This document shows positions 1 through 64,000 of a stretch of 64,000 nt of DNA, in pieces. Within the stretch, counting starts at the first letter, position 1; each line of letters opens with the position of its first letter. Under the pieces are notes generated by a model. That model was not told where the DNA came from, made no database searches, and worked only from the letters and a program-made list of their open reading frames with translations. This DNA comes from Diphasiastrum complanatum (lineage: Eukaryota; Streptophyta; Lycopodiopsida; Lycopodiales; Lycopodiaceae), in NCBI GenBank assembly GCA_029204225.1, contig CM055101.1, positions 40,877,961 through 40,941,960 of the forward strand, written 5' to 3'. The translations under genes were made by a program, and so were the position numbers.

Positions 1-296
1 AAAAAAAGTGTGGGAGGGGCACGTGGTACCCCCCCCCCCCCCCCCCCTTTGTCCTTGTCTCTATGTCCCCCCCCCCATATCCGCTCCCTCCCCCCGGGCC
101 GTTGGCCCGATTGGGCAAGCAGCAGCCCGAGGGCGCCATTACACCCCCCCCCCCTCGGTTCGAACAACAATTAGGGGGGGGGGCAAATTTTTTTTCCACG
201 GCCCCGCACGCCCACCTAGGTCAGCGGCCCAAAGTGGGCAAAAGGACAAGGGGGGACGGGGGGTGTACCCCATGCCCCCTCCCACACTTTTTTTTT
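1..296. repeat. G/C-homopolymer-rich foldback (MITE-like)
   Basis: The two ends are inverted copies of each other. Bases 1-36 read A-run, GTGTGGGAGGGG, CACGTGGTA, C-run. The reverse complement of about 258-296 reads A-run, GTGTGGGAGGGGG, CATGGGGTA, C-run. A second pair lies inside: TTTGTCCTTG near 48-57 and its complement in AAAGGACAAG near 241-250. The interior consists of C and G homopolymers. The left end may continue beyond the window. I infer a non-autonomous foldback element. No flanking target duplication can be judged because the left flank is missing. The long ORFs across it are composition artefacts. Confidence 0.5.
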
Positions 297-715
297 GAAT
301 TTGGGGGCCCAATGAAATATTGGGCCCCCTTTCTTTCTCATTTCAAGTCATAAAACAAATTTTTGAAGCCTTGACAAAAGACCATCTTTTCATTTAGATT
401 TTAACTCATTTGTCCTTATCATATCATCATTACAAGTAGAGTTAGAGGAGAGTTAGTGGGTGGGTTCAAATTTGTAGATCTAATTTATATCATTGGATGT
501 GCCATGTCATATGGACCATTCCATTTCAATTGTCATTCTCTTATTGGTACACATGTCGTCATTAACACTAATTATAATTAGTAAAAAGGCCCTTTTTGAG
601 TCTAAAACGGGCCCTAATGTATGGTCTGAATACGATATATGTAGTAACATGTATTGAGGATTCCGCTCGTTTCTCACTGATATGATGCGAACTTCCTTAG
701 AATCCCAACATGCTG
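297..715. other. No gene; contains a perfect 11-bp palindrome
   Basis: No coding potential was seen. GGGGGCCCAAT at 303-313 and ATTGGGCCCCC at 319-329 form a perfect 11-bp inverted repeat with a 5-base loop, directly beside the foldback at 1-296. The rest is AT-rich intergenic-looking sequence. Confidence 0.5.
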
Positions 716-1451
716 AATGTCAGTTGTTATCCATGTACAAAATAAGCTTTGCTACTTAACAGCCTGGTTAGAATCATTCACTTGTGTAATTTAGCGATAG
801 GCTAAGCTGTCTTGTTACCGTATCAGGGCAAAAGTCATGCTGATCAGTATGTTTGGTGTAACGTCCATATCAAATAATAATATTTTATATATATCAAATC
901 AACAAGAGGACGCTTACTAGACAAGTACAAATCGTATTCATGAAAAGATTTTTGGGTTGAGCAAGGACACGTGTACAACGATATTAGGGCAAATCCATGT
1001 CATACTAACCCATGATCAGGTTGTGTAATGGTGTCAAGACCCTTCAGCATATCCATGCTTTCCAAGGGTGTTCAAGCTCGATTACTAGTTTCGTTCCTAG
1101 TGTAAACTTGAAAGGGCAAGTATGAAATTTACGTAATTACTTAAGCTGCAATTAAAGAAAGAAAAGGTTATTGGCTTGTATAGTCTCGCTTATTGTGTTA
1201 GGGCAAATCCATGCCATACTAACATTGGAGACTATACCAACTCTTGCGCACATCCATGTGTTCCAAGAGAACTTAAGCCAAGAAAACTAGCACGTGTATG
1301 CATTTTGGGTTAAGTCGATACAAGTCTAAAACCTACCTTGTAAGCAATAAGCAAGTTAAGTTTAAAGGAAGGTATTAGCTCGGAATTGCAGAAAACAACG
1401 TTTAGTAACGTTTCCGATTTGTCAAGATAGTGATACTCTTTGCTAGCATAG
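716..1451 (-). repeat. Left inverted arm: 3' end of a Penelope-like element
   Basis: This segment is the reverse complement, with moderate divergence, of 13930-14275. Shared blocks include AATGTCAGTTGTTATCCATG, GATCAGTATGTTTGGTGT, ATCAAATCAACAAGAGGACG and TTGTCAAGATAGTGATACTC. Relative to the right arm it carries about 400 bases of extra sequence (roughly 940-1345). The arm overlaps the last codons of the RT-like frame beginning at 1402, so the pair represents two copies of the same element 3' end pointing outwards. Confidence 0.7.
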
Positions 1452-2774
1452 ATATCTGGGTCGAAGGTAGTAGTAATGTCAAGGAAGTGTATGTATTATT
1501 TTTTTCTGTGATGTTATTAATTTGAAGATAGTTCAAGGGGTAGATCCAGAAAGGATTATCGTCTGATCTTTTTTGAGATTTATCCAAAAATCGATCGATA
1601 AAAGATTTATTTATAAAGGATATATTATCAATATATGTAATTGAATTCTTGAAGGCATTCATATAAGTAATTTGCCCTAGCTTGGCGAGTCTTTTAATGA
1701 ATTGTTTTTCAAAGAAGGATAGGTACCAGTTGCACCATATAGGTGAACAGGAGAAGCCCATAGGGATACCCCGGACCTGACGCCAGGTATGGTTACCAAG
1801 TTTGACAATGCAATTGTCTATTAAAAAGGAATTCCAAAGGCATACATCAGTTATTTCCGCAATTTTCCAACCCACAAAGAGTTTATTGGTCCAAGACCAT
1901 TTGAAAAATTTCTTATCTGATAGCCATTTGTATAACTTGAGTACTTTTGGCATGTTTAAAAGCGGAGCTGATTAACTTATTCATGATAGTTTTCAGACCC
2001 TCAAGACCATCAAGTGGAATATTTTCGCATTTGGAAATATTAGTAGACCACATATTATATATGCGATCAGAAATATTGAGGTAGAAATCAATAGATGAAT
2101 CACACTGCCAAAATAATGTAGTATCCACATTTGAGATACTCTTGTATGTGTTTGCCTTAAGGCCTGCATCTTCCATTAGGAAAGGATATAGCATACCAAG
2201 AGCTCCTATTAGAAAATATAGCAAGGATGCTAAAACAACAATCATGATCCATCTGAAAGATTCTTTATGAGCTTTATACGTGCATAATAGATAAGATAAT
2301 TTCTTGTTTTCTATGAATTCCACAAGTAGTTTGCAAGGCGATGGGTACATAGTTATTTGAGTCATCAAGAAAATGAGTAAAATCAAAACTATCAAACCTT
2401 TCTATGGCAAGTTTTCTTACAAAGTATATACAAAGAAAACATGGGTTATGTTGTGCTTTTCTATACCATTGATATATAATTGTTTGGTCGTTCATGGTAA
2501 GCCTGTGTTAGTTTGATGGGAGAAGCTTTTTTTATATGAATCTTTTTCCTGTTTTAAAGAAATTTTAGGGCATCTTGTTTGCAAAACAAGGCATGCTTAT
2601 TAATAGTATCCTTTTCTAGATCTTTATACTCAGGTCATAATTTCATAAGTTTAAACCATCCATGGTAGAGTTCAAAAGCAATACTATTGATATCGGTTAC
2701 TTGAGGAATGATGTGATCCTTTTCCAAAGATTGTCTAAGAAAAGTACCTCTAATAATTTCGTACCCGTAGACAC
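1402..2774 (-). pseudogene. Penelope-like reverse transcriptase, C-terminal part, decayed
   Basis: Minus-strand frames at 2395-1913 and 1953-1402, with another piece above 2395, read together as a reverse transcriptase core with frameshifts. Going 5' to 3' there is a fingers-like stretch (YLLCTYKAHKESFRWI), a motif-A-like stretch (STNISKCENIPLDGLEGLK), motif B (RQVRGIPMGFSCSPIWCN) and a motif-C position reading YIDNISFI. The usual second catalytic aspartate is therefore N. The G-I-P-M-G signature and the K-x-H-K block resemble Penelope-like RTs rather than copia, gypsy or L1. No GIY-YIG domain is visible. The 5' part is displaced to 9204-9970 by the nested copia element. Family assignment is from pattern recognition only. 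Confidence 0.55.
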
Positions 2775-3429
2775 TGTGAAAAATACAGATCCTAAGTGGA
2801 TCTAAACTCCAAGATCATTGGCTTGAATGCTTGCACTCCAAACTACATAAGCTAGGAATTGGCAACACATTCTATGCTACCTAGAATGCAAAGAACTTGA
2901 TCAAAAAGCATTTATCACAAATGGAAACTTCCATAAACATCAAGTGCGGCCCAAAATAGCATTATACAGTCCATAATACATCAGCCTACCACTTTTGGAA
3001 AGCACCTAAGATCATACACAATAGCTTGAAGACAATACACACAACAATGCTCTCAATGGAGGAAGAAACAATGACAATGATCTATTGATCTCAATGAAGC
3101 ATACAAAAGGTTTCTCCAACCTGTTCTCCACGACTTCCCTACTATTTATGGATGAGGAAGATGACTCTCTCTCCTCTCTCTAGAAGGTACTTGACCCTAG
3201 ATATTCCCTATATAGGAAAAATAGCTAAAAATGGCTTATATGACCAAAATACATCAAAATGGTCTCATTTTGAAGGGTATGAAGTTTGACACTTCATCAT
3301 ACTGAAAAAATACAGTAAATAAAAACATTGTGGCCTGGTTCACACGTGTGAAACTCCAGAACCAAAACTATTTACAATTTTAGCCAATTTAGGCCTCAAA
3401 CTAGCTAGGAAATGTTGACAATTTTCACA
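2775..3429 (-). repeat. 3' LTR of the young copia element
   Basis: 655 bases with TG...CA ends, reading the same as 8549-9203. A TATA-like TATATAG lies near 3209-3215 within a short palindromic stretch (ATTCCCTATATAGGAA), preceded by a CT-rich tract (3170-3182). It borders the polypurine tract of the internal region at 3430. Confidence 0.93.
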
Positions 3430-5035
3430 CTCCCTCTTCAACATTGGATGCTAGTTTCAACATAGTCTTTGAGCACATTCCAAGATTAGATCTATGCATT
3501 AAATATAGGTCCTTTCCCAATGGTTTGGTGAAGATATCAGCCACACACTCCTTTGAAGAGACATGTTGAAGCTCCACCTCTTTGGCAATGACTTGATCTC
3601 TCACAAAATGGTGAGCAATCTCAATGTGCTTGCTCCTTGCATGAAAAACAGGATTGCTTGCCAAGCTTTGGGCTGAAAGGTTATCACAAAGTATGATTGG
3701 AGTCTTCTCTGGTTCCAGCAAGTGAAGATCCAATAACATCCTCTTGATCCAAAGAATCTCCTTGGTGCATGTTGTTAATGCCTTGTACTCGGCTTCGGTG
3801 GAAGATAGAGAGATAGTTGGTTGCTTCTTTGATAGCCATGAGACCACTCCATCTCCAAGATAGATTGCAAAGGCACTTGTTGACTTCCTATCCATTTGAT
3901 CACCTGCAAAATCTAAATCTGAAAATCCACAAAGGTTAGGTGTAGTACCTCCATACAAGATGCCAAAATCTCTAGATCCCGAGATGTATCTAAGTACTCT
4001 CTTTCCTAGCTTCCAATGAGCCTCACTAGGATCTTGCATAAATTGACTTAGTTTACCAACCACAAAGCTTAGATCAGGTCTTGTGATGGTTAACCATATA
4101 AGAGATCCTATTAGCTTTCTATAGAGAGTAATGTCCTTGAAGGATCTTTCATTACTTCTTGTAGTTAGCTTTACATTTGATTCCATAGGAGTAGAAACAA
4201 CTTTACAATCTTCCATATGAAACCTTTTTAGAATAGAGTTAACATACTTTTCTTGACATATGAATGTAGATTTAGAAGTTCTAATAATCTCTATTCCTAA
4301 GATATAATGAAGTTTACCAAGATCTTGAATTTCAAACTCTCTTTTGAGTGCCATCTTGATTTCATCTATATCTAGATTGTTACCACCACTTAAGATAATG
4401 TCATCAACATAGATCAAAAGTAAAGTGATATCATTTTCATTCAATCTAAAGTAGAGAGAATGATCATACTCACTCATAACAAAGTTTTGAGAAAGTAAGA
4501 AGGAATTGAGCTTAGCATACCAACTCCTTGGTGCTTGCTTTAGCCCATACAAACTCTTTTGGAGATAGCACACATGATTAGGCTCATCATGTGAAACATA
4601 GCCCTCGGGTTGCTCCATGTAAATATCTTCTTCAAGATCACCATTCAAGAAGGCATTAGTAACATCCATTTGCCACATATCCCAATCATAAAGAGTTGCA
4701 AGAGAGATTAGGATTCGAATAGTTACCATCTTTGCCACGGGTGCAAAGGTCTCATCATAGTCAATACCATATTCTTGAGCATACCCCTTTGCCACCAACC
4801 TTGCCTTGTACTTGTTGATTGATCCATCTTGATTTGTCTTGATCTTGAAGATCCACTTACAACCAATTGCCTTCTTGTCCTTTGGAAGCTTTACCAACCT
4901 CCATGTGTTGCTTTTGATGAGTGCTTGATGCTCATGATCCATGGCTTGGATCCATTCCTTCTTTTGAATTGCTTCACCTACACAAGTTGGTTCATCAAAA
5001 GAGGTAAGAAAAGCAAGGTTAGAGTTGTCCACCAC
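3425..5035 (-). CDS. copia reverse transcriptase-RNase H (second half of pol)
   Basis: 536 codons, open from the first Met. The RT domain has CKWIFKIKTNQDGSINKYKA, ARLVAKGYAQEYGIDYDETF and the catalytic YVDD in LLLIYVDDIILSG. The copia-type RNase H follows, with SLSSTEAEYKAL and FHARSKHIEIAHHFVRDQV, ending close to the polypurine tract. The coding sense continues upstream of this Met (codons for AKPSRLTYDEKGKQVVDN). It is in a different frame from the gag-integrase ORF, so the Met used here is only where the open frame happens to start. It works with the product of 5073-7376 to copy the element RNA. Apart from the frameshift I see no damage in it. Confidence 0.93.
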   Translation of the reverse strand: MVDNSNLAFLTSFDEPTCVGEAIQKKEWIQAMDHEHQALIKSNTWRLVKLPKDKKAIGCKWIFKIKTNQDGSINKYKARLVAKGYAQEYGIDYDETFAPVAKMVTIRILISLATLYDWDMWQMDVTNAFLNGDLEEDIYMEQPEGYVSHDEPNHVCYLQKSLYGLKQAPRSWYAKLNSFLLSQNFVMSEYDHSLYFRLNENDITLLLIYVDDIILSGGNNLDIDEIKMALKREFEIQDLGKLHYILGIEIIRTSKSTFICQEKYVNSILKRFHMEDCKVVSTPMESNVKLTTRSNERSFKDITLYRKLIGSLIWLTITRPDLSFVVGKLSQFMQDPSEAHWKLGKRVLRYISGSRDFGILYGGTTPNLCGFSDLDFAGDQMDRKSTSAFAIYLGDGVVSWLSKKQPTISLSSTEAEYKALTTCTKEILWIKRMLLDLHLLEPEKTPIILCDNLSAQSLASNPVFHARSKHIEIAHHFVRDQVIAKEVELQHVSSKECVADIFTKPLGKDLYLMHRSNLGMCSKTMLKLASNVEEGV

Positions 5036-5072
5036 TTGCTTTCCTTTTTCATCATAGGTTAGCCTTGATGGC

Positions 5073-7376
5073 TTAGCCCTTTGCCTTTGAGTCTTCCTTG
5101 AAGTTTGCTTTGGAGTGGCATCTCATCTCATCCAAGACATCTTGCACATCATGATGATTAGTAGGCACATCAACATCAACATCAACAACATTGGAAACAT
5201 TCTCTTCATGAAAGATGACATCCCTACTTATGACAACTTTCTTTGTAGAAGGAATGTACACTTTGTAAGCCTTGCTTACTTCACTATAGCCAACAAACAC
5301 ACCCTTCTTTGATGAAGGATCTTCTTTAGTTCTATCATCAAGTGTGATATTGACAAAACATGTACATCCAAAGATCCTACAATGCTTGACACTCGGCCTT
5401 CTACCATAAAGAACCTCATGAGGAGTTTTACCATCCAAGGAAGCACTTGTCCATCTATTACATAGATAGTTAGCACATGCTAAAGCTTCCCACCAAAAAG
5501 ACTTAGCAAGATTAGCATGTAGTCTCATTACCTTGGCACATTCACAAAGGGTTCTATTCTTCCTCTCGGCCACTCCATTCTGTTGTGGAGTCCTAGGACT
5601 AGACATCTCCCTCTTAATCCCATGTGCTATACAAAAGTCTTTGAACCTATTTGAGGTGTATTCCCCTCCATTATCAGATCTTAAGCATTTGATCTTTGTA
5701 TTGAATTGGTTTTCCATTTCATTCTTGAACTTGACAAATGCAGCAAACACTTCATCCTTACTTTTAAGAAGATAGATCCAAGTATACCTACTAAAGTCAT
5801 CAATGAAAGTTGCATACATCTTTGCCCCACCATTGCTAGTTGTACTAGAAGAATGAATATCAGAATGCACAAGTTGAAAAGCTTCTTTAGATCTAGAAGT
5901 AGATCTAGAATAAGCAAGTCTATGAGATTTGGACAAGGCACAATGTTCACAAACACTATTGTTTGCAACAAGACTTTTAGGGAGACCAAGAACAAGCTCT
6001 TTCTTTGCCATTACCTCCAAAGATTTGAAGTTGGGATGGCCCAACCTCTTGTGCCAAACTTCTTGGTTTGTCAATTGCTCCCTAGCCATACATCCTTCAT
6101 GATTAGAGATCACACATGCATCAAGCTTGAAAAGTTTGCCATGCCTCCTACCTTGAGCAATCAAGGATCCACATTTACTTATCAAACATGCATCTCCAAT
6201 GAACTCCACATCAAGTCCTTTGTCAATCATTTGACTTACACTAAGCAAATTCTTAGTGATTGAAGGAATGTACAAAACATTTTCAAGATTTGCTTTCCTA
6301 TTTGTTGAAAGGGAAATAGGAATAGTGCCTATGCCTTTGATGTCACATTGACCATCATTTGCAGTGTAGATGATGTTACCTTCTCCCTCATAAGACAATA
6401 AGGATGTAAAGTATTCCTTATGTCTTGTCATGTGAGATGAGGCTCCACTATCAATCCACCAAGGATCATTATCATCTATGTTGGCTAACAAACTTGAAGT
6501 CATAACAAGTGATTCACATGTGTTATGTTCTTCCTCATCTATTGTAAGATTTCCTTGCCTCTCTCCTTGCTCTCTTTTCTTCTTATAACATTCATTTGCA
6601 AAATGACCTTTTATCCCACAATAAAAGCACTTGAACTTTGACTTATTGTTCTTAGTAGAAGAGGAAGAGGAAGAGTGATCATCATGATCAAAGTTACCAC
6701 CTTTGGACCATTTCCCTTTGCCTTTACCTTTGCCCTTGAATTTGCCTTTTGTGAAGAAAGCCTCTTCACCTCCACCTTGCAAGGATGCACCATCAAGCTT
6801 TGATTGCAACCTATGTTCTTCAGCCAATAAGATTTCTTGCAAGTCAACCACACTTGGCAAGACTCTTTGAATGGCAAAACTTTGCACAAGGTTAGCATGT
6901 TCATTTAGCAAACCATTCAACATAACTTGGACTATTTCACCATCTTTTATGTTCTCATCAATGCATGCTAAATCATCACTTAGGGACTTAACTCTCAAGA
7001 TAAATGCATGAGCACTTTCACCCTCTCTTTGCCTACTAGAAAATATTTGTCTCCTTAGGGTCAATACCCTAGATGTGGACTTTGATTCAAAGAGCTTCTT
7101 TAAGGCATTCCATGCCTCACTTGCACTTTGACACTTTCCAACTTCCTTGAGAAGTTCATTTGTAACATTCATTTTAATGATATGAAGAGCCCTTTTGGCC
7201 TTCTTATCAAACCTTTGTTGCTCTTGAAGTGTGAGAGGTCTCTCTTCAATTTCTGCAACTATGTCCATGAGTTCATTCAACTCAAGTAAGGACTCCATCC
7301 TCACTTTCCAAGTAGAGTAGTTTGATGAACTCAACCTTTCACTAGACTCTAGCATGATCCCACCATTGGAAGCCAT
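5073..7376 (-). CDS. copia gag-protease-integrase polyprotein (first half)
   Basis: 767 codons starting MASNGGIMLESSERL. In order it holds a UBN2-type gag (about 15-200), a Gly/Lys-rich basic stretch (about 205-225), a CCHC zinc knuckle CFYCGIKGHFANEC (near 248), an aspartic protease with WWIDSGASSHMT (near 303), a GAG-pre-integrase with VWHKRLGHPNFKSLE, and an integrase core with HSDIHS, CLRSDNGGEYTS and QQNGVAERKNRT as the D, D, E regions. It ends at a stop just after a frameshift around 5110-5130. Downstream codons in another frame restore the usual linker to RT. A single indel therefore separates it from the RT half. This could be a recent mutation or a sequencing error, since the LTRs are undiverged. 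Confidence 0.93.
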   Translation of the reverse strand: MASNGGIMLESSERLSSSNYSTWKVRMESLLELNELMDIVAEIEERPLTLQEQQRFDKKAKRALHIIKMNVTNELLKEVGKCQSASEAWNALKKLFESKSTSRVLTLRRQIFSSRQREGESAHAFILRVKSLSDDLACIDENIKDGEIVQVMLNGLLNEHANLVQSFAIQRVLPSVVDLQEILLAEEHRLQSKLDGASLQGGGEEAFFTKGKFKGKGKGKGKWSKGGNFDHDDHSSSSSSTKNNKSKFKCFYCGIKGHFANECYKKKREQGERQGNLTIDEEEHNTCESLVMTSSLLANIDDNDPWWIDSGASSHMTRHKEYFTSLLSYEGEGNIIYTANDGQCDIKGIGTIPISLSTNRKANLENVLYIPSITKNLLSVSQMIDKGLDVEFIGDACLISKCGSLIAQGRRHGKLFKLDACVISNHEGCMAREQLTNQEVWHKRLGHPNFKSLEVMAKKELVLGLPKSLVANNSVCEHCALSKSHRLAYSRSTSRSKEAFQLVHSDIHSSSTTSNGGAKMYATFIDDFSRYTWIYLLKSKDEVFAAFVKFKNEMENQFNTKIKCLRSDNGGEYTSNRFKDFCIAHGIKREMSSPRTPQQNGVAERKNRTLCECAKVMRLHANLAKSFWWEALACANYLCNRWTSASLDGKTPHEVLYGRRPSVKHCRIFGCTCFVNITLDDRTKEDPSSKKGVFVGYSEVSKAYKVYIPSTKKVVISRDVIFHEENVSNVVDVDVDVPTNHHDVQDVLDEMRCHSKANFKEDSKAKG

Positions 7377-8536
7377 GATTCTAATGTTTCTTCAACTTTT
7401 AGGTTCTGTCCTAAAGCACTTAGCACTCACTTTTCTCTCAACAAATGATAGATAAAGAGATCTATGAAGATTTAGGACCCTAAAACACTTCTATCTTGAA
7501 CCTAGATGGTTTCCAAGCATAGAAAGGAAGATTGAAACACATGCAACACTTTGCACACACTAAGAATGGATTACAAAATCAAACCAACCTGAACACACTC
7601 TTGCTTAAGCTCTCAAACTTTCCAGCAAGTGACCAAATCAAGTTATGGTGTGAAGAGTTACTTGCATTCTTAGAAAATACCCAAAACTAGGATGCCAAGA
7701 TTACCTAGTAATGAACAAACTTGATCAACATATGATCAACACACTAAGATATTGATTCAACCTGTAAAACCACATGTAAACCACACTTCTAAAAGTTTAT
7801 AAACTCCAGCAAGTGATAAATACAAGATTTAGAGGTGAATGAATGAGCACACTTAGTGAATCACAAGACTAGCTTCACTATCTTGTCAAATCTTGGTGTT
7901 TAGATGTAGATCTAAGATCACTTCACATGAGAATGTTCCTCAACCTGTTAAGAACCTGAAAACACACTTGCATAATGGTTAACACCTTCCAGCAAATGCT
8001 CCAATCAAATTACATAAGGAGAGTTACTTACATGCTCAACAAAGTACACCAAAATTTATGCCAAAATTGATGACAATCTTTACAATATGCTCTTCACAAT
8101 GGAGCTTACAATATGTTCACCCAAAAAAGGGGATCTTTCATCCAAATGGGAGCTTTGCTCAGCCTTTAGGAGAATTACAACTCACTCAAAAGAGCATTTG
8201 TCATCCACTTAAGGAGAAGTTTCATCCACTTAAGGAGAGTGTTCATCCAAGAATGGAGATTGTCAACAATAGGATTGAAAAGAACATTGTTAGTATTGAA
8301 TATGCACAAGCCTCACAATAACAAATGATTAGGTGTTATGATCTGATCCAAAATAGTTTCTTTTCAGCCTCTGATCTTCAATAGACCTGAAATATGCTTT
8401 TGATCCACAAGTTCAACTCACAAAACAAAGGTTAGTAAGATTTGATCAACAAAGCAATGCAAAATCATGCTAGAACTTGATCAAACATCCAAATATCACC
8501 AAAAATGGAATACTTACTGTAAATAGAAGCCAACCA
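7377..8536 (-). other. copia 5' leader with degenerate tandem repeats
   Basis: This is 1.16 kb of untranslated leader between the primer site and the gag start. It contains three diverged units of about 175 bases beginning near 7587, 7760 and 7941. Each opens with CAACCTG and carries CCAGCAA plus a GAGTTACTT block. No open frame of note on the element strand. Confidence 0.6.
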
Positions 8537-8548
8537 GCTCTGATACCA
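8537..8548 (-). promoter_or_regulatory. Primer binding site, initiator Met tRNA
   Basis: The plus strand reads GCTCTGATACCA, so the element strand is TGGTATCAGAGC, the standard plant copia primer site complementary to the 3' end of initiator methionine tRNA. It touches the 5' LTR directly. Confidence 0.9.
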
Positions 8549-9203
8549 TGTGAAAAATACAGATCCTAAGTGGATCTAAACTCCAAGATCATTGGCTTGA
8601 ATGCTTGCACTCCAAACTACATAAGCTAGGAATTGGCAACACATTCTATGCTACCTAGAATGCAAAGAACTTGATCAAAAAGCATTTATCACAAATGGAA
8701 ACTTCCATAAACATCAAGTGCGGCCCAAAATAGCATTATACAGTCCATAATACATCAGCCTACCACTTTTGGAAAGCACCTAAGATCATACACAATAGCT
8801 TGAAGACAATACACACAACAATGCTCTCAATGGAGGAAGAAACAATGACAATGATCTATTGATCTCAATGAAGCATACAAAAGGTTTCTCCAACCTGTTC
8901 TCCACGACTTCCCTACTATTTATGGATGAGGAAGATGACTCTCTCTCCTCTCTCTAGAAGGTACTTGACCCTAGATATTCCCTATATAGGAAAAATAGCT
9001 AAAAATGGCTTATATGACCAAAATACATCAAAATGGTCTCATTTTGAAGGGTATGAAGTTTGACACTTCATCATACTGAAAAAATACAGTAAATAAAAAC
9101 ATTGTGGCCTGGTTCACACGTGTGAAACTCCAGAACCAAAACTATTTACAATTTTAGCCAATTTAGGCCTCAAACTAGCTAGGAAATGTTGACAATTTTC
9201 ACA
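8549..9203 (-). repeat. 5' LTR of the young copia element
   Basis: 655 bases, reading as identical to 2775-3429. It drives transcription toward lower coordinates, with a TATA-like TATATAG near 8983-8989. It is followed by the target duplication GACAC (9204-9208). Confidence 0.93.
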
Positions 9204-9970
9204 GACACAACATGGCTAAATTTGTTTGAAATAAACTTAATAAAGCGTTTCGATGTAGTACAACTGCAGTAGTGCATATTTTCAATCTCAAAGTTACAAA
9301 ACACATCATAAGGACACTACCAATCATGCTTGACATTAGGAACATAAGACCAACTGAATGTAATATCATAAAAAGAGTCGTGAACAATACCAAATAAATG
9401 TCGCAAAACGTGAACATAAAACTGCTTCACATGGATAATCTCATATATCCTATTGCAATAACGTAAGTGTAAAAAATTCTTCCTCTTGTCGCTGCTAGTT
9501 CTAAGTTGAAGCTGGACGACTGAATTTGTGATAATCTTCCTCTTTTCCATTTTCTCGAAACCCTGCATCCATATCAGTCCCTGTAGAAGTTTGACTTTTT
9601 CACTGATAGGTCATTTTTCGAGCTGTTGCCATGTTCTTCGTTTCCTTAAAAGGCAGTAAATTTCTTTTTCTTATTCGTGCCTTGTCCATATATGACCGAA
9701 GAGGGGTTGTTGAGATTGAAAGAGCCACTTCTTTTATTGGTGTTCTTGAAATACTTATCTTGAAGAGTGGAAAAGCTAGGTCTTTATAGGAGACGTTCAA
9801 TTTTTCGAATATTTTCAGTATTACCCAACTTGGCAAGTAACTTGGTATTAAGATCTTTGTATAACTCAATGGAAGCATCAAGCATGTGTTGGCGAATGAA
9901 CAAGAAAGTAAGGTGGGCTTTCACATCTCTAGCCGGCTTATGTAGCCATAGGGAAAAAGCATTGACTTGA
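9204..9970 (-). pseudogene. Penelope-like element, 5' part displaced by the copia insertion
   Basis: Removing the copia element and one GACAC copy joins this sequence to 2774. Minus-strand frames 9881-9600, 9568-9317 and 9417-9199 run into it with shifts. The joined reading then continues at 2774 with YGYEIIRGTFLRQSLEKDHI toward the RT core. The peptides here (for example YKDLAFPLFKIS and KKRKIITNSVVQLQL as read across frames) are not ones I can assign to a domain. Continuity is supported by the target duplication. The coding interpretation is weak. Confidence 0.4.
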
Positions 9971-10785
9971 ATTTGTCGGGAAAGGACTTATTAAGATTAT
10001 TCATCATGAACCATACTGCATGGTCAAACCAAATAATAGAGGAGTTACTCTTGCATCCATTCTACATGCATTCATTCATTACCAAAAGGTGTTTCACACA
10101 TGTGGAAGACTTCATAAGATAAACTAAGTCCCAACAAGCTCCTCTCCTCGGGTAGAGAGAGAAAATACCACTTTTGGGCTCATCTAGAGAGAGAAGGCAA
10201 TACAAGCAAAATTGGCAAATCTCCAAATTGACTCAAAAACTCATAGATTTCTTATACATTAATGAAGGGAATGAAAGTACATATAAAAACTCATGGAGAT
10301 CCATTCTTGAATCCTATTGGACCCCTTAAACATAGCCTCTCTAATCCTATTGGATGTGTGATGCAACATCCCTCACTTTTGATTGGATCCTTCTAACACA
10401 TCTCTCTCTTATGATTGGACTCTTTGACTTTTGCCACCACTGGATGCATCACTCATCAAACCTAAACTTGACATGTGTCACAAGCCTAACTACCTCAAGT
10501 TTGCATGACAATCTACTTTTGGCCAAATTGAGGCTTTACATGTGGATTTGACCATTTTGATCTCTATGCCAATTTTGGCCCTATCAAGGTTCTACACCAA
10601 GATGCTTGATACAAAATCTTTATGATACTCCTAAAGTCAACATGACTAAACTATTTTTACTTTTTCTACATGTGGGAACATGCTCCACATATGTGATATT
10701 TTCTCACAAAAGATATCCAAGATAGATTTTGACATTTTTTCACAAAAATCCACCATCCACTATGGTACTAAAGGACTAGTATTAT
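9971..10785. other. No gene seen; possible LTR-like debris
   Basis: No credible coding frame. The stretch has short repeated phrases (AATCCTATTGGA near 10308 and 10342, GATTGGA variants) and a GAGAGAGA-rich patch near 10155-10190, as often seen in retrotransposon LTRs. No second copy lies in the window. Confidence 0.3.
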
Positions 10786-11660
10786 TTCAGTGTTGGGGGC
10801 ATGTTTGAAGATTCCAAGACCAAGACTCCAAAAATGGAGGCACCAATCAAGGGCCAAACATGTATTTCTATCAAACAAACGACTTCGTGGATGGTGTTGA
10901 AGAAAGTGGTGAGGGTGTCATCTATGCTCTAATTTCAAAGAATCGAGACATCTGAAGTGACAAGTGGTTATGCAAATTAGGTGCGTTGTTACACATGACT
11001 TCACATGGTTCTCATCGTACGAGTGTAGATATTGATGGTGAAGTAGTGCTTGGTGATAATAGCACCCATGAGATCAAAGACTATGGAAGTACGCCAATTC
11101 ACTTAGATCGAGGTGACAAAGGTATATTGATACATGCCTTGTTTATATATGCTCTTGAAAAAAAAAAAAATGTTTGTTGGGAGCATAACTAATAATGACA
11201 TGAAAGTAGAGTTTTACAAGCAAAAAATATTAAAGTGATTGCCAAGACTGATGGAAAGTTGTACGAACTTCAATCAGTTATGAATCAACAAGCTTTCATT
11301 ACACAAAAGATTGATCAGTCATGGTTATGGCATGGTTGATATGGTCACTTGAACTAAAGTGGTCTCAAACTATTGTATGATTAGGAGATGGTCAAGTTTA
11401 TCATGGATTAAAAGTGAATCAAGAGTACATGGAGTGTTTATCATGGGCAAACATCATCGAAGCTGTTTTTTTACATGAAGAGCAACATTGTGCAAGAAAG
11501 CATTGGAGGTAATTCATAGTGATCTATGGGGCCATCTTAGATGCAATCTATCAATGGTTCAATATACTTTATATCTTTCATGGATATTTTATCTAGAAAG
11601 ACCTGGATTTACTTTATGAAGTATAAATCACAAGTGATAGATCATTTAATTGAGTTCAAG
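10786..11660 (+). pseudogene. copia protease/integrase fragment, heavily decayed
   Basis: Plus-strand pieces in several frames resemble the region after the copia protease (SVDIDGEVVLGDNSTHEIKD near 11022-11080) and the start of integrase (a reading containing KALEVIHSDLWGHL near 11495-11535). Frameshifts and stops are frequent, and no LTR or gag is attached. It meets an oppositely oriented gag fragment near 11680. Confidence 0.55.
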
Positions 11661-11689
11661 AGGCTAGTTGAGAATACAATAACATAAAA

Positions 11690-12290
11690 TCGAAAAAGAA
11701 AAAGAAATCATTGTGCTTCGCTCCCAGCATAGTCCAATATGAGCAAACTTCTCGGTCATGAGCAACCCAACTCTACAGCATACTCCAATATCATTGAGTA
11801 GAGAACTAGCTTCCTCACAAGAGAAATATCTAGATATCAAACAAAGACTCCACGAGTTAATCAAAAGATTGAGACACGTATTCTTGTGCACTCTCACCAT
11901 TGTTCCTCATACTTTGTAGCATTTGATTTCTAAGCATGAGTACTTTAGAGGTGTTATTGGATTCATAGATTGCCTTTAATGAATCCCATGCATATTTGGC
12001 CAAAGTACACGTGGCTCCCTCCTTAAGAAGATCATTACTAACATTGATTCTGATACAATGTAATGCTATTCTTGCCTTCTTCTCGTACTTTACCAATCCT
12101 TGTCCACCAAGAGGTTCATCCTCTTCATCTAGGACAATATCAAAGAGGTCTTGAAGCGCTAAAAGTGACTCCAGATCCTATCCTTGGATGTCTGAGTAGG
12201 TCTAGCATCTGTTCAGGTGTCAAATCAGCATTAGGTTTACCTACTCATGTCAATTTAACCTACCCATTAGGTTTACCAACTTTGGTAGTT
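11690..12290 (-). pseudogene. copia UBN2-type gag fragment
   Basis: The minus frame 12096-11857 reads MVKYEKKARIALHCIRINVS, then a gag-typical LAKYAWDSLKAIYESNNTSK and a GESAQEYV segment, as in the gag of the young element at about residues 55-125. The sense extends upstream to about 12150 (SALQDLFDIVLDEEDEPLGG), with decayed pieces down to 11690. There is no knuckle or protease. It points against the neighbouring fragment at 10786-11660. Confidence 0.6.
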
Positions 12291-12476
12291 AGATCAATCA
12301 CCATCTTCCTTGATTTATGGAGTTTGGCCCTTGATTTTAGAAATCATGACTAAATTGACTAACCAACCCCCATTATTGGGATATAACCTACCTACATCTG
12401 ATCTAAACATCACATGTGTGACTTACAAAGTGTACAAAAACCTATATACAAATCAAGCTAGAATTTGTCAATTTTC

Positions 12477-12478
<2 letters not shown>

Positions 12479-12537
<59 letters not shown>
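12479..12537. repeat. (CT)n microsatellite
   Basis: About 29 perfect CT units, lying in what appears to be retroelement leader sequence. Confidence 0.95.
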
Positions 12538-12539
<2 letters not shown>

Positions 12540-13929
12540 GGATAGTATCTAATGTCGTGTCACCCCTCTTGTTATAAGTTGTCTAAACTTTTGGAAATAT
12601 ACCTTTAAAAGGCACACCCCTATATGGTCTATTCTTTTAGCGAGACTTTTTTGAAAAGTTTCTTCTCCAAATGGTCACGATTTACCCTTATCTCATCCAA
12701 CGGCTAGTATGTTTTGCTTCATACACAAGACAAAGTATGGTTCTTTCTACGAAGTTTCATAGTAAGCTTATTTTTTAGCTATTTATACATAGCTACTCTT
12801 TGAGCTATCTCCACCTGCTCTCTACTCTCATCTTCTTCTACCTTACAATGCTTTCAAAATATTCATGAATGCTTGACAGCGGCCATCTACTACAAATCGA
12901 TCACGTTTTTCAGACACTCTTGTAGGTATGAATGTGCACTACATACAATATTCACCATTCCTTTGTTGGTTATGTATTTCAGATTATGTATAAACAAACT
13001 ACCATCAACTCTGAGATGGGTAGCACGAACCACCAGCGCTGGAAATTTTTTTCCTACTGACTGTCTTTTAGCAAGCAAAATGTGAGCTTGATACTACTTG
13101 GTTAGCACAAGTGTTTGCTTTGTATAAATGCGTGGATGGCCAGCGATGGTCACTGATGACTGTTGCTTGATTGACAACTTCACATATACTTTATTGTGGT
13201 TTGAGAGATGCACAAATATGCATGATATAGTGCACTGAAAACCAACGAAGGTAGTGCGCCAATAACAGTCGCTTGAAGAATTGCTTCATTTACACATTAT
13301 TGTGGACTGATTAATGCACTATTATGCATGATGTGGTGCACTGAAAACCAACAATGGTCACTGTCGCCTGATGTGGGAACATGCATACACATTTATAGCT
13401 TAATGTTTGCACCACGGACATATTCCTGATCCGCTACTACAGCGAGGTACTCTTAGAACACGGATTGGTTTATGCTCATCCTACGTAAAGTAGGACTTTA
13501 TACACATCAATTCAATCGCTGACCTCTCTATACTTCTTTTCATATACTGCTCACATAAACTATCATTGAACTGAATGATAGTTATAAGCTTACGTAGTGG
13601 AATGTATCTTTGTCATGAAAGGTCTCCTGCAGTCTACACTACCGAGACATAACGCTTAGTTGTTTAGGATCGAAGCATATACCAATCACAGGTACTACAC
13701 CTTTACCTTACGCATTTATAGAACAAATGAAGCAATTGATGTTTTCTATCATACCTTGATAGATAGTATGGACAATAATTAATGATGTTTAAACGATCTA
13801 CTCACATTTTGCTTTTATGATATGAACTTGTCTATAAAGTATTGTTGTGGTAATGCATGAAAAATCAATAGTAGCAAATACATTATGGCATCTTCACAGG
13901 ATAACACTTCCACCTCGATCCATGTGTGA
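12540..13929. other. No gene; degenerate 105-bp tandem repeat
   Basis: No credible coding frame. At about 13147-13370 a unit of about 105 bases is repeated two to three times. Repeated landmarks are TTTATTGTGG/CATTATTGTGG, ATATGCATGATATAGTGCACTGAAAACCAACGA and ATTATGCATGATGTGGTGCACTGAAAACCAACAA (quoted in part). The 3' side (13880-13930) runs into the right inverted arm and may be decayed RT coding. Confidence 0.5.
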
Positions 13930-14275
13930 GCTTTTATTTATGCTAGCGAAGAGTATCACTATCTTGACAAATTGAAAACGTTCCTAAACGTTGTTTTCTG
14001 CAAACTTAACTTGCTTATTGGTATGGCATGGATTTGCCTGTACTTGTTTAGTAATCGTCCTCTTGTTGATTTGATATATATAAATTGATATGGACTAACG
14101 CCATGGACTAACACCAAACATACTGATCAACATGGCTTTCGCCCTGATACGATAACAAGACGACTTAGCCTATCGCTAAATTCCAGAAGTGAATGGGAAG
14201 ATTGGACAATTTTTTATTCCAACCAAGCTGTTAAGTAGCAAAGCTCATTCTGTACATGGATAACAACTGACATTC
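13930..14275 (+). repeat. Right inverted arm: 5'-truncated Penelope-like copy
   Basis: This is the inverted counterpart of 716-1451. It opens with codons for MLAKSITILTN then a stop, matching the C-terminal codons of the minus-strand RT (SMLAKSITILTNRKRY). It then follows the same 3' untranslated sequence to CATTCAACG near 14278. It is best read as a second, 5'-truncated copy in the opposite orientation. Confidence 0.65.
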
Positions 14276-14484
14276 AACGTTGACACCCGTCTTCCTCACA
14301 TACTAACTCGCATAGTTTTGTGTCGTGGGATGGTGGCAGGCACCAGCTGGATGTCTTGAAATAAGTCTTGTTTTATGGTGATTTACTGTATTGTATTTTA
14401 CTTCTCAGTTATATTTTACCTTGTTGGCTTATGAATAAAGGTTTCAAAGGGTTTTGTCTTGCTTAAGCAAGAGAGACTATGTGA

Positions 14485-14922
14485 ATGCTTTTAACTCTCT
14501 CTCTGCATCCTTGGGATCTAAATCGACTATCCTTTGGTTGGGATAGTATCAACCTTTACCTTTCATCGGCTAACTTAGGTCTTTTTTATGTTCAGTCCTC
14601 AGGTTGGTTTCAAGATGCCGTCACCTTGGGTTATGGGAAGCCCCTTCCTCCACATAACTATTTTATTCATACCTTGATATGTTGTATGAAAAAGTTTGCG
14701 ACTATGCATGATTTTATTATTGAAACTGATTGGGCTACATGTCTCACTGCTGGACCTGAAGATAATGTCCTTTGTCTTATTGATTGACTTGGTACTTTGG
14801 ATTGGGTTAGGATGTATTTGGATTTTATTAAAAAAAAAGATCTCTTGGCTACCGTGGAAACCCTTTTTGGTAATATTGCTATGTTTGCAGAAAAATTTGA
14901 AGAAGAAGAGATCCTTGAGTAG
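14485..14922 (+). pseudogene. Unknown acidic-tailed ORF, one stop
   Basis: The plus strand reads from MLLTLSLHPWDLNRLSFGWD through LGYGKPLPPHNYFIHTLICC to an acidic end, AEKFEEEEILE, with a single in-frame TGA at about 14785. Length is about 145 codons. The Trp-rich, composition-balanced reading looks like real protein, but I do not recognise the family. It ends a few bases from an oppositely oriented unknown ORF, so the two look like abutting transposon debris. Confidence 0.35.
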
Positions 14923-14928
14923 ACCGTG

Positions 14929-15612
14929 CGCATGAGAAAGTGCACTGGCCGCTAGGATATCAACCTCCTCTGGTGGCTTGCCAAAATCTGAGATCGTGTG
15001 GATGGCTCTAGATGGGGCTGCTTGAGCTTCTACATTTTGAGACAGATTTTTATCGTACACATCGGGAGGGTCGGCTCCATCAGGGTATCTCGTATAGGTG
15101 TGCGTGGGCGACCCTTCTCCTTGATCAAGAATGATAATTTCTTCCCCTTGAGTGTCTGGAGCCTCTTTGGCGGTATCTACTACCATGGTATCTTTAGGCT
15201 GATCTTCGATAGTTGTGTGCCTTGGTGGTGAGTTCATCTTTGTTGGAATCTGGGGTAGAGGGGGAAGCTTAAAAGATGGCCTCCGCTTGAGTAGCTCCTG
15301 GAGTCGGCTGCTCTGCCTTGAAGGGCTAGTTGGAATAGTCGTTGCTGCTGGTTGTGATGTTGTTTCATCCATTAGTATGGACTCCAATTGCATGGCAAAA
15401 GGATGTTTGGGCGAGTTGGGTGCGGCTTGGACTGTTGCTTGTGCCGAAAGGTGTTGGACTGCTTGCTGCCAATCCTTATCCTCTGGCGTGGACTTCTTAG
15501 ATTTTGCCTTAGAAGACGTGGCCTCAAGGGGAGATTCTGCTGGAAAGTTCGTTGAAGGGTCAATTAGGTCGCCCGCTTGGTGTATTGCTAGTTGAGTGAG
15601 AAGTGGTTCCAC
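14929..15612 (-). pseudogene. Unknown Pro/Ser-rich ORF, retroelement-associated
   Basis: This minus-strand frame reads from EPLLTQLAIHQAGDLIDPST through a low-complexity hydrophilic region (QELLKRRPSFKLPPLPQIPT; EEIIILDQGEGSPTHTYTRY) to about 14929. Beyond that it enters the unrelated plus-strand ORF in antisense. It is in sense continuity with 15698-16340 across stops near 15665 and 15705, so the two may be one protein. No known domain is visible. A gag-like or accessory retroelement protein is possible because gypsy gag-protease lies upstream on the same strand. Confidence 0.35.
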
Positions 15613-15697
15613 CGCAGTCTGTTTCTTTGGAGAGAGAAGGGCCTTAGAAAATTTCTTCTTGGACTAGGTGAGCCCAACTGTAGTTGTATCCATCTGG

Positions 15698-16340
15698 CTA
15701 AGTAATAGCAGCTAGTAGGTACATAAAGAAGGTCATTGAAATGCAAGCCTTCCTTGATCTTGCCACCTCAAAAAAGTTGACTACGAAGGTAGCAGCTCCT
15801 TGAAGAACTTCATCAACGATGGCTTCAAGTAATAGGCCATCATTCGTGCGCCATGCCTTTTTAGTAATGTCCATATACTTTTCGACTTTCACGGCCCTTG
15901 TCTTGTGTGTCGACATGTGCCTTGGCCCGTCAGGAATGCCAATTGCCATATGAGCTTCTGTGGCAAATGAGACGGTGTGTGTCACTTGGTTCAGCCTGTA
16001 CTTGAAGCTCAGAATATCTTGAACGGTTGAGCGGAATGCATACTCCACAATGATCGTGAATTGGCGTACAAGAGGTTTTGAAATCCACAGGTCTTCAATA
16101 GGGGCTCCCCTGATTTCCACCATTTTCGTGCCTCGTAGGGTTTTGGCACCGGGAGCAGTTCTGGTATGGCCAGCTTTTCCTCCATCATTTCGTCTTTTGA
16201 TGCGTGTGGGGTGAGATCTTTTTCTCCCACAATGAAATCTGGGTCCAACTCTTGTGTAAGCTTGAGCTTTTTGACTGGTCATGTAGGATCGATTATGGCT
16301 TTGCCTTTATCCTTATCCTCCTTCACCATCTTGGCAAGTT
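15698..16340 (-). pseudogene. Unknown ORF upstream of the Pro/Ser-rich frame, one frameshift
   Basis: Two frames (16248-16009, then about 16130-15698) join with one shift near 16110-16130. They read DPDFIVGEKDLTPHASKDEM, PELLPVPKPYEARK, then LVRQFTIIVEYAFRSTVQDI, TEAHMAIGIPDGPRHMSTHK and DEVLQGAATFVVNFFEVARS. The predicted protein is helical with a charged N-terminus. I do not recognise it. It follows the truncated gypsy gag-protease block on the same strand, so it could be an additional ORF of that element brought close by deletion of pol. Confidence 0.35.
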
Positions 16341-16344
16341 TAAG

Positions 16345-17130
16345 CCCAAAAAGTGCTTAAATTTTCTGAAATAGCAAGTTCAAAAGTGAAAAAGAGCAAT
16401 AAACATTGCTAAATCTAGTAGGTGAGCTTTGAGAATGAATGGATGGCCTTTGTGACTGCTGGATTTTGCTTTGGAGATGCTAGAAAATTTTTAGAAAATT
16501 TCGGCAGCATATCTGTAGCAAGTGTGAGTCATGAATGGATCCCAGAGATATTGAGGTTTTTGTCTCCGCTAGTGACTTGTGCTGTTCTACTTGGCTGAAT
16601 AGTGAAGGGTTTGGAACTGTTCAGATAAATGACAAATGGTATTTCCTTCACTGGCACTGATTTTGGCACTGAGTTCAAAGTTTTTTAATTAATATAAAAC
16701 TTTTTTTGTTTTTGGCCCCTTGTTGATTCACTTTGTTGCAAAATACTATATTTGGTGGCCTTCAACGTCCTTACTTGTAACCTATACTAACTCCATGAAC
16801 CATGTAGATTGTTTTTCCGTCCCTAGAGATACTCTGCTCTCTACACATAACACCACTCCCTGTACATTGTATCACAAAAAGACAGACAAATAGAAGAATC
16901 GTTCATAAACAATTGGAAAAATGCAAAGAAAGGCAAAAAATAATCATACAAAAAATGATGGAGTTTATACAGTGGGAGGTAAGTGGTAATAGCGCCTTAG
17001 CCGACTACCATTTACCAAGGTGGGTAAAGGACAATCCATTAGATGAAGCCATAACCATTATGGACACCACGTTGTGGGACCCCCTTGAGAAGACAGTTTC
17101 TCCCTCAAACCCTCCTATATGTTCGTGCTC
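16345..17130. other. Unassigned sequence replacing gypsy pol
   Basis: Gypsy RT and integrase would be expected here on the minus strand but none is seen. An 89-codon plus-strand frame at 16913-17182 (YHLPRWVKDNPLDEAITIMD) runs into the antisense of the protease and is probably chance. The sequence change at about 17133 falls just after the protease stretch KTTSSYRLL, marking a deletion or insertion junction. Confidence 0.4.
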
Positions 17131-17132
17131 TG

Positions 17133-17591
17133 TCAAAGAAGTCGGTAAGATGAGGTTGTTTTCGGAAGATATAAGACTGTGAAGTTAATGACAAAGCGAA
17201 GATCAACGACCTTCATATTTACATTTTTGACAATTCCCATGGGTTTGACACAGCGTTGATCAACAAGTTTTATAGAAAAACCTGCGGGCTTTAAGGCACT
17301 CAGCCCCCACTCTCGATATATGTGTGATGACATGATGTTTACACCTGAACCACCGTCAATAACAGCAGCTATTGAAGGGAGGTTCTTGTGCTGAACAAGT
17401 AGGGTAACATTACTTTTCTCATTTTTCCAAGTAGCACCAATGGCCATTACGAACTGGTCATTATCACTCTCTCCATTCATGAAGGGTCCTGTAGGTGTAT
17501 TTTTATCTCCTAACCAGACGGTTAAGGCTTGGCGTAGGGGTTTGAAATTCTTCAACACATCACCTAAGGGCAGGGCGATATGACTGGACAA
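17133..17591 (-). pseudogene. Ty3/gypsy aspartic protease
   Basis: 152 codons. The active-site stretch reads AAVIDGGSGVNIMSSHIYRE, so the D-[ST]-G triad position is D-G-G followed by S-G, a variant seen in plant gypsy proteases. A hydrophobic segment DLRFVINFTVLYLPKTTSSY then leads to where SYPLLLGRPW would normally follow, but the frame stops at 17133. It lies 3' of the gag-knuckle frame, separated by about 110 decayed bases. Its role would be polyprotein cleavage. It cannot act without the missing pol. Confidence 0.8.
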
Positions 17592-17704
17592 TAAAGCAGT
17601 TAAGGCTTCGGTCCCACTCCATCCTAGTTCTAGGGAGGCGAAGGGTTCTTCATCAAACTCAGGTTGGATAAGCCCTTCCTAGTTCATGGTTGAGGTAGGA
17701 GCAT

Positions 17705-18664
17705 TCACAGCTCGGTTCGAGTGTACAAGCGAATCATGATAAGTTCTATTGGCCGATTGAGATCACCAATAGGGGCCTTAGCTTGCTCCTCTTGTATCCA
17801 CTTTTTTACCTTGATATAACGATCTTTTTCTTTTTGTGGGTTGGGATACTCTTCTGGTCCAGTGGATTTAGTGTAATGGCTTATAGTATGGGGTTGACTA
17901 TGCTCCTCGTTCAAAATTCTCTCTACCACTGGAGACTCTTTCAAGTGTTGGGAACATGTCTGAATGTAGATAGGGGCTTCTAGTTTTGTGGATTTCGCTC
18001 TCCTATCATGTACAATAGTTGCAAGGTTGACAGGTGCGTCAACTTGCGGCTCTACTAGTCGGGATGGGCAATCTTTATAGTAATGGCCATGGCCACATTC
18101 TCTACAGATAGGTGTGTAGGTGCCTTTATATGGGCACTCGGCAATGCGGTGGTTCTCTCCACAGCCATAGCATTGGATAGGTGCTCTATTTCCATAGAAA
18201 CGTTGTTGTGTGATAAATAAAGGATAAATAGAAGCTTCAGTTCCATCTGAGTAAAAATAGGAGAACCCTTGATCCTCAGGCATATAGACATTCTCAAGGC
18301 TGAACTCTAGCTGAGGTTGAGGATCATGACTTGTGGTAGCAAGGTTTGCTGGGATGATTTGACGGTTCATCTGAGGCCCAGGCTGTCGCACTACTAAGGC
18401 TGGTGCTGCGTTATTCGGTCCAGGTAGTGCTAAGCGTTGTTGAGGTGCTTGTTGGAATGTGGGCCTTTGGTAACTCGTAATTTGGAGACCCTGTTGTTGC
18501 ATCCTCCATTGGTATTGTCGTGCAACAGCTTGTATTCTTGGATTGTAGATACAAGTAGATGTATCATGATTGTTGGTGTTGCAAAAGATGCAAAACCTTT
18601 GGGCTATCTGTCTATTTTGTGGGCATCGTTTGCCGGGTGATTTTGTTGACATGTGGGACACCAA
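17705..18664 (-). pseudogene. Gypsy gag C-terminal region with repeated CCHC knuckles
   Basis: 319 codons. Three CCHC knuckles are visible in this frame: CIFCNTNNHDTSTC, CYGCGENHRIAEC and CRECGHGHYYKDC. A fourth, CPTCQQNHPAKRC, is split across the frameshift at about 18660. Between knuckles 2 and 3 is a Gln-rich stretch (QQGLQITSYQRPTFQQAPQQ). Four knuckles is more than the usual one or two in gypsy gag. The predicted role is RNA binding and packaging. It continues the capsid portion encoded at 18727-19641. Confidence 0.7.
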
Positions 18665-18726
18665 ACATTATCACGCTTGGAAAATTGGTTGACAATAGGC
18701 CCTTGTGGTGTGGTATTTTTCAATTT

Positions 18727-19641
18727 CTATTCAAAATCTTTGGATATCTTATCCATCTGTGCCTGGTGGGTTTTATTCATGGTTTCAAGTTGTTGTAACA
18801 ACAACTGTGTGGCAACATCGGCAAAGGATCCTTCACCTTGAGATATATGCCTTTGGTCAGAGACAATGGCTCGAGAACATTGGGGTTCGTATTCTTCATC
18901 GGAGCCTTCATCCTCGTCATGGATGACATCATCCATAGCATCACGTAAGGTAGCATAGGATTCTGGAGGTCTAAGTTCACGTCGGATAGATTTCGGGAGG
19001 CCAGCCATGAACCATATGAGCACGGCCTGATCAGGTGCTAAGTGGGCAGGGCATTCAGTCTTAAGACGTTTGAGTCGTTCGATGTAATCGCGTACCCTCT
19101 CATCCTTTCTCATTTTGATCTTACTAAACAATAAAAATGGGCTTTCAAGGAATCCGGATGATTTGAACCTCTTAACGAAGGAGTCCTTGAGTGATTCCCA
19201 CTCGTTTCGTTCGTGACGCTCAAGGTTGAAATACCACTCGCGAGCGACATCAGTGAGGGTCATACTAAAGAGTCAGAGTTTTTCTTCCGGAGTTGTCTCT
19301 CCATAAACTTCACATGCTTCCTCATAAATCTGAAGGTAGCGTGCTGGGTCGGTAGTACCATCATATCATGGCAGATCGAGTCTAGGAGCTCGTCGATTAT
19401 GTGGAATGGCTCCTGGTAATAGTACAACAAAGGCTAATGAGTTGGGGATCCTTTGAGCTCCTGGTGCCTCAGGTGGTACTGGATTCTCTTGAGGTTGGTT
19501 TGGATTATTGGCAGCCATGTCGAACTGCTCTTGGAGATTCTGGGATTGGGGATGGCTAGTTGATGGTTCCTGGTCTCCAAGTGAACTTTCTTCCTCTCTT
19601 GAGATCCTAGATTTAGTCCTTCGACCTGATCTTAGTTTCAT
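18727..19641 (-). pseudogene. Gypsy gag N-terminal and capsid region
   Basis: It starts MKLRSGRRTKSRISREEESS at 19641, a basic then acidic N-terminus. It passes two in-frame TGA stops (near 19366 and 19270) and continues into a Retrotrans_gag-type capsid: AREWYFNLERHERNEWESLK, DSFVKRFKSSGF, RVRDYIERLKRLKTECP and IWFMAGLPKSIRRELRP. An acidic segment (DEDEGSDEEYEP) and a helical tail ending DKISKDFE precede a stop at 18727. The neighbouring knuckle ORF continues the protein after this break. The gene is inactive because of the stops. Confidence 0.75.
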
Positions 19642-21499
19642 CCAAACAAAAGATCTTGTCTAAGTTCGCAGCTTAGAAAAGTATCTTGTTTGGGGATCCA
19701 AGAATTCAAACTCTGGGAATGTGAGATTGGGAATGTACGAATGTAAGCTTTGGAATATGAAATTGGGGAATGAGATCTGGGGAGGTGGAATTGGGGATTC
19801 CAAAATTTTTGGGATCCCATAATTTGGGTGTTGGAATTTGGGGAATGCAGATCTGGGATTTGTAACAAGTCTCAAGACATGTGGATTTGGGGATTGTCGA
19901 AGAGTGAATGAGGGAAGCAAATCTGGGGATTTAAGATGGAAATGGGGAACGTGAATATGGGAATTTGGAGAATTGGGGATTGTAGATTTGGGATTCACAA
20001 AAGGTCTTGCAGATTTGGAATCCCAAAATGGGAAGGCAATTCTAGCAATGTAGTTGGGTGAAAACAAAAAGTGTGATGGTTGGAGATAGGGTGAGATTTC
20101 TGGATCTCCTCTTTGGCCAATGATAAAGGGTGGATGGATATAGATTATACCCAAGGGGGGAGTCAAGATATCAAATTTTGGAGTCCTGGGGTGATTTTGG
20201 GATTGTAGGAAGCTAGGAGTGAAAAAAAGTCCAGATCTATGGATCCTTTGGGAGGTATGGCTCGCCCTTCTAGGGATGTCAAGAAAAGTATTAGATCTCG
20301 CAGATCTGAAAGAGACGAGTCAAAATATCCAAAACTGAAGCCTGTAGGCCAAAAATAGTAAATTTTGGGTTTTCTCCTGTTCTGGCCAATCCTGTGGGTA
20401 TCTTGGTTCCCCTGACTCAAATTAGCTTCTTCACAAGTAGAGGATGCCACTTGCAAATAGGCAAACCAAGACCTTGAGGGAACAATGAGATGTGACACTC
20501 ACAAAAAGTCTATCAGATTGGGGATCCCAAAAAGTGCAAAAATTAGGATTTTCACACTTTTCAATGCAACATGATGGGTACTTGGGCTCTTGGATCGCCC
20601 TCTGGATAGTGTACTAAACTCAATGAGATCTATCAATGGTGAAAGAGGCGAGCCAACATATCCAAAAGTGAAAAATGTAGACCAAAAATAGTAAATATTG
20701 GATTTTTCGACTTTCTGACTGATTCTTTGGGTGTCTTGGCTCTCTTGACTCAAGTTAAGCTCTTCTTGAGTGGGGAATGCAACCTGCAAATAGGCAAATC
20801 AAGACCTTGAGAGAGTAGTGAGATATGACACTTTGGGATTGTACAAATCTTGAATCCCAGTTGATAGGCTATTTGGGATTCCAGAAAGTGCAAAAATCAG
20901 GATTTCTCCAATGTAAACTGATGGGTACTTGGGCTCTTGGCTCGCCCTTTGGATAGTTTACTGGGCATAATAAGATCTATCGAGAGTGAAGGAGGCGAAC
21001 CAAGATGGGTTTTTACTGAGGCTATAGAGGCAAGTTTCTCAAAAACTTTGAAGTGAGATATCTCGGCAATGGTGCAAGCTCTTGGCTCGCCCTTTTGATA
21101 CAGTCTTCAGCAAGTAATTATCTCTCTAATTTGAGCTAGGCGAGCCAAGCTGAGTAGTTTTGGAGCTCTGGGAAACCAAAATAGGTCCAGGGTGTTTTTT
21201 TCTGAGTAAAATCTTCAAATCTTACTGTTTAGGCTCGCCCCTCTAATAGATGGTAGTTCAAACTATGTTTTATCTCCAGTTAAGAGGGCGAGGCAAGTTG
21301 TCAAGATTTAGGCCTCTTTTTTAAACTGTCTTGTGGGGGAATTATAGTTTCTCACATACATATGTTCCAAACACCCAAACCACAAGCATAACAGTCATAA
21401 ATGTTTTTTGCAAAGTAACCACTAAAAATTAGTGACCAGTCCCTACAACAAAGCAAGTAGAAAAAAATGAAAAACAACAAAAGTTAGCAAGCATTTGGC
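19642..21499 (-). repeat. Gypsy leader with GGCTCGCC / GGCGAGCC repeat family
   Basis: 1.86 kb without a gene. Two patterns dominate. From 19690 to 20170 phrases like GGGGATTTG/TTTGGGGAATG recur many times. From 20265 to 21300, diverged units of roughly 150-350 bases recur, each containing TTGGCTCGCCCTT or similar (near 20262, 20590, 20938, 21086, 21233). Each is followed by its near-complement GGCGAGCCAAG or similar (near 20645, 20993, 21140, 21285). The pairs could fold into stems in the leader RNA. Confidence 0.6.
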
Positions 21500-21517
21500 T
21501 CCCCGGCAACGGCGCCA
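21500..21517 (-). promoter_or_regulatory. Primer binding site, tRNA-Asp type
   Basis: The plus strand reads TCCCCGGCAACGGCGCCA. The element strand TGGCGCCGTTGCCGGGGA is the known plant gypsy primer site complementary to the tRNA-Asp 3' end. Its presence fixes the gypsy orientation and places the LTR boundary at about 21518-21520. Confidence 0.85.
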
Positions 21518-21685
21518 ATGCTGTCAAGAATAAAAAGCTTCCACCTTCTCCTCCTAAGTTGTTTGTAGCACGAGAAGTAGGGCTTGAACCTAGGAGCCTT
21601 GAAGATGCATGCAAAACAAAAGGGGTAACACTATTTCTACTCGCAAGCAAGATGCCATAAACACACAACTAAAACCAAATAGTAC

Positions 21686-22005
21686 TGAAGAAACAAAATG
21701 TTTCTAATTACAAAGCTTTGCTAGCTTTCAGCCCTATGCCTGACGAAGATGTTCGCGAACACAAAAGTCAAGAGACACGAAGCACGAAAGTTTCGCGAAC
21801 ACTTGATGAAAAGACACAAACACGAAAGATTCGCGAACCAGAATCTTTTGCGGTCGAGCACGAAAAAGTCAGACGACGAAAACGAAACCAACGACGCGAC
21901 ACGAAAAACGTCGCGAAAGACTTTCTGCCCTCACGCTCCAAAGAGTACCAACGAAGATCATGCAAATACCCAGAAGTACAGATATCTGATCTGATGACAT
22001 GACGT
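21686..22005 (+). repeat. 5' LTR (shared portion) of the older copia element
   Basis: Begins TGAAGAAACAAAATG and is rich in TTCGCGAAC/CGAAC phrases. It aligns without gaps to 25415-25734. Its true right end appears lost in the deletion that also removed the primer site. Confidence 0.8.
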
Positions 22006-22011
22006 CAACAG

Positions 22012-23776
22012 ATACACTATTCACTGCCACAAGAAGGGTCACGCAGCCATGGATTGTCGCCAGAACCCGAGGGACAAATCAGTACAGAACATACAGGAGA
22101 ATAGCAACAGTTCATCCTATGTCGAGGAGCCCGAGAGCTCAAAAATGGACGAAGAAAGAACGAACAAAAATTGTTCGACCGCCTACATCTGTGAAGACGT
22201 GTGTGCAGCGTCAACATTTGACACACATGAGGTGATCCTAGACTCAGGAGCCACCTCACACTTCGTGATATCAGGACGAATAATGTCTGATTTCAGAAGT
22301 GCAGATCCTTTAAGATTCATAGTTCTTGGAGATGGATCTAAGTATCAAGTGAACGGTATTTATTCACTCTGGCTCAACACCAATGGCAGAGACAGACGAC
22401 TCGAAGACGTTCTATTCGTGCCTATTCTGCAACAAGACTTGCTCTCTGTAGCAAGAATAGCAGATGCAAGGATGCGTGTGACGTTTTCTGACGAAGCATG
22501 CAACGTGATTGATGCCAGTACCAGTACATTGATCGCTCAAGACAGAAGGAAAGAAAACCTATATCATATGAAGGTATGCCTGTCTGTAGATCAGGTTCAT
22601 CAGACTCATGATGACCAACCAGACACTCTGTGGCACAGAAGACTATGCCACATGAACTCAATGAAACTTTACCAAGCAAGCCATCATGGAGCAATAATAG
22701 GGGTCAGCATCTCGAATGCAACCAGTTCGACCACCTGTGATGCATGTTTGAAGGACAAGATGTCACGCACTCCATTCATCAAAGACTTCTATAGAATGAC
22801 TAAGATTCTGGAGTTAGTGCATTCTGACATCTACGGACCATTCAACGTGATCTCAATAGGAGGTTCAAAGTATTATATAACCTTCATTGATGACTATAGC
22901 AAATTTGCCAGAGTGTATTTTATTCAGAATAAATCTGAAGCACTTGACAAATTCAGAGAATATGTGAATTGGGCTGAGAGATGTACATGCAACAAGGTTA
23001 AGCAGATCAGGTTAGATCGAGGTGGCGAATACATCTCGAATCGCTTCACTTACTTCTGCAATGATCGTGACATCATTCACAAAAGGACTACAGCCTACAC
23101 GCCGCAGCACAATGGTGTTGCTGAAAGAAAGAATAGGACCCTGATGAAAGCAGCCAAATGCATGATGGCCTACTTGAAGGCTCCAAGGGTACTGTGGGCT
23201 GAAGCAGTAGCTATAGCCGCATACATCCAGAACAGGACAGGTAAGTCTGGTGTCCCTCACACGACACCACACGGGCTATGGTGGGGTAGAAAGTCTAATC
23301 TGTCTCAAGTTAGAATCTTTGGCTGTGCAACTTATGCACACATTCCTGATAAGCTTCGAAAGAAGCTTCATGAGAAACCCGAGCAGAGATTTCTTGTAGG
23401 TTATGACAACAATTCGTCATACTACAAAATCTACATGCCAGACACGAACATTGTGAAAACAGTGAGAGATGTCAGATTTGATGAGAGCAGGACAATGGCC
23501 AATGACGATCCTGTCAGCTATGAAGTTCTGGAGAGACAGTATTATGACCTGCCGCCAATGACAGAAGGAGCAGAGGACGAACACGAAAACAAAGATTTTC
23601 GAATCGTCTCCCATTCGAGCGACGAATCTGAAGAAGAAAGATTCGAGAGGCAGCCTACTGCTACAGTTCCTATAAACCAAGATGGCTTCGGACCGAGCAG
23701 AGCAGACAAAGGCAAAGGCAAAGGCAAAGGCATTGTTGTCCCAGGAGGATCTCCTAGAAGGTCGATAAGACCATGA
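22012..23776 (+). pseudogene. copia partial gag, protease and integrase
   Basis: It begins inside a zinc knuckle (a reading of HCHKKGHAAMDC just before the Met at 22049). The aspartic protease follows with EVILDSGATSHFVIS, then a GAG-pre-integrase block (DTLWHRRLCHMNSMKLYQ). The integrase core has HSDIYGPF, IRLDRGGEYISN and HNGVAERKNRTLMKA, in which the usual S-D-N at the second aspartate reads L-D-R. After the integrase comes an acidic linker and a Lys/Gly run, then TGA at 23774-23776. The next codons continue the same sense toward RT, so this is a nonsense mutation. The 5' end of gag is missing. Confidence 0.88.
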
Positions 23777-24520
23777 AGAGCACCAACAAGATATGTGCTA
23801 GACAGCTCAGCTTCCGTATCAGAAGAGTTCTACGGATTCAGTGGCGAACCACAGACTTTCGAGAAAGCGATTGAAAGTCCAGAAAAGGACAGATGGATCC
23901 AAGCCATGAACGAAGAGATGGAGTCTATGAGGAAGAACCAGGTATGGACGTTGGAGCCATTACCACATAAGCGCAAGACTGTCAAATGCAAATGGGTTTT
24001 CAAGCTCAAATATGGACCAGATGAGAACATCACGAAATACAAGGCAAGACTGGTAGCGAAGGGATTTTCTCAGAGATATGGTATTGACTACTCTGAAACC
24101 TTCTCTCCTGTCATCAAACATTCATCCCTACGTCTGTTATTTGCATATGCAGCAGCTTATGACCTCAGGATCCACATTGTGGACGAGAAAACAGCCTTTT
24201 TGCATGACGAACTAGACGAAGAGGTCTATATGGATCAATCTCTATGATATGTCTCGAATTCACTTTTTGACTATGCATGCAGAATGCATAGAAGTATCTG
24301 CGGTCTGAAACAATCAGCCCAACAATGGTATAAGAAGAAAGATCAAGCCCTGAAATCATTAGGATTCAAGCCTCTGTTGGCTGATTCCAATGTACATGTC
24401 AGAGTTATAGATGGGCAGATCATCATCGTAGCCGTATATGTGGACGACACTCTGATACTTTGCAGGAGTGAGCAGCTAATTGCTGAAGTGAAGACAGACA
24501 TCTCGAATATTTCGAGATCG
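23777..24520 (+). pseudogene. copia reverse transcriptase, first part
   Basis: Same frame as a natural extension of the integrase ORF: MNEEMESMRKNQVWTLEPLP, KARLVAKGFSQRYGIDYSET and the junction DEEVYMDQSL, then TGA at 24245-24247, followed by SICGLKQSAQQWYKK. The catalytic motif is YVDDTLIL near 24437-24460. A single-base frameshift near 24500-24515 moves the remainder to another frame. Fingers and palm are otherwise conserved. Confidence 0.88.
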
Positions 24521-25412
24521 TGGATCTGGGAGAAGCCAGGTGTTACCTAGGCTTACAAATTGAAAGGGACTACGAGGGAGGTAAGCTACACCTTCACCAG
24601 TCCAGATACACCCAGAAGATCCTAGAGGACTTTGGGATGCTGAACTACAAAGGAGCGAATACTCCAATGCTCGCAGGGACGGTGCTGAGAAGTGTTGACT
24701 GTCCGAAGACTGAGGAAGAGAGAGAACAGATCCAGCTCACGCCTTACAGGAAGCTGATAGGATCACTGATGTACAACACACGTCCTGATATTGTTTATGC
24801 AGTATTCATGATGAGCCAATTCTACATGAATCCAGGCTCGACACATTGGAAGATTGCAAAACGCATTTTGCAATATCTTCAATTAACAAGGGATTATGGC
24901 TTGTGTTATTGTCATGATGCAGGTTTCAGGATACTTTTCTACAACGATGCTAGTTGGGCATCTCTCAAGGACGATGGTAAAAGCGTCTCAGGAAGATGCA
25001 CTATCGCATCAGGAGCAGTAGTTCTCTAGGTCAGCAAGAAACAGACCATTGTGGCCCAGTCATCTTGCGAAGCAGAGTACATTGCAACAATAAAAATGGC
25101 CAACGAGATAATCTGGCTAAGGCAGTTCCTGGACGAATTGGACGAAACAAGGAACGAGCCTCTGGTCTTGCAGATGGACAACACCTCTGCAATACACCTG
25201 ACAAAAGATCTCGTGTTCCATTCCAGAACGAAGCACATTGCGATCAAGTACCACTTGATCAGGGATCTAATTGAAAAGAAGATGCTGCAAACCACCTTCA
25301 TCGGAACGAAGGACATGGTTGTTGATATCTTCACCAAAGCCCTGGACAAAGGACTCTTTGAGAGACAGAGGTGTAGTCTCGGGATCGTAAAGCTATCATG
25401 CTTTAAGAGGGA
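24520..25412 (+). pseudogene. copia RT C-terminus and RNase H
   Basis: MDLGEARCYLGLQIERDYEG follows the catalytic region directly. It continues through THWKIAKRILQYLQ to RNase H (SSCEAEYIATIKMANEIIWL; FHSRTKHIAIKYHLIRDLIE), with a TAG at 25027-25029 where VSKKQTIVAQ continues. It ends at CFKREL within the polypurine tract before the 3' LTR. The TAG is explained by a G-to-A change, like the other stops. Confidence 0.88.
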
Positions 25413-25414
25413 GC

Positions 25415-25734
25415 TGAAAAAACAAAATGTTTCTAATTACAAAGCTTTGCTAGCTTTCAGCCCTCTGCCTGACGAAGATGTTCGCGAACACGAAAGTCAA
25501 GAGACATGAAGCACAAAAGTTTTGTGAACACTTGACGAAAAGACACAAACACGAAAGATTCGCGAACGAGAATCTTTTGCGGTCGAGCACGAGAAAGTCA
25601 GACGATGGAAACGAAACCAACGACACGACACAAAAAACGTCGCGAAAGACTTTTTGCCCTCACGCTCCAAAGAGTACCAGCAAAGATCATGCAAGTACCG
25701 AGAAGTACAGATATCTAATCTGATGACATGACGT
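25415..25734 (+). repeat. 3' LTR (shared portion) of the older copia element
   Basis: Begins TGAAAAAACAAAATG immediately after GAGGGAGC and aligns to 21686-22005. The LTR may extend further right, since the 5' copy is cut. A possible TG...CA end near 25850 cannot be confirmed. Confidence 0.8.
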
Positions 25735-26160
25735 GACTCTTGTCGTAATAGTATGTCATGCATTGAAGGAGGATCATCATTCCTCAGAGCCCGACATTTG
25801 CATCTATCGAATGCAGTTTTTGTTTGTGTCGACCTTCTTTCCTTTTTCCAACGTGGGAGCTAATGCAAAGAGAGCATTCAATCTTTTGGTCATGACCTTG
25901 AATTGTCTTTATGGCAGCTATTTTATTCAAATCTTAATCTTGAGTCAAGATTTCTTCATTGTGCCTTCAACAACAACCATCTTAAAAATCTTGATCTTGA
26001 ATCAAAGTCAACTTGCCAACTTTTGACAACAAACTTCAAGATCACTACACCCTTCATCCAATGCAAGGGCTACCAATATGTTGAGCAAAACTATATAGTG
26101 TAAAACTAAATATTACAATATTTTTGCCACCTTGATGGTTTTTAAAGTTTTCTTGATTTT
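25735..26160. other. No gene; flank between retroelements
   Basis: AT-rich sequence with an imperfect duplicated phrase (AATCTTAATCTTGAGTCAAGAT near 25930 and AATCTTGATCTTGAATCAAAGT near 25987, quoted in part). It may include the remaining LTR end of the copia element and remains of the gypsy LTR. Confidence 0.3.
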
Positions 26161-26163
26161 TTT

Positions 26164-26934
26164 TTAAGAATTGTTGGATTTGGGATGTGTTTCATTAACA
26201 GCTTCCCTATCAATCATCTTGAATTGAAATTTTTTTTTTGGCTCATTAGGCTGGTGATCCCTAGATGGCTTAGGTGTGTCATCAAAATACTTTGCAGTGC
26301 TTAAAGCATCCTCTAGGGTTTTTGAATGGTTCTTACAAACATCCACTTGGTAATCTTTCGGTAACCCATCGATAAACATTGACATTTGTACCTTTGGTGG
26401 AATGTCACTACAAAGTGGATTCAGGTATTCATGAAAATCTTGAATAAATTGTTTCAAACCTTTATTCATTGTTAAATGACTCAACTTTTGAAAGTGTTCA
26501 TAGTCATCTAATAGTGGTATGAAGTATTCCCTAAAAAACTATGCAAAAATCATCCCATGTACTAGGTTGATTGCCTTTTGCAACTAGGTCATCCCACCAT
26601 ACTAAGGCTCTTTCTTCAAGGAACATAGTTACAGTGAACAACTTTTCACATTCAGGGATTGGTTCATGCCAAAGTATTTGTTCCATACATTAAGCCATGA
26701 ACTTACTACTTGCAAGTTCCTATCTTTCTTCTCTCCCTTAAACAATTTTACGGGAGGTGGAACTACATGCTTCTTCTGGTTGGCTAACCTAGACTCTAAG
26801 TCTTGGTTCTTTTGATTAGTTTGAAGAAGTTGTTTATTAGTGGCTTGCATTTGTTGGTATAAAAGTTCAAGAGCTTGTGCCACATTGGATGGGTTTGATA
26901 GATCAAATGATGGGTTTTCATTGGTTTGATCCAT
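26164..26934 (-). pseudogene. LTR-retroelement gag, frameshifted
   Basis: It starts MDQTNENPSFDLSNPSNVAQ at 26934, with a coiled-coil-like Gln/Asn segment and then VPPPVKLFKGEKKDRNLQVV. The central part is broken by stops and shifts between 26485 and 26630. It resumes with KQFIQDFHEYLNPLCSD, QMSMFIDGLPKDYQVDVCKN and EDALSTAKYFDD, a typical gag capsid tail. No knuckle, protease or pol follows. The element is cut at about 26160. It is distinct in sequence from the gag at 18727-19641. Confidence 0.7.
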
Positions 26935-27980
26935 TGGGGTTGCTTGTGTGTTTTTGTATTATGCAAATACAACAACAAGTAATTCCAATTAGAATTAAAA
27001 AAATGCTTCAATTCTTACATAATCCAATGAAAATAAAAACATTTACTTCTACTCATTCAATACTTATTGTTTGTAAGCTCAATCCAAGCCTACTTTTTGC
27101 AAGCTCAATCCAAGCTTAAGAGAAAACTACATCAAGCAATTTCCTACTTTCGCCTCAATCCAAAGCAAAAATCAAAACAAGTCTTTATGTAAACTTCAAT
27201 TAACTACTTCAAGCTAATCTTTACATAAAGTTCTCATTCCAATTCCATTTCCATTTGTCATTTCAAATTCAACACAAATTTTCACATTTCTCACTTTTCT
27301 AGTTCTTCAAATCCATGAAACTAGTGACTAGAAATGGAAAACCAATGAAGTCTATGAAAACTTCACTTTTCATATCTGTTTTTCAAATTTACAGGTCTGA
27401 AAATCAAAACTTCAAAATGACAAAAAAACAGAACTTCAAAACCTTTTTTATGCATAAAGTTACACTACCTTTTCCTTCCTACATTGCCCATAACATTAAA
27501 CTAGTAGGTAGAAAGGTATAACTAATGAAGTCCATATGAAAACTTTACTTTTTAGATCTAATTTTCAGATTTACAGGTCTGAAAAATAGAACTTCAAAAT
27601 AAAAATCAAAAGTTTTAACGCTTCATTTATGCAAAAAAATAAAAAAAATGTTTTGATCAAAAACATAAGCTAGAATCAATCTTTTTCCAAAAAAAAATTT
27701 GTGGATGTAGAGGAAGACCTCCTCTAACCATTTCACAAATCTTTTTTCAAAAAGATTCTAAACCAAAAGCCCACATTCAAACTTCTCTATCATAATAAAA
27801 AATCAGCCCCTAAACAATTCTATAAGCGTCACTACTCTTTAACAAGAGAACTAGATTAATTGGGTACCTCAACTACAAGCTTCCTACTAGTAGAAAAGCC
27901 AATAATCTTCCCCCAAAAAATTTAGTTTGTGATCATAATAGAACTTGAAGAAGGTTAGAAAGATTATCATCATTTGTCTA
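26935..27980 (-). other. Leader of the second gag relic
   Basis: About 1 kb, AT-rich, without a gene. It includes a diverged duplication (27301-27440 versus 27495-27625), sharing phrases such as AACTAGTG/AGACTAGTAGGTAGAAA, ACTTTTCATATCTG/ACTTTTTAGATCTA and AGGTCTGAAAA. Confidence 0.5.
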
Positions 27981-27992
27981 GCTCTGATACCA
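27981..27992 (-). promoter_or_regulatory. Primer binding site, initiator Met tRNA
   Basis: GCTCTGATACCA on the plus strand. It lies 1 kb upstream of the gag start at 26934 on the same (minus) strand, so the 5' LTR should begin within a few bases at about 27993-27995 and run to higher coordinates. Confidence 0.75.
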
Positions 27993-29085
27993 CTATCACA
28001 AATGAAGTCAAGAAGTCCTCCTAATCCAAAGGTAGTGCCTCCAAAGGTCTTCCAAGTAACCTGCAAGCTCCAAGATGCTTCCCAATTCCAAGCCAGGATG
28101 CCTCACCTGCAAGTAAGGATCTTCATGTCTCCATGGATTTCTCCTCCACCTGTGTCCCTAATCTTAATAAAAAAGGTAGATAACAAGTGGCCTCAAGTAT
28201 TCACCACCCAATTATAGCTAGCTAGCACATGCAATCCTGCATCTAGGCTAATCTTGCTAACCAATAACTAACCACAAGCATACCACCACACACTATAGCA
28301 TACTCAAGATCCAAACTCTACTTATGTCCCATACCATAAGCAAGATCCAAATCCTAAACATACTACACACAAGAAAATACTCTATACACTAGTAGCCACA
28401 CTAGAGCATAAGCATAGCGAACAAAAAAGATCTCTCCCCCTCCCAATGGGTGCCCTACTCCCCTCATATAGATGGCAATTGGCACCCTCCAATACACTAT
28501 GGAGTTCCATTCACAACCAATGAGAAAGAGAGAAGCCTAGGGGAGTTAAAGAACCTTTATAGGCTTATGGAAGGTCAAGAGACTTCTTCCATAACCTATG
28601 ACTCTTTGAATGCTTTTCTTGTGGGAGTTAGGAATTCAATGGACCCTTTGGAAGGGCACCCTCCTACCCTAGGTCCCATTGCCCAAGTTGTGCTAGTATA
28701 CTTTGGTCCTAGACCAATAAAGTGATATGGTTCAAGGTTGAGGCCCAGGATTTAGAAAAATAGCCAAACACCCATGGTAATGACTTTCTAACACCTCACT
28801 AGGTTCCATACCTCCGACCAAGGCATAGACACCTACCTGCCTTTATCCAAGGACACCAGTACTTTAATCTAAAGACACATACCCTTAATCCTAAGGTACC
28901 CCTTATCTAAGGGTAACTTGATTCCATACCTCCGACTAAGGTATAGTCACTTGCATGTCCTTATCCAAAGGCACCTACCCTTAATCCTAAGGGTACCCCT
29001 TATTCAAGGGTAACTTGCCATTTAGCCTCCAACACTGAATGGACATATAGAGGTCATTGAAGTACTGCTAGTTACATAGGCATGT
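27993..29085 (-). repeat. Probable 5' LTR region with a tandem duplication
   Basis: By position this should hold the 5' LTR of the gag relic. No second copy is present to define its end. At 28805-29013 a unit of about 95-115 bases is duplicated: each copy starts TTCCATACCTCCGAC and ends GGGTAACTTG. The 91-codon plus frame at 28450-28725 matches nothing I know and is probably chance. Confidence 0.4.
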
Positions 29086-29336
29086 AACAATGCTGAAGTT
29101 CCACGTTCTATCAAGCTACTCTGGGATCTCTACAGATCATCTCAAATCCCACTCTTCCAACTGAAGCATCCGAAAGCAATGAGAAAAAATATACACAGAA
29201 CATTTCTTCCGTCAAAGGACTTGTTATCGTTGACACGGGTGTAAGCAAAGCACAGATCACGAACACTCTTTATGATCAACCTCCTGTGTCAATGTTTGCC
29301 ATTGACAACGTCCTTCTTCCTCCAGAGTTGTTCGTC

Positions 29337-29338
<2 letters not shown>
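29086..29338 (+). pseudogene. Fasciclin-like arabinogalactan protein fragment (FAS1 domain)
   Basis: The plus strand reads TMLKFHVLSSYSGIS. After a one-base shift near 29120 it continues QIISNPTLPTEASES, SVKGLVIVDTGVSKAQITNT and YDQPPVSMFAIDNVLLPPEL. This is the second half of a plant FAS1 domain, from the H-x-x-x-x-Y region to the terminal V-L-L-P-P-E-L-F motif. It breaks directly into a (GT)n(GA)n tract. Only about 80 residues survive, with no signal peptide, AGP region or GPI signal. FLA proteins are secreted cell-wall adhesion proteins. This piece is a captured or duplicated fragment next to a thaumatin fragment on the same strand. Confidence 0.75.
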
Positions 29339-29470
<132 letters not shown>

Positions 29471-29684
29471 TAAGAGAGTCGTCTGCCTACGCTCAACAAA
29501 AAAGCTGCCACAGTCTCCATCCACACCCCTTGCTGGTGATTCAAAGAGAGAGAGGAACGAGCTGTGTAGAGAACTTTCTTGAGAGAAGCTGCATCCACAA
29601 TTCTCCAAGGTTGGTAGCCCACCTGGATAGCGTCCACCGATGCAACCCAGCGAGTAATCACAGTCTCCGAGTCTTCTGAACACG

Positions 29685-32126
<2,442 letters not shown>

Positions 32127-32395
32127 ATGCATATATGACAATTTTGGCATGAATAGTTCAAGCCTCGTCAATTTCTATTATCCACTCGTGAAATATGTAA
32201 CTTCATGATGATACCCCATTGTGGTATTGATCTCCCCATATAACCTTCCCATTTAGGTTTTATGTCCATGCATATATGACAATATCAACATGAAAAGTTC
32301 ACGGCTAGTCATTTTTTGTTATCCACTTATGAAATAAGTAATGATACCCCGTTGTGGTAAAAATCTTCCCAACTGACCTTCCCATTTAGGTTCAA
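32127..32395. repeat. Two-copy tandem repeat, about 140 bp
   Basis: Copies at about 32127-32264 and 32265-32395. Each contains CATGCATATATGACAAT, then a TCATTT/TCAATTT block, TTATCCACT, GAAATA, GATACCCC, TTGTGGTA and CTTCCCATTTAGGTT. Sequence divergence is moderate, so the duplication is old. No coding content. Confidence 0.7.
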
Positions 32396-32974
32396 TTGAC
32401 GATATTGTGAACACATCAACCCTCAATGTTGTCCACCTTGACAATTTTTGCAATCCATGCAGGAGCATTACTTAAGACATCATTAACACAAGTTTCCTAA
32501 AAACTTCGTTCCTAGGTGTAAATTGAAGAACATCGCCTCAACTTTTATCATCAATGCAAGTGCTTGCCATCCATGTTGTTGACCTCTTCTTCATGCTCAA
32601 CAACATGCCAATCAAGTGCAATACCATTCTCATGGCCTTATTCTTGTAACTTGGGACTTTCCATTTTAGACCACTATTTTTTGATGTCAAGGATTTAACG
32701 CAAAAAAATTGAGATGAAAAAGATATTTCATGATAGATGAAAGTCACATCAATATCAAGACGAAGAAATTATAGTAATACTTCAGATACCTATTTTTTAA
32801 TCCAAAAGGCAACCTTGTTCTAACATATTGAATACTGATCAGTTGTCAAAATAAGGAGAAAAACAGAACCTCTAACAAAAGCAACAAAAACCTGAAACTT
32901 TACTTGGATAGTTTGTTAATTTAAAATGTCTTTCATATCTCTGCAAGATTTTAAGGGTTTTAGAGATAGGGTTG

Positions 32975-32995
32975 ATATATATATATATATATAAT
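32975..32995. repeat. (TA)n tract left of the MITE pair
   Basis: A short TA run that borders the first GC-rich unit. Confidence 0.8.
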
Positions 32996-33270
32996 AAAGG
33001 GATGAGGGTCCGGCCCGGATTGCCTACGTCCGCGTCCGGCGTCCGGACCTGGACGCGTTCGAACCCCGGACGCGGGGTCGGATGCGTCCAATTTTATTTT
33101 ATTTTATAAATTAAAAAAAAAAACAAACACAGATGCGTCTGGGGTCCGGGTCCGGGTCTGGACGCCATTTTTCTTTTTAAATTTTTTGAAAAAAAAAAAA
33201 AAAAAAAAAAAAAACCGGACGCGTCCGGACGCGGACGTACCCTTGACGCGTCCGCGTCCGCCATCCGCAT

Positions 33271-33272
<2 letters not shown>
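32996..33272. repeat. GC-rich MITE-like unit 1 in a (TA)n tract
   Basis: Both ends are dense in GGACGCGTCC-type phrases (ends 33007-33090 and 33214-33268), surrounding an A/T-rich core with an A-run at 33190-33214. The left end, GGGATGAGGGTCCGG, resembles the complement of the right end, AAGGATGCGGATGGCGG. Flanks are TA microsatellite on both sides. The architecture fits a non-autonomous foldback element that targets TA repeats. Confidence 0.6.

Positions 33273-33318
<46 letters not shown>
33273..33318. repeat. (TA)n tract between the MITE-like units
   Basis: About 23 TA units shared as flank by the two GC-rich units. Confidence 0.95.
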
Positions 33319-33320
<2 letters not shown>

Positions 33321-33602
33321 AACATGTGCGTCTGGGCCGGACATGGGCCGTTCGCGTCCGCGTCCGATGTCCAGACCCGGACGCGTCCGACCCCTGGACG
33401 CGAGCTTGGACGCGTCCAATTTTTTTAAATTTTTTTTAGTTGTTAAAGGCTATAAAACCATAAAAAATTTAAATTAAAAAAAGAAAAAAAGAAAAAGAAA
33501 CGGACACGTCCGGACCCCCGGACGCACCCCTGGTGCGTCCACGTCCGGACGCGGACGCGGACGCGCGTCCGGACGTGCATTCAAACGCAGCATCTGCTTC
33601 CT

Positions 33603-33603
<1 letters not shown>
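33319..33603. repeat. GC-rich MITE-like unit 2 in a (TA)n tract
   Basis: Same plan as unit 1 and nearly the same length: GGACGCGTCCG-type phrases at both ends (33345-33418 and 33500-33580) with an A/T-rich core (33418-33500). It is flanked by (TA)n at 33273-33318 and 33604-33645. Sequence similarity to unit 1 is clear in motif content but gapped, so it is a related copy rather than a fresh duplication. Confidence 0.6.

Positions 33604-33645
<42 letters not shown>
33604..33645. repeat. (TA)n tract right of the MITE pair
   Basis: About 20 TA units following TTCCTTG. Confidence 0.95.
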
Positions 33646-34008
33646 TGTCTAGGATAAGCCAACATAACAACTCTTCTTACATACAGTTTCATCCACAATA
33701 ATTGATGCACAGTAAACCAATGTTCAAGGTAGGCATATTGAAATGAAAACCTCATTAACTATTATAAAAACCTAGTCCAAAATGCTAAGATCAGATTAAT
33801 TGCTAGTTTTGGTGGCCTGGTGACTAGTGGAGCTTGCTTTTAACCAGTGGTTTAATCTATAATGGTGAAAGGCCTTGAACTATTTTGCCCTTTAGTCAAA
33901 GCTGTGTCCTATGCCCACCCAAACATAATTTCAGCATGCAGCTGAAGGGGAAAAGAATCAAAATTTGTAAGCCAAAATAATAAATGTTTCAACGCGCACT
34001 TCTGATAA
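33646..34008 (-). other. Downstream/3'-UTR region of PAG1
   Basis: About 360 bases after the PAG1 stop codon, without a coding frame. It presumably contains the 3' untranslated region. I cannot fix the polyadenylation site. Confidence 0.4.
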
Positions 34009-37000
34009 CTAATCTGCATCCATATCTTCTTCTAATGCAGCCTTGGCAGCTGCCTTTGCTTCTTCTAGAAGGTCCGCTGGAACCTGTCAATGGTTGACGC
34101 AAAACTACGTTGAAAAAACCAAATGCAAAGCTACAATTTCAAGTGCTTATATAGCTATTTCTATGGTGAATGTTAGAAAAAAACATTTGACTTTCCATTT
34201 AAGTCTAAACCCGAAACCTTAAACCCTGTTCAAAGGTTTTGGGTCTAGGGTAGGGTTCTGTGGTTTGGGTTTTTGGATTCAGCATCCAAACTCAAGCCTA
34301 AACCCTAAAACCCTGTATAGAATGTCTTTCAAGTTGTATTCCAATGCTTGTGTAGCTACAAATGAAAGAAAGATTCAAAGGCCTATCATGAGACCAAACT
34401 CAAACATCCCATGCCTAAAAGCAGACGAGAGAAAAATACCGTTTATATGATAAATCTATCATGAATTAGAGTAGAGCATGCTAGCCTCTCATGATAGAGC
34501 TAGAGGAGCAAAGGGCGATTGGGTGATTAAAAGATGTTACCCGTTGATGCACTTTATTTGTTTCGTCGCAAATCCAGCTCATTTCCAGTTCAAAAGCTTT
34601 GTCTTTTGCTTCATCATGTATGCCGTAAATACTGAATATGTCAAAATAACACCAAGAATTGCATTAATCTTGCAACACATTAGCTTTGCCCAATATTTAT
34701 TACTTGAGGAGCTAGTAACTCTCAATCAGAAGTACAATTTAGAAAGACCAGATGTTAATGTTCGACAAATAGAATGTATAGGATGTAAGTCCTGATCAAG
34801 TATACACCTGCAATATCACTCTTTCCCTTCTACACAAGCTGATAAGATTTATTCTTAGGCTAGAATAACTCTATAGATCCAAAAGCATGATCAATCTTCA
34901 GATCTCAATGTATCACCAACATGATGGTCCCATCATACGTGTGCTACTTGGCTGATTTGGCATCAAAGCAATTAACGATAAGTAGTTCACTTGCATCCGA
35001 GTAGTTATAGGCACTTCCTTGGGCCTTCACCCCGCGTCAGTATCTGACATTGTGTACATGCTTTGGGCACTTCGGCCCTTCATTTGATGTGTCGTCATTT
35101 AGTAGAGATATCTATTAGTGATATGTTTTCAGTATTATCTCGCATTGTTGTGTTGCTTGCTCATAACTCTAGTTGCATGGACTAACATGCAAGAAAGTAT
35201 TCCATAACATGTACAGAGAGCCTTGCAGGAGTAATTGTGCAGGATCGGAGAAAAAAGCTAGACCACTTTTATGTTTTTCATATTCTTATAGCATGTTCCT
35301 GCAAACACTTGACAAAAGATATCTGATTCACAGCAACAGTAACAATCAAGGAATCCCTGGCACAGGGAAGCTTGTACTTGGTTATACAGAAGCAAAATCT
35401 GTGTATTGGAAGTAATATAACTGGGAACACAACTAGGAAAATTAAGTTCAATCTTCCATTGAAATTTACAGAAAGGATAAATACCTCTTGAGCTTCTAAG
35501 CGGAAGCAATACAACAATGCTGATGAGCTAAAAGAATTAGTAGCTTACATCTTAGCTACTTCTTTAACACCTTCTCTGCAAGTTAATTCAGACAGCTTCA
35601 ACTTCTCAATCTCCCTGTTGCAGACATAGAGCAGGATTATAATCACTGGGGAGGATACACAATCAAAGGCCACTCTAGGCAATCTGATGCACAGCAAAAA
35701 ATTTGGTAAGTGAACAACAAGAGGAAATGACCAGATTTAAAACGAAACTCACGTTTTTGCAGCTTGCCGACCCTTCCCGACTGCTGCTCCAAAATATCGC
35801 TGGAAATAACGAACCGGTAAAAATGTTAACCATTATGGATAGCTTCTAAATATCATGATAATGAGTAGCACTTTCTCTTGCAATCAGATGAGGGATTGAT
35901 TATAAAGGGGCCCAAAGGTGAAAAAAAACACATTCTGCAGGCTATAATGGTTGATTGGCAACGTTCGAGAACAACACATACTCGTAAGCAAGCAAACTAA
36001 ATGTAACATTTTCAGAGAACATTAGGAAGTTTGCTGGTTTTTGCTAGCGAAGGTCGATTCTTTGGCTTTTAATCTATCCAAATTGATTCTCTATTGTGCA
36101 TTTGAAAAACTTCTCCTCTTTTCTCAAATTTTGAGAATCCATTAGGGTTTATTTCAAACTGTCTCAAAGGAGCTTGACTTTAATCTTTAACAGAAATTTT
36201 GATTGATTCTGTTCTCCTTTATTTGAATTACCTGAGAATTAGTTCCATTGAAGAGGTAAGTGATGGACATGAGGTGTGCTTGGGTGAAAATTCTATGCAC
36301 AATGTCAAGGGCAAGGGCACAATTCCAGTCAAGCTCCATCAGGAGAGGTAAAGGTCATCATGAATGTCCTTTATGTCCCAGGGCCTGCAAAATATCTTCT
36401 TTCTGTTCAATTACAAGTTCAATAACTTTCCTAATGCCAAACTGTGGTTGTGAATGCCAAAAATGGCATTTACAACTATACCTTTCTCAAGCAAGATATG
36501 AAAGTTAAATTTGACGATTAAGCTTGTCCTTGTCAAGGATGATAGATAGTATGAAGGTTATAGTCCAGGGGCTGCAAGAAAATGACCTCTATAAACTATG
36601 CACAACGATCCCAAATCAGCATGTTGAAGACGGTGATGTCGATAGGTTGTGGCATGAGAGGTATGGCCATCTAAGTTACAAAAGTATGCATGTGCTAAAC
36701 AAGCACAATGGGTACTAGGACTTCCATCGATCAAGCTCATCAATTTGTGAGGCTTTCACTGTGGGAAAGCAGCAGCGGCAAAAATTTACGAAGCGAAGCA
36801 CTACCAAGGCAAAGGAAATACTTGAGTTGACCCATTCAGATTTGTGGGGGCCAACCCAAACTAGATCTACCGGGGGAGCATATTACTTTTTGACCTTTGT
36901 AGATGGGGTTTGAGTATATTTTTTGAGGCAAAAATCTTAAGTTGTCAAGTACTTTAAGCTGTTCAAGCTTTGGTGGAGAATCCAACAAAGAGGGGATAAT

Positions 37001-40000
37001 GAGCTCAGGCCTGACGGTAGTGGTGAATACATTGCTGGTAAATTTGTTGAACTTTGCAATGCAAATATGGTACTAAAAGGCAATTTACTGCTCCACACAC
37101 TACCCAGCAGAATGGCATAGCCGAGAAGCAGAACCGAACAAAATTTGAGCTCGCAGCATGAGCTACAAATCCAGGTTGACAAGAGCCCTTACAATCATAC
37201 ATCAGATATAAGTATCAAAGTTCTTAAAACAACCAAAGTTCATTCAGAAACATTTTACAGCAATTTCCAAGGCTTTTGAGACAGGGAAACAAATGAATCG
37301 GAGCTTCATGAATACCATTATAATCGATACATTTTGTGCTTTCATGCATATCTGAAGCATGATGGAAGACATTCAGAATGAAGAACATTTGGAAAGCCAC
37401 AGTAAAAGGACATGCCAAATGCTTGGAGCGCCCCAGCTTCTTTTGAATGGATGTAAAAGAATCATTCTAAAAGGGGCTAACATTGTATACGCAGCATTCT
37501 GTGTAGTGACATACGGGACGTCATGAAACTACAATGCATATGCATTTCTAGTTTCAGCTCAGCCAACATGGGCTCCATGACCTTTTTGTGCATGCAAGGT
37601 GGAAACATATGCCATGCTTCCTATTCATGTCAGGAATAGCCATGTAGATTGCAGTTCAATCGCACAAGCTGGTGCTCTATTCAGCTTTCTCTTAGTGAGT
37701 AATTCCTAGTTTCTATCGCAATAACAAAAATCCTTGCCTTGGTGAACTGCCCTTGAGTGACTGGAAACTGCCTACTAATCACAAAACATTGCAAAAAGTG
37801 TATTGAAGATGGTTTAATTTGTCACTTTATTTTCATAAAAAACTTGAAAAAGGACGTTTGGTGCCTTACATAAGCAACACCTGAGGGCTCAATCATGTAT
37901 AACTGAGGCCCATCTCGATCATAGCCTCCTAAAATTGCTGCTGATCCAAAAGGTCTGCATAGAAAAAGAAGCTCTCTTTTTAAGGTTGAATGTGAAGCCT
38001 CGAAAAGCACTAAAACACAAGCTAAATATTGCATAACCCCAAAAATGCACCTGAGCCACCAGTAGAGAGTTGAAAGGTGAACATAGCTGGCAACACGGTC
38101 GCAGAGTTCCTTGATAGGGATTTCGTCGCCATAAAAACTGAAAGAAGAATGTCATTAATTAGAATCATGGTAAACCCTTCTATGCTTTCTTTGGTACGCT
38201 CCGTTCCATACATATGGAAACAAATGTGTTCCACACATACAGATTATTAATATTGAATTTTTACTAAAGAACATGGGTTTCATATGGAACATGGGTTTTT
38301 CCCGCATTCCAAACTCCAAAGGGAACGAGGTCCATTGAACAACGATCATAATAGATTGTTTGCAGCTCCAACTCAAATTCATCAATATGATGAGCTATGA
38401 CTTCTTCCATATTTTCTTAGCCGACAGCGAAGCAGAAACACCAAATTAAATCTCTTGGTTGAGATCTTAGAAACCCATTCCAAGCCTTTTTGGTCGGAAC
38501 GTTTTTTTTTTCATCCCCAAAAAAAACATTTGCATGAATATGAATTTTTTCTGCGTTAAACAAATACGATTTTTTGTAAAAAAAATTTCTGGCCAACTTC
38601 CAGAACGGGCAACAATGGAACTTTCAGATACACTTCATGTTTTATGTTGAAGTTCACAACATAGATAACCAAAATAATTTGCCTGTTGATGACACATACA
38701 TGCTCAGAGAAGTAAGCAGAAACAACTTACTTTTCATAGTTATTTGCCTCTGCTCTGGCACGAGAAACTATTTGTCTTCCATCAGCAGCAACTCCTGCCA
38801 TGGCCTAAAAGACAGAATAACAAAAGTATTAAGTTTACAAAACTGAAAGTGGGAAATTTTGCCTACTTTCCCACTGAAAGTGGAAAAGTAATCAATCACT
38901 CGCCACTGGCATCTCCTTCTATAGCCTATAACTTGCAAAGTGGAAATAAAAGCATGGGAAGAAAAAATTAGTTTCAGGATCCAACTTCATCTTTGATCTG
39001 TTTATTCTGTGTCACAGTACTCAATTATACAAGACAAGTACAAATAGAAATGCAAATATGGCACATAGTGCACCATGGCTGCATGGCGTTGGACAGCATG
39101 TATTCTCCGATTTGATCCTTCTAAAAGCATTTTTGAAACAATAAGCTTTTCCACTCCCTGTGCCCATTAGCAATATAGAAATTGAGTCAGTTAAAATACA
39201 CCACTGACTTATCAAATATAAACAAATTTATGCACTGCAGAGGCCATGTAAGAAAGACATGTAGGAGAATAATAGTGGTCTATCATGTGGCCACTCATGT
39301 GATTCTGTTAGAATAGCAACTATGGGAATATCACAGACCGTGAAAACAGAAAAACATTCGGCAAACAGGTAAACTACAGCAAGCAACTTGTGATGTGGAA
39401 GCAGCAGTTATTGGTAAATATACCTCTTATTACTAGCCTTTCCACCAAAACATGTAGACATCTATAATGAACAAGATTCCTATGCAAAGCATGCTACAAA
39501 GAGGATTCAAATGGACGACTAAAAATCAGAATAGCGGGCAAACTCCAGCATTGGTTTATTCAGGAGGTGAGCTCATACGACATGTCCCAAAGACCAAGAA
39601 TCTTCATTATTAAGTAATATTAAAATCATAGATTCACGTTCTGGGTTTTCAGGTGCATTTCTTTCTGTACTTACAAAACAAATTTTTTTTTCAAATTCAA
39701 ATCTTTTACGTAAAAATTACTGCATGGTCGCACGTTCCGTACAACTACTCATACGAGGTCGCTCCTTACGTCAGGTTTCTACAATTTAACTGAAAACTGG
39801 ACACTAAAATAAGTTTAAGGGTGATTACAAAAACAACTCCATCCTTGCACTTGATTCCCACCACCGTTCTGCAGCACAGATGGACTGCATCAGTTCCCAA
39901 AACATCAACAAGAAACACTTTTGGCTGACTCTTTAAAAGTTTCATAAACCTTAAAACCTTAGAGCTTCAACTATGGTAAATGTCCTCATTGCGAGACAGC

Positions 40001-43000
40001 CATATTATTAGAAGCAGTCAATTCAAATAAATGAAATTCTTTGAGAGCAAGATTTGGAATGCTTACCCGCTATTGTCAACAGCTTTTGCTGCATATTCAA
40101 CTTGGAACACACGCCCATCTGGAGAAAAGGTTGTTACTGATAAATCATACTGTCACAAACCAAATCAAGTGGGTGAATACAAATACACATCATAAGAGCT
40201 TCCAATTTGTGTCTAGCAATCACAAATGGAAACAAGTGAAGGCCACAAATATATCCTACTAGCACCAGTGAAAAACCAAAGCTAGCATAGACACGGCATG
40301 GCTAAAAAGAAATCAAATAGGTGTATCTTCCTGATCCATGAGAATGAGGACATAACTTTTTATCATGTGCTGCCTACACAAACATAAATTTCTTGATCTG
40401 TAGAAAATACAAATCAGCCGCTGTTATAAGAAAATGAACATCCCAGAATGATATATACAGCAACAAGTAGCAAGCCGCCAGAAATGTATTTCAAACGCTG
40501 TCCTTCAACAGCTCATCTACAACTTCAGCTTTCCACATAACAAGAAAAATACTATTACAATGAAGGCATGAAAAAAATTTGATTGATAGAATAGCAAAAA
40601 GGAATCACGACTCCTCCATTTTAGAGACAATTATAATCAAGTATGCACAAGCTTAAATACAATGATTTGGCAATATAACAACTAAACTCATTTGTGAGCA
40701 AATGAACAATAAGCAGGCTAGTAGATCAATAATTGATAGATATTAAACTATGATGATTATGTGCTACTCTATATTTCTGGTCATTATCAATAAATCTATG
40801 GATAAATTATATCTTATGTACATGATTGGTCATGATATCAGCAACATATCAAGAGGTCTTAACCGATTACAGGTCACTTGAGAAAGACTTTGATGGTGAA
40901 TTGCAAATTACTAAACGATTGAGATAAACTTATAAGACTTAAGGAGGGAGCGCTCAGCTGAAAGTTGCAGGTAGTAGAGGCAAAAATAAAAATCTCGAGG
41001 CGAAATCGATAACTCGGAATAAGCTACTGATCACAAAGAGTGAATAAGTGGCCTTGCGCTTTAACATCATTTGTAGGGTGCATGCCTGCTTCTAATTATA
41101 TGCTCAGCACAATAGCTCTAAGTAGACATCAGGTAACCGGTAACATAAGAGAATTGGGTGAGCTGCACCTCTTCCAATCACTAAACATTTTCGCACAAAG
41201 TTATGGACTACTAGGTCCACAGACTGCATGGTATAGTTACCTGAATATGATAATGTATTCTAAGCAACAGCCCAAAGAAGGGGACCGTATATGGCAATTT
41301 TGACTACACATATGGATGAATATGCCACATCATCAACATTGACAATTTTTTGACGTGAAGATCCTTGAATGCCTTGATTGTCAGATTTGAGATTGCAAAA
41401 AAATTCTTGTGTGCCTCCTCATTTAATCCCTTTGTATATATATCAGCTACCATATACTGAGTTCTGCAAAATTTCAGACATACCTTCTTGTTGAGAATTC
41501 TGCATGTTTGTAGTGATACTTAATTTCAATTTGTTTGCTTCTAGAATGGATCTAGGATTCATCGACAGTGCAATAGCACTTTGATTATCACGCTAAATAA
41601 TTGTTGGAGCACTTTGTCTGAGACCAATGTCAGACAATATATTCCTCAACTAGACTGCCTCTTTGGTATCTTGTGAAGCTGCAATGTACTCAAATTTTGT
41701 CGAGGAGTCAAGGACATTGCAATGGAGGTTTCCTTTCAATTGTAGACTATCAAACCATTGTTGAGTAGGAAGATAAATCCAAAATGGATTTTCTTGTGTC
41801 GACATCACCTGCCCAATTTGCATCTATATATCCATGCGGATGGATCAGTCTCTTCATAGCAGATGCAGAGGTTGATAGTAGCTCGAACATATCTTACGAC
41901 TCTTAATAGAGCCTTCTAGTGGATCATTCCAGGACTAGCCATATATTAGCGCAAAGAGGATATCCCTTCATTTCGTCCTTCTCTTCTTTGGTTTGAGGGC
42001 ATTGCTCTTTTGATAATTTAAGACCTGGATCCATAGGAGAATGTACAAGCTTGCAATTCATGAAGTCGAATTTATAAAGCATATTAAAGATATACCTTAG
42101 GTGAGTATGTAGAGGAGCTTCTTGTTTGTCTCTGTGGATTTGGATCTCGAGACAATAATGAGCTAATCCTAGATCTGTCATCAGTGACAATCCAAGTGTT
42201 GTTTTTGATCAACGAGTTGTATTCTTTATCCATAGTTTCCTTCCAAAAATCTGAATCGGGCCTGTGTGAGTGCTTCTTCGACTGTGATTGGCTCCTGTGA
42301 AAGATAGTGAGCATATTCATCAGTGAGCCTGAGGCTGAGTTCGAATTCTGGTAGATCTTCTGGAAGTGCTTCTGGCTGCAAAATTCGATATTGTGTCGGC
42401 TGCTCCTGAGTTGCAGCCATAGTTGCACGAATCGCGGTTCGAACCTCGAACCAAGGTTCGAACCACTCGGAGCCGGTTCAAACCGGGGGAAAACAAAAAC
42501 CCCCAAAAAGCCAAAAAAAAATTGGAAAAAAAAATTCAGTTCGAATCGTTTTTCAGTTTGAACCGTTTTTCGATTTGAACTAGCCCGGCCAGTTTGAATC
42601 GGCCCGATTCGAATCGGCTTGTAACCTTGCAGCAATCTATCTGTGTAAATTGGCTACTTGAAGGAATCCAAATTGCACGATATTCATTAGTATTCGAGAC
42701 AGGAACAACAGGTAGAATCTGGTTCTTGCCCTTTAAGTCGATAAACTGATCTTCAAGAAATGTAACATCCCTACTAGTAAAAACTTTACAGATAACAGGA
42801 TTATACAGTCTATACATGCCATTTGAAGAAGAATAACCGACAAAATTTGTTTTGATAGAATGCTCATCCAGTTTCTTTTTGGTGTCTTTAGGGACATGAG
42901 CATAGGCAATGCATTGCAAAACTTTAAAATGCTTTAACGAAGGTTTGGATCCAGTCCAAACTTCATAAGGATATCGATTCTGCAAATAAGCTGTTGTCCA

Positions 43001-45279
43001 AATAGCATGTTGCCAAAAGGATTTATGCAATGATGCATGAGTAATCATACATTGATTCGACTAAGGTTTTGTTCTTTCTCTTTGCAAGTCCATTGGACTG
43101 AGGAGAATAGGAAGCAGCTAATTGTTGTTCGATACCATTTGTCGAACAATACTCCTTGAATGCATTGAATATGTATTCACTACCATGTCGGTTCTAAGAG
43201 TTTTGATCTTTCTTCTTGTCTGCAGCTCAACATTCTCTTTATAAATTTTGTGCTTCATAAAATAAACAGCAGCTCTTCTCAAATAATCGTCAATAAATGT
43301 AATAAAGAATTTAGCACCAAGTAAAGATGGTGTTTGCATTGGGCCACATATATCTGAATGAATTATGTCTAACAGATATCTAGATACACGTCCTTGATTG
43401 AACTTGAAAGGCCTTCTAGTCTGCTTTCCTATGATACACAACTCTAGCAGACTAGAGAGTCAAAAGTTCAATAATCAAAATCAAGAACTAAAGAGTGTTT
43501 AGACATATTAGCAATAAATACATGATTCAAGTGCCCAAGTCTATAATGCCAAATTAATTTTTTATTGATCAAAACTGAGCTGCTTAAAGCGAGATCAGTC
43601 ACATAATAGCAATGTGTAAGCCGATTCAGATATCCTTGCCTTTTCCAAGTACAAGGACTCTCTTCTCTTTATCGAGAATTTTACAAGAATTTGATCCGAA
43701 TCTACCTTATGTCCTAAATAAGTGATTCTACTGACAGATAGCAGATTGGTTGCCATATTTGGAACATACAATACTTTTGAAATGAGTTTGGATTGTCCAT
43801 GTGGAGGATGAGGATGCACCTTCCTTCGACTCTCCTCCCGCAGCAGCATAGTTATGACTCTAGACAAAGAAAGTTTTGAGTGGGTCGAGGACGGCAGGCT
43901 AGACAATAAGGTCATGACAACACCCGAATCTTCGATGACTGACACTATTGTTGCCATTTGATCAAACAGAGTCTTGAATTGATTGATGTGATTCTGAAAA
44001 AAATCACTTTCTAACATTGAGTGAGAAAAGTTTCTTCCTCGGATGCAGTTTCGAATTGACGTCCCTCACTTCGTAGAGTGGGCTCAAAATGTTCCAAGCT
44101 TCCTTACAAGATTGGGCTCGTCTGATGTGGCTAATTTGCGTCTGATATATTAACGGTGATTAAAGCGAAAGCCTTACCATCCCTGAGCTTCCATTTAGAA
44201 ATGGCTTGCACATCGACACTAGGAAATAGTTCGACACCTACAACTATCTCCTTGGCCATTAGCATGACTTTCATCTTGAATTTTCATAGATGGTAATTTG
44301 ATCCATCGAGCTTGTCTACCATTAGACCAGACTTTGATTGAGAATCCATCAGGAAATTCGAGACAGGTATATGCAAATAGTAGATTGTATGACTTCTAAA
44401 TAGTTTAGTGAATGCTCACTCTGTCGGAACAAGAAATGTTCTGATACTGTATGCTTTGATACCATGTTGGGAATTCGAATGGATGATGAAGTCCTTGATA
44501 CATGAACTACGTCTATCAGATTCGTGCTATCTTCGATAATTCGATGATAGCTCTACTTGATCAAAGCTTCGAAGTCGCGAGGATCGAAACAATTGCTTCC
44601 GTAGACACATACAAATTCATTCAGTAGCGGAAACGTGTAAAACGGATCAGATAAAGAGCATTACAATCAACATACACTATTAGTCATAAAACGATTCAAT
44701 CTACAAATTGTTTACCTGCAAACCTCGACTTAGACGAAACAGAGAATGATGCAAGTGACACGACACGATAATGCACAGTATGTACTTAAACGAATTCAAT
44801 TAGTTTGAAAGAATGTACATGTCCAAATGCTTACAAACGTGTTAATAGATTCGACAATTGCCTTCAGCAATTGCCTTCGATGGTTGGCTTCGATTCAATA
44901 ATTCACCATGCAGACGAATGTTAGCGATTCTCGAGTATTTCTACAAACTATTAGACAATCCCATGTATTTCAGCAGACTGTCAAATAACCTTTGTATTTC
45001 TACAAACTGTGCGACTGTACAAGTAATTATATACAACAAATGAATGGATCTAGATTTGCTATAGGATTAGGGAGAGAGAGGATAATAATCCAACAAATTG
45101 TACTGCACCATTTTGGTGCCTTGTGGCCCAAGATTATATGTATACATATTTTACCACATGTGTTATCTACACAAAGACTATGTCTCAATGGGATGCCAAG
45201 GTTGTTCCTTGAAATTTGCTATGGTTCAATGTGGTTTGCTATGATTTGCGAGGATTCTTTATGATTTCGGATGGATTAA

Positions 45280-45321
<42 letters not shown>

Positions 45322-46709
45322 GGGGGGGGGGGGGGCAGAAGAGTTCATTAAGGTTCAATATGGTTGCTATGGTGCGTCGTCATTTCGGATAGGTTCATTA
45401 TAGTTTGTTGTACTTCTAACTCAAACTTAACATTACGTTCAATCCACAATGGACGTTTCTAATGAAATGCACACGATGGCTCTTAGGTTCAATCCACAAT
45501 AAATGTTTCTTATGAAATGCACAAGATGGACCCATCTTGTGCATCTCGTTTGAAACATCCACTTCACCCATGAAGTCACTTTTACTGCTAACAGTAGTTT
45601 TAGAATTTCCAACCAGCTTTAGAAGCCAAGGAAAACTTTGGCTGCCCAAAAGTCAAGGGTGGTGCACCAGCCACCCAACACTTACAATCTCAACCAACAA
45701 AGGGAAAACAATCAAAGAAAACGACGCAGTGCTTTCCAGCGCATGACAAGTTGATGCACAGAGGAGGACAGAATTTCAGTAATCAACATCTGCTTTCCTC
45801 TTTCTAGGTATCATTGGTAAGTCTTAAAGATATTTAACAACACGTCCATTTGGTCGCCTACATGTGGTAATGCATTCAGATTGTGTTTCCACTGTGCCCA
45901 GTACGTGTGTACAAGTAACTAAGTATGCCAAAGTTTGTCATACCAGTATGCCACAGAGTAGCAGTTTGATAGAAATACATATGATCTTTAACGAATTTAC
46001 AATCAAGAAATCTAGCTTGTTATATTCCAATTTTAAGCTTATCAGAGTTGTTTTAGTGTTTGGTATATTCGTTTTTTAGTTTTGTCGGGTCTTGTATAAT
46101 GCTAGGAGGCAAAAAAAAATTTCATAATTAATGACCTGGCATCAGACGATAAGCATACTACGACTTCTGTAACACAGATTTGTGTTTGACAGCATAAATA
46201 TTTGTTTCGGTGCACGTATTTTGCCAACTATGTCACACCAGTTCTCCTTGAAAGAAACTTATGGTTTTGGTAATTCATACTAAAAGCATGGCACTATTTG
46301 CAGCTACGTGATCCAAAAACAATCAAGCATTTCCCAGAGAAGCTAAACCTACTTGTGCTTATGCATGTTTCCCCCCTGTAGTAAGAAAATAACTGATCCA
46401 GGAACCAAACCATTAGCAGACACGGAAAACACTTAGATGAAAGGTAAGCGCCCGGAGCGTACAGAGGCTTCGCCGATAATACACAAAAATCTGACATAAC
46501 ATTTGAAAAAACTGACACGACATTTGATTATGAAAAAGCAGCAAGGAGTCGGCATAAAATGCTCACCAGTCAGCAGATAGACAGACAGATAAAATTTAGA
46601 CTGCGATGACCAAAAATCAGGCAACCCTAACAAGAACAGCAACCAAAAAATTGTAGCTCTATTTTAAAAGCGGAAAAACGAGGCTCACCCCAGTGCCGAT
46701 GCTGCTCAT
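34009..46709 (-). CDS. PAG1: 20S proteasome alpha subunit PAG1 (alpha-7/PSMA3 type), 11 exons, intact
   Basis: Exons on the minus strand: 46709-46689, 40149-40067, 39868-39829, 39157-39074, 38804-38731, 38137-38051, 37954-37870, 35799-35753, 35614-35549, 34631-34541, 34083-34009. All ten introns are GT-AG. The exons sum to 753 nt, giving 250 residues plus stop, close to the roughly 249 of the plant family. Landmarks: start MSSIGTG; the proteasome alpha signature YDLSVTTFSPDGRVFQVEYA (residues 8-27); GVEKLIVSKMLLEGSNRRIH; VASYVHLSTLYWWLRPFG; GYDRDGPQLYMIEPSGVAYR; and the acidic end EEDMDAD. As an alpha-ring subunit of the 26S proteasome it gates substrate entry and is not catalytic. Introns 1 (6539 bp) and 7 (2070 bp) contain copia relics. 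No stop or frameshift was seen. Confidence 0.95.
36255..37165 (+). pseudogene. copia fragment in PAG1 intron 7, antisense to the gene
   Basis: Plus-strand readings in shifting frames give a protease-to-integrase segment: VIMNVLYVPGPAKYLLSV (from about 36355), QENDLYKLCTTIP, DRLWHERYGHLSYKSMHVLN, then LTHSDLWGPTQTRSTGGAYY, GSGEYIAGKFVELC and QQNGIAEKQNRT. These are GAG-pre-integrase and integrase core parts. There is no LTR, gag or RT. Multiple frameshifts make it an old fragment. Confidence 0.8.
42418..42626. mobile_element. hAT-like MITE inside the intronic copia relic
   Basis: 209 bases flanked by the direct repeat TTGCAGC (42411-42417 and 42627-42633). The copia coding sense is interrupted at the same point on both sides. 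Ends are imperfect inverted repeats: TAGTTGCACGAATCG on the left, and the complement of the right end reads GGTTACAAGCCGATTCG. The body repeats GGTTCGAACC-like palindromes around an A/C-rich core. The 7-8 bp duplication fits a hAT-type target. Confidence 0.65.
42640..43441 (-). pseudogene. copia integrase remains (intron 1)
   Basis: Two minus-strand frames. The first, 43441-43118, has YLLDIIHSDICGPMQTPSLL and KFFITFIDDYLRRAAVYFMK. The second, 43048-42640, has ASLHKSFWQHAIWTTAYLQN, LQCIAYAHVPKDTKKKLDEH and FTSRDVTFLEDQFIDLKGKN. Between them the Q-N-G-x-E region is frameshifted. It ends at the MITE insertion. Confidence 0.75.
43595..44350 (-). pseudogene. copia gag fused to post-protease region (intron 1)
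   Basis: From about 44350: MDSQSKSGLM, a frameshifted gag start (VDKLDGSNYHL, FKMKVMLMAKEI). The open frame 44017-43595 has NHINQFKTLFDQMATIVSV and MTLLSSLPSSTHSKLSLS, followed directly by SKVLYVPNMATNLLSVSRI. The join skips the CCHC knuckle and the D-S-G protease site, so an internal deletion fused gag to sequence beyond the protease. Confidence 0.7.
44453..44464 (-). promoter_or_regulatory. Primer binding site (intron 1 copia)
   Basis: GCTTTGATACCA on the plus strand, one base different from the canonical initiator-Met site. It abuts the LTR start TGTTGG at 44465. Confidence 0.8.
44465..45095 (-). repeat. 5' LTR of the intron 1 copia relic
   Basis: 631 bases with TGTTGG...CCAACA inverted ends. 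It follows the primer site directly. No partner LTR exists in the intron. Confidence 0.65.
45283..45335. repeat. (GA)n plus G-homopolymer tract in PAG1 intron 1
   Basis: CACA then GA repeats to 45310, then 25 consecutive G residues (45311-45335). The G run could form a G-quadruplex on the plus strand. Just beyond, at 45437-45530, a unit of about 50 bases (GTTCAATCCACAATGGACG...) is repeated twice. Confidence 0.9.
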
Positions 46710-46710
46710 G

Positions 46711-46815
46711 ACTGCAACAAGAATAATGTAGTCCTTGATCGGAAACGAATCCAAAATCAAACTATCGATCGATCCAACAGCAGCAGAATACAAAGAGAAA
46801 AGAGAGAAGAAAGGG

Positions 46816-46860
<45 letters not shown>
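46711..46860 (-). promoter_or_regulatory. PAG1: PAG1 5' region with a (GA)n tract
   Basis: Immediately upstream of the PAG1 start codon (46709). A (CT)n tract in gene sense lies at 46857-46818, 110-150 bases before the ATG. Such CT tracts are common in plant 5'-UTRs and core promoters. No convincing TATA box was placed, as expected for a housekeeping gene. Confidence 0.4.
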
Positions 46861-46861
<1 letters not shown>

Positions 46862-47990
46862 TGTGGGGGAAGAAGCCTGGTCACGTGCTCGCCAAGACAT
46901 GGCAATTTTCTATAGTAGAATGGTCACTTTGTATATGTGCATGTAGGGGCCTCTAGGCTATGCTCTCTTGAATCACTCTCGCCATCAATGGAGCTTAGAG
47001 ACATGCTCCACTCTCTTGAGTGAGAGACTTTTGCTTGGCCCAACGAATATTTGTAATGTGGTGAATCTTCAAATTTCAATGGTTCAAATTCTCATTAATG
47101 ATGTGCATGTTGTGTCTCTCATACCTTCCCAAAGCATGAACTCTGCTACATATGCGCAAGTATGACCGCCAAGTTACGTCACACGTGTAAACTGATGGAA
47201 AGGCCCCTCCCCTCTGTGCATTTGGCTTCTGTTGTGTGCACATGTATATCCACTTTAATGAAAACTTTGTGCTGGTTTACGGGATTAAAAACCATTGCTT
47301 CACCATATCTCGCAAATATCCCAAATTGATGTGCTACTTAAGGAAATGTCAGTTTCCCTTTACATGCCTAGAAGATGTGAGGGCCCTCCACCATCCAAGG
47401 ATGAGAAACCGAGGAAGCCAGAGGAAGGTTGATGGATGCTAAAGGTAGCTCGATCGAATGTTGGTAGCAAGTTGTAGCCTCCATATATGTCCTTAATGAC
47501 ACACGTTGGACATAGAACCCGTTATCTTCAACACAATGTGGTGCAAAGTCATTACGGGATATTAGAACTCAAAATGGGCCCTTTGTCAAGATGTTGTTTT
47601 TGACTTCGCACGCTTTCAACGCTTATGTGTCCCAATGAATGGTGTCCATCTGTGACGAACTATAACAGTGGTTGACGAATTGTATTTAACTTTCTCAGCC
47701 AAATTTTCGTGATTTTCAAATATCCCGAGGGGCAGAACAAACAATTGTGATTGGACCACAGTTACTACCCGAATACTCTTATGTTGCCCGTCATTGTTCA
47801 CTCGAGGCTGATTTGACATCAATAGTCATAAACTGTAATTAACTAATCCTTGTAGTTAAGGAACTTCTTGTCATTCATAGGCATACCTCTCATTTTCTTC
47901 ATTCTATCTCTCATTTTCTTGTCATTCTTAGGTTTACCTCGCAATTACTACATTCTCTCCGATCTCAGCTTGCGTACTCGTATTTTCGAC
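46861..47990. other. No gene seen
   Basis: About 1.1 kb upstream of PAG1 and before the unusual AT-rich block. Nothing coding or structured can be supported. It would contain the distal PAG1 promoter. Confidence 0.35.
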
Positions 47991-47992
47991 TA

Positions 47993-49327
47993 ATGGCTAC
48001 ACATAATCGGAGACCAAGAGGGAACCATTGATGCAATCAATATTTGCAATGAAAAAAATGCAGAAGATCAATGGATACCAAGAAGATATCGAAAATACCA
48101 ATGGATCTTGATGCATTCCTCTGCAAAAGGCTCATTCCGAAAAAGAAAAAGATTGGATAACATCTATAGAAGCTCTTGGAAAGGTAGGATAATGGATTTT
48201 AAAGTATCACCTGCCGGTCAATCTATCACGGAAGTTTTAGTTCAGCATGCTTATATTCACAATGAGCTCAACATTCATGATCTGAATCCAAATGATAGAA
48301 GGAAATGCAATTGTACGTTTTCAGATTCAATTTCTTTAGATTTAGCATTTTCTTTAAATTATATTTTTCATGAGATGTTTTTGTTGGTTTTGCAGATTTG
48401 TATCCATCAAATTTCGTTGAATGGCAATCAATTCAATCGATTGCAGGAATAATCGATGTCATACATTCGGATATCGGTATTTTACAATATAAAGGTCGTT
48501 CTCCAAAATCACTTTTAGAGTCAGGCGTTTTTTTTTTATGATCACACCTATTTTCCTGATAAAAATGGTTTAGTTGGTAGATTAGAGCCATATCCTCTAC
48601 CAGATTTTTTGAACGAGGATGCAACAATTTCAGAAAGTTTTCGATCTAGGCTATATATTGATATTCAGAGTATATTAAAATGTAGCACTGGATCAAAGAA
48701 TAATAGATTAAGTTGGTATCTACCTTTTACTATTTTTGTTGATTTCTTTTCCAAATGCAATGTTTGGCAAACGAAAACAATGTTTATTTATAAGGACTTG
48801 AGTGCTGATATAATCGCCGAGTTGTTGGATGATGGTTGGGATACAAAACAAAATCAGCAAGTTGAGTGCAGAGTATGTTACTCAATTATGACATTTAAAT
48901 ATCACATCAAAAAACAAATGCTCACTTTGCTGCTGTATTATAGAAGATGGATTAAATGCAAAAATGTTTGGAAGCCACTTGATCAAGATTTTGGTATAAA
49001 CCCTCAAGAGCAACTTCAGATAACAGTGAAAAGAAATGACAACATTCTTGCAATGGTTGATGTCAAGGAAGATTGGTGTCTCAATCACATTCGATCAGAA
49101 CTAGACATGTTGCAATTCGATCTACCTCAGTACTATCAATTTTTCAATGGTGTAAAGGTACGTTAGCCATATAAAAATATTCATTTTTTTCTATTTTTAA
49201 GTGAATCGGTTTCATAAAATATATAACTAAAACAATTTCTCTTGTGCAGGTAAGAGTAAGGCAGGAAGAGCATATAAATGCAAAGACATTAAAACATCCA
49301 TCGAAATTGAAAATCCATAGATTATGA
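47993..49327 (+). pseudogene. Unknown multi-exon protein A with a ubiquitin-like C-terminal segment
   Basis: Start ATGGCTACACATAATCGG at 47993, then a basic N-terminal part (WIPRRYRKYQ; SFRKRKRLDNIYRSSWKGR; VSPAGQSITEVLVQHAYIHN). An acceptor TTTTGCAG near 48397 precedes DLYPSNFVEWQSIQ. After a shift in a T-run near 48530 it continues DFLNEDATISESFRSRLYID, LSWYLPFTIFVDFFSKCNVW and VCYSIMTFKYHIKKQMLTLL. The C-terminus QLQITVKRNDNILAMVDVKE, ELDMLQFDLPQYYQFFNGVK has the spacing of a beta-grasp/ubiquitin-like fold. An intron 49160-49248 (GT-AG) leads to the last exon, RVRQEEHINAKTLKHPSKLK, and a stop. I do not recognise the family. It is convergent with the histone-like gene on the other strand. 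Confidence 0.45.
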
Positions 49328-49399
49328 ACTATGGAATTTTGTATTATGTAATACAATTTTTTGTATACATCATTTTTGAAAATATATGAGCCACTTTTT

Positions 49400-49560
49400 C
49401 TATGAGGCTCTTTCATTTCTATGATCTCCATTTCCATGGTGCAAAAGACAATGTAATTGTAACTGGATAATATGAGTTTTCGATAGCAAGATTCATTGTC
49501 TCCTACAGGAAATGCACTATCTCCATTGGGGAGATCTTCAGTCACTTGAACTCCAGTGAT
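49400..49560 (-). pseudogene. Duplicate of the last exon of the histone-like gene
   Basis: The minus-strand reading has SPMEIVHFL, stop, then ETMNLAIENS and a later MEMEIIEM. It parallels SPMEIMHFRQETIKLVIENS...EMDLEIIDS in the exon at 50137-49994. Nucleotide phrases such as ATCTCCATTGGGGAGA are shared. This is a second, decayed copy of that exon beside the 3' end of protein A. Confidence 0.5.
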
Positions 49561-49993
49561 CACTACAATCGACGCTTGCCCTTGTTGATGTCTCATATAT
49601 ATTGGTTGTATTTTTGGTCTTCATTGTCTTGGTCTGTATTGTCCTTGTCTTGGCATATTTGGATATGTTCAGAAGATGAACTGATGAAAGCTTTGTTCTA
49701 ACAAATCTAAGTTTGTCGCATGTTTGGATTGGTTGTGGCAAAGGTTCCATCAGATCATCTTTCTGAACTTATCCAAAAAAAAACCATGGTAAAGGCAAGG
49801 CAAACCAAGGCTATGAAAAACAAACATGTCGAAAAACCGTAGAAGTTGATGATGAATGTATCATAACCTGAATTAATAACAGGAAAAAAAAAAAAAGTAA
49901 GAACAACCATTGAAAAACTGTAAATATATTTCTATAAAAAATTTCTATACATGTGTCTCATCCACATCAAGTGAGACGAATATTTAATCAGTA

Positions 49994-51984
49994 TCAACTA
50001 TCTATGATCTCTAAATCCATTTCTCCAGTTGGAAGTAGCTTGGGTGGAGAACACTCGGCCACTGCAATTGGATGTGAATTTTCAATCACAAGCTTTATGG
50101 TCTCTTGCCTGAAGTGCATTATCTCCATTGGGGAGACCTTCGGACATTTAAATTTGAAAAAAAACATACACACAGTTAAATGTAATTATTCAAAGATCAG
50201 TTAATAGGAATTTGAATATGAAAAAAAGCAAAAACACAATTAAAAGTAATTAATTGAAGATTACCTCTTCCAGATTTGGAAGTCCATCTTGTAATGCAAG
50301 CCAATTAAAGAAGTGTTTGGCAATGCATACGGTATACCAACGACAGCTGATTGAATCAACCTGCTGGGAGGATTGCAAAAATCCAAATTTTAACATTATG
50401 AGATATCGGATCAAAGCGCAAGATGTAAGAATAAAATCTACAACGGAAACAAGTGCGTATCGAACCGATATAAAAAAAATTGATTGAATATCGGACCAGC
50501 GCGCACGTTATGATAATAATCCAATCAATAACTACAAGGGCGCGTCGAACCGATGTTGAAAAATTTATACCTCTGCATCAACCATTTTCAGCTTCGAATA
50601 TGCTTTTGCATTTGGTACTGGAAAGAGTTCCAGTATTTTCTGTATATGGGTCCTGGCAATTTTGTGTGTGTGTGTGTGTGTGTGTAATAGAGTTCATTTT
50701 TAAACAAACTGGATTACACACACCCTCATCATTGACGTACAAGGACAACACATATAAGCTCCAATGATTACTGAAGAATCAATGTAAAATCAAAAAATTC
50801 AAGAAAATAAAATCTGAAAAAAAAAAGACACTTACTTTGTTATGTATGGCAGCACAAGAATTGGAGTATCCAGTCTGACGTATTGGAACATATCATTGTG
50901 CAGACTTTTAAAATCAGGAAAATCAAATGCAGCCATGAATTGAAGGGGAAACAATGCAACATCTATAAACAATGGGGTCTGGAAGAACTCCATCCAGTAC
51001 TGAATTGCCCCACCTCCTACATTGTCCCCTAGTTTCTAATTCACCTAGTATCTAAACTAGAAAGGGGGAGACCAGCATTGGTCTTTGGCATCCTAAAACT
51101 GTATCGAGGACCTAAACCTTTAAGATACGTGTTTAACAATTGGTCATATTGTACATATTGAGGAGTATTTACAAAGGCAAGTGCAGGGGGTGACGGAAGT
51201 AATACCTGATAAACCACATAAAGAATTGTCATTCAAAATTGAATCTACCTTTACACTAACAAAATCATCTAAATCGCTTCCAAGAACAGGAGGAGAGGAA
51301 CTAATATCTATAGGTTTAGGAAGAGGAGGAGATTTAGGAGGTGGAGAATTATTAGGAGAGGAAGATTTAGCAGGAGAAGTTAAAGATGGAGTGAGAGGAG
51401 AAGAAGGAGACTTAGGAGGAGAATTATGAGGAGAATGCCTAGAAGAAAGAAGAGTATTCATAGGAGATGGCTTGGAAAACTCCCTCGCTTTAAATAGACG
51501 GTCAAGAGACCTCCTCTTCTTTGAAACACTCCCGCTCTGGGTTGGATGAGATTGCTTTCATTTTTTTCTCTCTGAATCTTTTTTTGGAGGAGAGGAGGGA
51601 GCAGGTCTAAAGTGTTCAGCAAACTTGTCATATGTGTCCTGAAGCCTGAACACAATGTTGAAATCCTTGGGCATGATGGTCACCCTCTTGGCATGGATAG
51701 CTGCAACAACAATATCTGAAAAAAAATTCACCTGAAAATCCTCATATGTTGTGTACAGTGCCTCAATTGCCATTACAGTCCATCTCACATCTAGATAGAC
51801 TGCTAAGATTATTTGTCTTCTGAAGCTTCCAAATATCCTTGAGCCAGGGTGGGTCTCTTCTTTTGCCCCTTGGCCTAGGAGGTAGTGGTGGTGGATGAGG
51901 TGGTGGTTGTGGATTTTCCTGACCCGCACCTGAAATTGGTATTCCACCTGAATGCCCTCGTGCTGTCTGCTTGGTCAGCGCCAT
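49994..51984 (-). pseudogene. Histone H3-tail and H3-fold chimeric protein (CENH3-like features), multi-exon
   Basis: Starts at 51984 with MALTKQTARGHSGGIPISG, a close match to the H3 tail (A-R-T-K-Q-T-A-R-K-S-T-G-G). A Pro-rich segment and RPRGKRR follow, then an alpha-N-like WLKDIWKLQKT. About 35 bases are missing where alpha-1 should be, which shifts the frame. The H3 core resumes ungapped: LDVRWTVMAIEALYTTYEDF, then AAIHAKRVTIMPKDF. R-W-T, E-D-F, Q-K-T and K-D-F recall CENH3, while MPKD is H3-like. One TGA at about 51555 interrupts, then KKRRSLDRLFKAREF and a Ser/Pro-rich region follow in the same frame to about 51200. Further exons: about 51190-51055; 51015-50836 (AIQYWMEFFQTPLFIDVALF); 50360-50265 (CRWYTVCIAKHFFNWLALQD); 50137-49994 (stop). 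The H3 similarity is clear. Function is inference. Confidence 0.6.
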
Positions 51985-53560
51985 TACTGTGAAGTAGCGG
52001 ATCAGCACGCAATAATGTTGATTTTAGGATCAGACCTCAGGTTGGCCGCGTCGAAGCAATACCTGAGCTCAACAAATCCGTTAGCTGGTAGCAGATGGGC
52101 GCGAGCGAGTAGTAACGGATTGAAGGAAGTTGTTTTTGAGCGCGCTGAATCGATATCGCATGGATGCAAATAACTATAAGCAAAAAAATTTCAACGTCGT
52201 CGATCAGTATATATGGAAAAAATAAGAAATGATTGCAAACGTGGTGATTTGGATATCCGAGGTTCAGATTACGATGATGATTACCCATAGGCTTGTCAAT
52301 CAAATCAATCTAAATATCCATCAATCATTAAAATGATTAGTCCATACAAGAAATAATTTCAAATAAAGAATGGTCACATCTACAATTAATGCTACAAAAG
52401 TATACTATCACACTTCTACCATTAAATGCTGAAATTGACAATGTTAAGCTTTAAATATCAGACCTTTTTTTATATCCAATAATTATAATTTTGAAAAATT
52501 CCGAAGGCCAGATTTTCACCTGATAGCTAATCAACGCGCATATAAAGCATTTGAAAACCAGAGTATGTATTCTCATGCGCTCATCCGATATTGGACGGAA
52601 TATGAATGATCAGAGCTTGATTTGATAGATTCTGCATAACTTTGGCCAGTATGAAGAGTCTTCCGAATCAAGCTTTGATCATGCATATAGGGTCCAATAG
52701 TTTCAAAATTTTCAATAGTATTTTGGTCCTGGAATAGCGATTCGACGTGCGCAGTCCAAATGCAGTAAATACATCATCTGCCAAGCGCGCTGATCCGATA
52801 TCTCATATGCAAAAAAATCATACTGGAACACATAATGAAAGACTTATGAAAATGTTCTGAATGAACGTTATCTCAAAAGAAAAAAATTTGTCTTTACGGT
52901 GCTTAAATAGGATGAGAGATTGAAATAATTCTCCTCGTACATGTTTTTCAATGATATCCATTAATCATTTGTTTATAATTTTTTTAATGATTATTCTAGA
53001 AGGCTAGTGATTGTCTATTTAATGTATTCCGACGTAGGTACATATTCTCGGGTCAGGGCTAATGAGGATTCATTGAATCTAGTGATAGACTAGTTAATGT
53101 ATTCCGGCGTAGGTACAAATTTGTCTCACTCTGATTGGTGGATAAATATATTGAATCTAGTGATAGACTAGTTAATGTATTCTGGCGTAGGTACAAATTT
53201 TTCTCACACTGATTGGTGGATAGATATAGGCTGTAAATTTCAATTCATTATTTGACAAATGTATGGTTGTGATCAACAGGAATTGGCTATAAATATGTGC
53301 ACCACTTTCTATATTTCGATTCCGTGATCTTTTATTCTGAACTCTCTAGCCTTCTTGTTTTTTTTTTTTTCATTCTCGCGATATCGAATCGACGCGCGCC
53401 ATCCCTTGTTGTGCATGCTCGTATTCATTCAGACGCGCTGAATCGATATCAGCCATCTCCGACAACAACTTTTCAGAAAATTTCATTCTCAATCTCAGCG
53501 CGTGTACTTTACTTTATTCCTCTACCGATATTTATCTGTCGCGTTGAACCGATATCGGAT
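50401..53560. repeat. Dispersed 18-bp motif family, GCGCGCTGAWYCGATATC
   Basis: Both orientations recur in otherwise AT-rich DNA. Clear cases are near 50401 (GATATCGGATCAAAGCGC), 50486 (ATATCGGACCAGCGCGC), 50541 (GCGCGTCGAACCGAT), 52000 (GCGGATCAGCACGC), 52139 (GCGCGCTGAATCGATATC), 52578 (GCGCTCATCCGATAT), 52785 (GCGCGCTGATCCGATATC), 53380 (GATATCGAATCGACGCGCG), 53433 (ACGCGCTGAATCGATATC) and 53540 (CGCGTTGAACCGATATC). Several flank the starts of the histone-like gene (51984) and of protein B (53566). They could be transposase or regulator binding sites. There is no array periodicity. Confidence 0.6.
53003..53231. repeat. 79-bp tandem repeat, about 2.8 copies
   Basis: The unit starts near TGAATCTAGTGATAGACTAG and includes TTAATGTATTC, GGCGTAGGTACAAATTT and TGATTGGTGGATA. 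Copies lie at 53075-53153 and 53154-53231, with a more diverged one at 53003-53074. It lies between the two divergent gene-like units. Confidence 0.75.
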
Positions 53561-53565
53561 TCAAT

Positions 53566-55045
53566 ATGGCTAGTTCTTCCATGGCCTCAGATGACAAACT
53601 TATGGATTTTTTTTAATGCCAGTGACATTCCATCTGACAAATTAGAGTATTTTGCTAGTATTTTTTTTTTAACCCTTCGATGTCGATAAGCTAGTTTATG
53701 ATAATCGTTATAATTTAATTTCTTATCTTGATAATTTTTTTCAGATTATTAGTACTCATGTTTTGGATATAGATAATTTCTGTTTCGTTCATTTTCAGGA
53801 CCTTGTACATTCCCAACCATCCTGTAAGCATAAACACAATATATACTATGATATCCACAAAAGAATATGTCGCCTTCTAATCAAAGGAATGGCTTTTGTC
53901 TTCTACATATCTACTGAAATTTCAGATGATGAGTCTGTTGGATCTTCAACTGTTCCATTGATCGAAGCATCTGCACCTGCTCCAGTTGATGTAAATGATG
54001 CAGATATTGATATAGGGGTTGAAGCTGAAGCTACTATGGCTTCAGATTATAAAAAAATTCTTCCTCGTTCTATAATCCTCTCTGATTCTCTTCCATTTGC
54101 ATCTCTGTCAATTAATTAACTCTACTCGATGTTCTTTTATATTTTATAAATAATGAATGTTATATTTCATATAATGATATAGAAGATGTATTGAATTTGA
54201 GAGAGGATGAAATCCTCTCAATTTTTGCTTAAAATTTATCAGAATTTTTTGACATTGTTGATTACTCATATGATGACCTTGAAAGTGAGATAGATTATGA
54301 TAAAGATGGCAATTGGAAATCTGGCAATGAGACCTTGGAGGCCATGATTGAAAAATCTAAAGCCTATAAAGAAACTTTGCCTACAGAGGGAGAATTTTTG
54401 GAATTTCAAAAATAATATTTCCCTAGGACTAGATATATCCCCTCCGGAAATGTAGAGGCCATTGGAGGACATGACATCAACAAAGCAAACGTCGTTGATT
54501 ACGATGATTATGATCTGGTAAGTAGATATTATATTGGTATTGATATTGTTCAGTTTTCTTATTGAGTTTGCAGTGTTATGTAATTTATTTTCTTTTCTCA
54601 TTTACAGGATGCTATTGAAATAGATGCCTTTGGTATGAGACATGGAGGCGTCCGAGGTGTATCAGCCGGGAGAAAAGATGTTTCTCTATCTCATTATTTG
54701 AAAAACTTTCAAAATAATGAGATTTGTATATATCATTCATCTTATAATCCATATGCAACCACTGTCATTATGGCCATCAAATCATTATCAGTTTGTTTAG
54801 GAGGCCATAAGTACGCAAGAGGAACATATTAAATAATTTTTGTGAAGAGATATTTGGCTATTAAGATATTGGGTTATACTCTTAATGAGACTACGAAAAG
54901 ATTATCTGCAATGGCCCTTTATTCGAGTTACATTGATATGAGCAAGAGGAAAAATTTAGAATTTTTAGATCCATATGAAAGGAGATTATTCCTTCATGAC
55001 AATACCATCCGTCTGAATCTTGAAGAGGATGATGATGATAATTAA
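53566..55045 (+). pseudogene. Unknown multi-exon protein B, acidic
   Basis: ATG at 53566 reads MASSSMASDDKLMDFF. After a T-run indel near 53615 it continues NASDIPSDKLEYFASIF, with a second shift at a T-run near 53665. Later segments: DDESVGSSTVPLIEASAPAP and EAEATMASDYKKILPRSI; then, across stops, NLREDEILSIFA, YSYDDLESEIDYDKDGNWKS and NKANVVDYDDYDL. After an intron at about 54519-54608 come DAFGMRHGGVRGVSAGRKDV, NNEICIYHSSYNPYATTVIM, LNETTKRLSAMALYSSYIDM and YERRLFLHDNTIRLNLEEDD, then stop at 55045. Highly acidic, with no domain I recognise. The coding sense is strong despite the breaks. It diverges from the histone-like gene across 1.6 kb holding the 18-bp motifs. Confidence 0.4.
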
Positions 55046-55074
55046 ATAATTTTCTGTAATAATTTTTTGATATA

Positions 55075-57735
55075 TTACAAGGATCTCTCTTTTGTAATGA
55101 ATTTAAATGCCTTTTGAAATATCGTAATACTTGGCGAGTTTTTAGCTTGATATCTAAATTTTGCTCTTCTGTAAAACCACTGAAAAAGTTGAACTAAATA
55201 TTTATTTCTTGAATTGTGTCCTCCATGATTTGTTGCTCTATGAAATGCTCCCCTTGCTTGCCAATGAGATTTTTCCATGTCTTGTGATGACCAGATACTT
55301 AAGCTCTCATATTCCTTTGCAAAATAAGTTGTATGATGAAGAAGGATGTGCTGCAAACAATAGTTTTGATTAGTTACATCAGTAGAAAAAAATATAAGCT
55401 TGAATGAGAATATTACCAGATAATGATATAGATTAGCACCATGTAATAAGTAACATTGTTTTTTCCCCAACAATCATGTACAAATTTTACAAATGTGGTG
55501 CAATGATTTTGCAAAGTCCTCATATCTTCTGATGATAGGTTTTCTTTCCTGATAACACCTATGAGTTTGTCTAAATTGGTCCACACTTGTCCTTTTTCCA
55601 CGCGATTACTTCCTTCCAGTGTTCGTGTGGCTTGAACAATTTCTCTTCATATTTCATATCTGACACTTGATTCTTTGCATGTGTGATTGGATAAGAATCT
55701 TCTTGCTTTAGCACCTCCAATTGATGGCTTATTAGGAACGTTTCCTTTTTTTCCGGAGAGTCTGTCACTTTTTTCAATCGTGACATTCCCTTTATGTAGT
55801 CTTGCATTTGACAGAACTATATCCAACCTCCTAATTGCTACTTTAGCCACTGACTCTAATTTATGATTCCATGCTAGTAGAATATGCAAGTAAATTAGTT
55901 TTACAATAATACGAACCTCAGCATGCAATGTGCATATGTGAACATATTTCAATGGAATTGGCAGAACACTTTTCATATTTGGATCTTTAGCTTCTCGTGT
56001 TGGGCCGGTGTTTGTTGATCATCCCAAATTCATATTGTAACAATCCTTCATGCAATAAAGACATGGATGCTTTGATGTTGCCCCATGAGAGACATTATAC
56101 ATACATTTTAATGTTTTCAAATCCCCTACAAGGTGCCATTGAACTTAAAAACTTCCATGGTTTTCGATTGTAAATTTCTCACCCTCCAAATGTCTCTTTA
56201 TAATCTCGCCATAATTTGTCCTTGAAAATATCCATGATAGTATTTTATGGTCCTCTTTCAAGACTTGTAGAAAAACAAGTAATGCATAACATGTCAATAA
56301 AAACTGGCAAGGTATGAATTGTTAATATAGATATTCTAAATGAAAATGGAAATGTATATCTGGAATGCCACCAACCACCATATGTGATTTTTCGATTGAA
56401 CACTAAACGTTCGATCATCTGTATCTGAAATTTTGTTCATCAAAGTGACACTCACACGTTCCAACTTCTGACCCTTGATGATTTCAGATTCATCCAATTT
56501 TATTACAATAATGATCTTTCCATTTACTTGATGTTCGTCTAGTTTATAGAATCAAATAATGTATTTTAGAACATTTTCAATATCAAGGAAAATATTATTG
56601 CAATCGTTGTAATTGAGCTCACAATATTCTGATTTATATAATTCAGTTATATGAAGTGGTTGGCCAACTACTTTGAACATTCCGTCATTATAAAAATTCT
56701 AGCTAATCTTACTCGATATGGACGCGGAAGATTAATTTTCTTCACCATCACTTGGGAAAAAACTTTTTTAACTATTCTAAAAAAATAGAATAAGCATTTC
56801 TGTTAATTCCAGATAATTACATGCACCTTGTATCACATTCGCATCCAAGTATAATTGAACCTTAATCAAAACAGTCTCTACAATTTCATTTTTCATTTTT
56901 TCAAACTGAGCATTTTTTATCATTTCCTTTGCTGACTTTCTTGGTAAAACATGACTTAAAGATGATCCAATGCATGAACGATCTGTTAAATAGTTTTTTG
57001 CCACCAAACATGATCTGCAGCAAACATATGAAACTCAAATTATGTTTAATAAATAAATAATCCATGTTATCAGTGCAAATCAAACCTAAATGACATATAC
57101 AAATCAAATAAACAGTCTAGATGACAACATACTTGAATGTTCGAATTCTTTTTTTCTGTGTGTAGATAGGTCATCAATATTCTTCATCAGTACTCTCTTT
57201 CTTTTCCTCTTCATCATTGTGTTATTGATAACTTTTAGATCAACATCAGACTTTAAACTCTCGGATCGCAACTTTTCCATGGATTCTAATATTTCTTGGT
57301 TTGATTCTCAAAGAGTAGTGATAGTAGCATTCAACTCTGACATAGCATTCTTGAGTGCATTGTTTTCAGCACTAGTGTGTTGCACATAATGAAGCAATTG
57401 TTGATTTGCACGTTGTAATTGTTGATTCAGACAATATATGCTATGCATTCCAATATCATGCAACTTTTGACAATATCCAAATAATCCGCTATTTCCTTCA
57501 CATACATATCTGAGAAGATGAGTTACGGACTTAAAATCTGGACACAAATTGGTAGCTGGATCATTAGGATAAATTGATCCATCCACCCACAAATCTATAT
57601 TCATATGATCATTCATTCTCAATTCTCTAACTATTGCTGCAGCATTCTCTAAAACTTTTGCATTTTTCTTAATAATTGGAGTGCATTCAACATGCAAATG
57701 GAACATTGCCATTGTTAAAGCTACAATCATGTAAA
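55075..57735 (-). pseudogene. Unknown multi-exon protein D; candidate transposase-like family
   Basis: Minus-strand exons, approximately: 57730-57134 (basic and coiled-coil: NQQLQRANQQLLHYVQHTSA, ENNALKNAMSELNATITTL, stop, ESNQEILESMEKLRSES); 57015-56777 (SCIGSSLSHVLPRKSAKEMI; VQLYLDANVIQGACNYLELT); 56712-56385 (FKVVGQPLHITELYKSEYCE; IIIVIKLDESEIIKGQKLER); 56275-55920 (VLKEDHKILSWIFSRTNYGE; WHLVGDLKTLKCMYNVSHGA, then HPCLYC; VLPIPLKYVHICTLHAEVRI); 55919-55390 (GNVPNKPSIGGAKARRFLSN; VWTNLDKLIGVIRKENLSSE); 55385-55075 (SIWSSQDMEKSHWQARGAFH; HRATNHGGHNSRN). Several in-frame stops. The pattern of spaced acidic residues (KLDES, VGDLK), a CxxC and a downstream Asp/Glu region would fit an RNase H-like nuclease, but that is inference. 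Confidence 0.4.
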
Positions 57736-58892
<1,157 letters not shown>

Positions 58893-59289
58893 AATCTTTC
58901 ACTTATTTATGTTGAATATCGAATCGATAAATGTATGGCAATCATAGACACCTAAAATTTCACATTCATCACAATTGTCATAGACGCCTATAATAATACT
59001 CAACTAAATTAAATTGAATGATATCAACAAATTAGCAAGATTAAGTTTGTTAGAATTGTGAAAATAGTCCTAGGTATAATTATATCAATTCTTTCTTCTT
59101 GGGCGGCAAACAATTTTCAGGTTCAAGCTTGTCAAAAAGCTAGATCTCTATTGAGAATCGGGCTTCCTCTCCTGAATAGTAGCATCAAAGCCACAAGTTC
59201 ATTTGTTCAATATACATTCTTAGATTCAATCCTTAGAGATTCTTGTTTGTTTACATTCTTTTATATCATTCTATCATCCATTGAAGGTT

Positions 59290-59795
59290 CATCGTATGAG
59301 ATTTGTTTGATCAATAAATTCAACGGTGATGACTTTCACATGTGGAAGTTCAAGATGAGGATGATCTTGATTGAGAAATATTTGTGGGAATATGCCAATG
59401 GCACAGCCAAACTAGAGAATTCAAAATTGTTGACCAATTGGAATGCAAAAGATGGTAAAATATATAATAAGATTATCAAATAGCCCATATGGTTACTTGT
59501 TCCACTTTAAAAATAAGCTATACTAATTGACATGTATGAACAAATTTAACTACTTGTCTCTTTTTTAGAAAGAAGTTCCCAGCTTTGAAAATGAGTAAAG
59601 GCACTTCAGTAGGTGATCACTTTAATAGTTTTATACAATTGTTAAATCAACTAGGGGCTATTGATGTTCCAGTATCAGATGATTATGTCATTATGACACT
59701 TTTGTCTAGTCTTTTTACTTCTTATGAAAATTCAATACTATTTTTGGACAATACTCTTATCACTCCAAAAGGTGGCAACAAGTTTGTTACATGAC
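59290..59795 (+). pseudogene. copia gag fragment
   Basis: Plus strand: KFNGDDFHMWKFKMRMILIE then KYLWEYANGTAKLENSKLL (59317-59430), a broken stretch, then MKMSKGTSVGDHFNSFIQLL, VPVSDDYVIMTLLSSLFTSY and a stop at 59794. This is the UBN2-type gag pattern, ending before the knuckle. Sequence just upstream (59060-59290) looks like LTR/leader, but no LTR pair is present. Confidence 0.7.
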
Positions 59796-59799
59796 TAAA

Positions 59800-60795
59800 T
59801 AAGAAGGAAGAGTTCATTTTCTTCAAATAACAAGACTCTTGTTGTCATGTCCACGTCCTGTATATAGGATTTAGTATAGTCCTAGACTTGGATACACGGT
59901 ACTCTAATGAAACAAGCTTATTATTTATGCCACGTCATACTGGACGTGACTCGAAAGTAATTAATATCCTTGTGAGGCCCAAAACACACTAAATGGAGTT
60001 AGTACAAGGGTTGGGACCATATGTGCATGTGTAGAGTATCAATTGTCATAAATAGGTGAGTAATAGAATGCAAAAACTTCCTACTTCCAATGCATGACTA
60101 CGCCTATCAAAAGCAGTAGTGATAGAAATCATGTTCAATCTTTAGCAACTAACTCTCGCTAGATACTAAGTGATTACGTAGCCAAACATAAAGTATTGAA
60201 TTCTCAGACAATTTCTATCAGTTACAAAGGCAATATAGAGATGCATGCATTATGACACAAACTGAATGCAATAAGAAAATAGTATTGATTCAGAAAAACA
60301 AGATCATATGCTAATGAGCGCAAGACAATAGCAGATAGAAACCACGCACTCTAAATCTATCTCTGAGTAACTGAGAATAAGTCTGAAATAAGCAACTCTA
60401 CTGATAGCAGTAGCGCAATAGCAACTCTAAATAAATATCTAAAAGACTGAGCTAGATTGCTCAAGAGAGTTCAAGCTTGAAAGCTTGATAGAGAGTTAAC
60501 AACAATACTTTCTGATTGTAAACGATCTGCGTGATGAGAGCGTAGGAAGCGTTGTGTAATAACACTCAACTCCTTCACAATTCACAATGTTGATTGATCA
60601 TTGACTTATTGAAAATGAGATGTATGAAAAACTGATTTGTACTAAGTAATTAGGTCATCAAATGTGATTGCCAGTTGGCTAGAGTCCGCTGGCATTCATC
60701 TAGTTCTTCTCAAAAGTTGCTTGCTAATAAGCGGCGACAATTGCCCGTAAACAGTTTGTCTGCATAAATGAAGACCCTATAATAGAATGGTAAGG
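59800..60795. other. No gene seen
   Basis: About 1 kb with no coding region or recognisable structure. Short repeated phrases around GATAGCAGTAGCGC/GCAATAGCAACTC near 60400-60430 are minor. Confidence 0.3.
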
Positions 60796-60799
60796 ATAC

Positions 60800-61085
60800 T
60801 CACGCATCTGCTCCTTCTCTTGAATTGTTTGAGGACACTTGTCTTTTGACAATTTGAGACATGGTTCCATTGTGAGAGAGCTAACTTGCAATTAATCGGA
60901 TTATATCTGATTAACATATTGTAGATGTACCTCTATTGAGTAATGTAGATCAACTTTCTATTTCTGTCTCTGTGGATTTGAATACCAAGGCAGAAATGAG
61001 CTTCGCCTAGATCGGTCATGTCAAATTCAGAAGATAGCATTGTCTTGTCTTCTTTTATCAGATTGGTATTGTTGTTGAAACGACA
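60800..61085 (-). pseudogene. copia RT C-terminal fragment
   Basis: The minus-strand reading has FNNNTNLIKEDKTMLSSEFD, MTDLGEAHFCLGIQIHRDRN and a following segment with NCKLALSQ. It is closely related in plan to the intron 1 relic (DLGLAHYCLEIQIHRDKQ). It is less than 300 bases and truncated on both sides. A Helitron helicase fragment follows on the other strand. Confidence 0.65.
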
Positions 61086-61184
61086 ACATTCTTTGAACTA
61101 AACAAAAGTGGTGATTCGAAGGCTCAAGAGTTGTTGTACCATGACTTGCTGATGCAGTATTGATACAACAGCGATACCATTTCT

Positions 61185-62690
61185 ATGAGTCAGGTTTTGG
61201 TAGACAAATATGTTCTTGACGTGGAGTCGGACATGCAGACAGCTAGAAAGTCATTGGTGAGTTTTGGGTTTAGGGTCCTCGATGTCGATTTTGATTCATC
61301 TCCATTGTTTCGCGAGGAGATGTTTGTCGACAAGAACCCTTCAGAGGTTGAAGTTGACATTGAGAGATTGAACGTGGATTAGCGAAAGATTTTCGACCGT
61401 GTAGTACGTGAGCATGTTGTTCGAAGAGTGGGTGGAGGTAGATGGACCGGGTGGTATAGGCAAGACACACTTGTATGGTGTCATGTTGTCATACGTGCAT
61501 GCACAAGGGTAGAAAGCATTGGCAATTGCATCACGTGGGATTGTTGCACTATTGATGAAAGGTGGTAGGACCGCACATTCTTGGTTTAAAATTCCTCTGA
61601 CGGAATCGAATGAGAGCTCGACATGCAACATCTCTAAGCAATTTGCGCTAGGTACGCTTTTGATGGCATGTCGACTCATCATTTGGGATGAGGCTCCCAT
61701 GGCGCCTAAGTATACTATAGAGTGTGTGGACCGATCTCTGCGAGATATATTGAGTATCGATGCTCCATTTGGAGGAGTTCCAGTTGTTTTCGGGGGTGAT
61801 TTCCGATAGATTCTACCAATGTACTACGTGTTAGTCGTGCGTAGATTGTCAATGCTTCACTGAAGTGTTTGCGTTTGTGAAAAAACATGGAGGTGCACAA
61901 ACTAACAAAGAACATGCACGTCATGGGTGTGGAGGGTGGCGATAAGGATGTTGAGGTTTGTAGATTATTTGTTGAGTGTGGGAGATGGTCGTGAGCCCAC
62001 ATTCGTGCATCGCGATTTGGACCTGATCATGTGCCTAAGGACGTCTGATGTGGACGAATTGATTTCATTCACATTTTTCAATGTTGCATGGCGTTTTATG
62101 AGATCATGCGAGGGTTGTTGAGCAGCTTCTGTGACGTTTGCACTTTTTATAGTGTCGATAGTGTTGTTGAGTGTGAGGGCTCTAATGTGCACCCTGTAGA
62201 GTATTTGAATAGCCTGCAACCGAGTGGATGTCCTCCATATAAGTTGGTGTTGAAGTTTGGAATGATTGTGATGTTGTTACAATCGATAGCATCGCACAAG
62301 GGATTGTGCAATGGCACAAGATTGATCATCCTTAGATTAGGTAGACTGGTCATAGAGGCGGAGATAGTGATCGGAAAGAATATAGGAAGTAGAGTCCTTA
62401 TTTCATGTATCCCTATAGTGCCAAGTGATTCGAACATATTGTTTGAATTGCAAAGGTGTCCAGTTTCCTATCAGAGCAACATTTGCCATGACAATAAACA
62501 AAGTACATGGGCAAACTATGGACATGATTGGATTGTATTTGCCTCGGCCTGTATTTAGCCATGGGTAGTTGTATGTTGCACTATCGAGAGTGCAAAATGC
62601 AACAAGTCTTCGTGTGTTGATTACTGACAAGGACAATCTATTTACGGATGTGGATGGACTGACGAGGTACACTCAGAACATGGTGTATTC
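61185..62690 (+). pseudogene. Helitron Pif1-type helicase, decayed
   Basis: The plus strand, with several frameshifts and stops, reads as the C-terminal helicase of a Helitron Rep-Hel. Walker A is GPGGIGKTHLYG near 61444-61480. It is followed by IASRGIVALLMKGGRTAHSW, FKIPLTESNESSTCNISKQF, Walker B LIIWDEAPMAPK near 61674-61710 and GGVPVVFGGDF. After a gap come [57 protein letters not shown] and a final VALSRVQ-like region across frames near 62570-62600. There is no Rep domain or clear Helitron terminus in the window. It is inactive. Helitrons replicate as rolling circles and often capture gene pieces. Confidence 0.8.
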
Positions 62691-62754
62691 AGGAGTGTTG
62701 TAGTGGTAAGTTTGAAGTGATGTTTATGGTTTATGGTTTCAGGATGCAAGGCAC

Positions 62755-62845
62755 AATTATAGTTAGAGTTAGGGTTAGACTTAGCATTTGGGATGTAGGG
62801 TAGAGTTAGAGTTAGAGTTATGGTGGAAGTTAGGGTTAGATTTGG
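62755..62845 (+). repeat. Degenerate telomere-like hexamer runs
   Basis: Repeated GTTAGA and GTTAGG units (for example GTTAGAGTTAGGGTTAGA near 62762 and GAGTTAGAGTTAGAGTTA near 62802), related to TTTAGGG/TTAGGG repeats but impure. Confidence 0.5.
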
Positions 62846-62964
62846 AGAAAAAAACTATCAAATTTTGTACAAGGAGAAGGGTGTGTAGAAGGAGGTTCTT
62901 GGATATAGTTAGGATTTAGAGTTCAGTATTGGAAGCTTGTACTTAAAGCTTGACCATACCAGCT

Positions 62965-63330
62965 GATTGCAGGCCAACTGTATCAAAGAGGGGCGGATAA
63001 TATCATTCGACAATGTATCTTGTCTTCCTCATAATACAAGTCAGATCATGTCCCTCTCGCATGAACCAATGGGAGGTGGTGGAGAATTTGCATCAGAAGT
63101 TACAATACATAATATTCTACAATCCTGGTGGCCAACAATGCATAAGGATACTAAAGTGTATATCAACTAATGTGATGCATGTCAAAGGGCATGTAGACCA
63201 ACGAAGGCGAACTATGAGCCGTTACGTTCTGTATTGTCTCAAGCGCCATTTGAAAAATGGGGACTCAATTCTATTGGCCTCATGTAGAAGACAAACGCGA
63301 TCAAAGAAAGGCTAAAGCTCACTGGTGAAG
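62965..63330 (+). pseudogene. Gypsy integrase fragment (zinc-binding to catalytic start)
   Basis: Readings in shifting frames: GGGEFASEVTIHNILQSWWP, MHKDTKVYIN, then a C-D-A-C-Q-R-type zinc finger end (CDACQRACRPTKANYEPLRS), APFEKWGLNSIGLM and a later EGPYRITDIL. This matches the H2C2 finger and the entry to the catalytic core of a Ty3/gypsy integrase, with a large internal deletion. Confidence 0.65.
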
Positions 63331-63580
63331 GCCCTTATCGCATCACTGACATTCTATCGCAGCAATGTGGCAAGCCAAGTAGGCATGTTATGAGACAAAC
63401 CACGTAGGCTTGGGACTTGCCATGTGGCAAGTTATGTAGGCCTATCATAGGCTTGTGTGGTAGGTCATATAGGCATGACATACACTTGATGTCTGTCATG
63501 CAAGCATGTTGTGGTCTGCCACATAGGCTTGAGAAGCCAACTAGGCTATGCACCACGTAGGACTGTCATGCAGGCTTGGG
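63331..63580. repeat. Short degenerate repeats with GTAGGCxTG core
   Basis: About ten occurrences of TAGGC[TA]TG or TAGGC[CA]T within 250 bases, spaced 20-45 bases. They are interleaved with GCCA[CT][GA]TGG, CATGCAAGC and CATGCAGGC. No gene. Confidence 0.5.
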
Positions 63581-63585
63581 TGCAA

Positions 63586-63851
<266 letters not shown>

Positions 63852-64000
63852 CTCCAAATTCAAATTACCCTTTACCAACACACATAGTATTTTGAAGTGC
63901 ATGTACATACTTTCATGGTGAAAGGTGTCAAACGAATGGGACTTTCGTTATCAAGAATTTGAAGGGTGCTCTAAGGAGTTTTTAAATTATCAGACTTTCC

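What the first reader, a model, noticed from the sequence alone, without database searches (positions are those of the whole stretch)
49994..51984. A histone H3 mimic: H3 tail and H3 fold fused to a Pro/Ser-rich, non-histone C-terminus
Directly visible: a minus-strand frame starting MALTKQTARGHSGG, an alpha-N-like WLKDIWKLQKT, and an ungapped H3 alpha-2/alpha-3 core including AIHAKRVTIMPKD. The same frame carries KKRRSLDRLFKAREF and a long Ser/Pro region, and later exons share no histone similarity. Known: H3 is about 136 residues and ends at alpha-3. CENH3 proteins carry R-W-T, E-D-F and Q-K-T as here, but normally have diverged tails, not TKQTAR. Inference: a mobile-element or gene-cassette protein using H3 mimicry to enter chromatin or recruit readers or writers of H3K4. 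This copy lacks most of alpha-1 and is probably dead, so intact copies elsewhere would be the test.
Basis: partly seen in the sequence, partly recalled or inferred. Interest (0 to 1): 0.88.

Follow-up and report, generated by a model that had tools for sequence, protein, structure and literature searches.

The report
Jumping gene with histone-protease fusion protein
The window holds a broken copy of an abundant jumping-DNA element, probably of a plant, whose accessory gene fuses a histone H3 copy, including the start of its tail, to a SUMO-protease-like domain, a combination that might help the element act on its host's chromatin.

Summary
A minus-strand gene at 51984-49994 has an H3-like start (MALTKQTAR), an alpha-N-like segment and an H3 alpha-2/alpha-3 core (Pfam Histone 2.3e-9). 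This copy is dead: frame breaks, a stop, most of alpha-1 missing. The "non-histone" exons resemble a Ulp1/C48 cysteine protease. The gene lies in a terminal-inverted-repeat (TIR) element, 47550-58138, with three other conserved genes. The same genome holds relatives in at least five families (A-E). One, L016, reads openly over four exons; joined (470 aa) it passes Pfam cut-offs for Histone (1e-27) and Peptidase_C48 (1.1e-10) together. Two TIR patterns occur 1410 and 1720 times, 0 in reversed controls. ARTKQTAR is exact in 7 of 14 A and 2 of 2 E copies; D copies differ by one residue. No A locus shows the protease. Constraint on the core is clear for L016 against L027 (dN 0.037, dS 0.51), not among recent copies. 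Fungal hAT elements carry H3-like sequence and plant MULEs carry Ulp1; eight literature searches listed no fusion. Function is inferred: delivering a protease, or its altered relative, to chromatin, perhaps against silencing. Superfamily, H3-or-CENH3 origin and activity stay open.

The parts
47550..58138 (.). Whole mobile element (10.6 kb), TIR to TIR
   Evidence: TIRs read at both ends; inner TIR motif CTCAAAATGGGCYCTTT 864+856 times in the genome, 0+0 in the reversed control; gene content shared with families A, B, C. No target-site duplication seen.
47550..47584 (+). Left TIR, CATTACGGGATATTAGAACTCAAAATGGGCCCTTT
   Evidence: same layout at ends fetched elsewhere, similar start and end to the family B TIR
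58103..58138 (-). Right TIR, reverse complement CATTAGGGAAAAATATGGGCTCAAAATGGGCTCTTT
47994..49163 (+). Conserved element gene of unknown function ('gene T'), several pieces
   Evidence: tblastn to L016, L027, L026, L011, best E 4.6e-52; no Pfam family
49994..51984 (-). Broken gene for the H3-Ulp1 fusion protein
   Evidence: better preserved relatives L016, L053/L055, L075
51958..51984 (-). H3-like start MALTKQTAR (H3: MARTKQTAR)
   Evidence: L075 and L076 read MARTKQTAR
51814..51846 (-). alpha-N-like segment WLKDIWKLQKT
   Evidence: WLKDIRKLQKT in L053
51642..51794 (-). H3 core, loop 1 to alpha-3 (most of alpha-1 missing)
   Evidence: PF00125 over residues 61-111 of ORF 51974-51561, 2.3e-9; shares the invariant columns of the 15-row alignment
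51147..51557 (-). Basic patch KKRRSLDRLFK and Ser/Pro-rich linker
   Evidence: similar linker in L053, L054, L055; no Pfam family
49994..51035 (-). Remains of the Ulp1/C48-like domain and the segment before it, exon pieces (...ILVLPYITK, NHWSLYVL...LKMNS, SCRWYTV, MEIMHFRQE...)
   Evidence: Hand-made profile matches in the minus ORFs that begin at 50778, 50507 and 50185: 5.4e-27, 3.8e-15, 1.9e-6; the window pieces alone gave no Pfam family
53673..55042 (+). Conserved element gene ('right1'), pieces
   Evidence: tblastn to L016, L027, L011, L026, L023
55078..57754 (-). Putative transposase gene, broken
   Evidence: tblastn to L016, L027, L011, L026, L023. A 213-aa piece of the L027 paralogue: 150 matches from the 150 candidates scored of 11533. 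No Pfam family for the three window pieces; relatives' pieces: none or below cut-off; no PDB match

Best explanation
The window holds a decayed copy of a TIR DNA transposon, probably in a plant. The element carries four conserved genes: a putative transposase, two genes of unknown function, and a gene for a fusion protein made of an H3-like start (ARTKQTAR or close to it in families A, D and E), an H3 histone fold, a basic and Pro/Ser-rich linker, and a Ulp1/C48-like domain. SHOWN by sequence: the anatomy, the repeat number, recurrence of the fusion in diverged families, and retention in a 15-row alignment of H3 positions E97, D106, H113, R116, T118, K122 and D123 (invariant) and R83 and K115 (90% or more); the H3 numbering is my mapping and the roles of these residues are recalled. 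INFERRED: the H3 fold pairs with host H4 or H3 chaperones, or the tail binds H3K4 readers or erasers, and so brings the Ulp1-like domain to chromatin, where it removes or binds SUMO or a similar modifier on silencing proteins. The element would gain expression or access for its transposase, an anti-silencing role like that described for VANDAL elements, some of which carry Ulp1.
For: H3 plus C48 in one reading: PF00125 1e-27 and PF02902 1.1e-10, both above cut-off, in the joined exons of L016; the C48 part alone matches Ulp1-type PDB chains 6dg4 (5.1e-4) and 1euv (7.3e-4). Same order in D (L053, L055) and E (L075, L076). Element anatomy: conserved neighbours, TIRs, 1410 and 1720 TIR-pattern ends. 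H3-like start in A, D, E. Constraint on the core: L016 against L027 core dN 0.037/dS 0.507, linker 0.133/0.275, pre-Ulp 0.048/0.155, transposase piece 0.034/0.077; between A, B and C dS is saturated while dN is 0.35-0.51. Precedent for Ulp1-carrying anti-silencing elements: review PMC13317346 (passages).
Against: No expression, protein or assay data. By my eye the acidic residue of the Ulp1 triad is Asn (MNS where Ulp1 has DS) in L016, L053, L075 and L076, so activity may be lost or altered. No Ulp1-like match in the 14 family A loci by my hand-made profile. In 9 of 9 family A copies checked an in-frame ATG lies upstream (MSEEMA...), so their tail may not be the free N-terminus. The three family B pairs without L027 have 8 silent and 26 replacement changes in the core, and family D pairs have dN near dS there: recent copies look unconstrained. 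The core dS of L016-L027 (0.51) exceeds that of the rest of the same pair (0.08-0.28), which hints at recombination. The C48 cut-off was met only by L016's joined exons; single exons of L053 gave nothing and one of L075 13.6 bits, below 20.7. Outside the alignment L053 has Tyr at H113 and L075 Gln at K122.
Confidence: 0.5

Rival explanations
1. The H3 part is a passive passenger: a captured host H3 sequence amplified with the element, without a role, as in fungal hAT elements.
For: H3-like sequence in hAT elements of fungi, most copies truncated and RIP-affected (PMC6710886, passages). Many copies listed carry stops; recent B and D pairs show no clear constraint.
Against: The domain persists in five diverged families (A-E), with invariant H3 positions in the 15 rows, and is followed by a linker and Ulp1 part in B, D and E; L016-L027 core dN/dS about 0.07.
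Confidence: 0.2
2. The protein serves integration: the H3 fold or ARTKQTAR start tethers the transposition complex to one type of chromatin (centromeric or H3K4-marked) for target choice, the Ulp1 part being structural.
Against: Ten of ten fetched copies of that cluster share one flank, so they look like an amplified segment and not many insertions. CENH3 affinity unresolved. Copies listed lie on many contigs (by eye).
Confidence: 0.15
3. The protein acts on host chromatin or the silencing machinery through the histone part alone (a decoy H3 that sequesters chaperones, readers or modifiers), with the Ulp1 part dispensable.
For: No Ulp1 part detected in family A, which keeps the H3-like start and core and has long open frames; Asn at the acid position in the B, D and E copies read.
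Against: Ulp1 part kept in B, D and E, with His, Gln and Cys readable in L016, L075 and L076.
Confidence: 0.15

Closest known systems
hAT elements with H3-like sequence in Dothideomycete fungi (PMC6710886, passages read)
   Same: Histone H3-like sequence carried and multiplied by a TIR DNA transposon (by the paper, 471 elements and 784 H3-like copies in P. fijiensis)
   Different: There: hAT domain, 8-bp TSD, mostly truncated H3, no mention of Ulp1 (0 occurrences). Here: no hAT match, no TSD seen, H3 fused to a Ulp1-like domain in several families
Non-TIR MULE/VANDAL elements with Ulp1-carrying genes (KIU; review PMC13317346, passages read)
   Same: Plant DNA transposon with an accessory gene that holds a Ulp1 domain; anti-silencing role discussed
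   Different: No histone part mentioned (0 occurrences of 'histone' in that review); the element here has TIRs and no MuDR match in the ORFs scanned
CACTA/EnSpm (CMC) transposons, PF02992
   Same: TIR begins CATTA (CACTA elements begin CACTA, recalled); an order of D, CxxC and H...E residues that looks alike by eye
   Different: hhalign of the transposase alignment against three own-genome PF02992 loci: probability 0.2%; no PF02992 hit by hmmscan
Histone H3 / CENH3 variants
   Same: H3 fold, core 39-53% identical to own H3; N-terminal ARTKQTAR or close
   Different: Likeness of the tail ends after R8 in A, C, D and E; linker and Ulp1-like domain follow in B, D and E; encoded by a mobile element

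Membership tests
Histone H3 family (PF00125) | Profile match over cut-off | tested here: met
   Window 38.0 bits; L016 97.3 and L009 101; L075 87.8; cut-off 26.4. The L055 piece alone 18.2, below
Histone H3 family (PF00125) | Assembles with H4 into nucleosomes | not testable with these tools
CENH3/CENP-A | Groups with CENH3 and not H3 in a tree | tested here: inconclusive
   forks between families weakly supported; the genome's own CENH3 was not recognised
Peptidase C48 (Ulp1/SENP) | Profile match over cut-off | tested here: met
   L016 joined exons 42.2 bits, cut-off 20.7. Not met by single exons: L053 none, L075 13.6 bits; window pieces none
Peptidase C48 (Ulp1/SENP) | Catalytic His, Asp, Gln, Cys | tested here: inconclusive
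   His, Gln and Cys readable in L016, L075, L076; Asn at the acid position by eye; the phmmer alignment is not clear there
CACTA/EnSpm (CMC) | Transposase homologous to PF02992 | tested here: not met
   shallow profiles (Neff 1.3 and 1.1), so a distant relation is not excluded
CACTA/EnSpm (CMC) | 3-bp target-site duplication | tested here: not met
   1 of 10 end pairs shares 3 bp, by eye
MULE/VANDAL | MuDR-type transposase | tested here: not met
   No MuDR hit among the element ORF pieces scanned
hAT | hAT transposase or dimerisation domain; 8-bp TSD | tested here: not met
   No hAT hit among the pieces scanned; no 8-bp TSD in 10 end pairs

The most novel reading that the evidence does not exclude
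A transposon lineage evolved a chromatin-entering effector: a histone H3 mimic with an H3-like ARTKQTAR start that assembles into or docks on host chromatin and carries a Ulp1-type protease to strip SUMO-like marks from silencing complexes. It would be a transposon anti-silencing system that works through a histone variant of its own.
Probability: 0.3. Interest if true: 0.9.

Novelty: new variant of a known kind. Interest (0 to 1): 0.72.

Why it matters
Transposons are known to capture host genes, and some plant elements encode anti-silencing factors. A retained H3 fold fused to a Ulp1-like protease, multiplied across a genome in several diverged families, would add a histone variant to the means by which selfish DNA can act on chromatin. 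It also offers a natural test of what an H3 with a foreign C-terminal domain can do, and it can mislead histone annotation in this genome.

Tried and rejected
Centromere targeting from the C1 TIR cluster: rejected as evidence, because 10 of 10 fetched copies of that cluster (L033-L042) share one flank and 3 of 3 fetched copies of a second cluster (L049-L051) share another, i.e. amplified segments; the 7 kb stretch L032 from the cluster showed only short simple and minor tandem repeats. CACTA membership of the transposase: hhalign 0.2%. PDB profile search with the transposase alignment: 0 hits. Viral contigs with the transposase alignment: 24 pattern matches, none confirmed. Target-site duplication: flanks of 10 end pairs compared by eye (B: L029/L016, L043/L044, L045/L046, L047/L048; D: L059/L060, L061/L062, L063/L064, L065/L066, L069/L070 and the window), one shares 3 bp (L047/L048); L067/L068 was dropped because its right end lacks CATTA; pairs other than L029/L016 and the window were matched by distance and orientation only. 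Own CENH3 gene: the best 13 hits are the canonical H3 places; the others (47-56% identity) score like element copies and were not read, except those already held. Structure prediction: switched off, so no fold search. The 558-aa open frame at C4:56565508 (L052) is a chimera with a copia-like retroelement (by eye). Literature: eight searches, not all aimed at the fusion and two of them listing only a small part of their hits (15 of 164, 12 of 218); none of the listings showed an H3-Ulp1 fusion in a transposon, and the library lacks most subscription papers.

Full report
WHAT IS IN THE WINDOW. On the minus strand a broken gene runs from an ATG at 51984 to a stop at 49994. Its start reads MALTKQTARGHSGG; WLKDIWKLQKT follows in the same frame; the H3 core lies in another frame (ORF 51974-51561). 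PF00125 matches residues 61-111 of that ORF at 2.3e-9; PDB H3 chains match from 1.7e-8. A stop separates the core from the KKRRSLDR/Ser-Pro ORF, and further frame breaks follow.

THE GENOME. The genome search places the window at C10:40877961-40941960 of a genome of 1.745 Gb in 5176 contigs. No call names the organism. A land plant is my inference; a clubmoss such as Diphasiastrum is a guess from recalled chromosome number and genome size. A Pfam histone search lists 13 matches at 163.7-165 bits, canonical H3 in the five loci that I read (L001, L002, L004, L006, L007), then drops to 109.5 bits and below, many of them in long open frames (up to 417 aa). 150 of 6325 candidates were scored, so counts are lower bounds.

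THE FAMILIES. Twenty of these places, chosen for long frames and spread, were fetched as 9.9 kb stretches; all 20 carry an H3-type frame, as they were picked for it. By sequence I sort them into A (14 loci: tail, long Q/P-rich insert, H3 core, mostly ending RRERN), B (L015, L016, L019, L025, L027) and C (L023). The window and L052-L055 form D. L075 and L076 form E. Identity of one core each to the genome's own H3: A 53%, B 52%, C 47%, E 43%, D 39%.

THE FUSION. In L016 four exons with GT-AG borders, placed by me, give an open reading of 470 aa. hmmscan finds Histone (97.3 bits, 1e-27) and Peptidase_C48 (42.2 bits, 1.1e-10), both above their cut-offs. The C48 part matches Ulp1-type proteases in the PDB at 5.1e-4 and 7.3e-4. 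A small hand-made profile of this part also hits L015, L019, L025, L027, L053, L054, L055, L023 (weaker, 2.8e-9) and the window exons, and none of the 14 A loci at E up to 1; the profile was partly composite. L075 and L076 show similar exons. Single exons of D and E did not reach the Pfam cut-off, nor did the window pieces. The acid position of the triad reads Asn in L016, L053, L075 and L076, by eye.

THE ELEMENT. tblastn among window, L016, L011, L023, L026 and L027 shows the same neighbours around the H3 gene: gene T, right1, and a large gene that I call a putative transposase from its abundance and a pattern of D, D, CxxC and H...E residues seen by eye; no Pfam or PDB family supports that name. 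All 150 scored candidates (of 11533) matched a 213-aa piece of it from L027. In L011 (family A) right1 and the H3 gene are turned round in relation to L016 (family B). L016's element has a perfect 35-bp TIR and spans about 8.7 kb. The window element's TIRs are at 47550 and 58138. The TIR patterns occur 695+715 (B) and 864+856 (D) times, 0 in the reversed controls; these count ends, and can also mark shorter derivatives. No TSD was found: 1 of 10 pairs shares 3 bp.

SELECTION. Core, pooled pairs: family A, 14 copies, pn/ps 0.43; family B, 4 copies, 0.21, which comes from the pairs with L027; the three B pairs without L027 have 8 silent and 26 replacement changes. L016 against L027: core dN/dS about 0.07, linker 0.48, pre-Ulp 0.31, transposase piece 0.44. 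Family D: ten pairs of a short part of the core and three of a longer part have dN near or above dS in most; three pre-Ulp pairs give 0.27 to 0.55. So the core was constrained on some branches and recent copies drift. Pairs within a pool are not independent.

THE TAIL. All 14 A loci hold the tail region; 7 read ARTKQTAR exactly, six differ by one residue and L021 has a stop in it. D: L052 MARTKQTTR, L053 MAWTKQTAR, L054 MVRTKQTAR and the window MALTKQTAR, one difference each; L055's was not found by the pattern. E: 2 of 2 read MARTKQTAR. C reads MARTESTAR, B MDRRKQT. In 9 of 9 A copies checked an in-frame ATG lies upstream. The likeness stops after R8 in A, C, D and E, so K9 is absent.

ORIGIN. 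A 12-row tree puts B, C and D on one side and A, H3 and two CENH3 rows on the other with 87/85 support, too weak to say whether the source was H3 or CENH3; three rows are long branches.

KNOWN RELATIVES. Fungal hAT elements with H3-like sequence (PMC6710886, passages) and plant MULEs with Ulp1, some anti-silencing (PMC13317346, passages; PMC10398659 and PMC5735166 seen only as listing with the start of the abstract) each share one half of the finding. The listings of eight searches showed no fusion of the two.

VERDICT. Anatomy: very likely right (about 0.9). Mechanism: plausible and untested; I put the chromatin-directed, anti-silencing reading ahead of passenger, targeting and decoy readings, at 0.5 for the whole statement.

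Noticed in passing
window 62049-62555 (+): Pif1 2B helicase domain (PF21530, 4.8e-15), perhaps a Helitron piece
   Followed up: partly
window 42539-43060 (-); by eye also 3428-7391 (-) and 21998-25506 (+): Ty1/copia-type retroelements; SH3_retrovirus domain 3.4e-25 at 42539-43060, the others recognised by motif only
   Followed up: partly
window 1405-1971 (-): Weak reverse transcriptase match (RVT_1 0.0019, under the cut-off) with a GIPMG motif
   Followed up: no
C1:64.97-66.68 Mb and 95.5-98.4 Mb: Dense clusters of family B TIRs (28 and 18 of the 100 listed hits by my count) with shared flanks in the fetched copies: amplified segments
   Followed up: partly
C1:48.58-50.20 Mb: Many PF02992 (CACTA) transposase matches close together, perhaps another amplified region
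   Followed up: no
L052:1057-2730 (+): 558-aa open frame that runs from the H3-like part into copia-like integrase and reverse transcriptase, by nested insertion
   Followed up: partly
L011 against L016: right1 and H3 genes are inverted relative to the putative transposase between families A and B
   Followed up: no
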